64,000 bases of DNA from Rhizobium sp. BT04 (GTDB lineage: Bacteria; Pseudomonadota; Alphaproteobacteria; Rhizobiales; Rhizobiaceae), in NCBI RefSeq assembly GCF_030053135.1, contig NZ_CP125653.1, positions 310,001 to 374,000 of the forward strand, written 5' to 3'. The notes below the pieces were generated by a model, which ran no database searches, was not told the DNA's origin, and saw nothing but the letters and a program-made list of their open reading frames with translations. Every line of letters starts with the position of its first letter. The first letter of the stretch is position 1. The translations under genes and the position numbers were made by a program. Shown one piece after another: positions 1 to 64,000 of the stretch.

Positions 1-467
1 AGCTGAACCCGTGAATTCTGCTTGAGATGGTTGAGGATGAGGTCGAGCGGCATGGTTTGCGTCTCGACGTCATAGGGCGTCTCCAGCGTCGCATCGACCG
101 GCACGATGAAATTCTGCCCGCCCACCTGGATGCCGTGGCCCGAATAATAGATCAGGCCGGCCTCGGCATTGCTGGTCGAACGCAGGAAGCGGCGCACCGT
201 ATCTTCGAGCCCGATGCGGTCGACATTGACGCCGATCGTCACGTCGAAACCGGCAGCCCGCAGCGTGGTCGCGACCTCTTCGACATCATTGGCGGGATTG
301 GGGAGCGAGGGCAGCGTCTTGTAGACCGAGTTGCCGATGACGAGGGCGACGCGGCGTCCGCTCTCGCCTTCGGTCGTGGCGGCATGCGCCGTGCCGATCG
401 ACAGCAGCATTGCCGCGACGATCAGCAAATAAGCGCACAGTCTCCTGACGTGGTGAAACTTGGGCAT
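1..467 (-). CDS. Caspase-family (peptidase C14-like) exported protein, 5' part
   Basis: The minus strand from an ATG at 467 stays open to the window edge, so only about 155 N-terminal residues are visible. Residues 1-29 look like a Sec signal peptide (basic start, then a hydrophobic run ending AHA). Next come RVALVIGNSVYK and IYYSGHGIQVGG, matching the first strand and the catalytic-His loop of caspase-like p20 domains. The catalytic Cys would be off the window. Rhizobia carry many periplasmic proteins of this type, often with C-terminal TPR, SEL1 or SH3 domains; which one is present cannot be seen. The specific role is unknown. Confidence 0.8.
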   Translation of the reverse strand, partial: MPKFHHVRRLCAYLLIVAAMLLSIGTAHAATTEGESGRRVALVIGNSVYKTLPSLPNPANDVEEVATTLRAAGFDVTIGVNVDRIGLEDTVRRFLRSTSNAEAGLIYYSGHGIQVGGQNFIVPVDATLETPYDVETQTMPLDLILNHLKQNSRVQ

Positions 468-690
468 GGCTCGATCGCAAACATCTATTGTCCAGGGTTC
501 AATAAAATTTGCTGGCCTGCTGGTGCTGGGCCCCCTCCGCATTCACACGACGAAAATATTCCTCGGCGCTCCAAAAGGCAAGCTGCGCCGCCTCCAAGTC
601 AATTGGAGCAGTCCCGTCAGATTGGAAGTCCATCACCGACAAGAAAGACTGTCGAAATCAGCAATTTAACATGCGGCGGACGAGGTTTCC

Positions 691-1968
691 TTAACCTCGA
701 AACGTATAGTTGCTGATCGAGGCCGGTTTCATCTCGATGGAGAAGCCCGGCAGGGTCGGCGGCATATAGGCGGCGTTCTCGATCCGGCAGGGGTCGAGGA
801 AGTGTTCGTGCAGATGATCGACATATTCGATGACGCGGCCGTCCTTGGTGCCCGACACCGCGACATAATCGATCATCGACAGATGCTGCACATATTCGCA
901 GAGACCGACGCCGCCGGCATGCGGCCAGACCGGCAGGCCGAACTTGGCGGCGATCAGCAGCACGGAGAGAACCTCGTTCAGCCCGCCCATGCGGCAGGAA
1001 TCGATCTGCACGATGTCGATCGCGCCCTCGGCGATGAACTGCTTGAACATGATGCGGTTCTGGCACATCTCGCCGGTCGCGACCTTCACGGGCGCGATTG
1101 CCTGGCGGATCTTGCGGTGGCCGGCGACGTCGTCGGGGCTGGTGGGTTCCTCGATGAAGAAGGGCTTGGCGAAGGAGAGCGCCTTGATCCAGTCGATCGC
1201 CTGGCCGACATCCCAGACCTGATTGGCGTCGATCATCAGGTAACGATCGGGACCGATCACCTCGCGGGCGATCCGGAGACGCCGGATATCATCTTCCAGA
1301 TCGCGGCCGACCTTCATCTTGATATGGTCGAAGCCGGCGTCGATCGCCTCCTGGCAGAGGCGGCGCAGTTTCTCGTCCTCATAACCCAGCCAGCCGGCCG
1401 AGGTCGTGTAGCAGGCATAACCCTCCTTTTCGAGGATGGCAATGCGTTCCGCCTTGCCCGCCTCGGCACGTTTGAGGATCTCGATCGCCTCGTCGCGGGT
1501 CAGGACGTCGGTGAGATAGCGGTAATCGACGATGTCGGCGATCTCTTCTGGCGACATCTCGGCGACGAGCCGCCAGACCGGCTTGCCGGCCTGCTTGGCC
1601 AAGAGATCCCAGACGGCATTGACGACCGCGCCGGTCGCCAGATGAATGGCGCCCTTGTCCGGGCCGATCCAGCGCAGCTGGCTATCGCTGGTCAGATGCC
1701 GCCAGAACCTGCCGGGATGGGCAAGAACCTCGGCGAGGTCGGCGCCGACGATGAGGTGGCGCATCGCTTCGATCGCCATGCAGCAAATGTCGTTGCCGCG
1801 GCCGATGGTGAAGGTCAGGCCGTGGCCGGCTAGATCAGGCGCGTCGGTATCGAGAATGACATAGGCGGCCGAATAATCCGGATCGGGGTTCATCGCATCG
1901 GATCCATCCAGGCTTTGCGATGTCGGAAAGCGGAGATCGAAGACGCGAAGGTCGGTGATGCGGGTCAT
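691..1968 (-). CDS. fucD: L-fuconate dehydratase (enolase superfamily)
   Basis: This 425-residue enolase-superfamily protein should dehydrate L-fuconate to 2-keto-3-deoxy-L-fuconate in the cytoplasm. The visible active-site set is K217-x-K219 (HIKMKV), D247 (MIDANQ), E273 (FIEEP), E300 (ATGE) and H350 (WPHAGG). These fall one residue from the numbering of characterised FucD enzymes, and the length also fits. The ATG at 1968 has GGAGG just upstream. The SDR gene (2059-2793) lies upstream on the same strand, 90 bp away, so the two probably share a transcript. A related sugar-acid dehydratase of the same subgroup is the main alternative. Confidence 0.9.
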   Translation of the reverse strand: MTRITDLRVFDLRFPTSQSLDGSDAMNPDPDYSAAYVILDTDAPDLAGHGLTFTIGRGNDICCMAIEAMRHLIVGADLAEVLAHPGRFWRHLTSDSQLRWIGPDKGAIHLATGAVVNAVWDLLAKQAGKPVWRLVAEMSPEEIADIVDYRYLTDVLTRDEAIEILKRAEAGKAERIAILEKEGYACYTTSAGWLGYEDEKLRRLCQEAIDAGFDHIKMKVGRDLEDDIRRLRIAREVIGPDRYLMIDANQVWDVGQAIDWIKALSFAKPFFIEEPTSPDDVAGHRKIRQAIAPVKVATGEMCQNRIMFKQFIAEGAIDIVQIDSCRMGGLNEVLSVLLIAAKFGLPVWPHAGGVGLCEYVQHLSMIDYVAVSGTKDGRVIEYVDHLHEHFLDPCRIENAAYMPPTLPGFSIEMKPASISNYTFRG

Positions 1969-2058
1969 GATTGTTCCTCCCGATTATAATTGTATAGGCC
2001 GAGTCTATAAGACCGGCAGAACTGCCGGCCGGGCTGCCGGTCGGCTGGGCCGCCGATG

Positions 2059-2793
2059 TCAGATCGTCCAGCCGCCGTCGATGGCGATCGCCTGGCCCGA
2101 CGTATAGGTGGCGCCGGCGAGATAGACGGCGAGATCGGCGATCTCTTCCGGCGAGCCGAGCCGGCCCATCGGCTGGCGGGCGATGAAGGCGGCACGCGCC
2201 GCGTCGTAATCGCCCTGCGCGCGCATGCGGTCCTGCAGCGACGGGCTTTCCACCGTGCCGGGGCAGATGGCGTTGCAGCGGATTCCTTCCGCGACGTAAT
2301 CGGCGGCGACGGATTTGGTCAGCCCGATCACCGCCGCCTTGGTGACGCCATAGGCGAAGCGGTTCGGCACGCCCTTGATGCTGGAGGCGACGGAGGCCAT
2401 GTTGATGATCGCCCCGTCCTTGCGCTCGAGCATGCCGGGCAGCACGGCGCGGATGGTGCGGATCATCGCCTTGACGTTGAGGTCGAGGGCGAATTCGAAA
2501 TCGGCATCCTTCATCTCGAGGATCGAGCCGGCGTGGACGAAGCCGGCGCAGTTGAACAGCACGTCGACGGCGCCGATCTCGGCGACGAGGGCATTGACCG
2601 CCTCCTCTTCGAGCACGTTCAGCTGATGGGTCGAAACCCCGGTTTCCGCCGCCAGCGTCGCCAGCGCGTCGGTGTTGATGTCGGTCGCGTGGACCTTGGC
2701 GCCGGCCGCGGCAAAGGCGGCCGCCGTCGCCCGGCCGATGCCCTGGCCGGCGGCGGTGATGAGAACGGTCTTGCCGGAAAGTCTGCTTGTCAT
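2059..2793 (-). CDS. Short-chain dehydrogenase, probably 2-keto-3-deoxy-L-fuconate dehydrogenase
   Basis: This 244-residue classical SDR has the cofactor loop GQGIG near residue 17, the NCAG motif (NCAGF, ~85), a catalytic Ser in NMASVASS (~134) and YGVTK (Tyr/Lys, ~147-151). It ends with the common SGQAIAIDGGW tail. Next to a fuconate dehydratase, the likely step is NAD-dependent oxidation of 2-keto-3-deoxy-L-fuconate. Oxidation of L-fucose itself is an alternative, since SDR sequence alone does not fix the substrate. It is divergent from the IclR regulator at 3204 across a 410-bp region, and probably heads the fuconate operon. Confidence 0.78.
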   Translation of the reverse strand: MTSRLSGKTVLITAAGQGIGRATAAAFAAAGAKVHATDINTDALATLAAETGVSTHQLNVLEEEAVNALVAEIGAVDVLFNCAGFVHAGSILEMKDADFEFALDLNVKAMIRTIRAVLPGMLERKDGAIINMASVASSIKGVPNRFAYGVTKAAVIGLTKSVAADYVAEGIRCNAICPGTVESPSLQDRMRAQGDYDAARAAFIARQPMGRLGSPEEIADLAVYLAGATYTSGQAIAIDGGWTI

Positions 2794-2855
2794 GTCACGG
2801 GCCTTTGCTGGAATTGTCTACGCGGTACGGAATGCGGTTGATGTCTTCGAGGGCT

Positions 2856-2980
2856 AAAGCGCGTCGCGATCTTTCAGATTCGCTCCTCGCGTTAGGTCTT
2901 TGTTTTTACGCATGTCTCGGCAAAAGCGTTTCACGCTTTGCCTGGCAAAACCGCTGCACACTTTTGCGCGACATGCCCTA
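2856..2980. repeat. Rhizobium intergenic mosaic-type repeat, type A copy 1
   Basis: The segment starts AAAGCGCGTCGCG and contains GTCTTTGTTTTTACGCATGTC and AAAACCGCTGCACACTTTTG, ending near GCGACATGCCCTA. The same blocks recur in the same order, reverse-complemented, at 40916-41028. It fills much of the intergenic space between the SDR and IclR genes. It codes for nothing convincing. Rhizobia have abundant short palindromic mosaic elements (RIME-like); assignment to that class is by resemblance only. Confidence 0.65.
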
Positions 2981-3094
2981 GAGCATGACGCCGAAAAGTG
3001 GGAGTGGTTTTCGGACGATAGCATGCTTCGGGCGAGCTTGTGATCTCCTTCGCAGCCTCGCAGTGCGCTGCAGATCGGCTGTCTTTAGTGATGA

Positions 3095-3119
3095 TTTGTC
3101 TGTTTATAGACAAACAGAC
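3095..3119. promoter_or_regulatory. Nested palindromes, probable IclR operator
   Basis: Two overlapping inverted repeats lie about 85 bp before the IclR start. TTTGTCT (3095-3101) pairs with AGACAAA (3108-3114), and GTCTGTTT (3098-3105) pairs with AAACAGAC (3112-3119), each with a 6-bp spacer. The position between divergent catabolic and regulatory genes suits an autoregulated IclR operator. Binding is inferred. Confidence 0.6.
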
Positions 3120-3203
3120 GATTGGCCAAGGGTCAAGCGTAAACTTTTCCTTTTCCGGCTGCGGTTCTGCGTATATGCAGAATGTTATTCACAGGAGGAA
3201 GGA

Positions 3204-3989
3204 ATGGAGACCGACGAGTCAGACCGCTACCGCGCTCCTGCCCTCGACAAGGGGCTCGATATCCTCGAATTGCTCGCCGGCGTCGACAGCGGCCTCACCC
3301 AGGCCGATATCGCCAAGCGGCTTGACCGCAGCCCCAACGAATTCTACCGCATGCTCGACCGCCTGGTGCGCCGCGGCTACGTCACAAAGCTGGACGGCGA
3401 CCGCTATTCGCTGACGCTGAAGCTCTTCGGTCTTGCGCAACTGCACGCGCCGGTGCGCCGGCTCGCCTCCTACGCCACGCCGCTGATGCGCGATCTTGCC
3501 CAGCGCACGCGCCAGGCCAATCACCTCGCCGTTTTCGATCGCGGCGCGGCCGTCGTCATCGCCCAGCAGGAGGCGCCTGATTATTGGGGGTTCTCGATCC
3601 GCATCGGCGCCCATATCAACCTGTTCGACACCGGTTCCGGGCATGTGCTGCTCGCCTTTCGCAGCGCCGAGGAGCGGGAAATGATGATGTCGGAACATGT
3701 GCGCAGCCGCGCCGACATCGAACTCGGGCCCGAATTCTACGATCGCCTCGACCAGATCCGCGAGCGCGGCTACGAGATGATGGCGAGTGCCCAGACGGCG
3801 GGCGTCTACAATCTTTCCGCGCCCGTTCTCGGCCCCGACCGGCGCTGCATCGCCGCCCTCACCTGCCCCTTCATCGCCCTCGTCAACGCGCCGCCTGCGC
3901 CCGATATCACCCAGACGATCATGCTGGTGCAGAAGGCTGCCGCCCAGCTTTCGCTGTTGGCTGGGGCGGATGTCGTCAATTCCGGCTGA
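3204..3989 (+). CDS. IclR-family transcriptional regulator of the fuconate block
   Basis: This 261-residue protein has the two IclR parts. The N-terminal winged helix (about residues 8-70) includes ALDKGLDILELL and SPNEFYRMLDRLVRRGYV. The C-terminal effector-binding domain contains RQANHLAVFDRG and DTGSGHVLLAF. The ATG at 3204 is chosen because AGGAGG sits six bases upstream; the frame stays open further upstream but without a ribosome site. It is divergent from the dehydratase and SDR genes and followed by an amidohydrolase, so it probably senses fucose, fuconate or a downstream acid. A palindromic site at 3095-3119 is the likely operator. Confidence 0.87.
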   Translation: METDESDRYRAPALDKGLDILELLAGVDSGLTQADIAKRLDRSPNEFYRMLDRLVRRGYVTKLDGDRYSLTLKLFGLAQLHAPVRRLASYATPLMRDLAQRTRQANHLAVFDRGAAVVIAQQEAPDYWGFSIRIGAHINLFDTGSGHVLLAFRSAEEREMMMSEHVRSRADIELGPEFYDRLDQIRERGYEMMASAQTAGVYNLSAPVLGPDRRCIAALTCPFIALVNAPPAPDITQTIMLVQKAAAQLSLLAGADVVNSG

Positions 3990-4145
3990 TGGGTCCGGTC
4001 GGAGGTCCAAAGGAGGGGGGTGAGGCCGGGTGGCTTTCCCCATTTCCCCCGAATCACGGAAATGCCAAACCGCCCGGAATTTCTATTTGAACAAACCATT
4101 CACCAGGGATAGGTTGCCGCAAAACCACTCTTGGAGGAGAAGAGC

Positions 4146-4982
4146 GTGTTCATCGACACCCATCTGCATATCGTCGATCGCTCGGCGCTGCCCTATCCCT
4201 GGCTTTCCCAGGCGCCCGCTCTCGATCGTGATTTCCTCTACGAGACCTATGCGACCGAGGCCCGGCGCTGCGGTATCACCGCGGCGCTGCACATGGAGGT
4301 CGATGTCGATCCCGCCGCCATGCAGGCCGAGACCGATCACATCGCAGGTCTCGCCAAAAAGGAAGGCAGTCTGCTTGCCGGCGCCATCGTCTCCTGCCGG
4401 CCGGAAGACCAAGGCTTCGCCGCCTATCTCGAGCGGCAGAAGGCCGATCCCTTCGTCAAGGGGTTCCGCCGCGTGCTGCATGTCGTGCCCGATAATGTCT
4501 CAGAAGGCGCCTTGTTTCGCGAAAATATCCGGCGGATCGGCGGCAGCGGCCTGACCTTCGACCTCTGTACCTTGCCGCACCAGGCGGGCCGGGTGACGGC
4601 TCTCGTCGATCTCGCGCCGGATGTGCAATTCGTGCTCGACCATTGCGGCGTGCCCGATATCCGCTCGGATGCCTTCGAGCCGTGGAAGGCCGGTTTGTCG
4701 GAGATTGCCCGGCGGCCGAACGTCGTCTGCAAGATCTCCGGCGTCGTCGCCTATGCCGATGCCGAGACATGGACGGCGCAGACGCTGCGGCCCTATATTG
4801 AGCATGTGATTGCAAGGTTCGGCTGGGATCGTGTCGTCTGGGGCAGCGACTGGCCGGTCTGCACGCTCGGCGGCGGCCTCTCCACCTGGGTCGCGGCGAC
4901 CCATGCCATGCTTTCCTCCAGCAGCGAGACGGAGCGTTCCAAGCTGCTTTTCGCCAATGCGCAGCGTCTCTGGTCGCTTTGA
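4146..4982 (+). CDS. Amidohydrolase-2 family protein, probable L-fuconolactonase
   Basis: This ~278-residue metal-dependent hydrolase begins with the typical FIDTHLHIVDR metal-site strand. It has LDHCGVPD near residue 165, KISGV near 200 and WGSDWPVC near 235, all family hallmarks. The GTG at 4146 is preferred because GGAGGAGAAG lies directly before it; a TTG at 4131 overlaps that ribosome site. Members of this family next to fuconate dehydratase usually hydrolyse L-fucono-1,5-lactone to L-fuconate. It follows the IclR gene on the same strand after 156 bp. The exact lactone substrate is inferred from context. Confidence 0.8.
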   Translation: MFIDTHLHIVDRSALPYPWLSQAPALDRDFLYETYATEARRCGITAALHMEVDVDPAAMQAETDHIAGLAKKEGSLLAGAIVSCRPEDQGFAAYLERQKADPFVKGFRRVLHVVPDNVSEGALFRENIRRIGGSGLTFDLCTLPHQAGRVTALVDLAPDVQFVLDHCGVPDIRSDAFEPWKAGLSEIARRPNVVCKISGVVAYADAETWTAQTLRPYIEHVIARFGWDRVVWGSDWPVCTLGGGLSTWVAATHAMLSSSSETERSKLLFANAQRLWSL

Positions 4983-5012
4983 GGTCACGAAATCATGTGA
5001 TGTGCTGTGGCT

Positions 5013-5033
5013 TGCCAAAGTGCTACTTTGGCA
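5013..5033. terminator. Hairpin after the lactonase gene
   Basis: TGCCAAAGT (5013-5021) and ACTTTGGCA (5025-5033) form a perfect 9-bp stem with a 3-nt loop, 30 bp after the amidohydrolase stop. It is followed by TGTCTTTTG, only weakly T-rich. It may be an imperfect intrinsic terminator or a protein-binding palindrome. Confidence 0.5.
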
Positions 5034-5190
5034 TGTCTTTTGCTTGTGTAAGGATGAAGTAACGCAAGTGTTTCGGTTTGGGACGACTTACTACCGGACA
5101 ATTGCTAGCTTTAGCCATCTCAGGTAAAAGTTGTCAGATACGGATATGGCGAATAACTTCATATCTGGTATCCTCAGGAGGGAAAACAAA

Positions 5191-5595
5191 ATGAAAGAAG
5201 AACCGCATGCAGTGGATGTCCATGTCGGAAAGACGATCCGTATACAGCGTCTGCTGAGGAAAGTTTCCCAGACGGAACTGGGAGATCGTGTCGGCGTCAC
5301 GTTCCAGCAGATTCAGAAATACGAAAAGGGCTCCAACCGCGTTTCTGCAAGCATGCTGGTAGAAATTGCCGGCGCTCTGAAGGTCGACGTCAGGACGTTT
5401 TTCGACGACATGGCCACGCCTGATACGGCCAACGACAACCCCGCCCCCAGCGAGGAATTCGTTATTTCGCGCGAAGGCGTGCTTCTCAATGCGGCGTTCT
5501 TTTCGATCAAGAACGAAGCTCTTCGCAAGAAGATCCTGAAGCTCGTCCAGGCGATCGCTCATACCGAACAGTTGGACGCGGACGCCGCCGAATAG
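5191..5595 (+). CDS. XRE-family helix-turn-helix regulator
   Basis: This 134-residue protein has an HTH_3 domain at about residues 10-65, VGKTIRIQRLLRKVSQTELG then VGVTFQQIQKYEKGSNRVSA. This is the form common in rhizobial PraR-like regulators. The C-terminal half (NDNPAPSEEF onward) has no recognisable domain. The ATG at 5191 follows AGGAGGG at a good distance; the frame is open to 5131 without a better site. It stands alone, next to a GATC-rich direct-repeat array at 5641-5800. It is probably a paralogue of PraR rather than PraR itself, with unknown targets. Confidence 0.82.
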   Translation: MKEEPHAVDVHVGKTIRIQRLLRKVSQTELGDRVGVTFQQIQKYEKGSNRVSASMLVEIAGALKVDVRTFFDDMATPDTANDNPAPSEEFVISREGVLLNAAFFSIKNEALRKKILKLVQAIAHTEQLDADAAE

Positions 5596-5640
5596 ACCGG
5601 CTGGCCTTCACGCGATCCCAACGGACCGCATGAGGATCAA

Positions 5641-5800
5641 CAGCGATCGATCAGATCAATAGCAATCGATCAGGATCAACTGTCCTCGATCGGATCAATT
5701 TGCCATTGAATGGAATCAACCGGGATTGATCGGGATCAATTGCGATCGATCGTGATCAACGGGGGGTGATCGGGATCAATGGGGATTGATCAGGATCAGA
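5641..5800. repeat. GATC-rich direct-repeat array, eight units with ~20-bp period
   Basis: Eight imperfect units end at 5659, 5679, 5698, 5719, 5739, 5759, 5779 and 5799, spaced 19-21 bp. Consensus is about NNGSGATYGATCRGGATCAA; a partial unit (GGATCAA) ends at 5640. The GATCRGGATCAA core is the most conserved part and unit 4 is the most degenerate. The near-constant spacing puts every core on the same DNA face, as in iteron or regulator-binding arrays. The last unit and a half overlap the 3' end of the 88-residue gene on the other strand. Confidence 0.85.
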
Positions 5801-6042
5801 TTCTCGCTCGCATCCTTCATTGCGATCTTGGCCTTGCTGCCGAGCAGCTTCTCGAGATTGACGTCTAGCTCCCGGTCGGGATCTATGCCGTCCCAATCGA
5901 TGACGACCTGCAGCAGCGCCATGTTCGTCAGGTGCATCAGATTACGCAGCTGAAGCTTTTCAGCCTCCTCCTTGGCTGCCGACAGCAGCCGGAAGATCCT
6001 TGCGTATTCGCTGCCCGTAGGCTCGTTGTGTTGTTCAAACAT
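5776..6042 (-). CDS. Hypothetical protein, 88 residues
   Basis: I recognise no family. The protein is charged, largely helical by composition (SAAKEEAEKLQLRNLMHLTN), with a central VVIDWDGIDPDRELD segment. It has no signal peptide or membrane segment. Its C-terminus, LILINPH, is encoded by the outermost GATC repeat units, so the reading frame ends inside the repeat array. The start at 6042 is the first ATG. It is convergent with the XRE gene and lies downstream of tfuA-like on the same strand after 65 bp. Coding status is probable but not certain. Confidence 0.55.
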   Translation of the reverse strand: MFEQHNEPTGSEYARIFRLLSAAKEEAEKLQLRNLMHLTNMALLQVVIDWDGIDPDRELDVNLEKLLGSKAKIAMKDASENLILINPH

Positions 6043-6107
6043 CGTTCCCGCCCCTTTGGTCGCGAAACCCTAAGATTCCATCACCCTTGCATCTTCCGCC
6101 GCGACCG

Positions 6108-6851
6108 TTATTCAAGCGTTACAGGAACCGCATTGCGCGTGACTTCGGCGTGCAGAAGCTGCCAATGCGAGGTGGCGGCAAAGTGCCAGTCACGGTTGAC
6201 GGGCAGGTATTCGTCCCGGCGCAGCCATTCCAACACCAGCCGGGCGTCGTTGCGCTTGCGCTCGACGCGATTGCCGCGGATGGCGGCGAGGATGATGTCG
6301 CGGCGCGGCTTGCGGAAATGGCACTCGTCGACCACCTTGGCATAGGTGCGCTCGGAGAAATGCAGGAAACGTCCGGCAAGCAGCAGTTTCTTGCGTTCAC
6401 CGGGGGAGATCTCGCCGCCGGCAAGAAGCGCATCGATCGTCGGCTCGAAATCGACCCAAGGCACCGAAAGCGGCAGCCAGCCGAGTTCCTGCGGTGCATG
6501 CACGAGGGCGACGGCCTCGTCGTCGAGCAGCCGCCCGGCCTCGTAATCCTCGAAGATCGAGCCGATTCCGACCATGCCGAAAGGCGCGCATTCGGCTGCC
6601 CGCAATGCGCCCATGCTGGCGCCGCCGGCAACGGCGACATTATGGTCGAGCGCGAAAAGAATTTCCTTGTGCCAGACGGACGGCAGATCGCCGAAATAGC
6701 CGTCGACGAGGCCGATGGCGGTGGCGCCGTCGTGAACGGCCTTCAGGATGTCACCGCAGGCGGCCGGCGGCCGGAAATCGATGCGAGGGGACATGGCTCT
6801 CGCCGCAGCGAGATCGCTGCCAAGGCTCGGGCCGACGAACAGCACCTTCAT
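6108..6851 (-). CDS. TfuA-like protein
   Basis: This 247-residue protein matches the TfuA family named from trifolitoxin production: FVGPSLG at the start, GLVDGYFGDLPSVWHKEILFAL, and the signature GGASMGALRAAE around residue 78. TfuA proteins are partners of YcaO enzymes in backbone modification of peptides and proteins, including thioamide formation in some systems. Its start overlaps the stop of the YcaO gene by 4 bp, so the two are translationally coupled. No oxidoreductase or exporter of the known tfx operon is beside it, so this is not a standard trifolitoxin locus. Confidence 0.88.
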   Translation of the reverse strand: MKVLFVGPSLGSDLAAARAMSPRIDFRPPAACGDILKAVHDGATAIGLVDGYFGDLPSVWHKEILFALDHNVAVAGGASMGALRAAECAPFGMVGIGSIFEDYEAGRLLDDEAVALVHAPQELGWLPLSVPWVDFEPTIDALLAGGEISPGERKKLLLAGRFLHFSERTYAKVVDECHFRKPRRDIILAAIRGNRVERKRNDARLVLEWLRRDEYLPVNRDWHFAATSHWQLLHAEVTRNAVPVTLE

Positions 6852-8212
6852 GATTGGGCTCCTCTCATGGTGTTGACCGCGCGCAGGCCGAGCTGGATGT
6901 ACTGGCCGGAGATATCGACCTCCAGGCCCGGTACGATCACCCTGACGACGGAGACCGGCAGAGCCCGGTGCGCAAACGGCACGACGACGATCTGCTCAAT
7001 GCCGGTTGCAGCCAGCCGGCCGGCAATCTGGCCGATGGTTTCCTGGATCGTCGCCGCGCGGCGATGACGGGGCTGGAAGGCGCGCATCCGGCCGTCGCCC
7101 TCGCAGAGTTCGACCACCTGCTGCATCGCCGCGCTCCGGTCGAGGCGCTGATAGATGCGCGGCGAAAAATCGTCGCGGCTGCCGGCAATCGCGGTCAGCC
7201 GGCTCTGCGCCGCTTCGGTGATGGCGCGCAACGCGGCGCGCACGGGATCGGGGTGGCAGCCGCAGCCGCCGCAGACATGCAACCAGCGCGCATCGACGCG
7301 GTCGGAAAGATTGCCGGGCATGATGACGGCGAGAAAAGCGGGAACGCCGATATCGGTGGTCATGTCGAGCAGCAGCAGCCGCATGCCGGCGCGCGCGATC
7401 CGATCGGTCATGATGTCGATGACCGCATCGTTGAAAGAGGCGGGGTCAATGCGGCTGTCTTTCAGCCGCTGCGGGGATTTCAGCTGGGTCAGAGCCCAGG
7501 CGTCGCGCTCCACCAGCTCGCAAAGCCCGTGCAGCACCGCTTCTGACGGCGTGTTGCCGGAGGCGAGCCCATCGCTCGACTGCTCGAAGCCCGGCGGCCT
7601 GTCGCCGCGATGATCAAGGCCGACGAGCCACCAGGGCACGAAGACGCTGCTGCCGGAAAACATGTCGAGCCCGGAGCACCAGGGAATGGGATTGCTGCCG
7701 ATCTCGTCAGGCGCGCAGCGTGCGACATTGTCGAGATCGATCATCGCGGCATGTTCCGCCCGCATGTTCTCGACTGTCGCCTGCGTCAGGTCGGCGGGTG
7801 GGATTTCGGCGATCCGCGTCTCGATCGCTTCCATGGCGGCCGAGGTCATGGCGGCATCATTGTCGATACCCTTGCCCTGAAACACCGAGAGCGTATGGCT
7901 GTTCGGGCGCGTGGCGAAGGCGACGGGGATGTTCAGGACGTCAAGTGCAGTCAGCAGACCGACGCGGGTGATGCCGAATTCGCGCAGATGCGGCCGGATG
8001 GCTGCGAGTGTCTGGGCCGGCGTGACCGCGCGATCATGATAATCGCTGACGCCAGCCGATGACCGTTCGAGATCATCGGCAAGCATTTCAAGAGCATTTT
8101 CGTTTTTCTTCGAATCACGAAGATGCTCTATCTCTTTGTCTTCACGCAATTCCGGACGCAAAACCGCTGCACACTTTTGCTGGAATTGCACTGGGCCGGT
8201 GAAAGCGGACAT
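6848..8212 (-). CDS. YcaO-domain protein (ATP-dependent cyclodehydratase-like)
   Basis: YcaO enzymes activate peptide backbone amides with ATP to make azolines or thioamides. The domain spans roughly residue 100 to the end: FQGKGIDNDAAMTSAAMEAIE, then SSDGLASGNTPSEAVLHGLCELVERDAW (ATP/Mg-binding region) and ALRAITEAAQSRL. The C-terminus (MRGAQS) lacks the PxPxP tail of many azoline-forming YcaOs, which fits a TfuA-partnered type. The reading frame opens at 8212, but codons from about 8197 to 8088 are a mosaic repeat element. A later ATG at 8086 (MLADDLERSS) may be the real start. It overlaps TfuA by 4 bp. Confidence 0.85.
   Translation of the reverse strand: MSAFTGPVQFQQKCAAVLRPELREDKEIEHLRDSKKNENALEMLADDLERSSAGVSDYHDRAVTPAQTLAAIRPHLREFGITRVGLLTALDVLNIPVAFATRPNSHTLSVFQGKGIDNDAAMTSAAMEAIETRIAEIPPADLTQATVENMRAEHAAMIDLDNVARCAPDEIGSNPIPWCSGLDMFSGSSVFVPWWLVGLDHRGDRPPGFEQSSDGLASGNTPSEAVLHGLCELVERDAWALTQLKSPQRLKDSRIDPASFNDAVIDIMTDRIARAGMRLLLLDMTTDIGVPAFLAVIMPGNLSDRVDARWLHVCGGCGCHPDPVRAALRAITEAAQSRLTAIAGSRDDFSPRIYQRLDRSAAMQQVVELCEGDGRMRAFQPRHRRAATIQETIGQIAGRLAATGIEQIVVVPFAHRALPVSVVRVIVPGLEVDISGQYIQLGLRAVNTMRGAQS
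8088..8197. repeat. Rhizobium intergenic mosaic-type repeat, type B copy 1
   Basis: This ~110-bp block aligns along its full length with 46721-46830. Shared segments include CGTTTTTCTTCGAATCACG versus CGTTTTTCTCCGAATCACG, then TTCACGCAATTCCGGACG and AAAACCGCT, ending CTGGAATTGC. It contains the inverted pair AGCATTTTCG / CGAAGATGCT. Unusually it lies in an open coding frame, supplying the N-terminal residues of the YcaO protein if translation starts at 8212. Confidence 0.8.
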
Positions 8213-8225
8213 ACCGGTCTCGCCC

Positions 8226-8369
8226 TTAGCGGAACCTCAGCGCATGCGTCAGGCTCTCGAGCGCATTAGCGGAAACGTTGAGTTCGTCATGTTTCATGGC
8301 TGCCTTGGCGGCTGCAGAGAAGCGCAGGGACTGTGTCTGAACTGCGGCGGTTTCAGCATTCGTCTTCAT
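8226..8369 (-). CDS. 47-residue peptide, candidate substrate of the YcaO/TfuA pair
   Basis: Read directly from the minus strand: ATG at 8369, TAA at 8226-8228, with GGAG (in CGGAGATGGACC) upstream. The product begins MKTNAETAAVQTQSLRFSAA and ends ESLTHALRFR. It is Ala/Ser/Thr-rich, mildly basic, and has no Cys. The stop is 13 bp before the earliest YcaO start, so all three genes form one unit. Small size, position and lack of another function fit a RiPP precursor. It has no similarity I recognise to trifolitoxin TfxA, and the lack of Cys would exclude thiazolines but not oxazolines or thioamides. Function is inferred. Confidence 0.6.
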   Translation of the reverse strand: MKTNAETAAVQTQSLRFSAAAKAAMKHDELNVSANALESLTHALRFR

Positions 8370-8475
8370 GGTCCATCTCCGATTGGTCGGGCAGCGTCTT
8401 GCTGCCGTTAACCATCGGAAGGAAACATTGCCTGCGTCATTTAAGCGTTACAGGCTTCGTTAAAAGGCGACGCAA

Positions 8476-10428
8476 TCAGGGAAGGCCGGCCAGTTGCAGG
8501 CCTTTTATCAGCGGTGCGGTAAAGGCAGGATCGCGATCGGGGACGAAATGGCGGATATCCTCGCTGCGGAAATCCGGGAAGTTTTCCAGAACCGTCCTGG
8601 CATAGTTCCCGGCCTTGACAGTATCGCCTGCCATGGCATGCGAGGCGGCCAGCAGACGCGCCGTCGCCTGTTTCGCCTTCACCGGCTCCAGCGCCTCGAT
8701 CGCCTTTTCATACTCTTCGCGCATGAAGTGGATGCCGCCGAGGTTCCAGTAATAATAATCCGGCGGTAGCGGATTGAGTTTGAAGGCCGCGCGGCTGAGT
8801 TCCAGCGCCCGATCGAAATCGCCGTCATGGGAAAGCGCGTCGGCGAAATCGGCAAGGATGTCGGCATCGTTGGGATTGAGATCCTGGGCCTGCTGGAAAT
8901 ATTCCAGGCTTTCGTCGAAGCGGCGGCGATAAAGCGCGACGAAGCCAAGCTCGCGGTAAGCCCGGCCGCTATTGGGGTCGGACTGCTGCGCCAACCGCGC
9001 AGCGCCGTTCGCCTCATCGAGCAGTTCCTTGTCCCGCATGCCGCGGATCAGCCATTCCATGCCGAGCGCGCGCGACACGCCGGCATGGGCGGCCGAGAAA
9101 TGCTCATAACGGTTGAGCGATGATTTGAACCATTTGCGCGCCTGGCGCAGATGCTGCAGGTCGGTCTGGGCGATCAGCCGCTTGCCTTCCAGGTAAAGAC
9201 GATAGGCAGAGGCCGGCGCGTCGCCGATCGGCATCGCCAGTTCGTGGCGCTCGATCGTGTCGGCGAGCGAGGAGACGATCCGCCGCGTCAGATGCGCGAA
9301 GGATTCGCTGATCTTCTGCATGACCAGCGGCAGTTCCAGTGCCCAGATCACCTCCGATGTCGTCGTGCGCGTCAGCCGGCAGGTGGCAAAGACATCCTCG
9401 TCGCGGCCCTGAATGGTGACGTAGACCGCATAGTCGAAGCTGAGGTCGAGCGGGCCGGGCACGGCACGCGAGGGATCGATCGAGCGGCTGAGGATCTCCA
9501 GGCTGGTATGCGCGGCAATCACCTTGAAGCCGCGCTGCTGGCTGAGGCCGATGGTGACGTCTTCGAGAAGCGCCCGGCCGACGCGCTCCATCAGCGGATC
9601 GGTGAAGATGCTTTCCGGCGGCAGGATGATGATGCGCGGCTGGCCGAGCAGATCGGCCGATATGCCTAATACCGACGAGCGCTCCGGCGCGGCAACTTGT
9701 GCTGCCGGGATCAGGCCGAGTTCGCGGGCAAGCGCTGTGGTGCTTTCCTCCGGCTCGGTGTCGAAGTCGTCCTTCAGCTGGCTCTTGCACTTCAAATAAG
9801 CCTGACGGGCCGCGGCCGGATCGCTCAGCCTGACATGGGTGCGCATCAGGGCGCGATAGGCCGTCTCATTGGCAGGGTCGAGCTGCAGCAGACGCCGGGC
9901 CAGCGTGATCAGCTCTTCATCGGATCTGTCCTCCGATGTTTCGATCAGCCGGGTGAGATGGGCCGAGCGCAATTCGTCGATACGCTGGCGCTCGAACGTC
10001 AGCCAGTCCTCGGCGCCCTGTGTCGGCGATTTGGCGCCTTCGAGCAAATCGCCGTTCAGCATATCGCTGTCTTCGGGGGCGAGCGGCCCTTTCCGCTTCA
10101 GGATATGGATATCGACCTCCCAGCCGTCGGCAAGCCCGATATGGGTTCGGGTCGCGGCAAGCAGCGGCGGAAGGCCGGCGGGAATGCTCTGTTCGATGCG
10201 CGCCAAGAGCTGGCGCAGGCTGCCTGCCCGCTTTTCCGGCAGCTCCGATTGCCAGAGCTGACGCCGGACGGTTTCGCGATCGAGTTCGAGATCGGCTTCG
10301 GCGGCGAGCATGGCGAGGAGAAAATAAGACTTCTCCGGCAAGGGGAGTTCCTTCCCCGCCGCCAGCAATCTTGGTCTTCCGAGCAGGCAGAGCCTGTTCG
10401 TCGACATCTGCCCGGATGTCCGTTGCAT
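8476..10428 (-). CDS. SARP-like (BTAD) transcriptional activator with TPR tail
   Basis: About 650 residues. The N-terminal part resembles an OmpR-type winged helix of SARP proteins (LCLLGRPRLLAAGKELPLPEKSYFLLAMLA, then RETVRRQLW), followed by a bacterial transcriptional activation domain (EDWLTFERQRIDELR ... YLKCKSQLKDDFDTEPEE). The middle resembles adenylate-cyclase/TolB-type sensor segments (RIIILPPESIFTDP). The C-terminus carries several TPRs (YFQQAQDLNPNDADILADFADALS and neighbours). The ATG at 10428 follows GGTGAGAACCGAG; 10407 is an alternative. It lies upstream of the peptide-YcaO-TfuA genes on the same strand after 106 bp and is a plausible regulator of them. Confidence 0.78.
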   Translation of the reverse strand: MQRTSGQMSTNRLCLLGRPRLLAAGKELPLPEKSYFLLAMLAAEADLELDRETVRRQLWQSELPEKRAGSLRQLLARIEQSIPAGLPPLLAATRTHIGLADGWEVDIHILKRKGPLAPEDSDMLNGDLLEGAKSPTQGAEDWLTFERQRIDELRSAHLTRLIETSEDRSDEELITLARRLLQLDPANETAYRALMRTHVRLSDPAAARQAYLKCKSQLKDDFDTEPEESTTALARELGLIPAAQVAAPERSSVLGISADLLGQPRIIILPPESIFTDPLMERVGRALLEDVTIGLSQQRGFKVIAAHTSLEILSRSIDPSRAVPGPLDLSFDYAVYVTIQGRDEDVFATCRLTRTTTSEVIWALELPLVMQKISESFAHLTRRIVSSLADTIERHELAMPIGDAPASAYRLYLEGKRLIAQTDLQHLRQARKWFKSSLNRYEHFSAAHAGVSRALGMEWLIRGMRDKELLDEANGAARLAQQSDPNSGRAYRELGFVALYRRRFDESLEYFQQAQDLNPNDADILADFADALSHDGDFDRALELSRAAFKLNPLPPDYYYWNLGGIHFMREEYEKAIEALEPVKAKQATARLLAASHAMAGDTVKAGNYARTVLENFPDFRSEDIRHFVPDRDPAFTAPLIKGLQLAGLP

Positions 10429-10684
10429 CTCGGTTCTCACCCCTGAAGCCAAGGCGCGCAAACGCACCGGCCAATCAAAAGCATGTTAGAGCCATAATAG
10501 CCCGGCGCATAGCGGCTCTGCTATAAAAAAGAAGAATTTTCATCGAATATTTGCATAATCGCGCGTCACTCGCGGAAGGAATGCTTGATCAACACTGTCA
10601 TCAGGATACGGTTTGCGTTCCTTGGCGGCAGGTTATTTGGCGACGGTCCGTATCACGGGCTGTTCTCGACCGAATTGCAGCCGC

Positions 10685-10885
10685 CTATAGTCCGAGCCCC
10701 TTGATGTGCTCGATCGAACGCCGGGCGAAGCGGCGCCAGTCGGCCGGATTGTCATGTTCGGTGACGATATGCTCAGCCTTCGTCCGGCGAAATAGCGGCA
10801 CGAGCATTTCCCAGTCGATGATGCCGTCGCCGGTGGCCGTCCAGCCGTCCTCTTCGACATCGTAAACTTGACGATCGCAAGGCAA
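10685..10885 (-). pseudogene. C-terminal remnant of a sugar phosphate isomerase/epimerase (TIM barrel)
   Basis: The minus-strand frame reads VYDVEEDGWTATGDGIIDW, MLVPLFRRTKAEHIVTEHDN and PADWRRFARRSIEHIKGLGL before a stop at 10685. This is typical of the last 55-60 residues of xylose-isomerase-like TIM-barrel proteins (G-D-G-x-x-D-W, then E-H-D-x-P). The rest of the barrel is absent: upstream sequence is unrelated and runs into the inverted repeat at 10953. I read it as a gene cut by insertion or deletion at the edge of the 10.9-17.8 kb cassette. Confidence 0.65.
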
Positions 10886-10952
10886 TTCTAGGCTGGCCGC
10901 GCCCGGCGGTACATGCCCGAGCGATTTGCGCCCACAGGATGGGAATTCTCTG

Positions 10953-11016
10953 CCCGATTGTTCAAGCCCTTGTGACAGCGATGTTCAACACCGGGCATGA
11001 TCTCACGCTTTGCAGC
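10953..11016. repeat. Left copy of a ~64-bp inverted repeat flanking the purine cassette
   Basis: CCCGATTGTTCAAGCCCTTG is followed by TGACAGCGATGTTCAACACC and GGGCATGATCTCACGCTTTG. This matches the reverse complement of 17745-17807 with about four substitutions and one indel. The copies face each other across the ABC transporter/oxygenase/deaminase genes. No transposase is recognisable at either copy. Confidence 0.8.
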
Positions 11017-11052
11017 TTCGATGGTCAAATAACGGACATCGGGACTGAAAAG

Positions 11053-11090
11053 AAAAGGGGACCGGCAGGCTTCGCCGGTCCCCTTTTTTT
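11053..11090. terminator. Strong bidirectional rho-independent terminator
   Basis: AAAAGGGGACCGGC (11053-11066) and GCCGGTCCCCTTTT (11074-11087) form a perfect 14-bp stem with a 7-nt loop, followed by more T residues on the plus strand and TTTTCTTTT on the minus strand. It lies 14 bp after the amidohydrolase stop and ends the minus-strand cassette. Confidence 0.9.
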
Positions 11091-11103
11091 CCTAGAGAGC
11101 GGC

Positions 11104-12456
11104 TCAAGCGGTCTGGAAATCTGTGAGCATGCTGTAAGAGGGCAATGTCCTGTTGGCGAAGATCCCCTTGCGGAGGAGGACGCGGTCGGAGTGCGGACGG
11201 GCGATAACCTGGTCGAGGCTCCAGGCTTCCAGGATCATCAGGTTTGCCGGACGATCGACGCCGATCGTACCGGCGTCGATGCCCATGATGCCAGCGGGTG
11301 CGCGGCCGGCAAGAGCGGGCGCATCCGCGTAAGGATGGTCGAGATGCAGGATGCGCACCGCTTGCCGCCAGGTGTCCAGCATGTCGTGATCGCCATAGGC
11401 AAAGAACGGATCGCGGCAATTGTCGCCGGCCGCGGCGACCGGAATGCCAGCCGCCTGCAATTCCAGCACGGGCGTGACCCCGCGCCAGCGCGGCGTGCGG
11501 CCGTCTTCGCGATCCTGGAGATACATGTTGACGGTTGGCAGCGTGATGATCGACAGGCCGGCATCGGCGATCAGCGCGATCGTGTCGCGCAATTCTTGCT
11601 CGCCCAGAAGCGCAAGCGAACAGCAGTGGCCACACGTCACGCGCCCCTCGTAACCGTGGCGGATGGCGGCACGCGCCACATGCGGCAGGGCATCGGCCTG
11701 TGCCGCCTCGTCGACATGTAGATCGATATCGAGTTCCCGCTCCTTCGCCAGCGCAAACAACCGGTCGAGCAGCAGGTCGATATCGTCGAGGCCTGACCCA
11801 TGGGTGCCCCCGGAGGCGCGGGTGACGCCGCCGAGCAAGCCGCCGTGGACGGCAACGATATCGGCAAGGCGGGCGCCATAGTCGTCGCGATAGGCATCGA
11901 GCGGCACGAGGCCGGCAGCCTGCAAGGTGATGCAGCCTTTCCAGCGTTCGCGCATTTCGGCAAACGCGCTCCAGGTGATTTCCGCCTGCCCCTCGTGACT
12001 GTCGAGATGGGTGCGGATAGCGGCCACGCCATGGGCGTCGGCCGTTGCAAGACCGAATTCCATCCGTCGCAGGAGGTCGTCGGCATTCCAGTGGGCAAGG
12101 CGGTCCGCCGTCGTCGCGGCGCGCGCGCCGGGATGCGTGCCGCCGGAATCGGGCGCACGTCCCATGGTGTGGCCCTTGTCGAGATGGGCGTGCGCGTCGA
12201 TCAGAAGCGGCCAGACATGGCGGCCGTCGAGCGCGACTGTATCTTCGCCACCATCGGCAAGGGCCGGCGTTATCGCAGCGATCCTGCCGTTCTCGACCAG
12301 AATATCCACGAGGGTGGAACCGTCCCGGTCCACCTCCGCACCACCAGGCGCGTCATCTGCAAGCAGCGCGACCGGGACGCGCGCCTTCGCAAGACGAATG
12401 CGCTCCGGTCTCGCCAGACGGGCGGCAAGGCTGGGAAACAGGGACAGATCGTTCAT
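11104..12456 (-). CDS. Cytosine deaminase-like amidohydrolase
   Basis: This 450-residue metal-dependent hydrolase resembles CodA-type deaminases. It shows LIDAHAHLDKGH (first metal pair, ~residue 87), RTHLDSH, DLHVDEA (~245), TCGHCCSLALL (~273) and AAGDNCRDPF (catalytic Asp, ~345). It probably deaminates a heterocyclic base. In a locus controlled by xanthine-type riboswitches, a purine-related substrate such as guanine or an N-substituted base is as likely as cytosine. It is the last gene of the minus-strand cassette, 32 bp after the LysR gene, and is followed by a strong terminator. Confidence 0.78.
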   Translation of the reverse strand: MNDLSLFPSLAARLARPERIRLAKARVPVALLADDAPGGAEVDRDGSTLVDILVENGRIAAITPALADGGEDTVALDGRHVWPLLIDAHAHLDKGHTMGRAPDSGGTHPGARAATTADRLAHWNADDLLRRMEFGLATADAHGVAAIRTHLDSHEGQAEITWSAFAEMRERWKGCITLQAAGLVPLDAYRDDYGARLADIVAVHGGLLGGVTRASGGTHGSGLDDIDLLLDRLFALAKERELDIDLHVDEAAQADALPHVARAAIRHGYEGRVTCGHCCSLALLGEQELRDTIALIADAGLSIITLPTVNMYLQDREDGRTPRWRGVTPVLELQAAGIPVAAAGDNCRDPFFAYGDHDMLDTWRQAVRILHLDHPYADAPALAGRAPAGIMGIDAGTIGVDRPANLMILEAWSLDQVIARPHSDRVLLRKGIFANRTLPSYSMLTDFQTA

Positions 12457-12488
12457 GGGGGGTCTCTATTGGATGGGTTGCCGAGCGG

Positions 12489-13391
12489 TCAGTTCTCGTC
12501 GAACGAGGCGAGCAGACGCTCCTGCGCGAATTGCATGAAATGGCTGCCGGCGGGCGAAAGCGAGCCGCGGGCGCGGTGGAGGATATTGAGCCGTTGTAGC
12601 GAGCCGGTTCCCGTCAGCGGAATGAAGACCAGGTCGCCAGTCGCCATTTCGCGGTCGACGTCGAGCCGGTTGAGGAAGGTGATGTGAGGCGTTGTCCGGG
12701 CAAGGCGCTTCATCAGTTCCATCGAATTGGTCTCGACGACGGGAACAAGGGTGGCGCGCGCCGGGGCAGTCGCCTCGACGACCTCGCGCAGCGACAGCGA
12801 TCGATCCGCCAGAACCAGCGGATAGAGCAGGCAATCGGACATGCGCACGGTCTTGCGGTTTGCGAGGGGATGGGCGGGCGCGACGACGGCTCCCAGCGCA
12901 TGGCGAAACTCGGCGGCGCGTTGCAGCCGGCTATCGTCCGGCAGGTTGTAGGCAATGGCGAGATCGGCCTGGCCGAGCGCAACCATCTCCGCAACAGTCG
13001 TCCGGTCGCCGACCATGATCCGCAGGCTGACCTGCGGATGTTTTTCTCGGTAAGCGGCAACGATCTCGGCAATCCGGCCCGCAGCGAGCGTTGCCATGGT
13101 CGCCAGCACCACCTCGCCGCGATTGAGCCCCTTGAGGGACTGGATCTGCGCTCGCATCCGCTGATGCGCCTGCAGTGTCTCGCGAATGTGCTGGATGAGG
13201 ATCTCGCCGGAACTCGTGAGTTTCAGGCCGCGCGGCAGGCGCTCGAAAATGGGTGCCTGCAGCTCTTCCTCAAGCTCCAGGATATAGCGGTTCACCGCAG
13301 AAGCGGCGACATGCAATGTCTTTGCCGCCTTGCGGATGGAGCCCTGTCGGGCCACCTCGTCGATATAACGCAGCGCGCGTCCATGAAGCAT
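12489..13391 (-). CDS. LysR-family transcriptional regulator
   Basis: The N-terminal winged helix (LHGRALRYIDEVARQGSIRKAA, then AASAVNRYILELEEELQAPIFERLPRGLKLTSSG) is a clear LysR DNA-binding domain, followed by a substrate-binding-type effector domain. About 300 residues when started at the ATG at 13391; the frame extends to 13454 but the longer N-terminus does not look like the family. It lies between the oxygenase and the deaminase on the same strand, so the regulator is inside the operon rather than divergent from it, less usual for LysR proteins. It probably adds a second control layer to the riboswitches. Confidence 0.85.
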   Translation of the reverse strand: MLHGRALRYIDEVARQGSIRKAAKTLHVAASAVNRYILELEEELQAPIFERLPRGLKLTSSGEILIQHIRETLQAHQRMRAQIQSLKGLNRGEVVLATMATLAAGRIAEIVAAYREKHPQVSLRIMVGDRTTVAEMVALGQADLAIAYNLPDDSRLQRAAEFRHALGAVVAPAHPLANRKTVRMSDCLLYPLVLADRSLSLREVVEATAPARATLVPVVETNSMELMKRLARTTPHITFLNRLDVDREMATGDLVFIPLTGTGSLQRLNILHRARGSLSPAGSHFMQFAQERLLASFDEN

Positions 13392-13462
13392 GATGGGTCC
13401 GTTGCCTGACGGGAGTCGGATTGACTGTTCCACGATGTCACCGCAACGGACCATCTACAACG

Positions 13463-14458
13463 TCACTTCTTGGCGAAATTGGCGTTGATGCGCCGGGTCA
13501 GGTATTCGCCGGCGGTGATCGCCTCGTATTTGCCGAGCGGACCCTCAATGACGGCATCGCGGTTTGCCTGGCAGAAGAACGGCAGGGACAGCCGGCGGCC
13601 CATATACTCATTCTCGCGCGGCATACGCACCCGGTGCAGCGTCGACTGCAGCTGGTCGTCCGACCAGCGCATCAGCATGTCGCCGATGTTGCAGGTGATG
13701 TAGCCCTTGCGCGGCGGAACATCCGTCCATTCCTTCAGGGCTGCATCCTTGCCCGGGCACACCTGGAGCCCGCCTTCGCCCTCCTTCTGGTGAAGGATGG
13801 TCAAGCAATCGAAGTCCGAATGCGCGCCGGCACGCCACGCCGTGAAGTCTTCCGGCTTGGCGCCTTCCATCGACATGTAGTGGATGAGGCGCAGCGTCGA
13901 TTGATACTGGTCTGAAGACGGGTCATGCGCCTTGGTGAAGAAATCCTCGGCAAAGCCCATCTTCAGCGCGAAGCAGGAGAGGATGCGCATGCCGAGTTCC
14001 CAGTTCTGGCGCTCGAAGCGGAGCATCTTTTCCCGGAAGCCCGGAAGATCGTCTTCGCTCGGCCACAGGTTGAGGCGGATCATGTCCGGCCGGGTGAGCT
14101 GGAAGCTCTCCTTGTTATCCGGCGTACCGGTGGAAGGGCGGACCTGCGCCTTGAATTCCCAGCCGGCATTGATGCCTTTCGGCATCGGGGTTCTCGCCTT
14201 AACCTCCGCCGGCAGTTCGAAGAATGTCCAGGCGGTGTCGAAGGCCGCGTCAATATCGTCCTGAGCGATGCCGTGATTGTAGACCTGGAAGAAACCGATA
14301 TCGACCGAGGCCTGCCAGAGTGCATCGGCGATCTCGTGCTTGCGGTTGTCGAAGTCAGAAAGGTCGATGACGGGGATCTCCCGGTCAACGGTCGTGCCCA
14401 TGCCGCCGATGGTCGCTTCCTTGGCGAGTTCCGCGAGGGTGTCTGTCTGGATATTCAT
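13463..14458 (-). CDS. 2-oxoglutarate/Fe(II)-dependent oxygenase, isopenicillin N synthase family
   Basis: This 331-residue protein has the N-terminal DIOX_N segment (EIPVIDLSDFDNRKHEIADAL, IGFFQVYNHGI) and the C-terminal catalytic domain. The iron ligands are visible as H-S-D in AGAHSDFDCLTIL and the distal His in STLHRV, with R in RLSLPFF for 2-oxoglutarate. The ATG at 14458 follows AAGGAG; the frame continues upstream to 15247 only by chance. A riboswitch-like element lies 40 nt upstream. Oxygenases of this family are linked to NMT1-motif RNAs, so hydroxylation of a purine or related base is the best guess. Confidence 0.85.
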   Translation of the reverse strand: MNIQTDTLAELAKEATIGGMGTTVDREIPVIDLSDFDNRKHEIADALWQASVDIGFFQVYNHGIAQDDIDAAFDTAWTFFELPAEVKARTPMPKGINAGWEFKAQVRPSTGTPDNKESFQLTRPDMIRLNLWPSEDDLPGFREKMLRFERQNWELGMRILSCFALKMGFAEDFFTKAHDPSSDQYQSTLRLIHYMSMEGAKPEDFTAWRAGAHSDFDCLTILHQKEGEGGLQVCPGKDAALKEWTDVPPRKGYITCNIGDMLMRWSDDQLQSTLHRVRMPRENEYMGRRLSLPFFCQANRDAVIEGPLGKYEAITAGEYLTRRINANFAKK

Positions 14459-14498
14459 ACTATTCTCCTTACGTGAATGCCGGCGAACCGGCGGTTGA

Positions 14499-14536
14499 GG
14501 AGCAATGTCCGGGCAGGGCCCGACTGCTTCTACTCC
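14499..14536 (-). ncRNA. NMT1-motif (xanthine) riboswitch, copy 1
   Basis: On the minus strand the RNA reads GGAG-UAGAAGCAGU, then a hairpin CGGGC-CCU-GCCCG, then GACAUUG-CUCC. Outer stem GGAG (14536-14533) pairs with CUCC (14502-14499). The UAGAAGC and G-x-x-AUUGCUC core is what I recall of the NMT1-motif aptamer that binds xanthine and urate. It lies just before the oxygenase ribosome site (AAGGAG), where translational control is plausible. Identification rests on remembered consensus, not a covariance search. Confidence 0.82.
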
Positions 14537-14544
14537 GGATGGGT

Positions 14545-15339
14545 TCAGCCGTTTTTTGGCAGGCTCCAGGGAAAGAGGAGCTTCTGCGTCAGGACCACGG
14601 CCTGAAACAGCAAGAGCGACATAGCGGCGAGCACCAGCAAGCCGGCCCAGGCCTGTGGCAGCTTGAACAGGGAGGTCGACAGCTGGATGAAATAGCCGAC
14701 GCCGGCTTCGGATGCGCAGAACTCCGCAACCACGGCGCCGATGACGGCAAGCGTGATCGAGATTTTCAGCGCCGAGAAGATGTAGGGCACCGCAAACGGC
14801 AGGCGTATCTGGGTGATCTCGCGGAAGCCCGAGGCGCGCAGACTTCGCGACAGCTCGATCAGCTCCGGCGGGGTTGCCGCAAGGCCCGTTGCGGTAGAGA
14901 CGACGAGCGGAAAGAAGGTGATGAGACAGGTGATAACGATGCGTGGCGCATCGCCGGCCCCGAGCACGACGATGATGATCGGCGCAATCGCCACCACCGG
15001 CGTCGACTGCACGACGACGAGCAGCGGATAGAGCGTTCGCGACAGGAATGGCGAGCGCATCATGACCACCGCGAGCGGAATGGCGATAACGATGGACGTC
15101 GCATAACCGATCAGCGCCACCCGCAACGTCGCGGCGATGTGACCCATCCAGCGCTCGAAGCCGATGGAGGAGAACGAGCCGAGGATCGCGCTTGGCGGCG
15201 GCAGCAGATAGGTCGGGATCGACAGGAGCCGCGCTGCCGCTTCCCATAGCAGCACCGTGCCGATCAGGGCCGCGGCGGTTGTGATGCCCGGCAACGCCAG
15301 CACCTGCTTGAGGAGCGCGACCGGTGTCCGGCTCTGCAT
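14545..15339 (-). CDS. ABC transporter permease (SsuC/NMT1-type)
   Basis: A BPD_transp_1 permease with six likely membrane segments. The EAA-type cytoplasmic loop is LSRSLRASGFREITQIRLPFAVPYIFSALKISI. The ATG at 15339 follows the stop of the ATPase gene by 4 bp and has GAGG upstream; the frame also opens at 15396, which would overlap the ATPase by 53 bp. It forms a complete importer with the ATPase (15344) and the binding protein (16123). The family takes up sulfonates, nitrate and pyrimidine or thiamine precursors; here the riboswitches point to a purine. Confidence 0.85.
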   Translation of the reverse strand: MQSRTPVALLKQVLALPGITTAAALIGTVLLWEAAARLLSIPTYLLPPPSAILGSFSSIGFERWMGHIAATLRVALIGYATSIVIAIPLAVVMMRSPFLSRTLYPLLVVVQSTPVVAIAPIIIVVLGAGDAPRIVITCLITFFPLVVSTATGLAATPPELIELSRSLRASGFREITQIRLPFAVPYIFSALKISITLAVIGAVVAEFCASEAGVGYFIQLSTSLFKLPQAWAGLLVLAAMSLLLFQAVVLTQKLLFPWSLPKNG

Positions 15340-15343
15340 GGCC

Positions 15344-16117
15344 TCACGCCGCGTGACGGGTGAGGAGGAGATCGCGGAGGTAATCGGAGAGGTCATGGAT
15401 CACCTTGTCCTTTGCAGTTTCAGGGCCGCGTGGCCGGCCGACGGGAACGGTGACTTCGGTCAGGATCGAGCCCGGCCGTCCGGTCATCACCAAAACGCGG
15501 TCGGATAGAAGCGCCGCCTCGCTGACGGAGTGGGTGATGAAGACCACGGTCTTCGGACGTTCGGAAAAGATGCGCAGCAGATCGAAGCCCATCACCTCGC
15601 GCGTCAGGGCATCCAGCGCCGAGAAGGGTTCGTCCATCAGCAGGATATCCGGGTCCATGAGCAGCGCACGGGCGATGCCGACACGCTGCTGCATGCCGCC
15701 GGACAGTTCGTCAGGCAGGCGTTTCTCGAAGCCGGCAAGCCCGACCATGCTCAGCAATTCACCCGCCCGCCCGCGCTCCTCTGCCGTTACCCTGCCGGTC
15801 TTGTGGCGGGCGGGAAACACGACATTGTCTTCGACAGTCGCCCACGGAAGCAGCGTCGGCCTCTGGAAGACGATCCCGATGTCGTCACGCGGGGCCGTCA
15901 CGGGCAGACCGAAGACGTCTACCGAGCCGGACGTCGGCTTCAACAGGCCGGCGATCATGCGCAGCAGGGTCGATTTCCCGCAGCCCGAAGGGCCGAGGAT
16001 CGAGACAAACTCATGCCGGGCCACATCGAAACTGACGTCGCGCAGGGCTTCCGTGCGCCCGGACCGGGTTTCGAAAACCTGTCCCAGCCTGTCGAAGCGG
16101 ATAGCGGGCATCGCCAT
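15344..16117 (-). CDS. ABC transporter ATP-binding protein (SsuB/NMT1-type)
   Basis: This 257-residue ATPase has Walker A GPSGCGKST (~residue 43), the Q-loop in VFQRPTLLPW, signature LSGGMQQRVGIARAL (~139), Walker B ILLMDEP and the switch His in VFITHSVSEA. It belongs to the nitrate/sulfonate/taurine-type importer ATPases and should energise the adjacent permease. It is 5 bp after the binding-protein gene and directly before the permease, so the three form one operon. Nothing is missing or unusual in the motifs. Confidence 0.9.
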   Translation of the reverse strand: MAMPAIRFDRLGQVFETRSGRTEALRDVSFDVARHEFVSILGPSGCGKSTLLRMIAGLLKPTSGSVDVFGLPVTAPRDDIGIVFQRPTLLPWATVEDNVVFPARHKTGRVTAEERGRAGELLSMVGLAGFEKRLPDELSGGMQQRVGIARALLMDPDILLMDEPFSALDALTREVMGFDLLRIFSERPKTVVFITHSVSEAALLSDRVLVMTGRPGSILTEVTVPVGRPRGPETAKDKVIHDLSDYLRDLLLTRHAA

Positions 16118-16122
16118 GGCGG

Positions 16123-17112
16123 TTACTCGGTTACGGCGAAGGTGCGGTTGACCACGGTTTCCGGATCGAGCTTGGCCGGATCGATGTTCTGCGCTTCAGA
16201 GACACGGCGCCAGGTTTCGGCGAGGCGGGCGGCTTCGAAGACGCCGAGGCCGTCCTTCTCCGTCACCTCGTTGAAGATCAACGGCAGCGTGTCCTTGAGC
16301 GAACCCTGGACATCTTCCGAGCCGAGTTCCGGTACGGTGGCGGTGACAGCAGCGGCAGCCTTCTCCGGATTCTCCTTGGCGAACTCGACGGATTTCTTGT
16401 AGGCGGCGATAAAGCGGGCGGCGACCTGCGGACGCTTGGCGAGGAAATCGTCGCTGGCGATGAGAGATGCGGAATAAAGCTCGAGCCCGGCTGCCGACCA
16501 TGGCAGGGCAACGATCTCCTTGCCAGCTTCCTTGCCTTGGTTGCTGTAACGCGTCAGGTCGGTCATCCAGGCGATGATGCCGTCGGCATTGCCGGTCATC
16601 AGCATCGGGCCGAGTGCGCCGGGATCGGCCTTGATGAGCTTGATATCCGCCATGTCGATGCCGGCATCCTTGAGGACCAGCGGCAGGTAGACATTTGACG
16701 ACGTGAAGGGCGACGTCGCGATCGTCTTGCCCTTGACGTCAGCGACGCTTGCGATCGAACCGCCCTTGGCGACGTAGAAGGCATGCGGCCCCTTGTTGAA
16801 TAGCGACATGACGGCGGTCACCTTCACGCCTTCATTGGCGCGGGCGGCCATCAGGGCGCCGATATCGGAAATACCGATATCGGAGGACGCGGAGGCAAGG
16901 CGCGAGATGGCGTCGGTCGAGCCGCGACCGGAGGCGATCTCCACCTCAAGGCCGGCGTCTGAACAGAAACCTTCCTGAATGCAGACGTAGATCGGCGCCT
17001 TGTCGCCACCCGGCAGCCAATCGAGCTGAAAGATCACCTTGTCGGCGGCGGAGGCGGCGCCGGCAGAAAGGGTTGCGGCAAGTGCATAGAAGGCAAGCTT
17101 GATGCGGGACAT
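16123..17112 (-). CDS. ABC transporter substrate-binding protein, NMT1/THI5-like
   Basis: The mature domain starts after a signal peptide (MSRIKLAFYALAATLSAGAASA, cleavage before ADKV). QLDWLPGGDKAPIYVCIQEGF and RGSTDAISRLASASSDIGISDI are typical of the NMT1/SsuA-like fold. The protein is 329 residues and should bind its ligand in the periplasm. The ATG at 17112 has GAAAGG upstream; a longer frame to 17214 lacks a signal peptide at its start. It heads the transporter operon about 250 nt downstream of the second riboswitch-like RNA. The ligand is probably a purine or related base, by context only. Confidence 0.87.
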   Translation of the reverse strand: MSRIKLAFYALAATLSAGAASAADKVIFQLDWLPGGDKAPIYVCIQEGFCSDAGLEVEIASGRGSTDAISRLASASSDIGISDIGALMAARANEGVKVTAVMSLFNKGPHAFYVAKGGSIASVADVKGKTIATSPFTSSNVYLPLVLKDAGIDMADIKLIKADPGALGPMLMTGNADGIIAWMTDLTRYSNQGKEAGKEIVALPWSAAGLELYSASLIASDDFLAKRPQVAARFIAAYKKSVEFAKENPEKAAAAVTATVPELGSEDVQGSLKDTLPLIFNEVTEKDGLGVFEAARLAETWRRVSEAQNIDPAKLDPETVVNRTFAVTE

Positions 17113-17333
17113 GGGTCGACCTTTCGCAATTGGTGTTCGGTTTTTAAGGACGGATAGTGATTGGCGACGCGCTCCTGGTCGAAGCCATCCGCGACAAGCC
17201 TGGCAATTGCGCAATCGCGTTTTTCAGGACGCTTGCTGCGCAGGCATGCAAAGCAACGCTGCGCGCCAAGGTGATCAGCTCCAGCGTCGATCTCTGCGGA
17301 TGTCGGGGCGAAATGACTGGTTTTTCCCTGCAT
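17034..17333 (-). CDS. Small ORF just after riboswitch copy 2 (99 codons)
   Basis: An ATG at 17333 lies 8 nt after GAGGAG (17342-17347 on this strand) and 30 nt after the aptamer, so it is the best placed start downstream of the riboswitch. The product starts MQGKTSHFAPTSAEI and has a Cys pair in QRCFACL and a charged middle part. It then overlaps the first 79 nt of the binding-protein gene in another frame, where the Pro-rich tail looks like a shadow. I recognise no family. It may be a real small protein, a leader ORF coupling translation, or the remnant of a longer gene. Confidence 0.42.
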   Translation of the reverse strand: MQGKTSHFAPTSAEIDAGADHLGAQRCFACLRSKRPEKRDCAIARLVADGFDQERVANHYPSLKTEHQLRKVDPCPASSLPSMHLPQPFLPAPPPPPTR

Positions 17334-17362
17334 TTGGACATCTCCTCGACAGATTTACCCGT

Positions 17363-17403
17363 CGAGCAATGTCCAGAACCGAGGCTCAGACCGCTTCTAC
17401 TCG
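17363..17403 (-). ncRNA. NMT1-motif (xanthine) riboswitch, copy 2
   Basis: The minus-strand RNA reads CGAG-UAGAAGCGGUCU, a short hairpin GAGC-CUCG-GUUC, then UGGACAUUG-CUCG. The outer stem CGAG/CUCG, the UAGAAGCGGUCU block and GGACAUUGCUC match copy 1 while both stems differ in sequence, which is evidence for conserved structure. It lies before the transporter operon, 15 nt upstream of a GAGGAG ribosome site. Identification is from the remembered motif. Confidence 0.8.
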
Positions 17404-17744
17404 CAGGTCTTTTGTCTCATGAATATCCGGCGTTCTGCAAGATTTTAAACGCTTCAATTCTTCTGCTGAAAAAACAGGCGAAATTGACGGAATTGAGGTT
17501 GAAGTGAACAGGATCTTCAGCAAGGTGATTGAAATAAAAGGAGAAACTCCTCTGCAATCGAGTGGCCGGCGGCTGAAGAAATAAGCGTTCTAATATTTAG
17601 AGCGCTTAGCTCGTAATTTTCTTGTCGCACCTTCAGCTTCCATCTGCATTTTCCGGAGCATTTTTCTGGTGATCGACCCACATCTGGACGGTTCCAATGG
17701 CGCGCGCCGCGAGTGATGATCGCCGACAAGCTTCGATCCTGCGA
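17404..17744. other. Intergenic stretch without recognised gene
   Basis: This 341-bp stretch is lower in GC than its surroundings, with runs such as GAAGAAATAAGCG and TTCTAATATTTAGAGCG. Short minus-strand frames run through it and into the right inverted repeat, but none looks like a known protein. It may include the promoter of the riboswitch-controlled transporter operon and degraded mobile-element sequence. Confidence 0.5.
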
Positions 17745-17807
17745 CGCTGCAAAGCGTGAGATTATGCCCGGTGTTGACCATCGCTGTCACAAGGCTTGAA
17801 TAATCGG
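17745..17807. repeat. Right copy of the inverted repeat flanking the purine cassette
   Basis: The reverse complement (CCCGATTATTCAAGCC, then TTGTGACAGCGATGGTCAAC and ACCGGGCATAATCTCACGC) matches 10953-11016 over its full length. The repeats enclose about 6.8 kb holding all the riboswitch-associated genes. nadC begins its 3' end 64 bp further right. Confidence 0.8.
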
Positions 17808-17870
17808 GTCGATGGCGGCTGCGGACGTTATGCCTATTACGACGGTGCCCCGCCGAAGCGGGCCTAGGGA

Positions 17871-18770
17871 TCACAGAACCTGTGCGATCCGTTTTGGGCT
17901 TGCGTCCGTTGCGATCGCGGCTTCGAGGAAATCGAGCCCAATGTCCAGCACCGGCGCGCTGTGCGTCAGCCAGCCGACCGAAATGAGGTCGACGCCGGAA
18001 GCGGCGATCGCGGCGGCTGTTGCCGGCGTGACCCGGCCGGAGGCCTCGGTGAGGGCCCGGCCGGCGACGATGGCGACGGCTTGGCGCAACTGATCCGGCG
18101 TCATGTTGTCGAGCAGCACGGCATCGACGCCGGTCTCCATCGCTTCGCGCAACTGATCGAGTCTGTCCACTTCGACCTCGATCTTCACCAGATGACCGAT
18201 GCCGGCGCGCGCCCGGCGGATCGCCTCAGCGACGCCGCCTGATATGGCGACGTGATTATCCTTGATCAGCACCGCATCGTGGAGCGCGAAACGGTGGTTC
18301 ATACCGCCGCCGGCTCGCACCGCATACTTCTCCAGCGCCCTCAGTCCCGGCGTCGTCTTGCGCGTGCAGGCGACGGCGGCTTTGCTGCCGCGGATCGCGG
18401 CGGCAATCTCCGCCGTCACGGTGGCGATGCCGGAGAGATGGCCGAGGAAATTCAGCGCGGTGCGCTCGGCGGTCAAGAGGCCGCGCGACGGACCTTCGAT
18501 GGTGGCGATCACGTCACCCGGCTTGACCGCGTCACCATCCTGGAGATGGCGGCGCATGACGATCTCCGGATCGACGAGGGAAAAGGCAAGTTCGGCCGCA
18601 TCGAGGCCGGCGATCACGCCCGGCTGGCGGGCGGCCATGACCACCGTCGAGCGGTGATCGTGAGGGATGACAGAGCCCGAAGTGATATCGCCGGCAAGAC
18701 CGAGATCTTCGAGCAGGGCTGCCCGCACCAGAGGTTCGACGATCAGGCGCGGAAGCGGAACGAGGCTCAT
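17871..18770 (-). CDS. nadC: Nicotinate-nucleotide pyrophosphorylase (quinolinate phosphoribosyltransferase)
   Basis: NadC converts quinolinate and PRPP to nicotinate mononucleotide, the last step of de novo NAD precursor synthesis. The 299-residue product shows ALLEDLGLAGDITSGSVIP, RTALNFLGHLSGIAT, CTRKTTPGLRALEKYAVRAGGG (substrate binding, ~residue 135-155), HRFALHDAVLIKDNH and the C-terminal barrel strand VDLISVGWLTHSAP. The ATG at 18770 is 1 bp after the nadB stop. The order nadA-nadB-nadC on one strand is a tight operon under NrtR. Just downstream is a short hairpin (CCCCGCC-GAA-GCGGGC) without a T run. Confidence 0.96.
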   Translation of the reverse strand: MSLVPLPRLIVEPLVRAALLEDLGLAGDITSGSVIPHDHRSTVVMAARQPGVIAGLDAAELAFSLVDPEIVMRRHLQDGDAVKPGDVIATIEGPSRGLLTAERTALNFLGHLSGIATVTAEIAAAIRGSKAAVACTRKTTPGLRALEKYAVRAGGGMNHRFALHDAVLIKDNHVAISGGVAEAIRRARAGIGHLVKIEVEVDRLDQLREAMETGVDAVLLDNMTPDQLRQAVAIVAGRALTEASGRVTPATAAAIAASGVDLISVGWLTHSAPVLDIGLDFLEAAIATDASPKRIAQVL

Positions 18771-18771
18771 C

Positions 18772-20349
18772 TCAGGCACTCCTGGCAAGGGCGTAGGGCG
18801 GGGCAAGGACATAGGGTGGGGCAAGAGCATAGGGCTGTGTGGCGCCGGCGATCTCCAGCACTTGGGAAAGGCGCATCTGCCGCCGGTTGGCCTGGGCAAG
18901 CTTCAGCGGAAAATCGGTGCGGGCATGGGCACCGAGCGATTCCATCCGCAGGCTGGCAAAGACGGCGATCGAGAGCGCCACGATACCAGGATCGGCGGCA
19001 GGGCCGTCACCTTCGGCAACCGGCAGCAATGCGGCGATCGCCGTCTCTAGGGCATCGGCATTGCGCAAGACGCCGAGATGACGCGAGACGATCGGCCGGA
19101 CGAGTGATGCATCGGCCGGCGCCGGCAGCCTCTCGGCGATGATGGCGTCGTCAGGGCCTGCCGGCATGGCCGAGATGTCGCGTGCCGTCCGCATGCCCAT
19201 GACAGCTGCTTCCAGCAACGAATTGCTGGCAAGCCGGTTGGCGCCGTGCAGGCCGGTCGAGGCCGCTTCGCCTGCGGCCCAGAGGCCGGGCACCGAGCTG
19301 CGGCCGTTTGCATCCGTGGCAACGCCGCCCATGTGATAGTGAACGGCGGGTCGCACGGGAATGAGGTCTTTCGCCGGATCGATGCCGGCCTCGCCGCAAA
19401 GGGCTGAGATGACGGGAAAGCGCGCGGCAAAGCGGCTGCCGAGCGCATCGCGGGCATCGAGGAAGACCCTGCCGCCGCGGGCGATTTCGGCGCTGATCGC
19501 CCGCGCCACCACGTCGCGCGGCGCAAGCTCGGCGCCTGGTATGCGGGCCATGAACCGGTCGCCGCGTTCGTTGACGAGCAAAGCCCCCTCGCCGCGCACC
19601 GCCTCGCTGACCAGCGCCAGTGGCCGGCGACGTGAATCCAGCGCGGTCGGATGGAACTGGACGAATTCCATATCGGCGAGCGCGGCACCGGCCCTTGCTG
19701 CGAGCGCGATCCCCTGGCCGAAATTGCCCATCGGATTGGTGGTGGCGTCGTAAAGCCCGCCGATACCGCCGGTGGCAAGCACCACCCTTGAAGTCGGCAG
19801 AATGGCGGCACCATTCGGGGTCGCGCAGAGCAGGCCGGCGACACGCTCGCCATCCATCAGAATCCGCCGCGCCTCGAAGCCTTCGAGCACCGATATGGCA
19901 GGCGTTTGCGCGACTGCCCGCACCAGCGCGGCGACGATCGCCGCACCCGAGCCGTCGCCTTCGGCATGGACGATACGACGACGGCTGTGCGCGGCCTCCA
20001 GCCCGAGCGACAGTTCGCCCGCAGCATTGCGGTCGAAATGCACGCCGGCTCGCTGCAACGCGGCGATCGCCGCCGGTGCTTCGGCAATGATGCCGGCGGC
20101 AATTATGGGATCGCAGAGGCCGTCGCCGGCGCTGAGCGTATCGGCCAGATGTAGCGCCGCGCTGTCGTCGGCGCCCATGCCGGCGGCGATGCCGCCCTGC
20201 GCCCAGACACTCGACGTTTCTGCGCCGAGGGCGGCGCGGGTGACGATGACGCAGCGTTCGGGTGCGAGGGTCAGCGCGGTCATCAGCCCCGCAAGGCCGC
20301 TGCCGACGATCACCGTGCGTCCAGTGAGATGCCCTAGAATCTCGGTCAT
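18772..20349 (-). CDS. nadB: L-aspartate oxidase
   Basis: NadB is the FAD enzyme that oxidises L-aspartate to iminoaspartate, the substrate of NadA. The 525-residue protein has the dinucleotide site [16 protein letters not shown] (~residue 13), [12 protein letters not shown], the FAD/substrate region [19 protein letters not shown], and the catalytic HYHMGGV and [16 protein letters not shown]. Its start overlaps the nadA stop (ATGA). The last ~20 residues contain a small tandem repeat, [16 protein letters not shown], from an 18-bp duplication near 18784-18836. That tail is probably dispensable. Confidence 0.96.
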
Positions 20350-21317
20350 ATCGCCAGCATCCTTTCGACGGCACGGCGCGCAGCCACCGCAATTGCCGGA
20401 TCGACGGTCACTTCGTGGCGGTTTTCCTCGAGGGCCGCGCGGATATTGGCCAGCGTGATCCGCTTCATATGCGGGCAGAGATTGCAGGGGCGAATGAATT
20501 CGACGTCGGGGTGGTGCACGGCGACATTGTCGCTCATCGAGCATTCGGTGAGCAGCACGACACGTGCCGGCTTCTGCCTGCCGACATAATCCGACATCAC
20601 GGCGGTAGAGCCGGCGAAATCGGCTTCCGCCACCACCTCGGGCGGGCACTCCGGATGGGCGAGAACGGTCACGCCGGGATGGTTTTCGCGCAGTTGGCGC
20701 ACATCCTCGGCGGTGAAGAGTTCATGCACCTCGCAATGACCATGCCAGGCGATGATCTCGACATCCGTTTCGCGGGCGACGTTGCGGGCCAGATATTCGT
20801 CCGGGATCATCAGCACCTTCGGCACGCCGAGCGATTCCACCACCTGTTTGGCATTGCCCGAGGTGCAGCAGATGTCGGAGGCAGCCTTCACTGCGGCCGA
20901 GGTGTTGACGTAGGTGACGATCGGCACGCCGGGATGGGCCTGGCGCAGCAGGGCAATATCCTCGGGCGTGATCGAATCCGCCAGCGAACAGCCGGCGCCG
21001 AGATCGGGGATCAGTACGGTTTTCTCCGGGTTCAGGAGCTTGGCAGTCTCGGCCATGAAATGCACGCCGGCCAGCACGATGACATCAGCATCGACCTCGA
21101 TCGCCTTGCGGGCGAGCGCCAGGCTGTCGCCGACGATATCGGCTACCCCGTGGAAGATCTCCGGCGTCTGGTAGTTATGCGCAAGAATGACGGCGTTGCG
21201 GCGGCGCTTGAGCTCGAGGATGGCGTCGACGTCATTTTCGAACGTCATCCATTCGGCTTTGGGAATGACGCGGCTGACGCGCTCGTAGAGCGAGGATGCG
21301 GAAACAGGATAATTCAT
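20346..21317 (-). CDS. nadA: Quinolinate synthase A
   Basis: NadA is the [4Fe-4S] enzyme that condenses iminoaspartate with dihydroxyacetone phosphate to quinolinate. The 323-residue product has [43 protein letters not shown], the cluster cysteines in [20 protein letters not shown] and [13 protein letters not shown], and HPECPPEV. It is the first gene of the operon; two 19-bp NrtR-type palindromes lie 14-67 bp upstream. The start at 21317 has AGGAGC upstream. No feature is missing. Confidence 0.96.
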
Positions 21318-21331
21318 GACCGGCTCCTAAT

Positions 21332-21350
21332 TATGCTCTATCTGAGCATA
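21332..21350. promoter_or_regulatory. NrtR-type operator 1, upstream of nadA
   Basis: TATGCTC-TATCT-GAGCATA is a perfect 7-bp inverted repeat with a 5-bp spacer, 14 bp before the nadA start. It fits a dimeric repressor such as NrtR, whose gene ends 36 bp further upstream. Confidence 0.75.
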
Positions 21351-21365
21351 TCATAGGCAAAGAGA

Positions 21366-21384
21366 TATTCTCACGATGAGCATA
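21366..21384. promoter_or_regulatory. NrtR-type operator 2, upstream of nadA
   Basis: TATTCTC-ACGAT-GAGCATA is a second copy of the 19-bp palindrome with one mismatch in the left arm. Its centre is 34 bp from that of copy 1, and it ends 2 bp before the nrtR stop codon. Two copies suggest cooperative repression of nadABC. Confidence 0.7.
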
Positions 21385-21386
21385 TG

Positions 21387-22325
21387 TCAATTGCGGGAGA
21401 GCGGTAATTTCGTGCCTGCCAGCGCCCGTTCTTCGAGCACCGTGTGGCGGAAGCGGAAGAGCTTGGCCGGCCGGCCGCCGGTTTCGCTTTCGGTGCCGCC
21501 GGTTTCCTCGACCAGTTCCTGCTGTTCGATCAGCCGGCGGAAATTCTGCTTGTGCAGTGTCAGTCCCGCCAAGGCCTCGATGGTGCGCTGCAGTCTCAGC
21601 AGCGTGAAACTCTCCGGCATCAGTTCGAAGACGACGGGGCGGTATTTGATCTTGGCGCGCAGCCGGGCGATCCCGGTCGCCAGAATGCGGCGGTGATCGG
21701 CAAACATCGCCCGGCCGAGATTGGCCTCGGCGGCGCATCCGGCTTCGGCGACGAGTCCTGCTTCATAGAGTAGTTCATAGCGCTGCAGCGCCAGATCCTC
21801 GTTCCAGCCGCCGCCGTCGAGGCCGAAGGTAAAGTCCGCCCGGCGATGGCGGTGGTCGCGCCTTGCCGGATCGGCATCGGCCCAGGCTTTCAGACGCGCC
21901 ATGATCTCGTCAAGCACTGTCGGCCGGCCCTGCCGATGGTCTTCCCAGGGAAAATATTCGTACCAGCCGTGCCATCCCGGCCGGCCGGCACCGGACTGTT
22001 CGTTGACGAGGCCGAGATAGCTGATCGAGATCGTCCGCCCGCCCGGGATGTCGTTGTTCCGGTCGCGGTCGGCGAAGGTATAGAGCTGTTCGAGATAACC
22101 GACGGGGTGCTCCGTCTGCTCCTGCACCCATTCGCGCAGGCCCGATTGCAGGGTGCGATGGCCCATTTCGAAGGGGCCCGACGGCAGCGCATTGCCGGAG
22201 CGGATCGTCATCACGCGCGGCTCGTCCCCCGTCACCGCGACGAGCACCGCAATCAATTCCGCATGCGCAAAGCCGATCGTCACAGGGGGCCGAATACTCC
22301 GTTCCGAATGGGTCGAACGGATCAT
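21387..22325 (-). CDS. nrtR: NrtR-type Nudix-related regulator of NAD synthesis
   Basis: About 312 residues. The N-terminal part is a degenerate Nudix domain (ELIAVLVAVTGDEPRVMTIR, LREWVQEQTEHPVGYLEQLYTFADRDRN). The C-terminal part is a winged helix typical of NrtR (FTLLRLQRTIEALAGLTLHKQNFRRLIEQQ, ETGGRPAKLFRF). NrtR proteins repress NAD genes and respond to ADP-ribose or related nucleotides. The gene is upstream of nadABC on the same strand, with two palindromic operators in between. The ATG at 22325 is taken; an upstream start at 22385 adds a tail unlike the family. Confidence 0.85.
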   Translation of the reverse strand: MIRSTHSERSIRPPVTIGFAHAELIAVLVAVTGDEPRVMTIRSGNALPSGPFEMGHRTLQSGLREWVQEQTEHPVGYLEQLYTFADRDRNNDIPGGRTISISYLGLVNEQSGAGRPGWHGWYEYFPWEDHRQGRPTVLDEIMARLKAWADADPARRDHRHRRADFTFGLDGGGWNEDLALQRYELLYEAGLVAEAGCAAEANLGRAMFADHRRILATGIARLRAKIKYRPVVFELMPESFTLLRLQRTIEALAGLTLHKQNFRRLIEQQELVEETGGTESETGGRPAKLFRFRHTVLEERALAGTKLPLSRN

Positions 22326-22414
22326 TCCTGACACAGGCCGGGACGGAAGCCAATGGAAAGGAAGCGCCTTTGCGGCGCTTCCCACATCATCGAGACAAGA
22401 GAGCGCGTTTGCCC

Positions 22415-23227
22415 TTAGCTATTGCCCGTCTCACTTCTCAGCCGGTCCAGGAAAACCTTCAGCTCCGCCTCGTCGATGCCGACGTTGTGGCGCTTTTCCG
22501 GATAGGCGCCGGTCCGGACATCCTCGGCGAACTCCGTGAAGGCGGCGATGCGTTCGCGCTGCAGCCGATCGTGTTCGGCGGCGAAATTGCGATAGACCTT
22601 GGCATGGCGGGGATAGTGATCACGATTGGCGCCGAGCACGTCGTCGGCGAAGAGATATTGGGCGTCGCAGCCGCTGCCGGCGCCCATGGAGATCATCAGC
22701 ATCGAGGTGTTGCTGCTGATGGCGGCAGCGACATCGCCCGGCACGACTTCGATTTCGGCGGCGAAGGCGCCGGCCTCTTCCAGGGCCTTGGTCTGCCGCC
22801 AGATCTCGGCCGCACTTGCCGCCGTCTTGCCGACGGCGCGGAAGCCGCCGGTCCAGGTCGCCTTGGACGGGATCAGCCCGAGATGGCCGCAGACGGGGAT
22901 GCCCTCGTCGCGCATGCGCCGGATCGTCTGCAGGCTGGCGGCGCAATAGACCGCATCGCCGCCGGCCTTCAGCGCGGCAAAGGCGGCGCGCAGATAGTCC
23001 TCGGCCGAGACATGGTCGCCATATTCGAGGCCCGGAATGGCAAAGGGCGTCGGGGCGATCTCACGAAAGACCGGGCCGAGCAGCGAGGGTGGCACCGAGA
23101 CGATGTCGATGCCCGCCTTTTCGGCCGCTTCCGCCTCCTCCAGCGAGGTGACGCGCAGCATGGTGAGCTGGCGCTTGCCCTTTTCCGCAAGCAGATCGGC
23201 GACGGTCGCGCGTCTATGTTTCTTCAT
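22415..23227 (-). CDS. PanB-like protein (3-methyl-2-oxobutanoate hydroxymethyltransferase family)
   Basis: This 270-residue barrel protein is clearly PanB-related: IPVCGHLGLIPSK, GGFRAVGKT, ALEEAGAFAAEIEVVP, SMGAGSGCDAQYL and the C-terminal YPEKRHN. However, the canonical metal-binding Asp of the VGDSLGM strand is replaced (IVSVPPSLLGP), and the KIEGG strand that holds a second ligand reads AVYCAASL. True ketopantoate synthesis is therefore doubtful. AAGGA lies 8 nt before the ATG at 23227. It is 42 bp downstream of the reductase gene, so it belongs to the MocDEF-like operon, and no panC is nearby. Confidence 0.72.
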   Translation of the reverse strand: MKKHRRATVADLLAEKGKRQLTMLRVTSLEEAEAAEKAGIDIVSVPPSLLGPVFREIAPTPFAIPGLEYGDHVSAEDYLRAAFAALKAGGDAVYCAASLQTIRRMRDEGIPVCGHLGLIPSKATWTGGFRAVGKTAASAAEIWRQTKALEEAGAFAAEIEVVPGDVAAAISSNTSMLMISMGAGSGCDAQYLFADDVLGANRDHYPRHAKVYRNFAAEHDRLQRERIAAFTEFAEDVRTGAYPEKRHNVGIDEAELKVFLDRLRSETGNS

Positions 23228-23269
23228 CGTCAATTCCTTTGAAAATATCGGGTGAATATATCGGCCGGC

Positions 23270-24496
23270 TCAGGCGGCCAGCAGGGATTTCAGTTTGATG
23301 TCGTTGGCTGCGAGCGCTGCCGGATCGGGATGGGCGCGCGCGGCGATCAGCATTTCGGCGAGGCGGATGTCGCGTGCCACCGCATTGCCCGGCCCGATGC
23401 CGCTTGCGGCGATCAATCGGCCATCGGCATCGAGATGAAAGAGAATGAAGGCGCCTGCGCCGAGGTCGCGGCGCTGATGCGTGGCAGCCCCTTCGGCAAG
23501 GCCCGCAATCTGCAGCGTCATGTCGTATTGATCCGACCAGAACCATGGCACGGATGAAACGGCTTCCTCGAGACCGAGCATGTTGGCCGCGGCCAATGTG
23601 CCCTGCTCCTGGGCGCTACGCCAGGATTCGAGCCGCACTCGCCGGCCGCCATAGATCGACAGCGGGAAGGAGCAGCAGTCGCCGGCGGCAAAAACATCCG
23701 GTGCCGAGGTCTGGAGATATGCGTCGACGGCAATGCCATTGTCGATCGTGAGCCCCGCCCTTTCGGCGATCTCGACATTCGGCCGCGCGCCGATGCCGAC
23801 CAGGACGAGATCGGCTGTTATCGCCTCGTCGGTCGACAGTCTGATCAGCGCCTTGCCGCGTTCCACGGTCAGCGCCTCGATCGAGACGCCGCAGCGGATC
23901 TCGACGCCTTCCGCGCGGTGGCGCTCGGTCAGGAGATGAGCGATCTCTTCCGGCACGCCGCGCTTCAGCACGCGTTCCAGCCCCTCGATCACGGTGACCT
24001 CGGCGCCGAGCAGCCGTGCGGTCGCTGCAAGTTCCAGCCCGATGAAGCCGCCGCCGATGATGGCAATATGCCGCCCCGGCTTCATGACATCGCGCAGTGC
24101 CGTTGCATCGTGATGCGTCCGCAGCGAGCGAATATGGGCGCTGCCCTCCGGCGCGCCGGGGAAAGAACGCGCGGCGGCACCCGTCGCCAGCAGAAGCTTG
24201 TCATAAGAAAGCGTCGTCCCTTGGGAAAGCGTGACGGTCTTGGATGTCGTGTCGACATCCCTGGCTTCCAGGCCGGTCAGCAGCCGGATGCCGCTTTCGG
24301 CATATTTTTCCACCGTAGCAATGAATTTCGGAGCGTTTGCATCGGCGGAACCCGCTTTCGAAAGCGGCGGGCGTTCATAGGGATGAAGAGCTTCGGCTCC
24401 AACAAGCGTGATCTCGCCGTCAAAACCCTTTTCCCGCAATGCGAATGCGGCGCGCGCCCCGCATTCGCCTGCGCCCAGGATAACGAAATGAGCCAC
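23270..24496 (-). CDS. Rieske ferredoxin reductase, MocF-like
   Basis: This 408-residue FAD/NAD(P)-dependent ferredoxin reductase has VILGAGECGARAAFALR (FAD), HPYERPPLSK, IAIIGGGFIGLELAATARLLGAEVTVIE (NAD) and VFAAGDCCSFP. It starts at a GTG at 24496 with GGGAGG upstream. It should pass electrons from NADH to the small Rieske protein encoded 11 bp upstream. The trio with the desaturase-like gene is arranged like mocD-mocE-mocF of rhizopine catabolism. An electron chain for another hydroxylase or demethylase is possible. Within its coding sequence at 23582-23597 is a near match to the replicon's parS palindrome. Confidence 0.85.
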   Translation of the reverse strand: MAHFVILGAGECGARAAFALREKGFDGEITLVGAEALHPYERPPLSKAGSADANAPKFIATVEKYAESGIRLLTGLEARDVDTTSKTVTLSQGTTLSYDKLLLATGAAARSFPGAPEGSAHIRSLRTHHDATALRDVMKPGRHIAIIGGGFIGLELAATARLLGAEVTVIEGLERVLKRGVPEEIAHLLTERHRAEGVEIRCGVSIEALTVERGKALIRLSTDEAITADLVLVGIGARPNVEIAERAGLTIDNGIAVDAYLQTSAPDVFAAGDCCSFPLSIYGGRRVRLESWRSAQEQGTLAAANMLGLEEAVSSVPWFWSDQYDMTLQIAGLAEGAATHQRRDLGAGAFILFHLDADGRLIAASGIGPGNAVARDIRLAEMLIAARAHPDPAALAANDIKLKSLLAA

Positions 24497-24507
24497 AGCA
24501 GCCTCCC

Positions 24508-24822
24508 TCAGACCGAGATGAAGACGGTGCCGCCTTCGACCTTGACGGGATAGGTCTTGAGATTGACGCAGACCGGTGCGCCCTTGGCTTCGCCCGTCTT
24601 ATAGTTGAAGCGGCCATTATGTTTCGGACACTCGATGATCTCATCCATGACAAGCCCGTCGGCGAGATGGATATGTTCATGCGTGCAGAGCCCGTCGGTC
24701 GCGAAGAATTCGTCATCGGGGCTGCGGTAGACCGCGAAGGTGCGCCCACCATGATCGAAGCGGATGACATCCTCTTCGTCGATCTCGTCCTTGCCGCAGA
24801 CTTCGATCCAGTTTCCGCTCAT
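24508..24822 (-). CDS. Rieske [2Fe-2S] ferredoxin, MocE-like
   Basis: This 104-residue soluble Rieske protein has both ligand pairs, CTHEHIHLADG (C-x-H) and CPKHNGRFNY (C-x-x-H). It lacks a signal peptide, so it is a cytoplasmic electron carrier. It lies between the reductase and desaturase-like genes on the same strand, with spacings of 11 and 21 bp. The family includes biphenyl/naphthalene dioxygenase ferredoxins and MocE. Its acceptor should be the diiron protein encoded at 24844. Confidence 0.9.
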   Translation of the reverse strand: MSGNWIEVCGKDEIDEEDVIRFDHGGRTFAVYRSPDDEFFATDGLCTHEHIHLADGLVMDEIIECPKHNGRFNYKTGEAKGAPVCVNLKTYPVKVEGGTVFISV

Positions 24823-24843
24823 CTTGTCCTCCCTCGATTGTGA

Positions 24844-25935
24844 TTATTGCGCGGCCGGAGCCAGCTCGTTGTGGAATTCTTCGCGATAGGGCCTCGCGGT
24901 GGCCGGCAGTTCGCGCTTCAGAAAATAATCCTCGTTGCGCAGCTGGCGCAGGAAGGCCGGGATCATCTCGCGGTAGCCGGACCAGATCGACGCGTTCGGC
25001 GCCGGCAGGTCGTGCTGGATCATCGCGTGCAGCCTGGGCAGCGCGTGATAGGGCACCATCGGGAACATGTGATGTTCGACGTGGTAGTTCATGTTCCAGT
25101 AGATGAAGCGGCTGATCGGGTTCATATAGACCGTGCGGCTGTTCAGCCGGTGGTCGATGACATTGTCGGCCAGGCCGCCATGCTGCAGCAACCCGGTCAG
25201 CACATGGTGCCAGGCGCCGTAGAGGCGCGGCAGGCCGATCAGCATCAGCGGCAGGATCGAACCCATGGAGATCGCCACGGCGATCGTCGCGATATAGATC
25301 GCCAGCCAGATGCGGGCGAAACGGATTGCCTTCGGCTGCTCCATTTCGGGAATGAAGGTCTTTTCCGCCGCGCTGACGCCGCCGAAGGCATTGCGCAGCA
25401 TGTCGACGATCGCATGCCAGGCGTCGAGAATGCCGAAGAAATTGAGCACCAGCCGGAAGAGATCGGGCGGCCGCATGACGGCGATCTCGGGATCGCGGCC
25501 GACGATGACGGTATCGGTGTGATGGCGCGCATGGCTCCAGCGCCAGGTCACCGGATTGCGCATGATCATGAAGCAGGCGATCTGGTAGACGGCATCGTTC
25601 ATCCAGCGCGTCTTGAAGGCGGTGCCGTGACCGCATTCATGCCAGCGGCTGTCGGAGGCCGAGCCGTAGAGCACGCCATAGGCGAGGAAGAAGGGCAGCG
25701 CGATCCACGAGCCCCAGAAATACATGCCGAGCCCGGCCAAGACCAGCATGCTGCCGAGCCAGATGACGGTGTCTCGGATCGCCGGCGCATCGGAGCGCTG
25801 CATCAGCGCCTTCATCTCCTTGCGCGGAATATCGGTGTGATACCATTCGGCTGCCGCCAGCCCCGTCTCGACGGCGGCGCGGCCGCTTTCGCCGAGCAGG
25901 TCGTAATCACGCTTCTTTGTCTCGGTCGCCATCAT
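24844..25935 (-). CDS. Membrane fatty-acid-desaturase family oxygenase, MocD-like
   Basis: This 363-residue integral membrane protein has the three His clusters of diiron desaturases and hydroxylases: HECGH (~residue 104), HARHH (~140) and HVEHH (~287). There are four likely membrane segments in two pairs (LGSMLVLAGLGMYFWGSW and IWLAIYIATIAVAISMG regions). With a Rieske protein and its reductase encoded downstream it forms a complete electron chain. This matches mocDEF, thought to demethylate 3-O-methyl-scyllo-inosamine. Two adjacent ATG codons (25935, 25932) follow GGGAGGCGG. A lipid desaturase is the main alternative. Confidence 0.83.
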   Translation of the reverse strand: MMATETKKRDYDLLGESGRAAVETGLAAAEWYHTDIPRKEMKALMQRSDAPAIRDTVIWLGSMLVLAGLGMYFWGSWIALPFFLAYGVLYGSASDSRWHECGHGTAFKTRWMNDAVYQIACFMIMRNPVTWRWSHARHHTDTVIVGRDPEIAVMRPPDLFRLVLNFFGILDAWHAIVDMLRNAFGGVSAAEKTFIPEMEQPKAIRFARIWLAIYIATIAVAISMGSILPLMLIGLPRLYGAWHHVLTGLLQHGGLADNVIDHRLNSRTVYMNPISRFIYWNMNYHVEHHMFPMVPYHALPRLHAMIQHDLPAPNASIWSGYREMIPAFLRQLRNEDYFLKRELPATARPYREEFHNELAPAAQ

Positions 25936-26063
25936 CCGCCTCCCGTTATGCCGTTGCCGACAGAATAGGTTGACTTCGGGAGAGGCTCAATGCAGGCTTG
26001 ATGCAATCTATCAAAAACCATCATGAATTGCTCGCATTCATGATCGAATCCATCAGGAACGCC

Positions 26064-27092
26064 ATGCGTCGTCCCACCATATCCGATCTTGCCCGCGCCT
26101 CCGGCGTCAGTGTCGCCACCGTCGACCGGGTTCTCAATGCCCGCCACCGCGTGCGGGAGGAAACGGCGCGACGGGTCTATGACGCGGCGCAGGAGATCGG
26201 CTATCATGCCGTCGGCCTGATCAGACAGCGCGTCTTCGAGGATCTGCCGCAATATAAGCTGGCCTTCCTGCTGCAGAAACCGACGCAGTCTTTCTATCAG
26301 AGCTTCGTGCGCGAGATCGAAACCGCAGCGCGTCTGGTGACCAACGCGCGCATCCAGACGCAGATCGACTTTCCCTCAGCCGCGACGCCGGCGGCGATCG
26401 TCGAGAAGATCAAGACGCTCGGTGCCCGCAATCAGGCCGTTGCTCTCGTCGGCCCGGATTATCCGGCGGTGACAACGGCGGTCGAGGAGCTGAAGGAGCG
26501 CGGCATTCCGGTCTTCTCGCTGCTCTCCGATCTCGCCACCGGCGTGCGTGACGCCTATGTCGGCGTCAACAATCGCAAGGTCGGGCGCACTGCTGCCTGG
26601 ATGGTTGCGCGAACGGCGAAGAAGCCCGGCAAGGTCGCCTGTTTCGTCGGCAGCCATCGTTTCCACGGCCATGAATTGCGGGAGATCGGCTTCCGCTCCT
26701 ATTTCCGCGAGAATGCCCCTGAGTTCGATGTCGTCGATACGCTGATCAATCTGGAGACCGCCGAAATCACCCATGAGGCGACGCTGACGCTGCTGCAAAA
26801 ACATCCTGACCTCGTCGGCCTTTATGTCTGTGGCGGCGGCATGGAGGGGGCGATTTCCGCATTCCGCGAGGAAGGCGTCGGCGGCCGGATCGTGCTTGTC
26901 GTCAACGAGCTGACGCCGGAGAGCAAGGCCGGTCTCGCCGACGATATCGTCACCATGGTGGTCGCCACCCCGCTGCCGGCTCTCTGCAAGGAGCTTTTAT
27001 CGCTGATGCTCGGCGCGATCGAGCATGGCGAGGCCGCGGTTCCCGGCCAATCCTTCCTGCCCTTTGATATCTACATCTCCGAGAACATCTGA
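26064..27092 (+). CDS. LacI-family regulator, divergent from the MocDEF-like operon
   Basis: About 342 residues. The N-terminal HTH is TISDLARASGVSVATVDRVLNARHRVREETARRVYDAA, followed by a periplasmic-binding-protein-like domain (YKLAFLLQKPTQSFYQSFVREIETAA). The ATG at 26064 follows AGGAA; an upstream in-frame start at 25998 would add a tail before the HTH. VDRVLN in place of the common VSRVLN is typical of sugar- and polyol-responsive members. It is divergent from the desaturase-like gene and upstream of a TIM-barrel gene, so it probably controls both, with an inositol or rhizopine-like effector. Confidence 0.85.
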   Translation: MRRPTISDLARASGVSVATVDRVLNARHRVREETARRVYDAAQEIGYHAVGLIRQRVFEDLPQYKLAFLLQKPTQSFYQSFVREIETAARLVTNARIQTQIDFPSAATPAAIVEKIKTLGARNQAVALVGPDYPAVTTAVEELKERGIPVFSLLSDLATGVRDAYVGVNNRKVGRTAAWMVARTAKKPGKVACFVGSHRFHGHELREIGFRSYFRENAPEFDVVDTLINLETAEITHEATLTLLQKHPDLVGLYVCGGGMEGAISAFREEGVGGRIVLVVNELTPESKAGLADDIVTMVVATPLPALCKELLSLMLGAIEHGEAAVPGQSFLPFDIYISENI

Positions 27093-27255
27093 AGAATGAT
27101 GGAATTCTATCATTTCGGCTGAAATTCTTTCAGCAATGAGGGGCGGCACCGACGATCACCGATGGATTGGCCTGGGAATTCCGATAGAGATTCGCTCGCC
27201 CATTCACGAGGAACTGCTCCGCTTATGTCGCGGAGACGAGGAGGATATATCCGTC

Positions 27256-28068
27256 ATGACTTCGATCCGCTTTGCGCTCAACCATATGGCCGCACCGTTG
27301 CTCGCCATCGATGATTTCTTCGCCCTGGCAAAGTCGCTCGGCATCGACTCGGTCGAGATCCGCAACGACCTTTCCGGCAATGCCATTCTCGACGGCACCA
27401 AACCCGAAGCGATCAGGGAAGCCGCCGCCCGTCACGGGCTGACGATCATTTCGATCAACGCCTTGCAGCGTTTCAACGAGTGGAATGAAGCTCGTGCGAG
27501 CGAAGCGCAGGAACTGATCGATTATGCCAGCGCATCCGGCGCCAAGGCGCTCGTCCTCGTTCCGAAGAACGACGGCACCGGCTGCGCCGATGGTGAACGC
27601 CAGGCCAATCTGCGCCAGTCTCTGGTGGCGCTGAAGCCGATGCTTGACGAAGCCGGGATCATCGGTCTCGTCGAGCCGCTCGGTTTCGAGATCTGCTCGC
27701 TGCGTTCGAAGACCGAGGCGGCCGAGGCGATCAAGGAACTCGGCGCACAATCGACCTTCAGGCTCGTCCACGACACTTTCCACCATCACCTTGCCGGCGA
27801 AGCGGCGACCTTCCCTGAGCTCTCCGGTCTCGTGCACATCTCGGGCGTCAGCGACCCCGCCGTTTCCGTTGCCGATATGCGCGATTCCCACCGCGTGCTC
27901 GTCGACGGCGACGACCGGCTCGACAATGCCGGGCAGATCAAGGCGCTGCTGCAGGCTGGTTATGCCGGCCCGTTCTCCTTCGAGCCCTTTGCGGCTGAGG
28001 TGCATGCGGTCAAGGACCCGGCCGGTGCGCTTCGCGCCAGCATGGAGTATCTCAGCACACGGGTTTGA
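27256..28068 (+). CDS. Sugar phosphate isomerase/epimerase-type TIM barrel (IolI/IolE-like)
   Basis: This 270-residue AP-endonuclease-2 family barrel shows SVEIRNDLSGN at the N-terminus, GLVEPLGFEICSLRSK (metal Glu, ~residue 137), FRLVHDTFHHHLAGE (Asp/His ligands, ~175) and SFEPFAAEVH (final Glu, ~245). The family interconverts keto-inositols (inosose isomerase) and other sugars. The ATG at 27256 follows GAGGAGGAT. It lies 163 bp after the LacI gene on the same strand. Context with MocDEF-like genes suggests a role in rhizopine or inositol breakdown; the sequence alone does not give the substrate. Confidence 0.8.
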   Translation: MTSIRFALNHMAAPLLAIDDFFALAKSLGIDSVEIRNDLSGNAILDGTKPEAIREAAARHGLTIISINALQRFNEWNEARASEAQELIDYASASGAKALVLVPKNDGTGCADGERQANLRQSLVALKPMLDEAGIIGLVEPLGFEICSLRSKTEAAEAIKELGAQSTFRLVHDTFHHHLAGEAATFPELSGLVHISGVSDPAVSVADMRDSHRVLVDGDDRLDNAGQIKALLQAGYAGPFSFEPFAAEVHAVKDPAGALRASMEYLSTRV

Positions 28069-28090
28069 ATTGAAAGAGAGAGCCGGATTA

Positions 28091-28123
28091 GGTACGAATG
28101 TACCGACTAGGTATCTAGGTATC
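28091..28123. promoter_or_regulatory. vapBC operator region
   Basis: GGTAC-GAAT-GTACC (28091-28104) is a perfect inverted repeat, followed by the 8-bp direct repeat TAGGTATC-TAGGTATC (28108-28123), which ends 3 bp before the antitoxin ATG. Such sites are usual for autorepression by VapBC complexes. Confidence 0.6.
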
Positions 28124-28126
28124 CTC

Positions 28127-28381
28127 ATGGCTCTCAACATCAAAGATCCTGTTACCGAAAAGCTCGCCCGCGAGCTTGCGGAAAAGACTGGTGAAAACAT
28201 TACAACGGCGACCCGGCGCGCGCTTGAGGAGCGTTTGCGGCGGGTCAGCAGTCGTCCACGCAAGGAGGAACTGCTGCGCGACGTCGAGGCGATCCAGAAC
28301 CGGATCCAGGCGCTGCCGATCCTCGACAACCGCAGCGCCGACGACATTCTCGGCTATGACGAGAATGGATTGCCGACCTGA
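28127..28381 (+). CDS. vapB: VapB-type antitoxin
   Basis: This 84-residue protein is of the Rv0623/PSK transcription-factor type: MALNIKDPVTEKLARELAEK forms the N-terminal ribbon-helix-helix dimer region, and the C-terminal NRSADDILGYDENGLP is the usual toxin-contact tail. It should bind and neutralise the PIN-domain toxin encoded next and repress its own promoter. Its stop overlaps the toxin start (TGATG), the normal coupling. The gene is intact, whereas its partner is interrupted. Confidence 0.9.
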   Translation: MALNIKDPVTEKLARELAEKTGENITTATRRALEERLRRVSSRPRKEELLRDVEAIQNRIQALPILDNRSADDILGYDENGLPT

Positions 28382-28770
28382 TGGTGATCGATACCTCCGC
28401 GATCCTTGCCGTTCTGTTCAGGGAGCCGGAGGCTGCGGAATTCCTCGATAGAATTGCCGGCGATCCGGTGCGGTTGGTGTCCGCCGCCGTGGTCTTCGAG
28501 GCTTCCATGGTTATCGAAACGAGATATGGCGAGACCGGTGGCCATGAACTTGATTTGTTTCTCGACAGAATCGATGCCGAGATTGTTCCCGTCGATGTCG
28601 GACTCGCTGAGACCGCACGCCATGCCTAGCGACGTTACGGCAAAGGCCGCCATCCCGCCGCCTTGAATTTCGGCGATTGTTTTTCCTATGCGCTGGCTGT
28701 CGCTCGTCACGAGCCCTTTCTTTTCAAAGGCAATGATTTTTCCAGGACGGATATCCGCCCGGTCGCCTGA
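28381..28770 (+). pseudogene. vapC: VapC PIN-domain toxin interrupted by an in-frame amber codon
   Basis: From the ATG at 28381 the frame runs MVIDTSAILAVLFREPEAAE, has the acidic FEASMVIE, and reaches ARHA, where codon 83 is TAG (28627-28629). Without a frame change it continues [20 protein letters not shown] ... to a TGA at 28768, giving 129 residues, the normal VapC length. The lost part holds the conserved GD catalytic Asp. The single nonsense change suggests a recent inactivating mutation. Readthrough or a sequencing error are alternatives. The true end is 2 bp from the convergent cobM end. Confidence 0.85.
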
Positions 28771-28772
28771 AG

Positions 28773-29531
28773 CTATTCCCTGCCCCTGAACCGGCGTTGA
28801 TAGGCCGGATCATAGAGCGAGCTTTCGCGGAAATCTTCCGCCGCGAGCGACGGGCCGACGAAGATGATTGCCGTGCGTTCGATCGGTTCGGCGGCGACCT
28901 TTGCCTCGATATCGGCAAGTGTGCCGCGCAGGACGCGCTCGTCCGGCCAGGAGGCCTTGACGACGATCGCGACCGGGCAGTCGGCACCGTAAAGCGGCGT
29001 CAATTCCTCCACCACCTGCTTCAGCGCGTGGATCGCCAGATGGATCGCCAGTGTGGCGCCCGTCGCGCCGAATTTCGCCAGCGTCTCGTCGTTCGGCATC
29101 GGTGAGGCGCGGCCGGATATGCGGGTCAGCACCAGGCTTTGGGCCACGGAAGGGATCGTCAATTCGCGCCCAAGCGTTGCTGCTGCGGCAGCAAAGGCTG
29201 GAACGCCTGGTGTCATCGTATAGTCGATGCCGTGTTTTTGCAGCCGGCGCACCTGCTCGGCCACCGCACTCCAGACCGAGAGATCGCCGGAATGCAGCCG
29301 GGCGACATCCTGGCCGGCCGCGGCGGCGCGCAGATATTCCGCCTCGATCTCGTCGAGCGACATCGGCGCCGTATCGACGATGCGCGCATCCGCCGGGCAA
29401 TATTGCAGCAGTTCCGGCGAGACGATCGAGCCGGCATAGAGGCAGACCGGGCATTGGCCGATGAGATCACGGCCGCGCACCGTGATCAGATCCGCAGCCC
29501 CTGGCCCCGCACCGATGAAATGCACCGTCAT
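28773..29531 (-). CDS. cobM: Precorrin-4 C(11)-methyltransferase
   Basis: CobM transfers a methyl group from SAM to C-11 of precorrin-4 in aerobic cobalamin synthesis. The 252-residue product has [16 protein letters not shown] at the N-terminus, [31 protein letters not shown] and [16 protein letters not shown], characteristic of the uroporphyrin/precorrin methyltransferase family and of CobM/CbiF. It is 4 bp after the cobL stop and is the last gene of that unit. Its 3' end is convergent with the broken vapC. Confidence 0.95.
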
Positions 29532-29535
29532 CCCG

Positions 29536-30768
29536 TTATCCTTTCGTCCAGCGCCACTGCGTCACCGGCATGGCCGGCCGCCAGCCGCTCATGCCGCCCA
29601 CGGGGCCTACGCGCGATATTTCGATCCGTGTCAGCGTGCCGCCGCGTTTGGCGTGTTCGGAGAGCAGCACGGCTTCCATCTCCAGCGTCACGGCATTGGC
29701 GACGAGCCGCCCTCCCCGTTTCAGCGCGGCAATCGCGGCGTCGATGACGCCAGCTTCGCTGCCGCCGCCGCCGAGGAAGATTGCATCGGGTTCCGGTAGA
29801 CCCGCAAGCGCGCCGGGGGCGGTCCCTTCGATGACGGCAAGATGCGGCACCCCGAAGGCGGATGCGTTGCGGGCGACGCGCGCGGCCCGCTCCGGCGATT
29901 GCTCGATGGCGATCGCCTTCAGGCTGGGATCGGCCAGCATCCATTCGATGCTAATCGATCCCGAGCCGGCGCCGACATCCCAGAGCAGTTCGCCGTGACG
30001 CGGCGCAAGCGCCGACAGCGTCATCGCCCGGATTTCGCGTTTGGTGATCTGCCCGTCATGCTCGAACAACTCGTCCTCGATCCCGGGGCTGAAAGGCAGG
30101 ATGCGAGCCCCCTCCCCTGCCGCGACATCGACGGCGCAGACATTCAAAGGATCGATGTCTGCGAGATCGAAATCCGCAGCCACAGCACGTCTCTGCCGTT
30201 CCCGAACGCCGCCAAGCGCTTCGAGCACCGTAAGCCGCGACTGACCGAAGCCGGCAGCGTCAAGCAGGGCAGCCAGATCGCCGGGCCCCTTCTCGTCCGA
30301 GGTCAGCGCGATGATGCGCCGCCCGGGGTGCAGATGCGGCCGGATCAGGTCGATCGGCCGTCCATGCAGCGAGATCGTCGCGACCTCCTGCAGCGGCCAG
30401 CCAAGGCGGGACGCGGCAAGGCTGAAGGCCGAGGGTGCGGGGATGATGCGCATCTCGTCCGCCGCGACGTGGCGGGAGAGCGTTGCACCGACGCCATAGA
30501 GGAAGGGATCACCGGAGGCGAGCACGACGACCGGCGTGCCGCGCCGTTCGAGAATGGCCTCGACCGAACGCTCGAACGGGCTCTGCCAGGAAAGTCTTTC
30601 GCCTGATATCAGCGACGCGGCCAGCGCATGATGCCGCGCTCCGCCGAAGACCGCAGGCGCGGTGGCGATCAGCCTCCTCGCCTCTTCGCCCAGCCCTGCT
30701 GGACCATCTTCGCCGATGCCGATAATAGTCAGCCAGCGCCGGCCAGATGCAGGAGAGAGATCAGACAT
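29536..30768 (-). CDS. cobL: Precorrin-6Y C(5,15)-methyltransferase (decarboxylating)
   Basis: CobL methylates C-5 and C-15 of precorrin-6B and removes the C-12 acetate carboxyl, giving precorrin-8X. The 410-residue protein is the usual two-domain fusion. The N-terminal CbiE-like methyltransferase includes [10 protein letters not shown] and [13 protein letters not shown]. The C-terminal CbiT-like domain includes [18 protein letters not shown] and [16 protein letters not shown]. The ATG at 30768 shares the CATG tetranucleotide with the divergent cobK start, so the genes begin back to back. It is followed by cobM after 4 bp. Confidence 0.95.
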
Positions 30769-31537
30769 GGAAAGACCTCGCATTCTGATCCTCGGCGGCA
30801 CCAGCGAGGCGCGTCTGCTCGCCGAAGCGCTGGCGGCGCGGAGAGATTGCGATCTCCTGCTGTCGCTGGCCGGGCGCACCGAAAAACCGGCTGTGCAGCC
30901 GGTTCCGGTGCGCATCGGAGGTTTCGGTGGTGCGGCGGCCCTTGCCGATTTCCTGAAGGCCGGCGGATATCACCTGCTGATCGACGCCACGCACCCCTTC
31001 GCCGAGCGCATTTCCGCCAATGCCGCCTTTGCCGCCGAGGCCACCGGCATTGCTGCGATCGCTCTGCGCCGCCCCGAATGGCAATGCGTGGGCGGCGATC
31101 GCTGGCGTGAAGTGCAGAGCATTCCGGCAGCCATCGCAGCGCTCGGCCCCGCCCCCCGCCATGTCTTCCTGGCGACGGGCCGGCAGGGCGCCCATCATGC
31201 GGAAGCCGCGCCGCATCATCGCTATCTCGTCCGCAGCGTCGATCCCGTCGAGCCGCCGCTTGCGCTTGAGAATGTCGACTATGTGATTGACCGCGGCCCG
31301 TTCACGCTGGAAGGCGAATGCGATCTGCTGAGACAGCACCATATCGACGTCATCATTGCCAAGAACAGCGGCGGCGCCGCCACCTATGCGAAGATCGAGG
31401 CAGCCCGCCTGCTCGGGATCGAGGTGATGATGGTCGCACGTGCGCCGGCCTCCACGGTCACGGCGGTCGAGACTGTCGAAGCGACGCTGGCGGTGATCGA
31501 TCACCTCTTTCCCCCCGCCATGAAACGCGGGGTATAG
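30767..31537 (+). CDS. cobK: Precorrin-6A reductase
   Basis: CobK reduces precorrin-6A to precorrin-6B with NADPH. The 256-residue product has ILILGGTSEARLLAEALAAR at the N-terminus, HLLIDATHPFAERISANA, HVFLATGRQGAHH, YVIDRGPF and IIAKNSGGAATYAKIEAARLLGI, all typical of CobK/CbiJ. It is the only cob gene here on the plus strand. Its start overlaps the cobL start by 2 bp and its end overlaps the cobJ end by 37 bp. Transcripts reading through from cobJ to cobL would therefore be antisense to it. Confidence 0.95.
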   Translation: MERPRILILGGTSEARLLAEALAARRDCDLLLSLAGRTEKPAVQPVPVRIGGFGGAAALADFLKAGGYHLLIDATHPFAERISANAAFAAEATGIAAIALRRPEWQCVGGDRWREVQSIPAAIAALGPAPRHVFLATGRQGAHHAEAAPHHRYLVRSVDPVEPPLALENVDYVIDRGPFTLEGECDLLRQHHIDVIIAKNSGGAATYAKIEAARLLGIEVMMVARAPASTVTAVETVEATLAVIDHLFPPAMKRGV

Positions 31538-32265
31538 ACGAGGTCCAACCGGCCAGGCCGCGCGACGATGCGTGTCTCGGCGGAGCCGATGATGACGCAG
31601 GTCGCCATATCGGCAATCGAGGCATCCGCCTGCGACAGCTGCTGGACTGCGATGCGCTCGTCCGGCCGTCCGGCCGCCCGCCCGAAAATAACCGGTGTCG
31701 TTGGGGGCAGATGGTCGCGCAACAGCTTGAAGGCGTCGCCGAGTTGCCAGGGCCGCGCCCGGCTGATCGGATTGTAGAGAGCGATGACAAAGCCTGCCTT
31801 CGCCGCCAGCGCGAGACGTTTTTCTATTATATTCCAAGGCTTTAGATTGTCGGATAACGAGATGGCGCAGAAATCGTGGCCAAGCGGCGCGCCGGCCCTT
31901 GCCGCCACCGCCAGCATCGCCGTGATGCCGGGCAGAATGGTGAGATCGACCGCGCGCCATGCCGCCGGCCCGTTCTCGATCGCCTCGCAGACAGCGGCCG
32001 CCATGGCGAAGACACCGGGGTCGCCGCCGGAGACGACGCAGACTTTCGCGCCGTCCGCCGCCATGGAAAGCGCTGCCCCTGCCCTGTCGAGCTCTTCGCG
32101 ATTGTCCGAGGCGTGCCGCAACTGATCGTCGCGGAGCTGCAGCCTGTCGAGATAGGGTCCGTAGCCGAAGAAATCGGTTGCCTGGTCGACGACATCAAGC
32201 GCTTCCGGCGTCATCTGCTCGGGATTGCCGGGACCGGTGCCGATCACGAAAAGCCGGCCGCTCAT
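31501..32265 (-). CDS. cobJ: Precorrin-3B C(17)-methyltransferase
   Basis: CobJ methylates C-17 of precorrin-3B with ring contraction to give precorrin-4. The 254-residue product shows LFVIGTGPGNPEQMTPEALD, FGYGPYLDRL, VVSGGDPGVFAMAA, LPGITAMLAVAARAGAPLGHDFCAISLSDNLKPW and IALYNPISRAR, the CobJ/CbiH signature set. It lacks the C-terminal extensions of fused homologues. The start overlaps cobI by 4 bp, and the 3' end overlaps convergent cobK by 37 bp. Confidence 0.95.
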   Translation of the reverse strand: MSGRLFVIGTGPGNPEQMTPEALDVVDQATDFFGYGPYLDRLQLRDDQLRHASDNREELDRAGAALSMAADGAKVCVVSGGDPGVFAMAAAVCEAIENGPAAWRAVDLTILPGITAMLAVAARAGAPLGHDFCAISLSDNLKPWNIIEKRLALAAKAGFVIALYNPISRARPWQLGDAFKLLRDHLPPTTPVIFGRAAGRPDERIAVQQLSQADASIADMATCVIIGSAETRIVARPGRLDLVYTPRFMAGGKR

Positions 32266-32993
32266 CGGCTGCCCTCCCAGCCCGGCACCAGCACCAGGGA
32301 AAAATACGGCGCATCGCTATCGGCCTTGTCGGCTAGCTTTTCCATCGCCGCATTGGCCATGGTGCCGCGCTCGACATAGACGGCTTCGGCAAGCCGGCCG
32401 GCCGCCGCCAGGGCCCGGCGGATCTTCGGCAGATTGCGGCCGACCTTCATGATGACGGCGGCTTGCGTATCGGCCAGACGGCGGGTCAGTTCGGTCTCGG
32501 TCATCGTACCGGGCAGTACGGAAAGCACGTCGTCACCCTGGACGATCGGCATGCCGGCCAGCGACCAGCAGCCGGACATGGCACTGACGCCGGGGATCAC
32601 TTCCGTCGGGTAACGCTGGGAAAGCCTGACATGCAGATGCATATAGGAGCCGTAGAACAGCGGGTCGCCTTCGCTGAGTACGGCGACAGTCCGCCCGGCA
32701 TCGAGGTGGCCGGCGACGGCTTCGGCTGAGCGATCGTAGAACTCGGTGATCAGGCTCCGGTAGCGTTCGTCGTTCTTGTCGATCTCGGTGGTGACGGGAT
32801 AATAGAGCGGCAGCAGCACTATGCCGGGTTTCAGCAGCGGTTCGACGATCGCCTTGCCGTTGCCCCCCCTGCCCTGTTTGGCGAAATAGGCGATCACGTC
32901 GGCGCCTTCGATGGCGCGGACGGCCTTGAGGGTCAGCAGCTCCGGGTCGCCGGGACCCGTGCCGACGCCGATGAGGCGGCCTGATGTCGTCAT
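32262..32993 (-). CDS. cobI: Precorrin-2 C(20)-methyltransferase
   Basis: CobI converts precorrin-2 to precorrin-3A with SAM. The 243-residue protein has LIGVGTGPGDPELLTLKAVRAI, DVIAYFAKQG, VAVLSEGDPLFYGSYMHLH, VIPGVSAMSGCWSLAGMPIVQGDDVLSVLPG and VYVERGTMA, matching CobI/CbiL. It overlaps cobH upstream and cobJ downstream by 4 bp each, so it is translationally coupled in the cobF-G-H-I-J operon. Confidence 0.95.
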   Translation of the reverse strand: MTTSGRLIGVGTGPGDPELLTLKAVRAIEGADVIAYFAKQGRGGNGKAIVEPLLKPGIVLLPLYYPVTTEIDKNDERYRSLITEFYDRSAEAVAGHLDAGRTVAVLSEGDPLFYGSYMHLHVRLSQRYPTEVIPGVSAMSGCWSLAGMPIVQGDDVLSVLPGTMTETELTRRLADTQAAVIMKVGRNLPKIRRALAAAGRLAEAVYVERGTMANAAMEKLADKADSDAPYFSLVLVPGWEGSR

Positions 32994-33622
32994 AGGCCGG
33001 GCCTCGCCAGTGCATTGATGGCGGCTGCCGTCATCGCGCTGCCGCCGAGCCGGCCGCGCACGATGGCGAAGGGGACGCCGTAGGAATTCTCCGCCAGCGC
33101 ATCCTTGGATTCGGCCGCGCCGACGAAGCCGACAGGCATGCCGAGGATCGCCGCGGGTTTCGGGGCGCCGTCGCGCAGGAGTTCGAGCAGATGGAAGAGC
33201 GCGGTTGGTGCATTGCCGATTGCGACGACGCTGCCGCCAAGCCGGTCGAGCCAGAGATGCATGGCGGCGGCCGAGCGCGTATTGCCGGCCTCGCGCGCCA
33301 GCTCCGGCGTCGCGGGGTCACGCAGCGTACAGATTACTTCGTTCAGCGCCGGCAGCCGCGCCCGGGTGACGCCGTGGGAGACCATTTCCGCGTCGCAGAA
33401 GATCGGCGCCCCGCCCTTCAGTGCGGCGCGCGCCGCCCCGACGACATCGGCGGAGAAGACGAAATGCTCCGCCGCCTCGACCAGCCCGCAGGCATGGATC
33501 ATGCGCACGGCGATTTCGGCTTGCTCTTCGGTGAAGCGCGAAAGATCGGCCTCGGCGCGGATGATCGCAAAGGAGCGCTCGTAGATCGCGTCGCCGCTGC
33601 GGATATAATCGTAGTCTGGCAT
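32990..33622 (-). CDS. cobH: Precorrin-8X methylmutase
   Basis: CobH moves the methyl group from C-11 to C-12 of precorrin-8X to form hydrogenobyrinate. The 210-residue product has DYIRSGDAIYERSFAIIRAEADL, VRMIHACGLVE (catalytic His region, ~residue 48), PIFCDAEMVSHGVTR, IGNAPTALFHLLELL and GMPVGFVGAAESKDAL. It sits 2 bp after cobG and overlaps cobI by 4 bp. Family, length and context agree. Confidence 0.96.
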   Translation of the reverse strand: MPDYDYIRSGDAIYERSFAIIRAEADLSRFTEEQAEIAVRMIHACGLVEAAEHFVFSADVVGAARAALKGGAPIFCDAEMVSHGVTRARLPALNEVICTLRDPATPELAREAGNTRSAAAMHLWLDRLGGSVVAIGNAPTALFHLLELLRDGAPKPAAILGMPVGFVGAAESKDALAENSYGVPFAIVRGRLGGSAMTAAAINALARPGL

Positions 33623-33624
33623 TC

Positions 33625-35007
33625 CTATTCCTGTCGCAGCGCCTTTAAAACGCCGGTTGCGCCAAGCCGTGTAAGGCAGGCGGCAGCCGATTCGCCAGCG
33701 CCTCTGTTGTCTTCGATGGACCGGGCGAGCCTCTCTATAGCGAAATCGATCCGACCGCCAGCGATCCGTTCGTCCGGCTGATCCGCGGCAATTCCATTGA
33801 GGATGAGGTTATAGCCCTCGTCCGTGCCCGTCAGGGTCAACGCTGGCCGCGCATGCGCACAGCCCTTGGCGCAGCCGGAGAGATGCAGCGTCAGCGAACC
33901 GTCAAGGAGCACGGGTGCCGCCGCAAGAATGCGGCGAGCCAGAGTTCTTGTCTCGTAGAAGGCGGAGCCGCAGGCGCCGGCACCGGCGCAGGCGGCGATA
34001 TGTTTGCTGTTTTCGCTGGCTTGCCCGATGAAGCCATGCCTGGCTGCGGCGATCTGCATAGCCGGCACTGTATCTGCTGGAAGCCCGATGAGGAAGAAAC
34101 CGCGGCGGGGCGCAAGCCGGATGGCTGTTGCGCCATGGGCGCCTGCGAGATCGAGCAGGGTAATTAGATCGGGCGCCCGCATTTGCCCGAATTCCGGCCT
34201 GACGCCGAGCACGGTTTTGCCGTCTGCCAGCCGATGCAGCCCGGAAAGCGGCATGTTTGCCGCGCGTGACGGAATGGAGCCAATTTTCTCCACAGCGGGA
34301 AAACGTGCCCGCAGAAGCGCCGGATCGATATCCCGTGCCCGCCTGCCCTGCCCGAGGTCTGCCAGCAGGCTAAGAATGTCGCCGACGGTTGATATCGCCG
34401 CCTCCGCAGGCCCGATTGCAACAGGCGTTGCGGTTTCACCATCGCCATTGATCGCGACAAGCCAATGTCCGGGGGATTGCGCGACGATACGGATATCGGC
34501 GGAAAGCGCCGATAGGCCGAAGGCTCCGCCGCCATCGATGACGAGCGACAGTTTTGGCGCGAGCCGCGGCGAGCCAAGCTGACCGTGGAGCTTACGGCGC
34601 AATGCCGTTTCCATTGCGGCCGGATCGCCTGTCTCTTCCGGGTCGATGCCGTGCAGCGGCGAGGTCTCGATCGCCGGCCCGTCCGGCACAACGATCCCGG
34701 CGGAATCGATATCGGCAGCGAGTCTCCCGACCGTCTCGGCGCGCAGACCGCGGATCTGCAGATTGCCGCGCGCGGTGATTTCCAGAATGCCGTTTCCACG
34801 CGCCGCGGCAGAACCGGCAAGGCTTGCGAATTGCGACAGCGTCAAGGCGCCGCCGGCCGGCCGCAGCCGCACCAGCAAGCCGTCGCCGGTCGGCATCGGC
34901 GCCGACAAGGCCGGGCAGGCGCCGCGGGCGTGGGTCTTCGCCGCCTGGCGACCGTGCCGATCCGCCTCGTCTGTTCTGTCGATCGCCGTTGCGGCCTCAA
35001 TTCCCAT
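33625..35007 (-). CDS. cobG: Precorrin-3B synthase
   Basis: CobG is the oxygen-dependent Fe-S protein that makes precorrin-3B, marking the aerobic pathway. The ~460-residue protein has two sulfite/nitrite-reductase half domains (GACPALSAPMPTGDGLLVRL, GNGILEITARGNLQIRG) and cluster cysteines in CAGAGACGSAF and LSGCAKGCAHAR. The ATG at 35007 is used; the frame opens six codons earlier. It follows cobF by 73 bp and precedes cobH by 2 bp. Its presence means the replicon uses the oxygen-requiring route rather than the CbiD route. Confidence 0.92.
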   Translation of the reverse strand: MGIEAATAIDRTDEADRHGRQAAKTHARGACPALSAPMPTGDGLLVRLRPAGGALTLSQFASLAGSAAARGNGILEITARGNLQIRGLRAETVGRLAADIDSAGIVVPDGPAIETSPLHGIDPEETGDPAAMETALRRKLHGQLGSPRLAPKLSLVIDGGGAFGLSALSADIRIVAQSPGHWLVAINGDGETATPVAIGPAEAAISTVGDILSLLADLGQGRRARDIDPALLRARFPAVEKIGSIPSRAANMPLSGLHRLADGKTVLGVRPEFGQMRAPDLITLLDLAGAHGATAIRLAPRRGFFLIGLPADTVPAMQIAAARHGFIGQASENSKHIAACAGAGACGSAFYETRTLARRILAAAPVLLDGSLTLHLSGCAKGCAHARPALTLTGTDEGYNLILNGIAADQPDERIAGGRIDFAIERLARSIEDNRGAGESAAACLTRLGATGVLKALRQE

Positions 35008-35080
35008 ACGCAATCCTCTGAGCATTTCTTACATGATCGCAGCCGGTGCGGCAAAGCATGATGGAAATGGTTCTGGCCGG

Positions 35081-35845
35081 CTATTCCTCGAAATCACGTC
35101 CCTTGCGCAGGAGATAGATATCCATGATCCAGCCGTGCCGCTGCCTGGCTTCGGCCCTCAGCGTCACAATGTCGGTGGCGATATCGCCAAGCCGTCCCGA
35201 TCTGACGATCTCATCCTCGGTGCCGAGATAGGCGCCCCAGAAGATCTCGGCATCGGGATCATCGATCTTGGCAAAGGCCTGTTCGCCATCGAGCATGACG
35301 ATGGTGCTGTCGCTCAAAAGCCCGTCCCGTGCCAGCCTGCGCCCGGTGGTGATCTCGATTGGCTTGCCGATCAGGTTGATCGGGATTCTGTGGCTGGCCG
35401 CCAGGGCCTGGATGCTGGTGATGCCGGGAATGACGCCATAATCGAAATCCAGGCTGCTTTGCTGTCGCACGCGGTCGATGATGCGGATCGTGCTGTCATA
35501 GAGGCTGGGATCGCCCCAGACGAGAAAGGCGCCGCTGCTGTCATCCGGGAGGCCGGAAATCAGCTCTTGATAGATGCCGGCGATTTCGCCGTGCCAGGCG
35601 TCGACGCTTTGCGCATAGGTTCTTTCCGCTGTCTGCCGTTGCGGCACCGCAAATTCTGAAATGCTGACGCCTGGCCGCGTGATGTAGCGTTCGCAGATGT
35701 CACGCCGGATTTCGGCGAGCTCCTCCTTGCCGGCGCCCTTGACCGGGAGGAAGATCGCGTCGGCCGCGTTCATCGCGTTGATCGCCTGTACGGTGAGGTG
35801 CTCCGGGTTGCCCGTGCCGATGCCGATGATAAGGATATGCTTCAA
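35081..35845 (-). CDS. cobF: Precorrin-6A synthase (deacetylating)
   Basis: CobF methylates C-1 of precorrin-5 and removes the acetyl group as acetate. The 254-residue product has ILIIGIGTGNPEHLTVQAINAMN, DAIFLPVKGAGKEEL, LVWGDPSLYDSTIRII, VIPGITSIQALAASHRIPINLIG and IFWGAYLGTEDEIV. It is the first gene of the cobF-G-H-I-J unit and is divergent from repA, so its promoter shares a 200-bp region with the repABC leader and a parS palindrome. I see no cobalamin-riboswitch features (such as a B12 box) upstream. Confidence 0.94.
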   Translation of the reverse strand: MKHILIIGIGTGNPEHLTVQAINAMNAADAIFLPVKGAGKEELAEIRRDICERYITRPGVSISEFAVPQRQTAERTYAQSVDAWHGEIAGIYQELISGLPDDSSGAFLVWGDPSLYDSTIRIIDRVRQQSSLDFDYGVIPGITSIQALAASHRIPINLIGKPIEITTGRRLARDGLLSDSTIVMLDGEQAFAKIDDPDAEIFWGAYLGTEDEIVRSGRLGDIATDIVTLRAEARQRHGWIMDIYLLRKGRDFEE

Positions 35846-35912
35846 GCGGATACTCCGGTGATTCCTGTGGTCTTGCCGAAAAAGCCCGTTCGCCGCAAGG
35901 CCGGGAAGGAAA

Positions 35913-35928
35913 GTTGGCCGCGGCCAAC
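35913..35928. promoter_or_regulatory. parS partition site, copy 1
   Basis: GTTGGCCGCGGCCAAC is a perfect 16-bp palindrome about 118 bp upstream of repA. It fits the GTT..C.GC.G..AAC pattern known for RepB-binding centromere sites of repABC replicons, and an identical copy lies in repB. Confidence 0.85.
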
Positions 35929-36045
35929 CAAGCCTGTGGATGACGCTAAGGCCCTATTGTTGCTGCAAATCCCGAATCGTGTCACTTTCGATACGCTTTT
36001 TGACGCTATGTTGACAGAAAAGCGCATCGAAAAGGATTGAGTGTT

Positions 36046-37242
36046 TTGGACAACATTAGCGTATCGACGACAGATGTACGGATCGAGCGGCATGCGAACC
36101 AGCTTTCGCGGCAGCTGAAGCTGCTCCGCGACAAACTGTTTCCGCCGCTCTCGCAGAAGACGCTGCGCACATTCTCCTCCGGCGAGGCCGCCCAGATGAT
36201 CGGCGTTTCCGACGGCTATCTTCGTCAGCTCTCGCTTGACGGCAAGGGTCCGCAGCCGGAGCTTTCCCAGAACGGCCGGCGCTCCTATACACTCGGTCAG
36301 ATCAATGAATTGCGCCATTATATGGCAAAGCTCAAGCCGAAGGATGCGCTTTCCTATCTGCCATGGCGGCGGCCGGGCGAGAAGCTGCAGACGGTTGCCG
36401 TCACCAATTTCAAGGGCGGCTCTGCCAAGACGACGACGACACTTTATCTGGCGCAATATCTGGCGCTGGAGGGGTATCGGGTGCTCGCCATCGATCTCGA
36501 TCCGCAGGCCTCGCTGTCTTCCATGCTCGGTGTCCAGCCCGAATTCGATCTTTCCGATGGCGATACGCTTTATGGCGCCATCCGCTACGATGCGGACCGC
36601 AAGCCGCTGAAGGACATCGTCCGCAAGACCTATTTCGACGGGCTTGATCTGGTGCCGGGCAATCTCGAACTGATGGAGTTCGAGCATGAGACGCCACGGG
36701 CGCTCAACGATCGCCAGAAGCCGGCAGAGCTGTTCTTCCGCCGCGTCGGTGTTGCCATTGCCGAGGTCGAGGCCGATTACGACGTCGTGGTGATCGATTG
36801 CCCGCCGCAGCTCGGCTACCTCACTCTCGGCGCCGTCTGCGCCGCCACATCGCTGCTCATCACCATCCATCCGCAGATGGTCGACGTCGCCTCCATGTCG
36901 CAATTCCTGCTGATGACCTCGGATCTGCTCTCCGTCGTCCGCAAGGCCGGCGGCGATCTGCAGCATGACTTCATCAAATATATCGTCACCCGCCACGAAC
37001 CCTTCGATGCGCCGCAGTCGCAGATCGTCGCGCTGTTGCGCAGCCTGTTCGGCGACGACGTGTTGACGGCGACCATTCTCAAATCGACGGCGATCGCCGA
37101 TGCCGGCCTGACCAAGCAGACGCTCTTCGAGATCGAGAAGGGGCAGGTGCGCCGCTCGACCTACGATCGGGCGCTGGAATCGGTCAATGCCGCCAACAGC
37201 GAGGTTCTCGCCGGCATTCACCAAGCCTGGGGCCGGACATGA
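36046..37242 (+). CDS. repA: RepA partitioning ATPase (ParA-like) of the repABC replicon
   Basis: RepA partners RepB in segregation and represses the operon. The ~398-residue protein has an N-terminal helix-turn-helix (FSSGEAAQMIGVSDGYLRQLSLDGKGPQPELS), the deviant Walker A NFKGGSAKTTTTLYLAQYL (~residue 122), DLDPQASLSSMLG, and Walker B VVVIDCPPQLGYLTLGAV. No ATG is available. TTG at 36046 is chosen because AAAAGGA lies 9-10 nt upstream; TTG at 36037 overlaps that site. It overlaps repB by 4 bp. It is divergent from the cob operon. Confidence 0.94.
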   Translation: MDNISVSTTDVRIERHANQLSRQLKLLRDKLFPPLSQKTLRTFSSGEAAQMIGVSDGYLRQLSLDGKGPQPELSQNGRRSYTLGQINELRHYMAKLKPKDALSYLPWRRPGEKLQTVAVTNFKGGSAKTTTTLYLAQYLALEGYRVLAIDLDPQASLSSMLGVQPEFDLSDGDTLYGAIRYDADRKPLKDIVRKTYFDGLDLVPGNLELMEFEHETPRALNDRQKPAELFFRRVGVAIAEVEADYDVVVIDCPPQLGYLTLGAVCAATSLLITIHPQMVDVASMSQFLLMTSDLLSVVRKAGGDLQHDFIKYIVTRHEPFDAPQSQIVALLRSLFGDDVLTATILKSTAIADAGLTKQTLFEIEKGQVRRSTYDRALESVNAANSEVLAGIHQAWGRT

Positions 37243-38234
37243 GCAGACGCGATCGCCTGAAAGGTCTTTTCGACGATACGGCGCAGGAGTTGGCCGCGGC
37301 CAACTACGAGGAGTCGTCTTCGCGCGGATCGGCCGGTCCGGTCCGGACGATGGCGCTGACCCTCGGGCGCATGGAGGAAGAGAGCAGGGCGATACAAGAG
37401 GCGTTGCTCTCCGGTGAACGCATCGTCGAGCTCGATCCCGATCTGATCGATTCCTCCTTCGTTCGTGACCGTCTGGCCGACCAGCCGCTTGATCTGGAGG
37501 ACGAGCTGGTGCAGTCGATTGCCGAGAACGGCCAGGAAGTGCCGGTCCTCGTTCGTCGCCATCCCGATGATGAGACCCGCTACCAGATCGCCTACGGCCA
37601 CCGGCGCCTGCAGGCCGTCAGGCTGCTCGGGCGCAAGGTGCAGGCGATCGTGCGCAAGCTTGACGATACCGATGTCGTCATCGCGCAGGGCATCGAAAAT
37701 TCGGCGCGCCGCAACCTTTCCTACATCGAGCGCGCCGTCTTTGCCCTCAATCTCGAGCTCAAGGGTTTTGAGCGCCCCGTCATCATGAAGGCGCTGTCGA
37801 CCGACAAGACGGAACTTTCGAAGCTGCTCTCCGTCGCCAGGGCCATCCCGGCCGAGATCGTCAGGTCGGTCGGCGCTGCCCCCGGCATCGGGCGACGCAA
37901 ATGGATGGCGCTTGCCCAGGACTGGAACGGGATGACGGCGGCGCGGCTTGCCAAGCTCGTCGGCTCGGAAAGCTTCCTGGCGGAAGAGAGCGATCGCCGT
38001 TTCGAGCTTCTGGTTGCCGAGCTCGCCAGGAAAGAGGCGAAGCCCGAGGCCACCGAATATGATTGGAAGCCGAAGAGCGGCGGCAAGATTGCCGGCCGAA
38101 TCAAGAGCGCCGGCAATTCCTTCACGATCGCGTTGAAAACGGGCGATGCGCCGGATTTCGGCGCTTACATTTCACGCCGTCTCGATGAGCTTTACGAAGC
38201 CTATCGGGCCGGCAAGTTGCAAGCAGGAGAGTAG
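37239..38234 (+). CDS. repB: RepB partitioning protein (ParB-like)
   Basis: RepB binds parS and works with RepA. The 331-residue protein has the ParB nuclease-like domain (IVELDPDLIDSSFVRDR, LVQSIAENGQEVPVLVRRHPDDETRYQIAYGHRRLQAVRLLG, IENSARRNLSYIERAVFALNL) and a central HTH region, with the RepB C-terminal domain (LARKEAKPEATEYDWKP). A second parS palindrome (37289-37304) lies inside its codons 17-22. The start overlaps repA by 4 bp; 154 bp with the antisense ctRNA separate it from repC. Confidence 0.94.
   Translation: MSRRDRLKGLFDDTAQELAAANYEESSSRGSAGPVRTMALTLGRMEEESRAIQEALLSGERIVELDPDLIDSSFVRDRLADQPLDLEDELVQSIAENGQEVPVLVRRHPDDETRYQIAYGHRRLQAVRLLGRKVQAIVRKLDDTDVVIAQGIENSARRNLSYIERAVFALNLELKGFERPVIMKALSTDKTELSKLLSVARAIPAEIVRSVGAAPGIGRRKWMALAQDWNGMTAARLAKLVGSESFLAEESDRRFELLVAELARKEAKPEATEYDWKPKSGGKIAGRIKSAGNSFTIALKTGDAPDFGAYISRRLDELYEAYRAGKLQAGE
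37289..37304. promoter_or_regulatory. parS partition site, copy 2, inside repB
   Basis: The same perfect palindrome GTTGGCCGCGGCCAAC as at 35913 occurs within the 5' coding part of repB, encoding part of ELAAANYEE. Two identical sites flank repA. Confidence 0.82.
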
Positions 38235-38243
38235 GCCGCAAAA

Positions 38244-38294
38244 GAAAAAAGCCTCCGAACGTTGCCGCCGCGGAAGCCTTTCTCATATCTGGAC
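38244..38294 (-). ncRNA. ctRNA, antisense regulator of repC (incompatibility RNA)
   Basis: On the minus strand, TTGACA (38329-38324) and GATTCT (38306-38301) form a promoter with a 17-bp spacer. This predicts a start near 38294. The RNA ends at a hairpin GCUUCCG (38277-38271) / CGGAGGC (38257-38251) followed by UUUUUUCUUU, giving ~50 nt. Position between repB and repC, orientation and size match the ctRNA of other repABC plasmids, which blocks RepC synthesis. Ends are predicted from sequence. Confidence 0.83.
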
Positions 38295-38388
38295 AATCTG
38301 AGAATCGCACTTCCTCGAATCACTGTCAAGCGTCTTCGGCATCCTTTTGGGTGGTAGGTTTCTTTTGCCTTGAAAAAAGGTGAGGGAC

Positions 38389-39603
38389 ATGGAGCCTCAA
38401 TATGTATCGACGCCCTTTGGGCGGCGATCGATGACGCTTGGCATGCTGGCAAGCCAGGAAAACGCCAGCAAGGTCGATCCGGACGCATCGGTCGACAAAT
38501 GGAAGATCTTTCGCGCGCTTTGCGAAGCAAAGGAGATGGTCGGCGTATCCGATCGTGCGCTCGCTGTTCTCAACGCACTGTTGACCTTCTACCCGAAGAA
38601 CGAGATTGCCGAGGCCAACGGCTTCGTCGTCTTTCCTTCCAACGAGCAACTGTCGCTGCGCACGCATGGGATGGCCGGGACGACGCTGCGGCGGAACCTG
38701 GCAATGCTGGTGGAAGCCGGCCTGATCATCCGCAGGGATAGCCCGAACGGCAAGCGTTTTGCCCGCCGCAACGGCGAGGGTGGGCTTGGAGAGGCCTTCG
38801 GCTTCAGCCTGGCACCGCTGGTTGCCCGCGCTCGGGAGATCGAGGCGCAGGCGGCACAGGTGCTCGCCGCCAAGCTCGAATGGAAGCGCCTGAGGGAGCG
38901 GCTGACGCTCTGCCGGCGTGATATAGCCAAGCTGATCGAAATCGCGCTGGAGGAGCAGATTGCCGGCGAATGGATCGAGATGCAGACGCATTTCAACCTG
39001 CTTTCCGCAAGCCTGCCGCGCCGCCCGTCGGCCACCGAGATGGAAAGCTTGCTGACGGATCTCGAAGCTTTTCGCGAATTGATCGTCAAGACGCTGGAAT
39101 TGAAGACGAAAGCAGAAAAAACAGACGCCAATGACAGCCAAAACGGTCGGCACATACATAATTCAAACCCACACCTCACATTTGAACTTGAACCAGGCTT
39201 CGAACCGAAGCAGGACGCAAAGCCGGAGGAAGAACCGCGAGCGTGGCGAGAGCCGCCGAAATCCTTCCCGCTTGCCATGGTGCTGCAGGCTTGCCCGGAG
39301 ATCGTCGCTTACGGGCCGGGCGGCGGCATCGGCAGTTGGCGGGATCTGATGGCCGCGGCCGTCATCGTCCGGTCCACCCTTGGCGTCAGCCCCAGCGCCT
39401 ATCAACTGGCCTGCGATATCATGGGGCCGGAAAACGCCGCCACGGTGATCGCCTGCATTCTGGAAAGGGGCGGCCATATCAATTCCGCCGGCGGCTATCT
39501 GCGTGACCTGACACGACGGGCCGAACGCGGCGAGTTTTCGCTCGGGCCGATGCTGATGGCGCTGATGCGGGCAAATGGTCCGGCCGCGAGGAAAACCGGA
39601 TGA
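38389..39603 (+). CDS. repC: RepC replication initiator
   Basis: RepC is the initiator of repABC replicons and its coding region normally contains the origin. The 404-residue protein has the family N-terminus (STPFGRRSMTLGMLASQ), FVVFPSNEQLSLRTHGMAGTTLRRNLAMLVEAGLIIRRDSPNGKRFARR (winged helix that binds the origin), and the C-terminal domain (YGPGGGIGSWRDLMAAAVIVRSTLGVSPSAYQLACDIMGPENAA). The ATG at 38389 has AAGGTGAGG upstream. Synthesis should be controlled by the antisense ctRNA in the 154-bp gap after repB. Confidence 0.95.
   Translation: MEPQYVSTPFGRRSMTLGMLASQENASKVDPDASVDKWKIFRALCEAKEMVGVSDRALAVLNALLTFYPKNEIAEANGFVVFPSNEQLSLRTHGMAGTTLRRNLAMLVEAGLIIRRDSPNGKRFARRNGEGGLGEAFGFSLAPLVARAREIEAQAAQVLAAKLEWKRLRERLTLCRRDIAKLIEIALEEQIAGEWIEMQTHFNLLSASLPRRPSATEMESLLTDLEAFRELIVKTLELKTKAEKTDANDSQNGRHIHNSNPHLTFELEPGFEPKQDAKPEEEPRAWREPPKSFPLAMVLQACPEIVAYGPGGGIGSWRDLMAAAVIVRSTLGVSPSAYQLACDIMGPENAATVIACILERGGHINSAGGYLRDLTRRAERGEFSLGPMLMALMRANGPAARKTG
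39090..39200. other. A+T-richer segment within repC, candidate origin region
   Basis: This part of repC is visibly lower in GC than its flanks (AAGACGAAAGCAGAAAAAAC, then ACATACATAATTCAAACC) and encodes a linker (LKTKAEKTDANDSQ). In other repABC plasmids the origin lies in an A+T-rich part of repC. Assignment is by analogy. Confidence 0.5.
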
Positions 39604-39783
39604 ACGGCTGTGAAAAAGCTTCGCGCCAGTTGCGGCGGTTAGCGGTTTATGCGGCCGCTCGATCCGCCATCTTAACGGCTTCTTTCCCAGAGCTTTTGTT
39701 GAAATACACCGTTAACCATGTCATACATGACGGAAGGAAACATGCGTTTTGCTTCCATTTGTGAAAAACCGTAAAGCTTAACA

Positions 39784-40917
39784 ATGCGCTACGATATCGA
39801 CGGTGCGATGCTTCAAACCCTGCTTCCATTCCTTGCCGCGGCGGAGGATGCGGTGGCGCGGCTGGACGAGCGGGTATTACGCTCGCCGGTGGGTGAAGGC
39901 TTTGCCGAACGCAGCCATTTCTTCGATGCCGCCGGTGCGCTTTGGGTGGCCGGCGAACTCGTGCATGTCGAGGATCTGGTTTTGCACGATGCGCATATGG
40001 ATAGCCGCGCCCCCAGCCACGAACTGACGATCGCCCATTCCGTGCTGCGGGCACGTCGACGCATCTGGACCGGCGAACCGTCCTGGGCGCTTGGAGCGCC
40101 GGGGCTTGCGACGCTGACGGCGACGCTCGGGGAAGGGGAGGGTGATGCGCGGGAACCGAAGCGTCCCGAAGCCTCCGCCGAGGTTGACGAGGAGGGTGAG
40201 GATGAAGACGCGCCGCTCGCCGCCGAAATGGCGGAGATCGACGCCATCCTCGCGCGGTCGCAGAAGCTCATCGATATCCATACGGGAAAGACGTCGGCAA
40301 GCGAGCAGGTCGCAATCCCCACGGCAAGGCGAAACGAAGATCCTCTGGGCTTGCTCGGCGATGACGAATGGGATGAGGAGCAGCGGCTGGCGGAGTGGCG
40401 GAGTGTGCTGCCGCTGGCCGATACGTTGCCGCCGGTTCTCGGCGCCGTCATCCTTTTCGAGGCCTGGGAGAGGATCGAGCCGCTGCGACGCCAGCACTGG
40501 CTCGGCGGTCTTCTGGTCGCCGGCCATCTGCGTGCCCGCGGCAAGGTCGCCTCGCATCTCTTTTCTTTTTACGGCGGGCTGAAACTGGTGCGCCATGAGC
40601 GTCGCCGGGCCCGCGACCGGGCAACGCGGCTACAAGCCTTTCTGGAGGCTATGCATCTGGGTGCTACCGCCGGACTCAAGGAGCTCGACCGGTTGACGCT
40701 GGCGCGCACGCAGATGGAGCTGCGTTTTCGCGGCCGTCGTTCGAATAGCAGCCTGCCGGAACTTGCCGATTTCATCCTGTCGCGGCCGATGGTCTCGGCG
40801 GCGATGATCGCCCGTCATCTGCGCATCACGCCGCGCGGCGCGCTCAATCTTGTCAACGAGATCGGCATCCGCGAAATCACCGGCCGCGGCCGCTATCGCG
40901 CCTGGGGTATCATCTAA
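39784..40917 (+). CDS. DUF1612/HTH_13 protein (RHE_PE00001 family)
   Basis: This 377-residue protein matches the rhizobial family with a DUF1612 core (WRSVLPLADTLPPVLGAVILFEAWERIEPLRRQHWLGGLLVAGHLR) and a C-terminal winged-helix segment (LADFILSRPMVSAAMIARHLRITPRGALNLVNEIGIREITGRGRYRAWG). The middle (EVDEEGEDEDAPLAAEMAE) is an acidic linker. The gene is 180 bp after repC, the place where R. etli p42e has its first gene, as I recall. The role is unknown; the HTH suggests DNA binding. A terminator follows at 41032. Confidence 0.8.
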   Translation: MRYDIDGAMLQTLLPFLAAAEDAVARLDERVLRSPVGEGFAERSHFFDAAGALWVAGELVHVEDLVLHDAHMDSRAPSHELTIAHSVLRARRRIWTGEPSWALGAPGLATLTATLGEGEGDAREPKRPEASAEVDEEGEDEDAPLAAEMAEIDAILARSQKLIDIHTGKTSASEQVAIPTARRNEDPLGLLGDDEWDEEQRLAEWRSVLPLADTLPPVLGAVILFEAWERIEPLRRQHWLGGLLVAGHLRARGKVASHLFSFYGGLKLVRHERRRARDRATRLQAFLEAMHLGATAGLKELDRLTLARTQMELRFRGRRSNSSLPELADFILSRPMVSAAMIARHLRITPRGALNLVNEIGIREITGRGRYRAWGII

Positions 40918-41028
40918 TGCATGTCGCCCAAAAGTGTGCATGCGGTTTTGGGACAACGACATGCATAAAACAAAGACTTAGTCTAAAGCGCGTCGCATGA
41001 TTCCGATTTGACGCGACGCGCTTTAAAA
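40916..41028. repeat. Rhizobium intergenic mosaic-type repeat, type A copy 2
   Basis: Read on the minus strand it contains AAAGCGCGTCGCG, AAGTCTTTGTTTTATGCATG, AAAACCGCATGCACACTTTT and GCGACATGC, in the same order as 2856-2980. It lies directly after the DUF1612 stop. The internal pair GCGCGTCGC / GCGACGCGC can form a long hairpin. Confidence 0.7.
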
Positions 41029-41031
41029 CGA

Positions 41032-41059
41032 AAACGGCCGGGCGTTGGCCCGGCCGTTT
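41032..41059. terminator. Bidirectional rho-independent terminator
   Basis: AAACGGCCGGGC (41032-41043) and GCCCGGCCGTTT (41048-41059) form a perfect 12-bp stem with a 4-nt loop. It separates the plus-strand DUF1612 gene from the minus-strand BI-1 gene. Confidence 0.85.
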
Positions 41060-41144
41060 CCTTTAAGTGAGCACCCGGTCCGCCATCTGTCACAGATGGC
41101 AGGCCAGGCGCTCTTGCGCTTCCATTGCCCCCAGAAGCGCAGTC

Positions 41145-41855
41145 CTATTCCCGCTCGCCGGTGAAGTTGAGCAGAAGCTGGAAGATGTTGACGAAGTTCA
41201 GGTAGAGCGAGAGCGCGCCGAAGACGGCGAGCTTCTGGTTCGATTCCTGATCGTAGTTTTCCGAATACTGTTCCTTGATGTTCTGTGTGTCGTAGGCGGT
41301 GAGGCCGACGAAGACGACGATGCCGATCACCGAGATCGCGAACTGCAGGGCGGAGGAGCCCAGGAAGATGTTGACGATGCCGGCGATGATGATGCCGAAC
41401 AGGCCCATCATCAGGAACGAGCCCATGCGCGAGAGGTCACGCTTCGTCGCATAGCCGTAAAGGCTGGTGGCGCCGAACATCGTGGCGGTGATGAAGAAGG
41501 TCCGTGCGATGCTCATCCCAGTGAAGACCAGGAAGACGGAGGCAAGCGACAGGCCCATTACGGCGCAGAAGGCCCAGAAGGTGATCTGGGCGGTGCTGGC
41601 CGACATCGTCTGGATGCGGAACGAGAAGAAGAAGACGAAGGCGAGCGGGGCGAGCATCACCACCCACTTCAGCGGCGAGCCGAAGATCGGGACGTAGAGT
41701 GCCGGCGTCGAGCCGACGACGAAGGCGACGAGGCCTGTGATGACGAGGCCGAGAGCCATATAGTTGTAGACGCGCAGCATATGCTGGCGGAGACCCTCGT
41801 CGAAGAGGGCCTGGGAGCCGGCGACGGCGCCATAGCGGGGATTGATCGGGTTCAT
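41145..41855 (-). CDS. Bax inhibitor-1/YccA family membrane protein
   Basis: This 236-residue protein has seven likely membrane segments (YMALGLVITGLVAFVVG, WVVMLAPLAFVFFFSF, ITFWAFCAVMGLSLASVFLVF and so on) and the family motif FGATSLYGYATKRDLSRMG, plus GLTAYDTQNIK. Members act as pH-sensitive calcium leak channels or membrane stress modulators. It lies 20 bp after the anti-sigma gene on the same strand, so it may be co-transcribed with the ECF sigma/anti-sigma pair. No ybhL-type leader RNA could fit in so short a gap. Confidence 0.9.
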   Translation of the reverse strand: MNPINPRYGAVAGSQALFDEGLRQHMLRVYNYMALGLVITGLVAFVVGSTPALYVPIFGSPLKWVVMLAPLAFVFFFSFRIQTMSASTAQITFWAFCAVMGLSLASVFLVFTGMSIARTFFITATMFGATSLYGYATKRDLSRMGSFLMMGLFGIIIAGIVNIFLGSSALQFAISVIGIVVFVGLTAYDTQNIKEQYSENYDQESNQKLAVFGALSLYLNFVNIFQLLLNFTGERE

Positions 41856-41875
41856 GCTGATCTCCTCGGTTTGAA

Positions 41876-42643
41876 TTAATAGAGCGAGCGGGCGAGCCGT
41901 TCGGCCGCCTGGTCGAGGTTGAGACCGCTATCGTCGGCGATCAGCGCATAAGCGACCTCGCCGATCTGCCAATAGGCGGCTTCTGCTTTCTCAAGCGTGA
42001 GATGGCTGACCGGCTTGACCTCGAAGGCGCCCGGGCGGACGGCAAAAAGCGACAGTCGCTTTCCATCGGCCTGTTCGATCGCCATCTCGACGCTGGGGCC
42101 GAATTCGGACGGGAAGATCTGCACATCGGCCACCTTCCAATCCCTGGGCAGTTCGGGCATGACGATCGCAGTGGCGGCGCGAATGTCGTCAGCACTATAG
42201 GTGGCCGGCGTCTGCGGAGGCATCGATTGGCGCAGGGCCGCGGTCTGATAGGCACGGACGGCATCTTCGACATAGGCCGGCGCCGGCACGGAGGCCGACA
42301 CCTCGGTGGCCGAGAAGGCGCCGAAGGAATTGTGCGCCACCCAGCCGGCGGCGACCAGAATGGCGACGGCGGCGATGCGCTGCATCGAATGGAAAATGCG
42401 GCCATAGGAAAGGCCACGTTCCAGTCGGCGGGCGGCATCGCGGGTCTCGGGACGGCCGAAGGCACTTTCGCCGGCAAGCGCCAGACGCAGTTCGCCTTTG
42501 ACACTGAGGTCGGCCATCACCTTGGCGGCAATCGCCGGATGCTCGGAAAGATAGGATTCCACCTGGATGCGGCGGGCGACATCGAGCTCGCCGTCGACAT
42601 AGGCGTCGAGATCGGCATCGAGGATCGGATCAATTGCTTTCAT
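41876..42643 (-). CDS. Membrane-anchored anti-sigma factor
   Basis: This 255-residue protein has the N-terminal anti-sigma region (DADLDAYVDGELDVARRIQVESYLSEHP), a single membrane segment (IAAVAILVAAGWVAHNSFGAF, ~residue 95) and a periplasmic C-terminal domain. The zinc-binding HxxxCxxC of many such proteins is absent. It overlaps the ECF sigma gene by 14 bp, the normal arrangement for a cognate pair. It should hold the sigma factor at the membrane until an envelope signal releases it. Confidence 0.87.
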   Translation of the reverse strand: MKAIDPILDADLDAYVDGELDVARRIQVESYLSEHPAIAAKVMADLSVKGELRLALAGESAFGRPETRDAARRLERGLSYGRIFHSMQRIAAVAILVAAGWVAHNSFGAFSATEVSASVPAPAYVEDAVRAYQTAALRQSMPPQTPATYSADDIRAATAIVMPELPRDWKVADVQIFPSEFGPSVEMAIEQADGKRLSLFAVRPGAFEVKPVSHLTLEKAEAAYWQIGEVAYALIADDSGLNLDQAAERLARSLY

Positions 42644-43169
42644 TGCCGTTCCCTCCGATCAATCTCAGATGCGAAGCGCGCGGCGTCTTCTCCTCGAATT
42701 CGCGCAACTGCGCGCGGGCCCGCGAGATGCGCGACATCAGCGTGCCCACGGGAATGCCGAGCGCCTGGGCGGCTTCCTGGTAGGAGAGGTCTTCGATGGC
42801 CACGAGATGCAGCGCCTCGCGCTGTTCCTCCGGCAGATCGAAGAAGGCGTCGCGCACCTGCTGCAGGCGCACCGCATGTTCCTGGCCGGCCGGCAGCGAC
42901 TGCTCGGCTTCGACAGCCGCCTCGTCGTGGCGGCGCGTCAGCGAGCGATTCCGGCGAAGACGGTCGATATGGGCATTGTGCAGGATGGAGAGCAGCCATG
43001 TGCGCAGGTTGGCGCCGCTGCGGAAGCTCTTTTTCTTCTCGAAGGCACGCACCAGCGCATCGTGCACCAGATCCTCCGCCTCGTCCGAATTGCGCACCAG
43101 CGAGCGAGCGTAGCGCCGCAGCGCTGCAAGCTGTCCGATGACGTCGAAGGGGCGGTCTTTGCGTTCCAT
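42630..43169 (-). CDS. ECF-family RNA polymerase sigma factor
   Basis: This 179-residue protein has region 2 (LRRYARSLVRNSDEAEDLVHDALVRAFEKKKSFRSGANLRTWLLSILHNAHID) and region 4 (FFDLPEEQREALHLVAIEDLSYQEAAQALGIPVGTLMSRISRARAQL). It is followed, with a 14-bp overlap, by its anti-sigma factor. A probable autoregulated promoter, GGGAATAAA and GCGTATA, lies just upstream. It is distinct from EcfG because no PhyR/NepR genes are next to it. Targets probably include its own operon and the BI-1 gene. Confidence 0.92.
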   Translation of the reverse strand: MERKDRPFDVIGQLAALRRYARSLVRNSDEAEDLVHDALVRAFEKKKSFRSGANLRTWLLSILHNAHIDRLRRNRSLTRRHDEAAVEAEQSLPAGQEHAVRLQQVRDAFFDLPEEQREALHLVAIEDLSYQEAAQALGIPVGTLMSRISRARAQLREFEEKTPRASHLRLIGGNGNESN

Positions 43170-43176
43170 GATTGAG

Positions 43177-43205
43177 TATACGCAAGTGCGGCGGATTTTA
43201 TTCCC
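43177..43205 (-). promoter_or_regulatory. Probable ECF-type promoter of the sigma/anti-sigma operon
   Basis: On the minus strand GGGAATAAAA (43205-43196) and GCGTATA (43183-43177) are separated by 12 bp, with the sigma gene starting 8 bp later. The GGAAT-type -35 box is usual for ECF autoregulation. The short distance to the ATG would give a very short leader. Confidence 0.5.
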
Positions 43206-43354
43206 GGCGGAGTGAAAAATTCATACGGGCCGAAGACCGTCGCTGGATAATCATCAAATATCCTTGTCCAGCAGAGGGGCGCCTCAAATCCGCGATTGTT
43301 TATGACAATTACATGACAGATCATGACGCCGCTGATTTGCAGGGGAAATAAAGA

Positions 43355-43663
43355 ATGAAGGAAAAGAAGCGGGTCTACGAAGCTCTCGTAGACGGCGCCA
43401 TGGAAGGGCTGACGGATCAGGCGCTCTACGATTTCGTCAAGGCGCGTTGCCCGAAGGCCACCAGCAAGAAGATCGTCCGCGCCTCGCTTCTCGCCCTGAT
43501 GGATCCTCATCTCAGAGACCGCAATATTCTCGACGTGATCTATGCGCTGGCGATCAAGCATCGGCTGGATGACGGCGTGCTGGATGATGGCGAAGACGAA
43601 GAGCCGGACGAGCGGGCTGAACCCTCGCTGGCGGCCAACCAGAATATGCCGCAGCTTTCCTGA
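43355..43663 (+). CDS. Hypothetical protein, 102 residues
   Basis: I recognise no named family. The first ~70 residues look like a compact helical domain (RVYEALVDGAMEGLTDQALYDFVKARCPKATSKKIVRASLLAL). The C-terminal 30 are acidic and disordered (DDGEDEEPDERAEPS). There is no signal or membrane segment. The ATG at 43355 has GGGGAA upstream. It is divergent from the ECF sigma gene across 185 bp and convergent with the cueR-like gene. Its start context and codon use support real coding. Confidence 0.72.
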   Translation: MKEKKRVYEALVDGAMEGLTDQALYDFVKARCPKATSKKIVRASLLALMDPHLRDRNILDVIYALAIKHRLDDGVLDDGEDEEPDERAEPSLAANQNMPQLS

Positions 43664-43689
43664 AGCTGCGCTCTGCTCTCCCGACAGGA

Positions 43690-44079
43690 TCAGCCGCCGT
43701 CCGAAAGCTCTTCGAGGATCGGACAGTCCGGCCTGTCGTTGCCGTGGCAGGCATGCACGAGGTGCTCCAGCGTGTGGCGCAGTTCCGACAGTTCGCGGAT
43801 CTTGCGGTCGATCTCGGTAAGCTTGGTCTGGGCGATATCCCTGACGTCGGCGCTCGCCCGGTCCTTGTCCTCATAGAGCGCCAGCAATTGCCGGCATTCC
43901 TCGACGGAAAAGCCGAGGCCGCGCGAGCGCTGCAGGAAGCGCAGCTTGTGCACGTCGGTTGCGGCATAGTCGCGGTAGCCGTTTTCGCCCCTTTCGGGGC
44001 GGATAAGGCCGATATCCTCGTAATAGCGGATGGTCTTCGACGGCAGGCCGGACCGTTCCGATGCTTGCCCGATATTCAT
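43690..44079 (-). CDS. hmrR: CueR/HmrR-type MerR-family copper regulator
   Basis: This 129-residue protein has the MerR HTH (MNIGQASERSGLPSKTIRYYEDIGLIRPERGENGYRDY), a dimerisation helix and the C-terminal metal loop CHGNDRPDC, matching the two Cys of CueR-type Cu(I) sensors. It should activate the copper ATPase gene by distorting a 19-bp-spaced promoter found at 46650-46680. It is 9 bp after the ATPase gene on the same strand, so sensor and pump are co-expressed. An alternative monovalent-metal specificity (Ag, Au) cannot be excluded. Confidence 0.9.
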   Translation of the reverse strand: MNIGQASERSGLPSKTIRYYEDIGLIRPERGENGYRDYAATDVHKLRFLQRSRGLGFSVEECRQLLALYEDKDRASADVRDIAQTKLTEIDRKIRELSELRHTLEHLVHACHGNDRPDCPILEELSDGG

Positions 44080-44088
44080 CGCCGTCTC

Positions 44089-46614
44089 CTACAGTTTTGC
44101 AAAACGCAGTCTCAGCGCATTTGATATCACCGAGACGGAGGAAAGGCTCATCGCCGCCGCCGCGATCATCGGTGACAGCAGCAGCCCGAAGATCGGATAG
44201 AGCACGCCGGCGGCGACCGGCACGCCGAGGGCATTATAGCCGAAGGCGAAGCCGAGATTCTGGCGGATGTTGCGCATCGTCGCCTCCGCCAGCCGCCGCG
44301 CCCTGACGATGCCGGTGAGATCGCCCTTCACCAAGGTGATGCCGGCGCTTTCCATCGCAACGTCGGCGCCGGTGCCCATGGCGATGCCGACGTCGGCCGC
44401 GGCAAGTGCCGGCGCGTCGTTGACGCCGTCGCCGGCCATGGCGATGATGGCGCCTTTGGCCCGCAGCTCATCGATCAGCGCCTTCTTGCCTTCCGGCAGC
44501 ACATCGGCGCGGACCTCGTCGATGCCGAGGCTTTTTGCCACCGCCCGCGCGGTGCGTTCATTGTCACCGGTCGCCATGATGATCTTGAGCCCGCTGTCGT
44601 GCAGCGCCTTGATGGCCGCTGTTGTCGTCGGTTTGATCCGGTCGGCAACGGCGACGAGACCGGCAAGCGCGCCGTCGATCACCACGAACATCACCGTCTT
44701 GCCGTCGTCGCGCAGGGCCTCTGTCGTCTCGGAAAGTGCTGTGGAGTCGATGCCGAGATCGGCGAGCATCGCCGCATTGCCGAGCGCTATCGTCGTGCCG
44801 TGGGCGAGGCCCTGGACGCCCTTGCCGGTCTTTGCCTCGAAGCCGGTGACCTCCACGAAGGGAACACCGCGCTCCTCGGCGCCGGAAACGATCGCTTCGG
44901 CCAGTGGGTGTTCGGAGCCGCGCTCCAGGCTTGCCGCCAGCGACAGCAGCCGAGTATCATCGACGCCGCCGAAGGCGACGATATCGGTAAGCTTCGGCTT
45001 GCCTTCGGTGAGCGTGCCGGTCTTGTCGACGATCAGCGTGTCGACCTTGGAAAAGCGCTCAAGCGCCTCGGCGTCCTTGATCAGCACGCCTTCGCCAGCG
45101 CCGCGACCCGTGGCGATCATGATCGACATAGGCGTTGCAAGGCCGAGCGCACAGGGGCAGGCGATGATCAGAACGGCGACGGCGGCAAGCAGCCCATTGG
45201 CCATGCGCGGCTCCGGACCGATCGCGGCCCAGACGACGAAGGCGAGGATGGCGGCGGCGACCACCGCCGGCACGAAGACGGCCGATACTCTATCGACCGC
45301 ACCCTGGATCGGCGCCCGCGAGCGTTGCGCTTTGGCGACCATGTCGACGATGCGCGACAGCACCATGTCTGCGCCGACCTTCTCGGCGGCCATGACGAAG
45401 GTGCCGTTCTTGTTGATCGTGCCGCCGGTCAGGGCATCGCCCTGCGACTTCTCCACGGGCAGGGGCTCGCCTGATATCATCGATTCGTCGACGGTCGACT
45501 GGCCTTCGAGGACGGAGCCGTCCACCGGCACCCGCTCGCCGGGACGCACGCGCAGCCGGTCGCCGGTCTTGATATCGTCCACCGGCATGTCGGACTCGCT
45601 GCCATCGGCTTGAATGCGACGCGCCGTCTTCGGCGCAAGGTCGAGCAAGGCGCGGATTGCCGAACCGGTGCGTTCGCGGGCTTTCAATTCCAGCACCTGG
45701 CCGACGAAGACGAGCGCGACGATAACGGCGGCGGCCTCGAAATAGACAGGCACGGCTGCGGCATGGCCATGGAAGCTCATCGGGAAGATGCCGGGCGCAA
45801 GCGTGGCGACGACACTGTAGAGATAGGCGGTGCCGACGCCGAGACCGATCAGCGTCCACATATTCGGGCTGCGGTTGACAAGCGACGCCCATGCGCGGCG
45901 GAAGAAGGGGAGGGCGGCCCAGAGCACCACCGGCGTTGCCAGCAGCAGTTCGATATAGGTCGCCTGCGGCTCGCCGATCGCTTCGCGGAGCGTCAGGCCG
46001 AACATCGGCCCCATGCTGAGGGCCAGCAACGGCAGGGCAAGGATGGCGCTGACCCAAAGCCGCCTGACGAAATCGATGAGTTCGGGGTTCGGGCCTTCGT
46101 CAGCGGGCGGAATGCCCATCGGCTCCAGCGCCATGCCGCATTTCGGGCAGTCGCCGGGACGATCGCTGACGACTTCAGGATGCATCGGGCAGGTATAGAG
46201 CGTGCCTTTCGGCGCCGGTTTTGGAGGTGGGCGCTGGCCATCGCGATAGGCTGCGGGGTCGGCTTCGAATTTCGCTTGGCACGCCGCGGAGCAGAAATAG
46301 AATTTCTCGCCCTCGACTTTCAGGAAATATCTCGCCGTCGATCGATCGACGCTCATGCCGCAGACGGGGTCCTTCGCCGTCAGATAATCCTCAGGTGCAG
46401 CGGCGAATTTCGTCCGGCAACCCTCGGAGCAGAAATGATAGGTGCGGCCGCCATGGTCGAGCGAGGGCTTGCCGGCCTGCGGATCGACGGTCATGCCACA
46501 TATGGGATCACGGATCATGGCGACGGCAGACTTCTCCTGATCATCGCCGCAATGGCACTGATCGTCGCCATGGGCGTGGCTGTGATGGTGATCGTGTTCG
46601 TGCTTGATATCCAT
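44089..46614 (-). CDS. actP: Copper-translocating P1B-type ATPase
   Basis: This 841-residue pump exports Cu(I). The N-terminus is His-rich ([13 protein letters not shown]), followed by two YHS-like metal domains (DPICGMTV ... [16 protein letters not shown] ... FYFCSAAC) and a heavy-metal-binding YTCPMHPEV segment rather than ferredoxin-like CxxC domains. The core has eight membrane segments, the transport motif ACPCALG (~residue 485), DKTGTLTEG (~528), SEHPLAEA and [10 protein letters not shown]. It resembles rhizobial ActP/CopA. It is preceded by a MerR-type promoter and followed by the cueR-like gene. Confidence 0.93.
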
Positions 46615-46649
46615 AACTCTCTCCGCGCCGGGAGCGGCACCTGGACAGG

Positions 46650-46680
46650 TTTATGAACCTTCCAGCAACTGGAAGGTCAA
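46650..46680 (-). promoter_or_regulatory. CueR-type promoter and operator of the copper ATPase
   Basis: On the minus strand TTGACC (46680-46675) and CATAAA (46655-46650) are 19 bp apart, the elongated spacing of MerR-activated promoters. The spacer holds the perfect palindrome ACCTTCCAG-CAA-CTGGAAGGT (46657-46677 on plus), matching the CueR/HmrR box. Confidence 0.88.
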
Positions 46681-46720
46681 GCGCTATTTTCGTGAATGTC
46701 CAGGCGTTGGCGCCGGATGC

Positions 46721-46830
46721 CTCAGAGCATTTCCGTTTTTCTCCGAATCACGGAAATGCTCTGTCTCTTTGTTTTCACGCAATTCCGGACGGAAAACCGC
46801 TTCGCACTTTTCCTGGAATTGCTCTAGAGC
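46721..46830. repeat. Rhizobium intergenic mosaic-type repeat, type B copy 2
   Basis: It aligns along its length with 8088-8197 and contains an inverted pair GCATTTCCG / CGGAAATGC. The right end (GGAATTGCTCTAGAGC) supplies the stop codon of treY on the minus strand. Otherwise it lies between the copper promoter and the end of treY. Confidence 0.8.
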
Positions 46831-49433
46831 GGGCTGATCAGCCCAACCGGCTGGCTGCCGAGCAGGGCGGCGACCGAGATGCTGCCGCCGGGTTCGATCG
46901 TCTTTCCGGTCACCAGGTCCGCTTTCAGCCCGTGAAGAGGGGAGGGGACGGCGATTGCCGTATCCTCCCAGAATTCCGGGCCGGCAAAGAGCACGCCCGG
47001 GTCGAGCCAGCCGAACATCAGCCGCGGCGCCGCGATGATGGCGAAATCACCCTTGTGCACCCGGGCAAAGGCCAGCACATGGTCGCGCCGATTGCCCGTC
47101 ACCTTCAGCGGCAGATAGTCGCCTCTGGCAAAGAGATCCGCGTACCGCTGGCGCAGTTGCAGGCCGATCGCCACGATGCGCTGCTTCAAGGCCGCCGCCT
47201 GCAGCTTGGCGATCGGTCCGGCTTCATCAAGCCATGCTGTCAGCCGTTCATGGTCGATCGGCCGGCGGTTGTCGGGATCGACGAGGCTGAAATCGAAACC
47301 CTCCGTGCCCTGGTAGATATCGGGAATGCCGGGAGCCGTCAGCTTGAGCATCGTCTGCGACAGGCTGTTGAGGTAACCCGCCGCGATGAAGGGCTGCAGC
47401 ACGCTTTCGAAATCTTCGAGGAAGGCGCTATTCTCGGCTGACACCAGTGCCGCGGCATAGCGCGTCACTGCTTCTTCAAAGGCGGTATCCTGTTCTGTCC
47501 AATTGCTGCGCAGTTTGGCCTCGCGCACCGCCTTGACCGCATAGCCGGTGAAGCGTTCAGCAAGCGCATCCGTCTGCCCACGGTCGAAATCTTCCGGCCA
47601 GATGCCGGCGAGCGCCTGATAGAGCATCCATTCGACATTCGGCTCCGGCGCAACGCCATCCGGCAACTCCTGCAGCCACGGCCGGTTCATCTCGCGCCAA
47701 CGATCCACCGCCTGGGCAAAGACATCCGCCCCCTCGCTCAGCGCGTAAAGCCTGGCGCGCGCATCCTCGCCGCGTTTGGTGTCGTGGGTGGTGCTCGCCG
47801 AAAGCCCATGCGGCTGCAGCCGCGCCCGCTCGGCCATGCGACGGTGGAACTCCTCCGTGCCGCCGGGCGCCTTGCCCGGTTCGCCGCCCACTTCGTTTGC
47901 GGCAAGCAGCCTGTTATAGCGGTAAAACAGCGTATCCTCGGTCGCCTTCGCCATCACTGGCCCGCTCAATTGCTGGAAGCGGATCCGGAACGCGCGGGCC
48001 GCATCACCTTCGATCTTGCCTTCGAGAAGCCTCAGCACATGGTCGCATGCACTGCGATTATCGAGCTTTGGCATGACTTGCGATGCTGTCCCGGCAAGGA
48101 CCGCTGCATCCTGCCAGGAAAGCGGGCCGCCGTCGCCATAGGTGCGGTAGACGGGAAAGGCGATCAGCAGTTCGCAGAGCGCGGTGGCGATCTCGTCTCT
48201 CTTTAGCTCGGGAAAGATGCCTGCCACGATCGACACCAGCCTGTTTGTCTCGCCGGCGAAATTGCGTTCGACCATCAGGCTTTTGGCAAGCCGCCGGCCC
48301 TCCTCGAGATCGCCCGTCCCTCCGGCGAGGCTGCGATAGGCGCCGTCCAAGATGCGCAGACCGCTGCTGTCGATGAACAGTTCGCTGAGCGCGGCGATGA
48401 ATTCATATCCCGTGGTGCCGGCGACCGGCCAGCTCTCCGGCAGGACCTCACCGGGTCCGAGGATCTTTTCGACGACGATATAGGTGTCCGGCCCGACCGC
48501 CTCTCGCAACCTGTCGAGATAGGCCTTGGGTTCGGCGAGCCCGTCGACATGGTCGATGCGCAGGCCCTGGACCTTGCCATGACGCACCAACTCGACCGTC
48601 AGCCGATGCAAGTCCTCGAACACCGCGGGATCTTCCACGCGGGTGCCGACCAGTCCGGTCACCTCGAAAAAACGGCGATAGTTCAGATGCCGCGACGCTT
48701 CCTTCCAGTGGGTCAGCCGCCAGTACTGCCCCTCATGCAGGTTTTTGAGGAAATCGCAATCGGACGAGACGTCCTCGAGTTTTTGCCGGAGGAGCGCCCG
48801 ATCGCCGCCTTCAAAAAGAATGTCGCGCATCGCCCGGGCGAAGTCCTCGCCGGAGGTGACGGCTGCTGCCTCCGCCATTCTCGTTGCAACCGGGTCGTCG
48901 AGCCGGTTGGCGAGCACGCCGTAACTGCTGGGGTTTAATGGCAACAGCGTGTCGAAATGACCAAATGCGAAATTGCCGTGCGTTTCGTCGAGCGTGATGC
49001 TGAGCTCGCCGGCGGCGAGCGCCGCCTCGAAATCCTGGCCGAGTTGCGGCAGGGTCAGCGGTTCGCTCCAGTCGATGTCGAAGTGGTTGGCATAGGCGCT
49101 TTGCCGGCCGAATATCAGCACGTCGCGCCACCAGCCGTTTTCCGGCGAGGCGGCCATGTGGTTCGGGACGATGTCGAGGATCAGCCCCATGCCTGCCGAG
49201 GCGAGGCTTTCCGTCAGCCGCTCGAATCCGGCCCGGCCGCCGAGCGCCGGATCGATCTCATTGGCGTCTGTCACGTCATAGCCATGAGTGGAGCCGCTAA
49301 CGGCGGTGAAGATCGGCGAGGCGTAGAGGTGGCTGATACCGAGCGCCTTGAGGTAGGGGACGAGGCCGCAGGCGTGATCGAAGGTCATGCCATTGCGGAA
49401 TTGGATCCGGTAGGTCGCTGTCGGAAGTGTCAT
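46824..49433 (-). CDS. treY: Malto-oligosyltrehalose synthase
   Basis: TreY turns the reducing end of maltodextrins into a trehalosyl group. The 869-residue GH13 protein has TYRIQFRNGMTFDHACGLVPYLKALGISHLYASPIF, MGLILDIVPNHMA, LRIDHVDGLAEPKAYL (nucleophile Asp), IVVEKIL (acid/base Glu), HDTKRGEDARARL and GIPDIYQGTEG. The ATG at 49433 is where the family homology starts. Its usual partner treZ is not in the window; upstream is pbpC and downstream a repeat. The stop codon lies within a mosaic repeat. It may serve osmotic stress tolerance. Confidence 0.93.
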   Translation of the reverse strand: MTLPTATYRIQFRNGMTFDHACGLVPYLKALGISHLYASPIFTAVSGSTHGYDVTDANEIDPALGGRAGFERLTESLASAGMGLILDIVPNHMAASPENGWWRDVLIFGRQSAYANHFDIDWSEPLTLPQLGQDFEAALAAGELSITLDETHGNFAFGHFDTLLPLNPSSYGVLANRLDDPVATRMAEAAAVTSGEDFARAMRDILFEGGDRALLRQKLEDVSSDCDFLKNLHEGQYWRLTHWKEASRHLNYRRFFEVTGLVGTRVEDPAVFEDLHRLTVELVRHGKVQGLRIDHVDGLAEPKAYLDRLREAVGPDTYIVVEKILGPGEVLPESWPVAGTTGYEFIAALSELFIDSSGLRILDGAYRSLAGGTGDLEEGRRLAKSLMVERNFAGETNRLVSIVAGIFPELKRDEIATALCELLIAFPVYRTYGDGGPLSWQDAAVLAGTASQVMPKLDNRSACDHVLRLLEGKIEGDAARAFRIRFQQLSGPVMAKATEDTLFYRYNRLLAANEVGGEPGKAPGGTEEFHRRMAERARLQPHGLSASTTHDTKRGEDARARLYALSEGADVFAQAVDRWREMNRPWLQELPDGVAPEPNVEWMLYQALAGIWPEDFDRGQTDALAERFTGYAVKAVREAKLRSNWTEQDTAFEEAVTRYAAALVSAENSAFLEDFESVLQPFIAAGYLNSLSQTMLKLTAPGIPDIYQGTEGFDFSLVDPDNRRPIDHERLTAWLDEAGPIAKLQAAALKQRIVAIGLQLRQRYADLFARGDYLPLKVTGNRRDHVLAFARVHKGDFAIIAAPRLMFGWLDPGVLFAGPEFWEDTAIAVPSPLHGLKADLVTGKTIEPGGSISVAALLGSQPVGLISPL

Positions 49434-49492
49434 GAGGCCGTCTGACGTTGGAAAGAGACTATTCCGAACGGTTGCAGCCGGGTTTTGTTCCC

Positions 49493-51574
49493 TCAGTCGA
49501 TGAAGACGCCCACACTTGCGGCGCGGCCGGCCGAGTCGATAACGGTCAGTTTCGAATAGCCGCCGCCATCGGGCAGCCATTGCTGGGTGCGCCGGCGGGA
49601 GAGGTCGGGCAGCGGCTTGCCGTTGGCAAGCCAGCGGAAGGGGGCGCGGCCGCCTTGCAGCTTCAGCATTAGCGGTGACAGGTCGCCTGCTCCGGCACCG
49701 AGATCGATATGGGCGCCCTCGGGCGGATAGACGATCTGAGGCGCCGGCTCGCGGCCGGAGGCGACGAGCAGGCCGCTGGCGTTGAGGGCGAAACGCCGCT
49801 GGCTGATCGGCAGTTCGGATTGGGCGATGCGCACGGCGCCGGCGGGCGGGCGGGGCAGCGGCGTCGTCGATATGCCGGACTTGGCGAAACCTTCGAACAG
49901 GATGGGGGCGGCGGTGCCGTAGCCGGTCAAACCCGGCACGGCGCTATTGTCGGGCCGTCCGACCCAGACGCCGAGCACATAACGACCGTCATAGCCGACC
50001 GACCAGGCGTCGCGATAGCCGTAGCTCGTGCCGGTCTTGTAGGCGATGCCGCGCTGCGGCGCGCCGGCAGGCGGAATGACGCCGGACAGAATATCGGCGA
50101 TGTTCCAGACCGCGACCGGCTCCAGCAGCGGTTCGCCGTCCAGCTTGCCCGGTGTGCCGGTGATGCCGTCGCCGAGCCTTGACGGCTGGCCGCGATTGGC
50201 GAGCGCCGTATAGAGCTGCACCAGATCCTTCAGCGTCATGCCAATGCCGCCGAGACCGATCGCCAGTCCCGGCGTCTCGTTCGGCGGCAGCACCGGGCGC
50301 ACCTCGGCGCGGCGAAAGCGGACCATCAGCCGCGACGGCCCGACGGCATCGAGCAGCTTGACGGCCGGCACGTTCAGCGAAAGCTGCAGCGCCTCGCGCA
50401 CGGTGACGTCGCCCTGATAGCTCATATCGAAATTGCGCGGCCGGTAGCCGAAAAAATCGGCCGGCCGGTCCTCGATGATCGTCTCCTGGGAGACGAGGCC
50501 CTGCTCGAAGGCGAGCCCGTAGATGAAGGGCTTCAGCGTCGAGCCCGGCGAGCGGTTGACGCGCGTCATGTCGATCCAGCCGGAGCGGCTGGCGTCGAAA
50601 TAATCGGCCGAGCCGACCTCGCCGACGATCGCGCCGGTCTGCGCATCCGCCATCACCATGGCGAGCGAAAGCTTCGGCCCGAGCTTCATCGCCGCTGCCC
50701 GCGCGACCGATTCCAGCCCCTGCTGCACCTGTTTCTTCAAAGTCGTCTGGTGCTTGAGGACATCAGGCTCCTTGCGCCGTGCGGCTTCCGCGACATGGGC
50801 GGCCAGCGCCGGCAATTGCATGCGCCGCGGCGGGACCGCCACACCTTCGGCCCGCTCCGCTTCGCCGTCGCCGACGGCTTCGGTCACCGCCACGCGGTCA
50901 AGCACGCGCTGGCGTGCTGCCTCGGCTGCCTTGAGATTGCGGTCCGGCCGGCGCCGTTCCGGCAGTTGCGGCAGGGCGACGAGCAGGGCCGCTTCGGCGA
51001 CCGTCAGGCGCCGCGGCTCCTTGCCGAAATAAGCAAGGCTTGCGGCGCGCACGCCTTCCAGATTACCGCCATAGGGCGCATGGGTGAGGTAGAGATTGAG
51101 GATCTGTTCTTTCGACAGCCGCCGCTCGATCTGCACGGCGCGCACCAATTGCAGGAGCTTTGCCGAAAGCGAGCGTCCTTCGCGCGGTTCGATCAGCCGC
51201 GCCACCTGCATCGACAGCGTCGAGGCGCCGGAAACGATGCGGCCATTGCTGACCAATTGCGTGGCGGCCCGCCCGAGCGCCCAGACGTCGACGCCGTCGT
51301 GATCATAAAAACGCTGGTCCTCATAGGCGATCAGCATGCGCAGGAATTGCGGGTCGACGTCGGCGACCGCCGTCTTCAGCCGCCAGCGGCCTTCCGAGGT
51401 CGCGAAGGCGCGCAGCAATTGCCCATCGGCATCCAGCACCTCGGCGGAGACGGCATTCGCCTCGTCGAGTGGCGGCGGATAGGCCTTGTCGGCAGCACCG
51501 AGCGCGAAAAGGGCCGCGCCGGCAAGAACGATGCCGGCCGCGGATCCGATCGCAAACTTGTGCCACCGCTTCAT
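49493..51574 (-). CDS. pbpC: Penicillin-binding protein 1C
   Basis: This 693-residue bifunctional peptidoglycan synthase has an N-terminal membrane anchor (FAIGSAAGIVLAGAALFALGA), a GT51 transglycosylase (LIAYEDQRFYDHDGVD, GASTLSMQVARL) and a transpeptidase with SPGSTLKPFIYGLAFE (SxxK), SLN and YKTGTSYGYRDAW (KTGT). The C-terminal BiPBP_C domain (LPDGGGYSKLTVIDSAGRAASV) is typical of PbpC. Its start overlaps the stop of the alpha-2-macroglobulin gene, the common pairing, in which the two act together in envelope repair or defence. Confidence 0.93.
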   Translation of the reverse strand: MKRWHKFAIGSAAGIVLAGAALFALGAADKAYPPPLDEANAVSAEVLDADGQLLRAFATSEGRWRLKTAVADVDPQFLRMLIAYEDQRFYDHDGVDVWALGRAATQLVSNGRIVSGASTLSMQVARLIEPREGRSLSAKLLQLVRAVQIERRLSKEQILNLYLTHAPYGGNLEGVRAASLAYFGKEPRRLTVAEAALLVALPQLPERRRPDRNLKAAEAARQRVLDRVAVTEAVGDGEAERAEGVAVPPRRMQLPALAAHVAEAARRKEPDVLKHQTTLKKQVQQGLESVARAAAMKLGPKLSLAMVMADAQTGAIVGEVGSADYFDASRSGWIDMTRVNRSPGSTLKPFIYGLAFEQGLVSQETIIEDRPADFFGYRPRNFDMSYQGDVTVREALQLSLNVPAVKLLDAVGPSRLMVRFRRAEVRPVLPPNETPGLAIGLGGIGMTLKDLVQLYTALANRGQPSRLGDGITGTPGKLDGEPLLEPVAVWNIADILSGVIPPAGAPQRGIAYKTGTSYGYRDAWSVGYDGRYVLGVWVGRPDNSAVPGLTGYGTAAPILFEGFAKSGISTTPLPRPPAGAVRIAQSELPISQRRFALNASGLLVASGREPAPQIVYPPEGAHIDLGAGAGDLSPLMLKLQGGRAPFRWLANGKPLPDLSRRRTQQWLPDGGGYSKLTVIDSAGRAASVGVFID

Positions 51575-54500
51575 TATTGCGCTGCCACGACCTCCATCTT
51601 GCCTGTCGCCGTGCGGGCCGAAAGCTCGGGACGATACATGTCCTCGACGCTGGCGGCCGGATGGTCATAGGTGCCGGGGGTGACGGCGCGCACGACATAG
51701 GCGACGTTGAATTCGCGTTCATCGCCCTGAGCGCGGTTGAAGGCGGCGACGAAGCGGTCGAAGCGGAATTCGGTATGGGCAGCCGAGATCTCGCCGATCC
51801 AATCGAAATTCGTCATCTGGGCGCTGTCGACGAGATTCGGATTGTCGATCTCGAAACCGGCCGGCAGCAGGTCGGTGATGACGATGCGCGACGGCCAGTC
51901 GTTGGTTTCGCGCACATGGATGACGACCACGTAGCGCTCGTTCTGTTTCGCTTCGCTGACATTCGCCTCCTCGCCGTCGAGCGTGTAATAGCTGCGCTCG
52001 ATGAGGAAGCCGTCGCCGCCGGCCGGCAACGGCGCGGTGGGGGCGGCCACGGTGGTGACAACGGCCGACACCGCCTCACCCGTCTGGTTGGTCAGCGTCA
52101 GCGGATGGTCGGCGAGCGCCTCGCCGGTCATGCGGGCCATATAGGCGCCGGTGTGTGCGGCACCGTTGACATCGACCTTCAAGCTGTCGTCACCGCCCTG
52201 GATGGCGCGCGCGGCAAGCAGCATCCAGGTTTCTTCCTGGGTGCTCTTGTATTTGCTGCGGCCCCATTCCTTGGCGACGGCCTTGGCGAGGTCAGGGATG
52301 ACGGGCGGCACCGGCCGGCTTTCGGCGGCAAGCGCCAGGATCGCCGCGCCATCGCGCAGGATCGTGCCGTAATCGGTGCGCGACAGGTTCACGCGCGAGA
52401 CCATCGATTGCTGCGACATCTGCAGGGCGTCGAGGAAGATGTTCTTCGAACGCTGGCCATCGCCGTAGAGCGCCAATGCGGCGGCGATATGCGCCTTGGC
52501 GAGCGGCGTCGGGAAGTCGTTGATCATCGTATCGGCATAGTAGCGCAGATCGCTGATCGCCGCCTTCTTGTTGCGGGCAAGCACGTAGATCGCATAGGCG
52601 ATCTGGTCGCCCTGGCCCTTGATGTCGGTGGTGTAGGACAGCGTGTTCTGCAGGTTTTCCAGTGCCTGGACGAAAGCCCTTTCCGGCACGTCGTATTTCA
52701 TTTCGCGGGCCCGCGTCAGGAAATCGGTGACGTAGGAATCGAGCCAGACGTCGCCCGAATCCGGTCCCCAGAGGCCGAAGCTGCCGGCCGAGGCCTGATA
52801 GGAGAGCACGCGGTAGATCGCATCCTGCACGCGGCTGTGCACGTCGTCGTCATTTGCGATGCCGGCCTGCTTCGCCACTTCGGCGAGGTAGAGCAGCGGC
52901 AGCGCCCGGCTGGTGGTCTGCTCGGCGCAGCCGAGGGGATAGCGGTCGAGCGTCATCAGCAAGGCCGGAATGTCGAAGGCGGCCGAACGGGTGACGTTGA
53001 CGCTGATCGAGGCGCCGGGCAGCACGCTGTCGGCGAGCAGGTTCTTGTCGACGGTGAGTTTTGCCCCGGGCTTCAGCGCCAGCACCCGCCGTTCGGTGAT
53101 CGGCAGGGAGGCCGGGCGCACCGGCACGTCGACCGTCTGGTCAAGCGAGAGGCCGGAGGCGTCGGAGAGGTTGATCGAGACGCTGCCGGCGCCCGGCTGT
53201 TTGCCGATGAGCGACAGCGTCAGCTCGGATTTCGCCCCGGCTTCGAGACGGATCGTCTGCGCGGCGGAGGCTTCTTCGATGCCGACCGCGTCGCTGCCGG
53301 TCAGCTGCAGCTTGTAATCGCCGGCCGGCGCATCGGTATTGGCAATGTCGAGGCGCAGATTGGCTTTGTCGCCGGGGGCAAGGAACTTCGGCAGGCTCGC
53401 GGTCACGACGACGGGATCGCGGATAATGACGTCCTTGACGGCGTGGCCGACACCCGTCTTCGTCCAGGCGACCGCCATGACACGCGCCGTGCCGTTGAAT
53501 TGCGGAATGTCGAAGGAGACATGGGCCTTGCCTTCGGCGTCGAGCTTTACCGGGCCGGAGAAGAAGGCGACCAGCTTCTGCGTCGGCGGGCTTGCCTGCA
53601 GCGCCACGGCACCGCCGTCGCCGCCGGTCCGGAGCTTGCCGGTCGCACCCAACGAGCCGTCGATCAGCCGGCCGTAGAGGTCGCGGATTTCAAGGCCGAG
53701 CTGGCGCTGGCCGAAATACCAGTCCTCCGGGTTCGGCGGTTCGTAGCGCGTGAGGTTGAGGATACCGACATCGACGGCGGCAACCGTGACATAGGCATCT
53801 TCATTGGCACCGGCGCCGGCCACCTGCAGGCCGATATCGAGCGGCCCGCGCGGCAGCATCTTTTCCGGCGTGTCGAGCTTGACCTGCAGCGCCCGCTGTT
53901 CGGGATCGACCTTCAGCCATTTGATGCCGATCGAGCGCATCGGCATGTGGCTGTCCTGGGCGTCGCCAGGCCGGAAGAGCGTGGCGGTGACATAAGCGCC
54001 CGCACCCCAGTCCGCGGTCACGGGGATATCGACCTCGCCGCCGGTCTCGCCGATCGCAGCGTTCTGCACGGCGACCAGCTTTTCGGTGCCGGCCGTCACC
54101 ATCAGCTCACCGCCGTAGCGCGAGGTGACTTTCAGCTTGGCGGTGTCGCCGATCTTGTAGCTGTCCTTGTCGAGGGCGATTTCCAGCCCGTCCGGTGTTT
54201 CGGTCGAGGTCGAGCTCACGAACCAGCCGGCGTCGAATTCGACGCTGGAGGTCGGACCGTCGGCATCCGGGCTTTCCACTTCGAGGCGATAGCGGCCCCA
54301 TTTCACCGGCACGGCTATCTTGCCGCCGTCCATCGTCGCATCGACGCTGCCGTTGGCAACCTGCTCGGCGGTGTAGACCGGCTCGTATTTCCAGGCCGTT
54401 CCCTCGCGATACCATTGGTATTCGCGGTTGAGACTATAGAATTTCCAGCGCAGGCCCTTGGTCTCCTGCTTCTGTCCGCCGGCATTGACACCGATCACCG

Positions 54501-57042
54501 TGAAGTTGGCGATCGCGTTCTCCGGCAGGTCGTCGGAAAATTCCGGCTTGATGCCGATCGAAGCCCGCTCGGTCTTCACCGGCAGCACCAGCGAGCGCTC
54601 GATGGCGCGCCCGCCCGCTTCCTGCATGCTGATATAGACGGTGGCGTTGAGCAGCTGCGTCGTTGCCGGCAGCTCGCCGACGGTGAGGTCGGTCGAGGCT
54701 TCGCCGTTCTCGTCCAGTACCGGCAGGCCGTCGATCGGCAGGCGCGAATCCTCGCTCGCCTCCTCGTCGGCAAGCCCGAAGACGAAGCCCTTATAGGCGG
54801 CGCTCTCGCGCGTCGGCTTGACGACGACGTTGCCTTCGAGCGTTAGGCCGGCGGCCGGCGCGCCATAGAGATATTTGCCCGAGATGGTGATCAGCGCCGG
54901 CGTATCCGAGCCGATTTCCTTGGCTTCGGTCTTGATCTCCATGTCGGTGCGATCGGGCACGAAATCGTCGACGAGGAAACTCTTGCTGGCGATAGCGCTG
55001 CCCTTGGGGTCGGTATAGATGTTCATCGTCCAGGTGCCACGCATGGCATTTTCCTGGGTCGGGAAATCGACCGTGTAACCGCCGAGATTGCTGGTCTGGC
55101 TGACGATCCGCCGGTCTTCGACGCCGTCGGGGCGGCTGAAGATGAAGGTGAGCGGCAGGTTCTCGATGGCGGTGCCGTCGGTATCGCGGGCGAGCGCCTG
55201 CGCATGCACCGTTTCGCCGGCGCGGTAGATGCCGCGTTCGGTGAAGGTCAGGACGTCGATTGCGCCGGGTGCGGCGCGGCCGGTGACGCCGCGGTCGGAG
55301 AGATCGAAGCCGGCCCGCGTCATGTCGAGGAAGACGTAGTCCGAGGTGCCGTTTCTGGCGGCGATGACGGCAGGCGTCAGCGCCGCTGTGCCGCGGATCA
55401 GGCCGGCGGTGAAGGTGGCGCGGCCGTTTTCGTCGGTCGTCGCGGTGCCGAGCACTTCATTGTTCTTGGCGAGCAGCTGCAGTTCGACGCCTGCGATCGG
55501 CTTGGCCGAGGCGAGAGAACGGGTGAAGACGTTGAGCCCGTCGGTGCCGGCATAGGTGGTGACGCCGATATCGGAGACCAGGAACCATTGCGTCGCCTGC
55601 GAATCCCACTCCTGCGCCGGACCGTTCGGGCCTGTTGCCGTCAGCACGTAGATGCCGGGCTTGCGCTCGGGCAGCGCCTCGTCAACCGGAAAGCTGGTGA
55701 CGATGTCCTTGTTGAGCTCGTTGGCGATGTCGATAGAGCCCTGCCAGACGAGTTCGCCGTTCTGATCCTGAATGGTCTGGGCGCTGTAGCCGTCGAGCTG
55801 GGTCAAGAATTGCGAATTGGTCAAGAGCGGCGCAATGGCGCGATCGCCGACGCGGTAGAGTTTGAGATTGGCCGAGCTCAGGTTGACCGAGACGAGCGGG
55901 ATGCCGCGGCGCGCCGTCGACGGCAGCACGAAGCTGTCGCCGGTGAAACGCACCATCTGGCTGCGGTCCTTGATATAGACGTCGATGCTGACGGGTGCTT
56001 CGAGCGCCTCGTCGACGGAGGACGGCAGGCCGGTGCGGAAAGCGATCTTGTAGGTCTCGCCATGCGTCAGCCCCTCGACGCAGATCTGCTTGTCCTTGGT
56101 TTCCAGCGCCTTGGGGGCCGCGCCGTTCAGCGTCACGAAGGGCGTGTAGTCGGTGGTCTTGATCAGCGCCTCGGAGAAGGTGACGCAGGCGCGCGGCGTG
56201 GCGCTGTCGGCGTCGACCGTGTGTTCGGTGATGCGGAAGCCCTGCGTCGATTTCAGCTGCAGGTAGGCCGCCTGCACGTCCTCGGCGGCAACCAGCGCCA
56301 GGCTCGCCTTATAGGCGTCGAGGGCAGGACGGTAATTGGCGTTTCGCTCCAGAGCGGTGGCGAGGACGGCGAGCGCTTCGGCGCGCTTGGCCTTGGTGCG
56401 GGTCAGCTCATAGCCGTTCAGCGCGTCGACTACGGCCTGGCCGGTGACGCTGCTTTCCGTGCTGCCGAACGAAATGGCGGCACGCGCGGTTTCGAGCCAG
56501 AGATCGGCGTCGTCGGGCGTGATCGACAGCGCGCCGTGGAAGGCTATCAGCGCGTCGGTCAGGTTGTTGGCGGTCATGTCGAGGCGGGCATTGGCCGTCA
56601 GGCTGTCGACGCCCTGCCCCTGCTGGTCGTCGGCAAGCGCCAGATTGTCCTTGAAGTCATGGGCCTGCTGGATAAGGTCGTTCGTCAGGAAAGTCAGGCG
56701 CGGTGCAGCGCCGAGATCCGGCTCCTGCTTGCCGGATGTCTCGACGATCTTGCCGGCGATCGCGCCGGGGAAAGCGTTCATCGTCTTGAAGTCGGACTTC
56801 AGGAAACACCATTTCACCTTGGGATTGTAGGTGAAGGCCTTGCAGCTCTTGTCGCCGATGCACGAAGTCTTGCACTGCTCGAGCGAGACGTTCTGCTCGG
56901 TGCGAAGATCGAAGCCGAAGAAATCGGCGTCCTTGATCGTCTGGATGTCGCGCTTGGTCTCCGCAGCAGCGGCGGGAAAGCTGACGGCGATCGTGGAAAG
57001 AAATGCGACTGTCGCGAAAGCAAAGAACGAGCGCACGGACAT
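51574..57042 (-). CDS. Bacterial alpha-2-macroglobulin (YfhM-like) with N-terminal PAN domain
   Basis: About 1822 residues. A signal peptide (SFFAFATVAFLSTIAVSFPAAAA) precedes a PAN/Apple-type Cys domain (SLEQCKTSCIGDKSCKAFTYNP ... KWCFLKSDF), then macroglobulin-like repeats, the MG7-like and A2M domains, and the thioester motif GCAEQ (~residue 1370). Such proteins trap attacking proteases in the periplasm. The ATG at 57042 is chosen because it starts the signal peptide. It is coupled to pbpC. The lipoprotein Cys of E. coli YfhM is not seen, so it is probably soluble. Confidence 0.92.
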   Translation of the reverse strand: MSVRSFFAFATVAFLSTIAVSFPAAAAETKRDIQTIKDADFFGFDLRTEQNVSLEQCKTSCIGDKSCKAFTYNPKVKWCFLKSDFKTMNAFPGAIAGKIVETSGKQEPDLGAAPRLTFLTNDLIQQAHDFKDNLALADDQQGQGVDSLTANARLDMTANNLTDALIAFHGALSITPDDADLWLETARAAISFGSTESSVTGQAVVDALNGYELTRTKAKRAEALAVLATALERNANYRPALDAYKASLALVAAEDVQAAYLQLKSTQGFRITEHTVDADSATPRACVTFSEALIKTTDYTPFVTLNGAAPKALETKDKQICVEGLTHGETYKIAFRTGLPSSVDEALEAPVSIDVYIKDRSQMVRFTGDSFVLPSTARRGIPLVSVNLSSANLKLYRVGDRAIAPLLTNSQFLTQLDGYSAQTIQDQNGELVWQGSIDIANELNKDIVTSFPVDEALPERKPGIYVLTATGPNGPAQEWDSQATQWFLVSDIGVTTYAGTDGLNVFTRSLASAKPIAGVELQLLAKNNEVLGTATTDENGRATFTAGLIRGTAALTPAVIAARNGTSDYVFLDMTRAGFDLSDRGVTGRAAPGAIDVLTFTERGIYRAGETVHAQALARDTDGTAIENLPLTFIFSRPDGVEDRRIVSQTSNLGGYTVDFPTQENAMRGTWTMNIYTDPKGSAIASKSFLVDDFVPDRTDMEIKTEAKEIGSDTPALITISGKYLYGAPAAGLTLEGNVVVKPTRESAAYKGFVFGLADEEASEDSRLPIDGLPVLDENGEASTDLTVGELPATTQLLNATVYISMQEAGGRAIERSLVLPVKTERASIGIKPEFSDDLPENAIANFTVIGVNAGGQKQETKGLRWKFYSLNREYQWYREGTAWKYEPVYTAEQVANGSVDATMDGGKIAVPVKWGRYRLEVESPDADGPTSSVEFDAGWFVSSTSTETPDGLEIALDKDSYKIGDTAKLKVTSRYGGELMVTAGTEKLVAVQNAAIGETGGEVDIPVTADWGAGAYVTATLFRPGDAQDSHMPMRSIGIKWLKVDPEQRALQVKLDTPEKMLPRGPLDIGLQVAGAGANEDAYVTVAAVDVGILNLTRYEPPNPEDWYFGQRQLGLEIRDLYGRLIDGSLGATGKLRTGGDGGAVALQASPPTQKLVAFFSGPVKLDAEGKAHVSFDIPQFNGTARVMAVAWTKTGVGHAVKDVIIRDPVVVTASLPKFLAPGDKANLRLDIANTDAPAGDYKLQLTGSDAVGIEEASAAQTIRLEAGAKSELTLSLIGKQPGAGSVSINLSDASGLSLDQTVDVPVRPASLPITERRVLALKPGAKLTVDKNLLADSVLPGASISVNVTRSAAFDIPALLMTLDRYPLGCAEQTTSRALPLLYLAEVAKQAGIANDDDVHSRVQDAIYRVLSYQASAGSFGLWGPDSGDVWLDSYVTDFLTRAREMKYDVPERAFVQALENLQNTLSYTTDIKGQGDQIAYAIYVLARNKKAAISDLRYYADTMINDFPTPLAKAHIAAALALYGDGQRSKNIFLDALQMSQQSMVSRVNLSRTDYGTILRDGAAILALAAESRPVPPVIPDLAKAVAKEWGRSKYKSTQEETWMLLAARAIQGGDDSLKVDVNGAAHTGAYMARMTGEALADHPLTLTNQTGEAVSAVVTTVAAPTAPLPAGGDGFLIERSYYTLDGEEANVSEAKQNERYVVVIHVRETNDWPSRIVITDLLPAGFEIDNPNLVDSAQMTNFDWIGEISAAHTEFRFDRFVAAFNRAQGDEREFNVAYVVRAVTPGTYDHPAASVEDMYRPELSARTATGKMEVVAAQ

Positions 57043-57241
57043 AGGTTCCCCCCGGAAATGCAGGCTCTGACAGGCGGGCACTCTCCTCACTCCACGCAAG
57101 ATTGTCAACTCGACTCGTGCGCTGTTTCAACTTCGCACAGGCGCTTTCGTCCGGCTGTCACATCGGCGTGAGTGATCGTCTTGTGATTTGCGGCTTTCAC
57201 TGACATGAGCGAGGATTTGGGCGATCGCAGGAGGTCGCGCC

Positions 57242-57946
57242 ATGTCCACGTCATCCCGCCGCAGGAGCCTTGCTGCGCTTCTTGCCGCGACTGTTCTTTC
57301 AATCGGTGCGAGTGCTGCGGGCGCCGCCGAAGATGCCGTCGTCATCCCGCCGCCCGCTGTCGACGAGACCGCGGGGGCAGGGACCGAGACCGCCATTTTC
57401 GCCGGCGGCTGTTTCTGGGGCGTCCAGGGCGTCTTCCAGCACGTCAAGGGCGTCAAGAGCGCCGTCTCCGGTTATGCCGGCGGTGAAGCCAAAACGGCGC
57501 AATACGAAACCGTCAGCACCGGCGCGACCGGTCATGCCGAATCCGTCGCGGTGAAATTCGATCCGAGAGAGGTGAGCTACGGCAGGTTGCTGCAGATCTT
57601 CTTCTCGGTGGCGCATAACCCGACGCAGCTGAATTTCCAGGGGCCGGACCGGGGAACGCAATACCGCTCAGTGCTGTTCGTCGCCGATCCCGAGCAGCGC
57701 AAGGTGGCCGAGCGCTATATCGACCAGCTCGACAAGGCGCATGTCTTCGCCCAGCCGATCGTTACCAAGGTGTCTGAAACCACCGGCTTCTATCCCGCCG
57801 AAGCCTATCATCAGGATTTCCTGACGCTCAATCCGACCTATCCCTACATCGTCTACAACGACCTGCCGAAGATCGAGAACCTGAAGTCGCTGTTTCCCGC
57901 CGACTACCGCAGCCAGCCGGTTCTCGTCAGGAAGGCCAAGGGCTAG
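57242..57946 (+). CDS. msrA: Peptide methionine sulfoxide reductase MsrA, exported
   Basis: MsrA reduces methionine-S-sulfoxide in oxidised proteins. The 234-residue product has the catalytic GGCFWGVQG (~residue 57), GYAGGEAKTAQYETVSTGATGHAE and YHQDFLTLNP. A twin-Arg-free signal peptide (SSRRRSLAALLAATVLSIGASAAGAA) suggests a periplasmic location. The resolving Cys near the C-terminus is missing, so regeneration may depend directly on thioredoxin-like donors. The gene is divergent from the alpha-2-macroglobulin gene across 199 bp. Confidence 0.92.
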   Translation: MSTSSRRRSLAALLAATVLSIGASAAGAAEDAVVIPPPAVDETAGAGTETAIFAGGCFWGVQGVFQHVKGVKSAVSGYAGGEAKTAQYETVSTGATGHAESVAVKFDPREVSYGRLLQIFFSVAHNPTQLNFQGPDRGTQYRSVLFVADPEQRKVAERYIDQLDKAHVFAQPIVTKVSETTGFYPAEAYHQDFLTLNPTYPYIVYNDLPKIENLKSLFPADYRSQPVLVRKAKG

Positions 57947-57966
57947 GAAGCCGACAGAGCAATCGG

Positions 57967-58518
57967 TCAGGGCAAGATGTCTATGGGGGTGTGGTCGGGA
58001 ACACGGGCCCAGATATCGCGCATCTCGGTGTTGGTGACGGCAATGCAGCCATCCGTCCAATCCCACAGCCGATGGGCGTTTCCGAACAGGCCCCAGCCAT
58101 TGGGAAGGCCGTGGATCATGATAGCACCGCCGGGCGGAAAGCCATGGAATTCGGCGTTGCGCTGATCATTTGGGTTCGGATAGGAAATGTGCAGGCTGAG
58201 ATGGGCCATGGATTTGGGATTTCGCCAATCGATTTCATAACGCCCTTCCGGTGTTTTCTTGTCACCTTCTCGCTGCTTGGGACCTGCGTCGGCTGCCTGC
58301 CCAAGCGAAATTCGATAGGTCGAGAGGGGAACATCCCCTTTGAGAAGGACCATGCGGCGTTCGGATTTATAAACGCGAATGAGGTCGGCCTGTTGCGCGA
58401 GCGGCGCATCTGGAGGCGGCGAACCTGAGCCGATCTTGGCCATCAATTTGGTGTAGGCGAACAAGCCGATGATCACGGCGGCCAAAACGATAAATTTATT
58501 TCTCAATATGGATTCCAA
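57967..58518 (-). CDS. L,D-transpeptidase (YkuD-domain) protein
   Basis: This 183-residue protein has an N-terminal membrane anchor (FIVLAAVIIGLFAYTKLMA) and a YkuD catalytic domain with IMIHGLPNGWG and the active-site DWTDGCIAVTN (Cys, ~residue 160). It should form or edit 3-3 cross-links in periplasmic peptidoglycan, or attach proteins to it. It is convergent with msrA. Length and motif order fit the short anchored L,D-transpeptidases common in rhizobia. Confidence 0.9.
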   Translation of the reverse strand: MESILRNKFIVLAAVIIGLFAYTKLMAKIGSGSPPPDAPLAQQADLIRVYKSERRMVLLKGDVPLSTYRISLGQAADAGPKQREGDKKTPEGRYEIDWRNPKSMAHLSLHISYPNPNDQRNAEFHGFPPGGAIMIHGLPNGWGLFGNAHRLWDWTDGCIAVTNTEMRDIWARVPDHTPIDILP

Positions 58519-58684
58519 TCTTCGAGCGGACGGGAGGGTTATACCGCCTTATCGCACCATCAGCCAGAAGAGTACGCGCTAGAATTGAGCGCGAGCCGGC
58601 GCCTCTTTTTTGCTGCACTTCCGTCACTTTAAGAATTTGTCAACGTTAACAATATCTTAAATATAAGAAATCGCGTTCCACCCC

Positions 58685-58709
58685 GGAACATATGGTCGAG
58701 TTGCCCGTT
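58685..58709 (+). promoter_or_regulatory. EcfG-type (general stress response) promoter
   Basis: GGAAC (58685-58689) and CGTT (58706-58709) are 16 bp apart, the usual pattern for the alphaproteobacterial EcfG/RpoE4 sigma factor. It is about 80 bp upstream of the response regulator start, and the spacer shows no competing structure. Confidence 0.72.
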
Positions 58710-58789
58710 ATGGCTGTGAGTTTCGTGTGGGATCGTCTGCCGGAGCGGATCCCTCTTTCGAAGTATGGGCGTAACCAAGGGGACGTATC

Positions 58790-59230
58790 ATGGCCACCAA
58801 TGTCGTGCGGCGCTGGCAACGAGATGATCTCATGAAACAGAGAGTATTGATCGTCGAAGATGAATTCCTCATTGCGCTCGATCTCGGGGCGACGGTGGAA
58901 GCCATGGGCATGCAGGTGGCGGGCCTCGCCAATGATCGCGAAGAGGCGCTGCGGCTGGCGCCGCTTGCCGATATCGCCTTCGTCGACGTCAATCTCGCCG
59001 ACGGCCCGACCGGTCCGGAGATCGGCCGGCGGCTGGCGGAAGAACATGGTATTGCGGTGGTCTTCATGACCGGCAATCCCGAGGTGGTCGCCGATGGCGT
59101 CAAGGGCGCGATCGGCGTGGTCCAGAAGCCGGTCATGCCTTCGCTTGTGGAGCAGCTGGTAAAATATCTTGCCGCGCGCCAAGTCGGCATGTTCGCGGTC
59201 GTGCCGGCACAGATGACGGTTTTTACCTGA
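58790..59230 (+). CDS. Single-domain response regulator
   Basis: This protein is a receiver domain only (VLIVEDEFLIALDLGATVEAMG; phosphoacceptor Asp in IAFVDVNLADG; Thr in VVFMTGNPE; Lys in VVQKPVMP). Length is 146 residues from 58790 (AAGGGG upstream) or 132 from the ATG at 58832. No output domain follows. Similar small receivers in rhizobia take part in phosphorelays, including the general stress response, which fits the EcfG-type promoter upstream. No histidine kinase gene is adjacent. Confidence 0.88.
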   Translation: MATNVVRRWQRDDLMKQRVLIVEDEFLIALDLGATVEAMGMQVAGLANDREEALRLAPLADIAFVDVNLADGPTGPEIGRRLAEEHGIAVVFMTGNPEVVADGVKGAIGVVQKPVMPSLVEQLVKYLAARQVGMFAVVPAQMTVFT

Positions 59231-59244
59231 TCGGAAGGGCCTGA

Positions 59245-59946
59245 TCAGCCGGAAACGGCGGAGAATTGCGGCTGATGGCCGGCCTTCTCCGGCTCCGGCC
59301 TGCCATAGGCCTTGAGAAATGTACGCACGGCATTGCGCGCCGCCTTCTCCAGTTCCGCATCGCTGGGTGTTTCGCCGAAAAGCGTCATCATCTGCAGGTC
59401 GGCATTGCCGAGTGCGACGAACTGGCGGGCGGCGACGTCGAAATCGTCGATGACGAGCGCTCGGCCGTGGGCAAGCCGGGCGAGAAGCGCGGAAAGGGCG
59501 GTGGTCAGCTTACCCGGCCCCTGCTGGCGCCAGCTCTCGAAAAGGTGCGGATAGCGCTCGCCCTCGGTCTGCACCAGCTTGCGCAGGAATTTTCCGTCGT
59601 GGTTGCAGATGCAGTTCTTGTTGAGGCGCACGGCGAAGGCCGTCAGGTCGTCCTCGAGATTGTCGGCGTTTTCGGGGAAGCTCGACAACACGGAGAAGAG
59701 CATGGCGTTGGCGCGGTTCATGACGTCTTCAACGACGGCGACGAACAGCGTCTCTTTTTCGCGGTAGTGATTGTAGATCGTCTGGCGGGAGACACAGGCA
59801 ACGGCGGCGATCTCGTCGATGCTGGCGCCGGCAAAACCCTGGCGGCAGAAGACGTCGGCTGCGGCATCGAGGATCGACAGGCGCTTGGCGCATTGTCCGC
59901 GCTGCCTATGCCCCGCCATTCCCGCCGGTGTCATGCGATCTTTCAT
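59245..59946 (-). CDS. TetR-family transcriptional regulator
   Basis: About 233 residues. The N-terminal HTH is RLSILDAAADVFCRQGFAGASIDEIAAVACVSRQTIYNHYREKETLFVAVV, followed by a TetR C-terminal effector domain. The ATG at 59946 is used; the frame extends to a TTG at 59982 inside the operator palindrome. It is divergent from the Bcr/CflA-type efflux gene across ~210 bp and probably represses it together with its own gene. The effector is probably a drug-like compound, by analogy. Confidence 0.87.
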   Translation of the reverse strand: MKDRMTPAGMAGHRQRGQCAKRLSILDAAADVFCRQGFAGASIDEIAAVACVSRQTIYNHYREKETLFVAVVEDVMNRANAMLFSVLSSFPENADNLEDDLTAFAVRLNKNCICNHDGKFLRKLVQTEGERYPHLFESWRQQGPGKLTTALSALLARLAHGRALVIDDFDVAARQFVALGNADLQMMTLFGETPSDAELEKAARNAVRTFLKAYGRPEPEKAGHQPQFSAVSG

Positions 59947-59974
59947 GAGAGCGAAGATAAGACGTCTTGACGTT

Positions 59975-59992
59975 TTAGACAATGGCGTCTAA
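59975..59992. promoter_or_regulatory. Probable TetR operator
   Basis: TTAGAC-AATGGC-GTCTAA is a perfect 6-bp inverted repeat with a 6-bp spacer in the region between the TetR gene and the divergent MFS gene, close to the TetR start. Confidence 0.65.
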
Positions 59993-60155
59993 TTTTACAT
60001 CCGTGTCCAAATTTGTTGACACTCTTGGTTCCGCCGCTGGAGATATGAGCTCCCAACTTCGTCTTCGCGCGAACGATCGTCATTAACCTTCAAGAGCAAT
60101 GCGGCGGAGCGGACGATCCGGCGCTTCCGTTGCGCTTTTAAGAAAGATCACCCTT

Positions 60156-61355
60156 ATGACGGCTTCCTTCTTTCGCATTGCCCTCATTCTCGGCCTTCTC
60201 TCGGCCATCGGGCCTTTCGCCATCGACATGTATCTGCCAGCGCTGCCTTCCATCGGCCAGGACCTGCATGCCGATAACAACGTCACCCAGCTCACCCTTC
60301 TCGCCTTCTTCATCTCCTTTGCGCTCGCCCAGCTCGTCTACGGTCCGCTGTCTGACATGTGGGGCCGCAAGCTGCCGCTCTATCTCGGCATCGGCCTCTT
60401 CGCTGTCGCCTCGATCGGCTGTGCGCTCGCCACCAATATCGAAACGCTGATCGCCTTCCGTTTCGTCCAAGGCATCGGCGGTGCCGCCGGCATGGTCATT
60501 CCGCGCGCCATCGTCCGCGACATGCACACCGGCGTGCAGGCCGCCCGCCTGATGTCGCTGCTGATGCTGGTCTTCTCGATCTCGCCGATCCTGGCACCGC
60601 TGACCGGCAGCGCCGTCATCGAATTCTACGGCTGGCGCGGCGTGTTCTGGGCGGTGACGATAGCCGCCTTCATCGGTCTCGTCCTGCTCGCCACCCAGCT
60701 CGAGGAAACCCGCTCGGTCAACGAGCGCAGCGGCAGCGGTCTGAAGAGCGCCATGGCGGCCTACCGCCTGCTGCTCACCGACCGCCATTTCCTGACACTG
60801 ACCTTCATCGGCGGCCTCGGCATTTCAAGCTTCCTCGTCTATCTCGCCAACTCGCCCTTCGTGCTGATCCAGCATTACGGGCTGACGCCGACGCAATATA
60901 GTTTCGCCTTCTCGATCAATGCCGTGTCCTTCTTCGCGGTATCGCAGGCGACGGGCTGGCTCGGCGAGCGTTTCGGCCTGGTGCGCGTCATGCGGATTGC
61001 CGTCAGCGCTTATGCGCTGGCGATGGTGGTGATGGCGGTGGTGATGGCCTCTGGCTTCAATCAGCTGCCTGTCCTGGCGAGTTTCCTGTTCATCGGCTAC
61101 GGCTTCCTCGGCCTCGTCATCCCGACGAGCGCGGTGCTTGCCCTTGAGGATCACGGCGAGATCGCCGGCACCGCCTCGTCGCTGATGGGCACGCTGCATT
61201 TCGTCATCGCCGCCGTCGCCATGGTCATATCGAGCCTCTTCTTCGACGGCACCGCCGTTCCGATGGCCGCCGGCATTGCGCTTTGCGCCTTCGCAGCCTT
61301 CGTGCTGACCCAGGCAACGATCGGCCGCCGCGCCGCTGTTGCTGCCGCCGAATGA
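60156..61355 (+). CDS. Bcr/CflA-family MFS drug efflux transporter
   Basis: This ~399-residue, 12-segment transporter has the family start AIGPFAIDMYLPALPSIGQDL, the MFS loop motif GPLSDMWGRKLPLYLG, and RFVQGIGGAAGMVIPRAIVRDM. The ATG at 60156 begins the first membrane segment. It probably exports drugs or small metabolites such as bicyclomycin-type compounds or sulfonamides. It is divergent from TetR with an operator between them, a classic efflux arrangement. A strong hairpin follows. Confidence 0.9.
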   Translation: MTASFFRIALILGLLSAIGPFAIDMYLPALPSIGQDLHADNNVTQLTLLAFFISFALAQLVYGPLSDMWGRKLPLYLGIGLFAVASIGCALATNIETLIAFRFVQGIGGAAGMVIPRAIVRDMHTGVQAARLMSLLMLVFSISPILAPLTGSAVIEFYGWRGVFWAVTIAAFIGLVLLATQLEETRSVNERSGSGLKSAMAAYRLLLTDRHFLTLTFIGGLGISSFLVYLANSPFVLIQHYGLTPTQYSFAFSINAVSFFAVSQATGWLGERFGLVRVMRIAVSAYALAMVVMAVVMASGFNQLPVLASFLFIGYGFLGLVIPTSAVLALEDHGEIAGTASSLMGTLHFVIAAVAMVISSLFFDGTAVPMAAGIALCAFAAFVLTQATIGRRAAVAAAE

Positions 61356-61364
61356 TCGAAGACC

Positions 61365-61392
61365 GGCCGCACCCGGCTCTCCGGGTGCGGCC
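61365..61392. terminator. Hairpin after the Bcr/CflA gene
   Basis: GGCCGCACCCGG (61365-61376) and CCGGGTGCGGCC (61381-61392) form a perfect 12-bp stem with a CTCT loop, 10 bp after the stop. There is no T run, so termination may be partial. Confidence 0.65.
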
Positions 61393-61497
61393 ACACGATT
61401 CGGCCGCGGCTGCTCGAGAAAATGCAACGCGCAATTGATTATCATCTGACCGCTCTATCTACGCCATGACGAAGCATGGTCATTTCGGAGGATACGC

Positions 61498-62790
61498 ATG
61501 GTCGACGAGAAGCGGCTGATCTCGAAAATCACCTGGAAGCTGATGCCTTTTCTCGGCATCCTCTATCTCATCGCCTATATCGACCGGCAGAATGTCAGCT
61601 TCGCCAAGCTGCAGATGGTCGATGCGCTGGGAATGAGCGAATATGCCTATGGGCTCGGGGCTTCGCTGTTCTTCATCGGCTATTTTCTTTTCGAGGTGCC
61701 GAGCAACCTCTTTCTCGACAGGCTCGGCGCCCGTGTCTGGTTCGCCCGCATTCTGGTCTCCTGGGGCATCGTCACCGTGGCACTCGCCTTCACGCAGAAC
61801 GCGACGATGTTCTATATCCTGCGTTTCCTGCTCGGTGTCTGCGAAGCCGGCTTCTTTCCCGGCGTGCTCTATCTGCTGACGCTGTGGTTTCCCTCGGTCT
61901 ATCGCGGCCGGATGGTCGGGCTGTTCATGATCTTCAGCGCGATCGCCAATGCCGTCGGTGCGCCGCTCGGCGGCGTGCTGCTCGATCTCGACGGTCTCTA
62001 CGGCTTTGCCGGCTGGGAATGGGTCTTTCTGGCGACGGGTGTTCCGGCTGTTATCGCCGGCATCGTCACCTTCTTCTATCTTCCCGGCCGGCCGGAAAAT
62101 GCTGGCTTTCTGACAGGCGAGGAAAAGGCCTGGCTCGAACGCAGGCTCGCCTCGGAAAATGCCGGCATGGGCGAAAACGCCGGAAACGGCTTCAGGGCAC
62201 TCATCGACCCACGCGTGCTGCTGATGGCGCTCTGCTATATTGCCTTTCCGCTTTCTGCCTATGGGCTGAGCTATTGGCTGCCGACCATCGTCAAGGCCTT
62301 CGGCGTCAGCAACACGGTGAACGGTTTCCTCAACATCATTCCCTGGGTGCTGGTCGCGATCGCGCTCTATGTCGTTCCCGCCATGGCCGACAAGGCGCCA
62401 TCGAAGACGCCCTATATCGTCATTCCGGCCGTCATCGGCGCCGCCTGCCTGCTGCTCTCGGCGCTGATCCCGAACCACACCCTGCAATTCGCCTTCCTCT
62501 GCGTCGCCGCTGCCGGCATCTTCGCGCCGCAGCCGGTGTTCTGGAGCCTGCCCTCGCGTTTCCTGAAGGGGGCAGGGGCGGCGGCTGGTCTTGCCGCCAT
62601 CAATTCGGTCGGAAATCTCGGCGGCTTCGTCGCCCAGAACGTCGTGCCCTGGATCAAGGATGAGAGCGGCAGCACGATCGCGCCGATGTTTTTCCTCGCA
62701 GCCTGCCTTGCTGCCGGCGCCCTGCTGGTCTTCTTCGTCACCCGGCAGCTGTCGAGCCGGGAGCCTCCGGCGGCGCCGAGCCGGGTCTGA
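61498..62790 (+). CDS. MFS transporter, anion:cation symporter (tartrate/phthalate-type) family
   Basis: This 430-residue transporter has 12 likely membrane segments and the ACS-family N-terminus ITWKLMPFLGILYLIAYIDRQNVSFAKLQM, FEVPSNLFLDRLGARVWFARI and RFLLGVCEAGFFPGVLYLLTLWFP. These proteins import organic acids such as tartrate, galactarate or phthalate. The ATG at 61498 has GGAGGAT upstream. It ends 6 bp before the convergent LacI gene, which may regulate it. The substrate is unknown. Confidence 0.88.
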   Translation: MVDEKRLISKITWKLMPFLGILYLIAYIDRQNVSFAKLQMVDALGMSEYAYGLGASLFFIGYFLFEVPSNLFLDRLGARVWFARILVSWGIVTVALAFTQNATMFYILRFLLGVCEAGFFPGVLYLLTLWFPSVYRGRMVGLFMIFSAIANAVGAPLGGVLLDLDGLYGFAGWEWVFLATGVPAVIAGIVTFFYLPGRPENAGFLTGEEKAWLERRLASENAGMGENAGNGFRALIDPRVLLMALCYIAFPLSAYGLSYWLPTIVKAFGVSNTVNGFLNIIPWVLVAIALYVVPAMADKAPSKTPYIVIPAVIGAACLLLSALIPNHTLQFAFLCVAAAGIFAPQPVFWSLPSRFLKGAGAAAGLAAINSVGNLGGFVAQNVVPWIKDESGSTIAPMFFLAACLAAGALLVFFVTRQLSSREPPAAPSRV

Positions 62791-62796
62791 GGAGCT

Positions 62797-63834
62797 TCAC
62801 GGCATCAGCGTGAAGGCGTCGCTTTCGCCTGGCACGAGCTCCATCGGCCAGATCCGGTTGCGGGCGCCCTGCGGATAGTGCTCGGCATAGGCCGGCATGG
62901 TGGCGAGCAGGGTTTCGCCGAGCTGGGCGCCGAGATCGCGCAGCGACATGCGGAAGGAGGTCAGCGACGGCTGCAGGAAATGGGTGCGCGGCTCCTCACG
63001 GAAACCGACGACGGCGAGATCGCGGCCGGGCACGATGCCGGCTTCGGCAAGCCGCCGGTAAAGCCCGATCGCCATCAGCTCGTGGATCAGGATGATCGCG
63101 GTCGGCCGCTCTTCGATCATCAGCAGTTCGTGGCCGGCCTGATAGCCGCCCTGTTCGCTCGACTTGACGCGGATGACGAGCGCCGGATCGAAGGCAATGC
63201 CGTGGCGTTGCAGCGCCTCACGGTAACTGTCGATGAAGATGTAGCCGAGGTTGATGTCGGAGGAGGGGGCCGCTACCGCGATCCGCCGGTGGCCTTTCGC
63301 CACCAGCCGGTCGACACCGCGCGCCGCCACGCCTTCGAAATCGAGGTCCATCCAGGTGTAGCTGCCGCCGGACGCGCTGCGGCCGAGCGCCACGAAGGGA
63401 ATGCGGGCCTTTTCCAGAAGCTCGATGCGCCGGTCGGTGCGCCGGGTCGCCGAGATGATCAGCGCATCGACGAGGCGGCGCGCCACCATGCGCTTCAGAT
63501 ATTCGTGCGGATCTTCGTCGTCGGGGCAGGGCAGCATGACCAGATCGAGCTTATGGCGGGAAAAGACGCTCTGCAGCCCGTCGGTGACGCCGAGGAAGAA
63601 GTCGTCGCTGTTTTCGACCGTCTCGCGGCTGACCTCGAGCATCAGCCCGATGACGTTGGTCATGCCCTGGCGGAGGCTGCGGCCCGACTGGTTGGCGACG
63701 TAACCGAGCTCTTCGGCGGCGGCGAGCACGCGCCGGCGCGTTTCGTCGTTGACGTCAGGCTTGCCGTTCAGCGCACGGGATACGGTCCCGATCGAAATGT
63801 CGAGATGTTTGGCAAGCTGGCGAATTCCCTTCAT
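62797..63834 (-). CDS. LacI-family transcriptional regulator
   Basis: This 345-residue protein begins with a standard HTH (IRQLAKHLDISIGTVSRALNGKPDVNDETRRRVLAAAEELGYVAN), followed by a periplasmic-binding-like effector domain (NVIGLMLEVSRETVENSDDFFLGVTDGL, YTWMDLDFEGVAARGVDRLVAKGHRRIAVAAP). It is convergent with the ACS-family transporter, overlapping none of it. The ligand is probably a sugar or sugar acid. Confidence 0.92.
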   Translation of the reverse strand: MKGIRQLAKHLDISIGTVSRALNGKPDVNDETRRRVLAAAEELGYVANQSGRSLRQGMTNVIGLMLEVSRETVENSDDFFLGVTDGLQSVFSRHKLDLVMLPCPDDEDPHEYLKRMVARRLVDALIISATRRTDRRIELLEKARIPFVALGRSASGGSYTWMDLDFEGVAARGVDRLVAKGHRRIAVAAPSSDINLGYIFIDSYREALQRHGIAFDPALVIRVKSSEQGGYQAGHELLMIEERPTAIILIHELMAIGLYRRLAEAGIVPGRDLAVVGFREEPRTHFLQPSLTSFRMSLRDLGAQLGETLLATMPAYAEHYPQGARNRIWPMELVPGESDAFTLMP

Positions 63835-63954
63835 CTCAAGCGATCTTCCTCCCTGACAGCGCGCGCGTCATTTCAGGCGCAAAGGACGCTGCAACACTTT
63901 GATCCACGCGTCTTCTTGCCACAGGATGGCGTCCGCGAAAAGCGGGGGAGGCGG

Positions 63955-64000
63955 TCAGGGTTCGAAGCTTCGGCGGATGACGAGTTCCGGAATGACGCGC
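63955..64000 (-). CDS. C-terminal end of a LacI-type regulator (partial)
   Basis: Read on the minus strand, the window edge encodes RVIPELVIRRSFEP followed by TGA at 63957-63955. This pattern (PELVIRxS near the stop) is typical of LacI/GalR C-termini. Only 14 residues are visible, so this is a tentative assignment. The gene continues beyond the window. Confidence 0.6.
   Translation of the reverse strand, partial: RVIPELVIRRSFEP

Follow-up and report, generated by a model that had tools for sequence, protein, structure and literature searches.

A minus-strand operon in the 64,000-nucleotide stretch of DNA analysed here (the window) carries two riboswitches that by sequence are of the xanthine class and are predicted to bind xanthine, one ahead of an ABC importer (RS1) and one ahead of a 2OG-Fe(II) oxygenase (RS2). 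The copy before the oxygenase belongs to a recurrent, distinct aptamer subtype. Our preferred reading, held tentatively and at a little short of an even chance, is a purine uptake-and-conversion operon in which ligand turns RS1 ON and RS2 responds at a later threshold.

Two xanthine-class riboswitches in one operon

A cmscan search of the whole window gave two matches to RF03054, RS1 at 17407-17359 (-; 42.4 bits, E 5.2e-6) and RS2 at 14540-14495 (-; 42.1 bits, E 6.5e-6), and both exceed the curated gathering score of 36. The preliminary description had proposed two xanthine-type elements and an Infernal search with the Rfam model as their check; the search bears the proposal out. Both UAGAAGC and GGACAUUGCUC are exact in RS1 and in RS2, whose P2b stems have different sequences, as had been noted, and A6, A9, G10, C11, G35, A39, U40 and U41 (read from sequence, in the numbering of PMC8266621) are present in both. 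RS1 and RS2 are the only two copies at E <= 0.001 across the 6.99-Mb genome. The operon very probably sits on a Rhizobium plasmid, and a single mRNA probably spans both elements. The minus-strand order is RS1, small ORF, substrate-binding protein (SBP), ATPase, permease, RS2, oxygenase, LysR regulator and CodA-like protein, with the following features:

17359..17407, minus: RS1 aptamer, importer type (G12, A37, read from sequence); RF03054
17335..17375, minus: predicted RS1 alternative hairpin, aptamer 3' strand with ribosome-binding region (folding, RNAalifold)
17342-17347, minus: Shine-Dalgarno GAGGAG of RS1, within the predicted alternative hairpin
17034..17333, minus: small ORF, 99 aa, C-x2-C-L...R-x-C motif; overlaps SBP start
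16123..17112, minus: NMT1/THI5-like ABC SBP; PF09084, 138.9 bits
15344..16117, minus: ABC transporter ATP-binding protein; PF00005, 125.5 bits
14545..15396, minus: ABC transporter permease; PF00528, 87.4 bits; a relative is annotated with a slightly later start
14495..14540, minus: RS2 aptamer, oxygenase type (A12, A37, read from sequence); RF03054
14465..14502, minus: possible weak RS2 alternative pairing, CUCCU (14498-14502) with Shine-Dalgarno AGGAG (14465-14469)
14479-14492, minus: GCCGG-UUCG-CCGGC hairpin enclosed by that possible pairing (sequence)
13463..14458, minus: 2OG-Fe(II) oxygenase; DIOX_N (PF14226) and 2OG-FeII_Oxy (PF03171)
12489..13454, minus: LysR-family regulator; PF03466, PF00126; a relative is annotated with a start about 60 bases further in
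11104..12456, minus: CodA-like amidohydrolase, probable aminopurine/pyrimidine deaminase; PRK07583 607.6 bits, PF07969

The NMT1/THI5-like importer is complete, with binding protein (PF09084), ATPase (PF00005) and permease (PF00528). RS2 begins 4 bases past the permease stop codon, in the 86 bases that separate permease and oxygenase. These domain matches agree with the preliminary description in its NMT1-type importer (PF09084), 2OG-Fe(II) oxygenase (PF14226 and PF03171) and CodA-like protein (607.6 bits against an NCBIfam cut-off of 403 for PRK07583), and in its placement of RS2 before the oxygenase and RS1 before the importer, though the small ORF separates RS1 from the importer. The LysR gene, the small ORF and the subtype split between RS1 and RS2 do not figure in it.

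Earlier work has described the class and its ligand and has linked it to dioxygenases, NMT1/tauA transporters and amidohydrolases; natural aptamers of the class bind both xanthine and urate (PMC7373994). A thiamin role, suggested by the NMT1 name, was dropped, having already been rejected in that paper. The genes 3' of RS1 and RS2, an NMT1 importer and a 2OG oxygenase, fit the RF03054 context of genes for purine transport or oxidation, their own purine role being putative. RS1 and RS2 resemble the published class in aptamer consensus, above-cut-off score and kinds of downstream gene; they differ from it as described in PMC7373994 in that one operon holds two copies that belong to different subtypes, as defined by positions 12 and 37, and in that RS1 is predicted to be ON whereas the class is reported as OFF. 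The Hydrogenophaga pair of NMT1 motifs (PMC7373994) likewise consists of two class copies serving one purine locus, but faces opposite ways, whereas RS1 and RS2 lie on the same strand with RS2 inside the operon.

The small ORF between RS1 and the importer encodes a protein of 99 aa here and 67 aa in most relatives. Its C-x2-C-L...R-x-C motif marks it as a CxxC protein, for which Pfam has no named family. A start 8 bases before the ORF was dropped, its frame being broken in relatives; the codon test omitted L006, which has an indel.

Aptamer subtype tends to follow the downstream gene

RS1 is G12/A37 and RS2 is A12/A37, and the difference at position 12 recurs across the class. In a table that omits 14 of 184 copies (next gene not recognised), position 12 was other than G in 44 of 73 oxygenase-first copies and in 5 of 97 importer-, amidohydrolase- or Rieske-first copies; it was G in 92 of the latter and in 29 of the former, and these 29 count against the preferred reading. 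Position 37 was U in 33/73 and 1/97, respectively. Where one locus has both kinds of copy (n=34), G12 gives way to non-G12 in 26 and the reverse occurs in none. By cluster, judged on the first member, 11 of 13 oxygenase clusters support the split. Among copies added later, non-G12 with U37 was found in 8/9 oxygenase-first copies and G12/A37 in 4/4 partner SBP-first copies. The relaxed copy pattern fixes positions 2-11 (with choices at 3 and 7), 14, 15 and 39-45 (with a choice at 43), so the invariance of these positions in the table follows from the pattern, and copies deviating there escape it (e.g. L177, L178 and L181-L185). In related bacteria an oxygenase gene is often preceded by a riboswitch of its own, which at the level of sequence frequently represents a distinct subtype. 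This subtype is possibly weaker than the importer variant: in the crystallised aptamer, that of Ideonella, G12A weakens xanthine binding 7-fold (PMC8266621); that aptamer has a U13-A38 pair where RS2 has G13-C38.

RS1 is predicted to be an ON switch

In RS1, the 3' strand of the aptamer and the Shine-Dalgarno region are complementary. Folding gave a minimum free energy of -39.7 kcal/mol for the RS1 region, compared with -24.5 kcal/mol when the aptamer was enforced, and the alternative hairpin was recovered in an RNAalifold consensus of 11 relatives. Since it is the aptamer strand that would block the ribosome site, ligand is predicted to turn translation ON at RS1, against the published OFF assignment. 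The hairpin exceeds the aptamer fold in stability by 15 kcal/mol, so the model has to invoke kinetic control. For RS1-type copies (n=8), the bound-minus-apo accessibility of the ribosome site was 17.3 log2, versus 4.8 in spacer shuffles. In pairing with the aptamer strand, the RS1 ribosome site also surpassed a set of 516 other sites (z -2.88), a comparison in which three starts were assigned manually, one listed id stayed unchanged and two copies were omitted. The window RS1 by itself gave p 0.066 in the shuffle test. A single double change is seen in the RS1 sequestering helix, and 42/500 shuffles match it; the value observed in the first helix test, from which 30/120 were dropped as having no usable start, was reached by 52/5000 permutations. 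Two Paracoccus copies with an RS1-like hairpin were mixed (-2.94 and +2.35 log2).

Folding of the window RS2 predicted no switching (log2 -0.72, versus -0.90 in shuffles) and did not favour the CUCCU/AGGAG pairing. A CUCC/GGAG pairing is predicted in the relatives L014, L026, L053, L059, L085 and L089, though not in the window RS2. The ribosome site of the RS2 clade is not special in its pairing with the aptamer strand (z -0.15), and RNAalifold on the RS2 alignment found the aptamer and no sequestering helix, partly owing to misaligned ribosome sites. An ON direction for RS2 is a guess from its clade.

Across 58 class clusters, folding predicted 39 as ON, 8 as OFF and 11 as flat. Flank shuffles over 48 clusters gave a weak signal (Stouffer -1.72). 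In the spacer-shuffle accessibility test, run on 16 hand-chosen clusters of 32, 13 of the 16 lay above their own shuffles, the three exceptions being L031, L044 and the Paracoccus pair L070/L092. The ON signal is partly built in, because the conserved GCUC complements any GGAG, and the automatic choice of starts was partly wrong in the helix, 32-cluster, flank-shuffle, ribosome-site and 58-cluster analyses. Sites near a locus end (5/129 distinct sites) or lacking the P1 GAG (4/124) were dropped. Sequences of deviating register are absent from two alignments, L067 from A1 and L027, L093, L115 and L128 from A3, and L019 is in neither. Class-level genome searches added few copies (2/385 and 4/369); two of the latter four, L171 and L172, are below the cut-off and probably chance matches.

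The oxygenase and the CodA-like enzyme

The best solved relative of the oxygenase is thymine dioxygenase 5c3p (116.7 bits over residues 28-328). The protein shares domain make-up and the Fe(II) triad with it and with other isopenicillin-N-synthase-like 2OG oxygenases, but is distant from 5c3p in sequence and lies in a purine operon context. H213, D215, H275 and R289 are invariant among 40 aligned relatives; from family knowledge and the 5c3p alignment, we take the first three to be the HxD...H triad and R289 the 2OG-binding Arg. The family is tight: 39 relatives are 56-94% identical to the window protein. Pfam found DIOX_N and 2OG-FeII_Oxy in the oxygenase and no TauD domain. XanA, the fungal 2OG xanthine hydroxylase, is presumably a TauD-type protein; homology to it was dropped with no TauD match, and the two would share the same chemistry if the window oxygenase acts on xanthine. 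The genome encodes a full-length molybdenum-type XdhB (1368.9 bits), the one Xdh subunit searched, so the oxygenase need not be the sole xanthine-oxidising route, and we dropped that idea. The preliminary suggestion of a non-molybdenum route is correspondingly weakened as far as a need for one goes.

The CodA-like protein clears the cut-off of the CodA-type cytosine deaminase family PRK07583 and aligns with 4r7w (79.5 bits), with Asp-Asn where 4r7w has Asp-Ser. E. coli CodA reportedly converts isoguanine to xanthine. Its active site is described as having two Asp, the second being Asp315 (PMC6186785), and this second Asp is Asn in the window protein, as judged through the 4r7w alignment and the text of that paper. 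Because Asp-Asn replaces the Asp-Asp described for CodA, the name 'cytosine deaminase' appears doubtful.

Discussion

In the reading that we prefer, the RS1 hairpin would hide the ribosome-binding site of the small ORF at low xanthine, and the hidden start would lower importer translation via the overlapping reading frames. Ligand captured during transcription would keep P1 closed, allowing translation from RS1 to start (ON). RS2, with a substitution that costs about 7-fold in affinity elsewhere, would require a higher ligand level and free the oxygenase at a later point. The importer would bring in a purine, the CodA-like enzyme would probably deaminate an aminopurine towards xanthine, and the oxygenase would act on a purine of the same pathway. 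The gene company of the class in 105 loci is in line with this reading. A wider version would have two subclasses, an importer/deaminase type and an oxygenase type substituted in the second shell, both ON with staggered thresholds, the first gating the CxxC protein in Rhizobium and some Rhodobacterales; this we consider possible, if on the unlikely side.

The published assignment would make both riboswitches OFF, with xanthine or urate repressing import and purine oxidation and so preventing a build-up of these products, and we see it as somewhat unlikely. It goes back to a wild-type Hydrogenophaga reporter that was dimmer in E. coli than one binding-dead point mutant (PMC7373994), the crystal paper repeats it (PMC8266621), and the 8 of 58 clusters that fold as OFF include beta-proteobacterial L031 (log2 -3.70). 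However, that assay covered one member, with no added xanthine named in the available text of PMC7373994; the RS1 aptamer strand is the predicted blocker, giving ON; and the 39 clusters predicted ON include the beta SBP-first clusters L136-, L139- and L143+, whose layout is divergent, as reported for Hydrogenophaga.

The subtypes themselves might differ in ligand preference rather than threshold, the oxygenase type favouring urate or another oxidised purine, perhaps the substrate or product of the oxygenase. The sequence change is recurrent and gene-linked, and natural aptamers of the class accept both xanthine and urate (PMC7373994). We nonetheless think this improbable: positions 12 and 37 belong to the second shell, RS1 and RS2 have identical xanthine-touching bases (G10, U40 and the stacking triples), and the only substitution measured at position 12 has been described in terms of lost affinity (PMC8266621). 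About equally improbable is an accident of descent, in which old paralogous copies have drifted and behave alike. Both copies look old and co-inherited, the subtype p-values carry no phylogenetic correction, and G12 and C34 are called not highly conserved (PMC8266621); yet the non-G12 base is A, U or C depending on lineage, the oxygenase copies of the beta loci L137, L141 and L143 retain G12 and have U37, and positions 35 and 36, which were free in the search pattern, are G in 72/73 and 73/73 oxygenase-first copies, which argues against decay. Less likely again is an operon for another compound, a pyrimidine or methylated base, with xanthine merely signalling purine status. Thymine dioxygenase as best solved relative, the cytosine deaminase name and the genome's own XdhB would suit it, but the amidohydrolase at other loci belongs to the PRK12393 type, which lies near 8-oxoguanine deaminase, whose kin produce xanthine and urate (PMC6186785), and in 5/105 loci of the gene-company survey the oxygenase is replaced by a Rieske protein, a type linked to purine oxidation in Klebsiella (PMC7373994).

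The substrates of the dioxygenases were left open in 2020 and the regulatory logic called 'not readily apparent' (PMC7373994); a gene-linked subtype and a predicted ON mechanism offer testable answers to these points. We know of no report of either in the available text of the xanthine riboswitch literature, supplements aside. Natural pairs of RS1 and RS2 type within one operon serve as built-in controls, the tight oxygenase family is a resource for substrate assays, and the small CxxC protein is an unstudied target for further work. Overall, the arrangement suggests a two-step response, importer first and oxygenase later. Should the thresholds of the subtypes differ, one operon would have its steps ordered by two aptamers of a single class; if the reading of two ON subclasses is true, import would come first and oxidation later, and the OFF view would be wrong for many members of the class.

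Two xanthine riboswitches in one cassette

The preliminary description proposed two xanthine-type riboswitches on the minus strand, and this identity is borne out by covariance search, as each element passes Rfam's own cut-off (RF03054). No further xanthine riboswitch match was found in the genome of Rhizobium sp. BT04.

17359-17407, minus strand: RS1, importer-side aptamer
start 17333, minus strand: small ORF directly after RS1
14495-14540, minus strand: RS2, oxygenase-side aptamer

The riboswitch finding is real and the family is already known. In the sections of Yu and Breaker drawn on here (PMC7373994), the class has 649 members, binds xanthine at ~3.7 uM and urate at ~25 uM, and precedes pcbC-like dioxygenases, NMT1 and tauA transporters and PRK12393 amidohydrolases; the function of the dioxygenases is stated there as not established.

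The cassette is transcribed in the order RS1, small ORF, NMT1-type binding protein (SBP), ATPase, permease, RS2, 2OG-Fe(II) oxygenase, LysR regulator and CodA-like amidohydrolase. RS2 therefore does lie before the oxygenase, as first described, while RS1 is separated from the binding protein gene by the small ORF. Because RS2 starts 4 bases past the permease stop codon, within a permease-oxygenase gap of 86 bases, the two riboswitches are most likely carried on one mRNA. Between 14400 and 17800 a search for terminator-like sites found none, and the sole promoter-like match (10/12, 0.6 expected) is upstream of RS1.

The contig comprises 540,617 bases, and the window has, at 38238-38391, an antisense RNA (ctRNA_p42d) and the S-element, both belonging to a plasmid replication region of Rhizobium type. 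Ninety-four plasmid records match the cassette, 41 of them with at least 80% of it in one place; the closest are from Rhizobium (97-98% identity across the cassette), and in R. johnstonii 3841 pRL11 the cassette corresponds to RL_RS32850 to RL_RS32825. Directly upstream on the same strand are nadC, a nadB-like gene, nadA and a gene for an NrtR winged-helix domain protein (17871-22385). Downstream, a YcaO-domain protein is encoded beside a BTAD/TPR regulator (6848-10467), the latter present also in two plasmid relatives.

Copy number across genomes

The class was found in 8 of 150 relatives (own genome counted), with exactly two copies in each, and in 17 of 398 genomes of a phylum-wide draw, 12 of which have at least two. 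In two related genomes from other families the second copy, placed by pattern in G101 and by position in G110, directly precedes the oxygenase despite an amidohydrolase gene upstream of that copy. In several gamma-proteobacterial loci the oxygenase gene is divergent and has its own riboswitch copy. Tandem xanthine riboswitches, spaced ~210-260 bases apart, precede one oxygenase gene at three loci (L061, minus strand, 2936-3236; L111, 2760-3060; L028, minus strand, from 476 and 689).

Aptamer subtype tends to follow the downstream gene

A relaxed pattern, run on every locus collected to that point, recovered 184 distinct riboswitches, which we numbered according to the crystal structure (PMC8266621, used in part). 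Where the next gene encodes a binding protein, an amidohydrolase or a Rieske protein, 92 of 97 copies have G at position 12; among oxygenase-first copies 29 of 73 do (the remainder 33 A, 10 U and 1 C). U37 occurs in 1/97 and 33/73, respectively, and 30 of these 33 U37 copies are non-G12; all these counts are raw, without phylogeny correction. Position 34 also differs between the groups (Fisher 5e-6), while positions 13, 16, 33 and 38 vary in both with no clear contrast. Positions 35 and 36, left free in the pattern, are G in all 97 non-oxygenase copies and in 72 and 73 of the 73 oxygenase-first copies; most of the remaining core positions are invariant because the pattern demanded it, which is no finding. 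Positions 14 and 37 pair with each other in the middle of P2a, and U37 disrupts this pair if position 14 is also U; a G-U pair is possible in L177, L178 and L181, where 14 is G.

Of 34 loci with both kinds of copy, 26 combine a G12 first copy with a non-G12 oxygenase copy, six have G in both, two have non-G in both and none shows the reverse; grouped by oxygenase, 32 of them reduce to 13 clusters, each judged on its first member, and divide 11, 2 and 0. Infernal places both copies above the curated threshold in 17 of the 18 loci examined; in L060 only one passes. Among loci fetched later, eight of nine additional oxygenase-first copies combine a non-G12 base with U37, and the ninth (L180) is G12/A37. 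Four partner SBP-first copies, ~4.3 kb off, are G12/A37, otherwise divergent and below cut-off. In L182-L185, SBP-first copies score 29-33 bits (below cut-off) with core changes at 15 and 35, and the oxygenase copies 42-51 bits. The window obeys the rule, with G12 in RS1, A12 in RS2 and A37 in both.

The portion of the structural study used here reports a 7-fold affinity loss for G12A and describes G12 and C34 as not highly conserved (PMC8266621). We found no report of a subtype-gene linkage in the xanthine riboswitch literature searched.

RS1 is predicted to be an ON switch

The class carries an OFF label from one Hydrogenophaga reporter in E. coli, in which a binding-dead point mutant exceeded wild type; in the methods text available to us, added xanthine is nowhere named (PMC7373994). 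Folding of RS1 points the other way. The conserved 3' half of its aptamer plus GACGG is predicted to pair with CUGUCGAG...GAUGUCC, covering the Shine-Dalgarno GAGGAG, at -39.7 kcal/mol versus -24.5 with the aptamer enforced. This energy gap implies that the fold choice would be made during transcription. RNAalifold picks the sequestering hairpin, and across 10 distinct sequences 95.7% of cells pair, versus 31-51% at 1-3-column slides; covariation is thin, with one double change, matched by 42 of 500 shuffles.

In ensemble calculations (133 copies, 58 clusters) the ribosome site with the aptamer formed is more accessible in 39 clusters, less in 8 and about the same in 11, an ON signal that is in part inherent to the sequence, since GCUC can pair with any GGAG. 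Compared with shuffled spacers, the RS1 clade (8 copies) gave 17.3 log2 versus 4.8 in shuffles and the window's RS1 alone 15.1 versus 5.6 (p 0.066); the RS2 clade (8 copies) gave 3.8 versus 0.4, and the window's own RS2 -0.72 versus -0.90. An excess was seen in 13 of 16 hand-chosen clusters. Riboswitch-linked ribosome sites also pair with the aptamer strand better overall than 516 others (47 clusters, Wilcoxon 5e-4), with z of -2.88 for the RS1 clade and -0.15 for the RS2 clade. On these folding, accessibility, shuffle and pairing results we predict that RS1 is an ON switch and lean towards ON for the oxygenase clade, a call that leaves the window's own RS2 aside. In three beta-proteobacterial oxygenase copies (L137, L141, L143), CUUCAAGAGC is the perfect complement of GCUCUUGAAG at the aptamer end and lies well ahead of the gene, which may mean that these copies use a different expression platform.

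A small ORF follows RS1

The small ORF has 67 codons in most relatives, and a hypothetical protein of 67 aa is annotated at this place in one plasmid record. In a few sequences, the window's included, the frame extends to 99 aa and overlaps the start of the SBP gene. In seven sequences pN/pS is 0.48 in frame versus 0.85 and 1.42 out of frame. A cysteine motif is kept at ~30% identity in Paracoccus, Salipiger and Alloyangia loci. Across six frames of the loci collected to that point it occurs 22 times, 18 within 420 bases past a riboswitch (0.9 expected) and four elsewhere; the 18 represent 12 distinct occurrences, some loci duplicating one strain. The protein has no Pfam match above cut-offs, and the 14 proteins retrieved are without a Pfam domain and named only hypothetical or uncharacterised.

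Gene company and likely chemistry

A named-genome scan gave at least 105 riboswitch loci, each no longer than 8 kb. Among the 105 listed, score thresholds of our choosing place the window-type oxygenase in 62, a PRK12393-like amidohydrolase in 45, the binding protein in 41 (window type) and 20 (enterobacterial type), the window-type CodA-like protein in 11 and a Rieske protein in 5. None of the 105 combines the CodA-like and PRK12393-like proteins, or the oxygenase and Rieske protein; as the loci are partial stretches related to each other, mutual exclusion within these pairs is no more than suggested. According to the part of PMC6186785 used here, relatives of the PRK12393 protein turn guanine into xanthine and 8-oxoguanine into urate. 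The gene company fits one deamination plus one purine oxidation step, with the roles of the window's enzymes predicted. Because a full-length XdhB is also encoded in the genome, the oxygenase is not necessarily the sole xanthine-oxidising enzyme. A Streptomyces plasmid encodes an oxygenase with 58.7% identity to that of the window (H87, NZ_CP108387.1, 52171-53136); the riboswitch itself is known from Proteobacteria.

Our best explanation, which we put forward tentatively and at somewhat less than an even chance, is a purine uptake-and-conversion operon with two xanthine riboswitches of different subtype, RS1 acting as an ON switch. That the whole class divides into importer/deaminase and oxygenase subclasses, ON switches with staggered thresholds, seems rather unlikely. 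These gradings reflect a core invariance partly imposed by the pattern and a shuffle excess limited to 13 of the 16 clusters. To the known class the analysis would add a gene-linked aptamer subtype, a predicted ON mechanism for RS1 and a small ORF.
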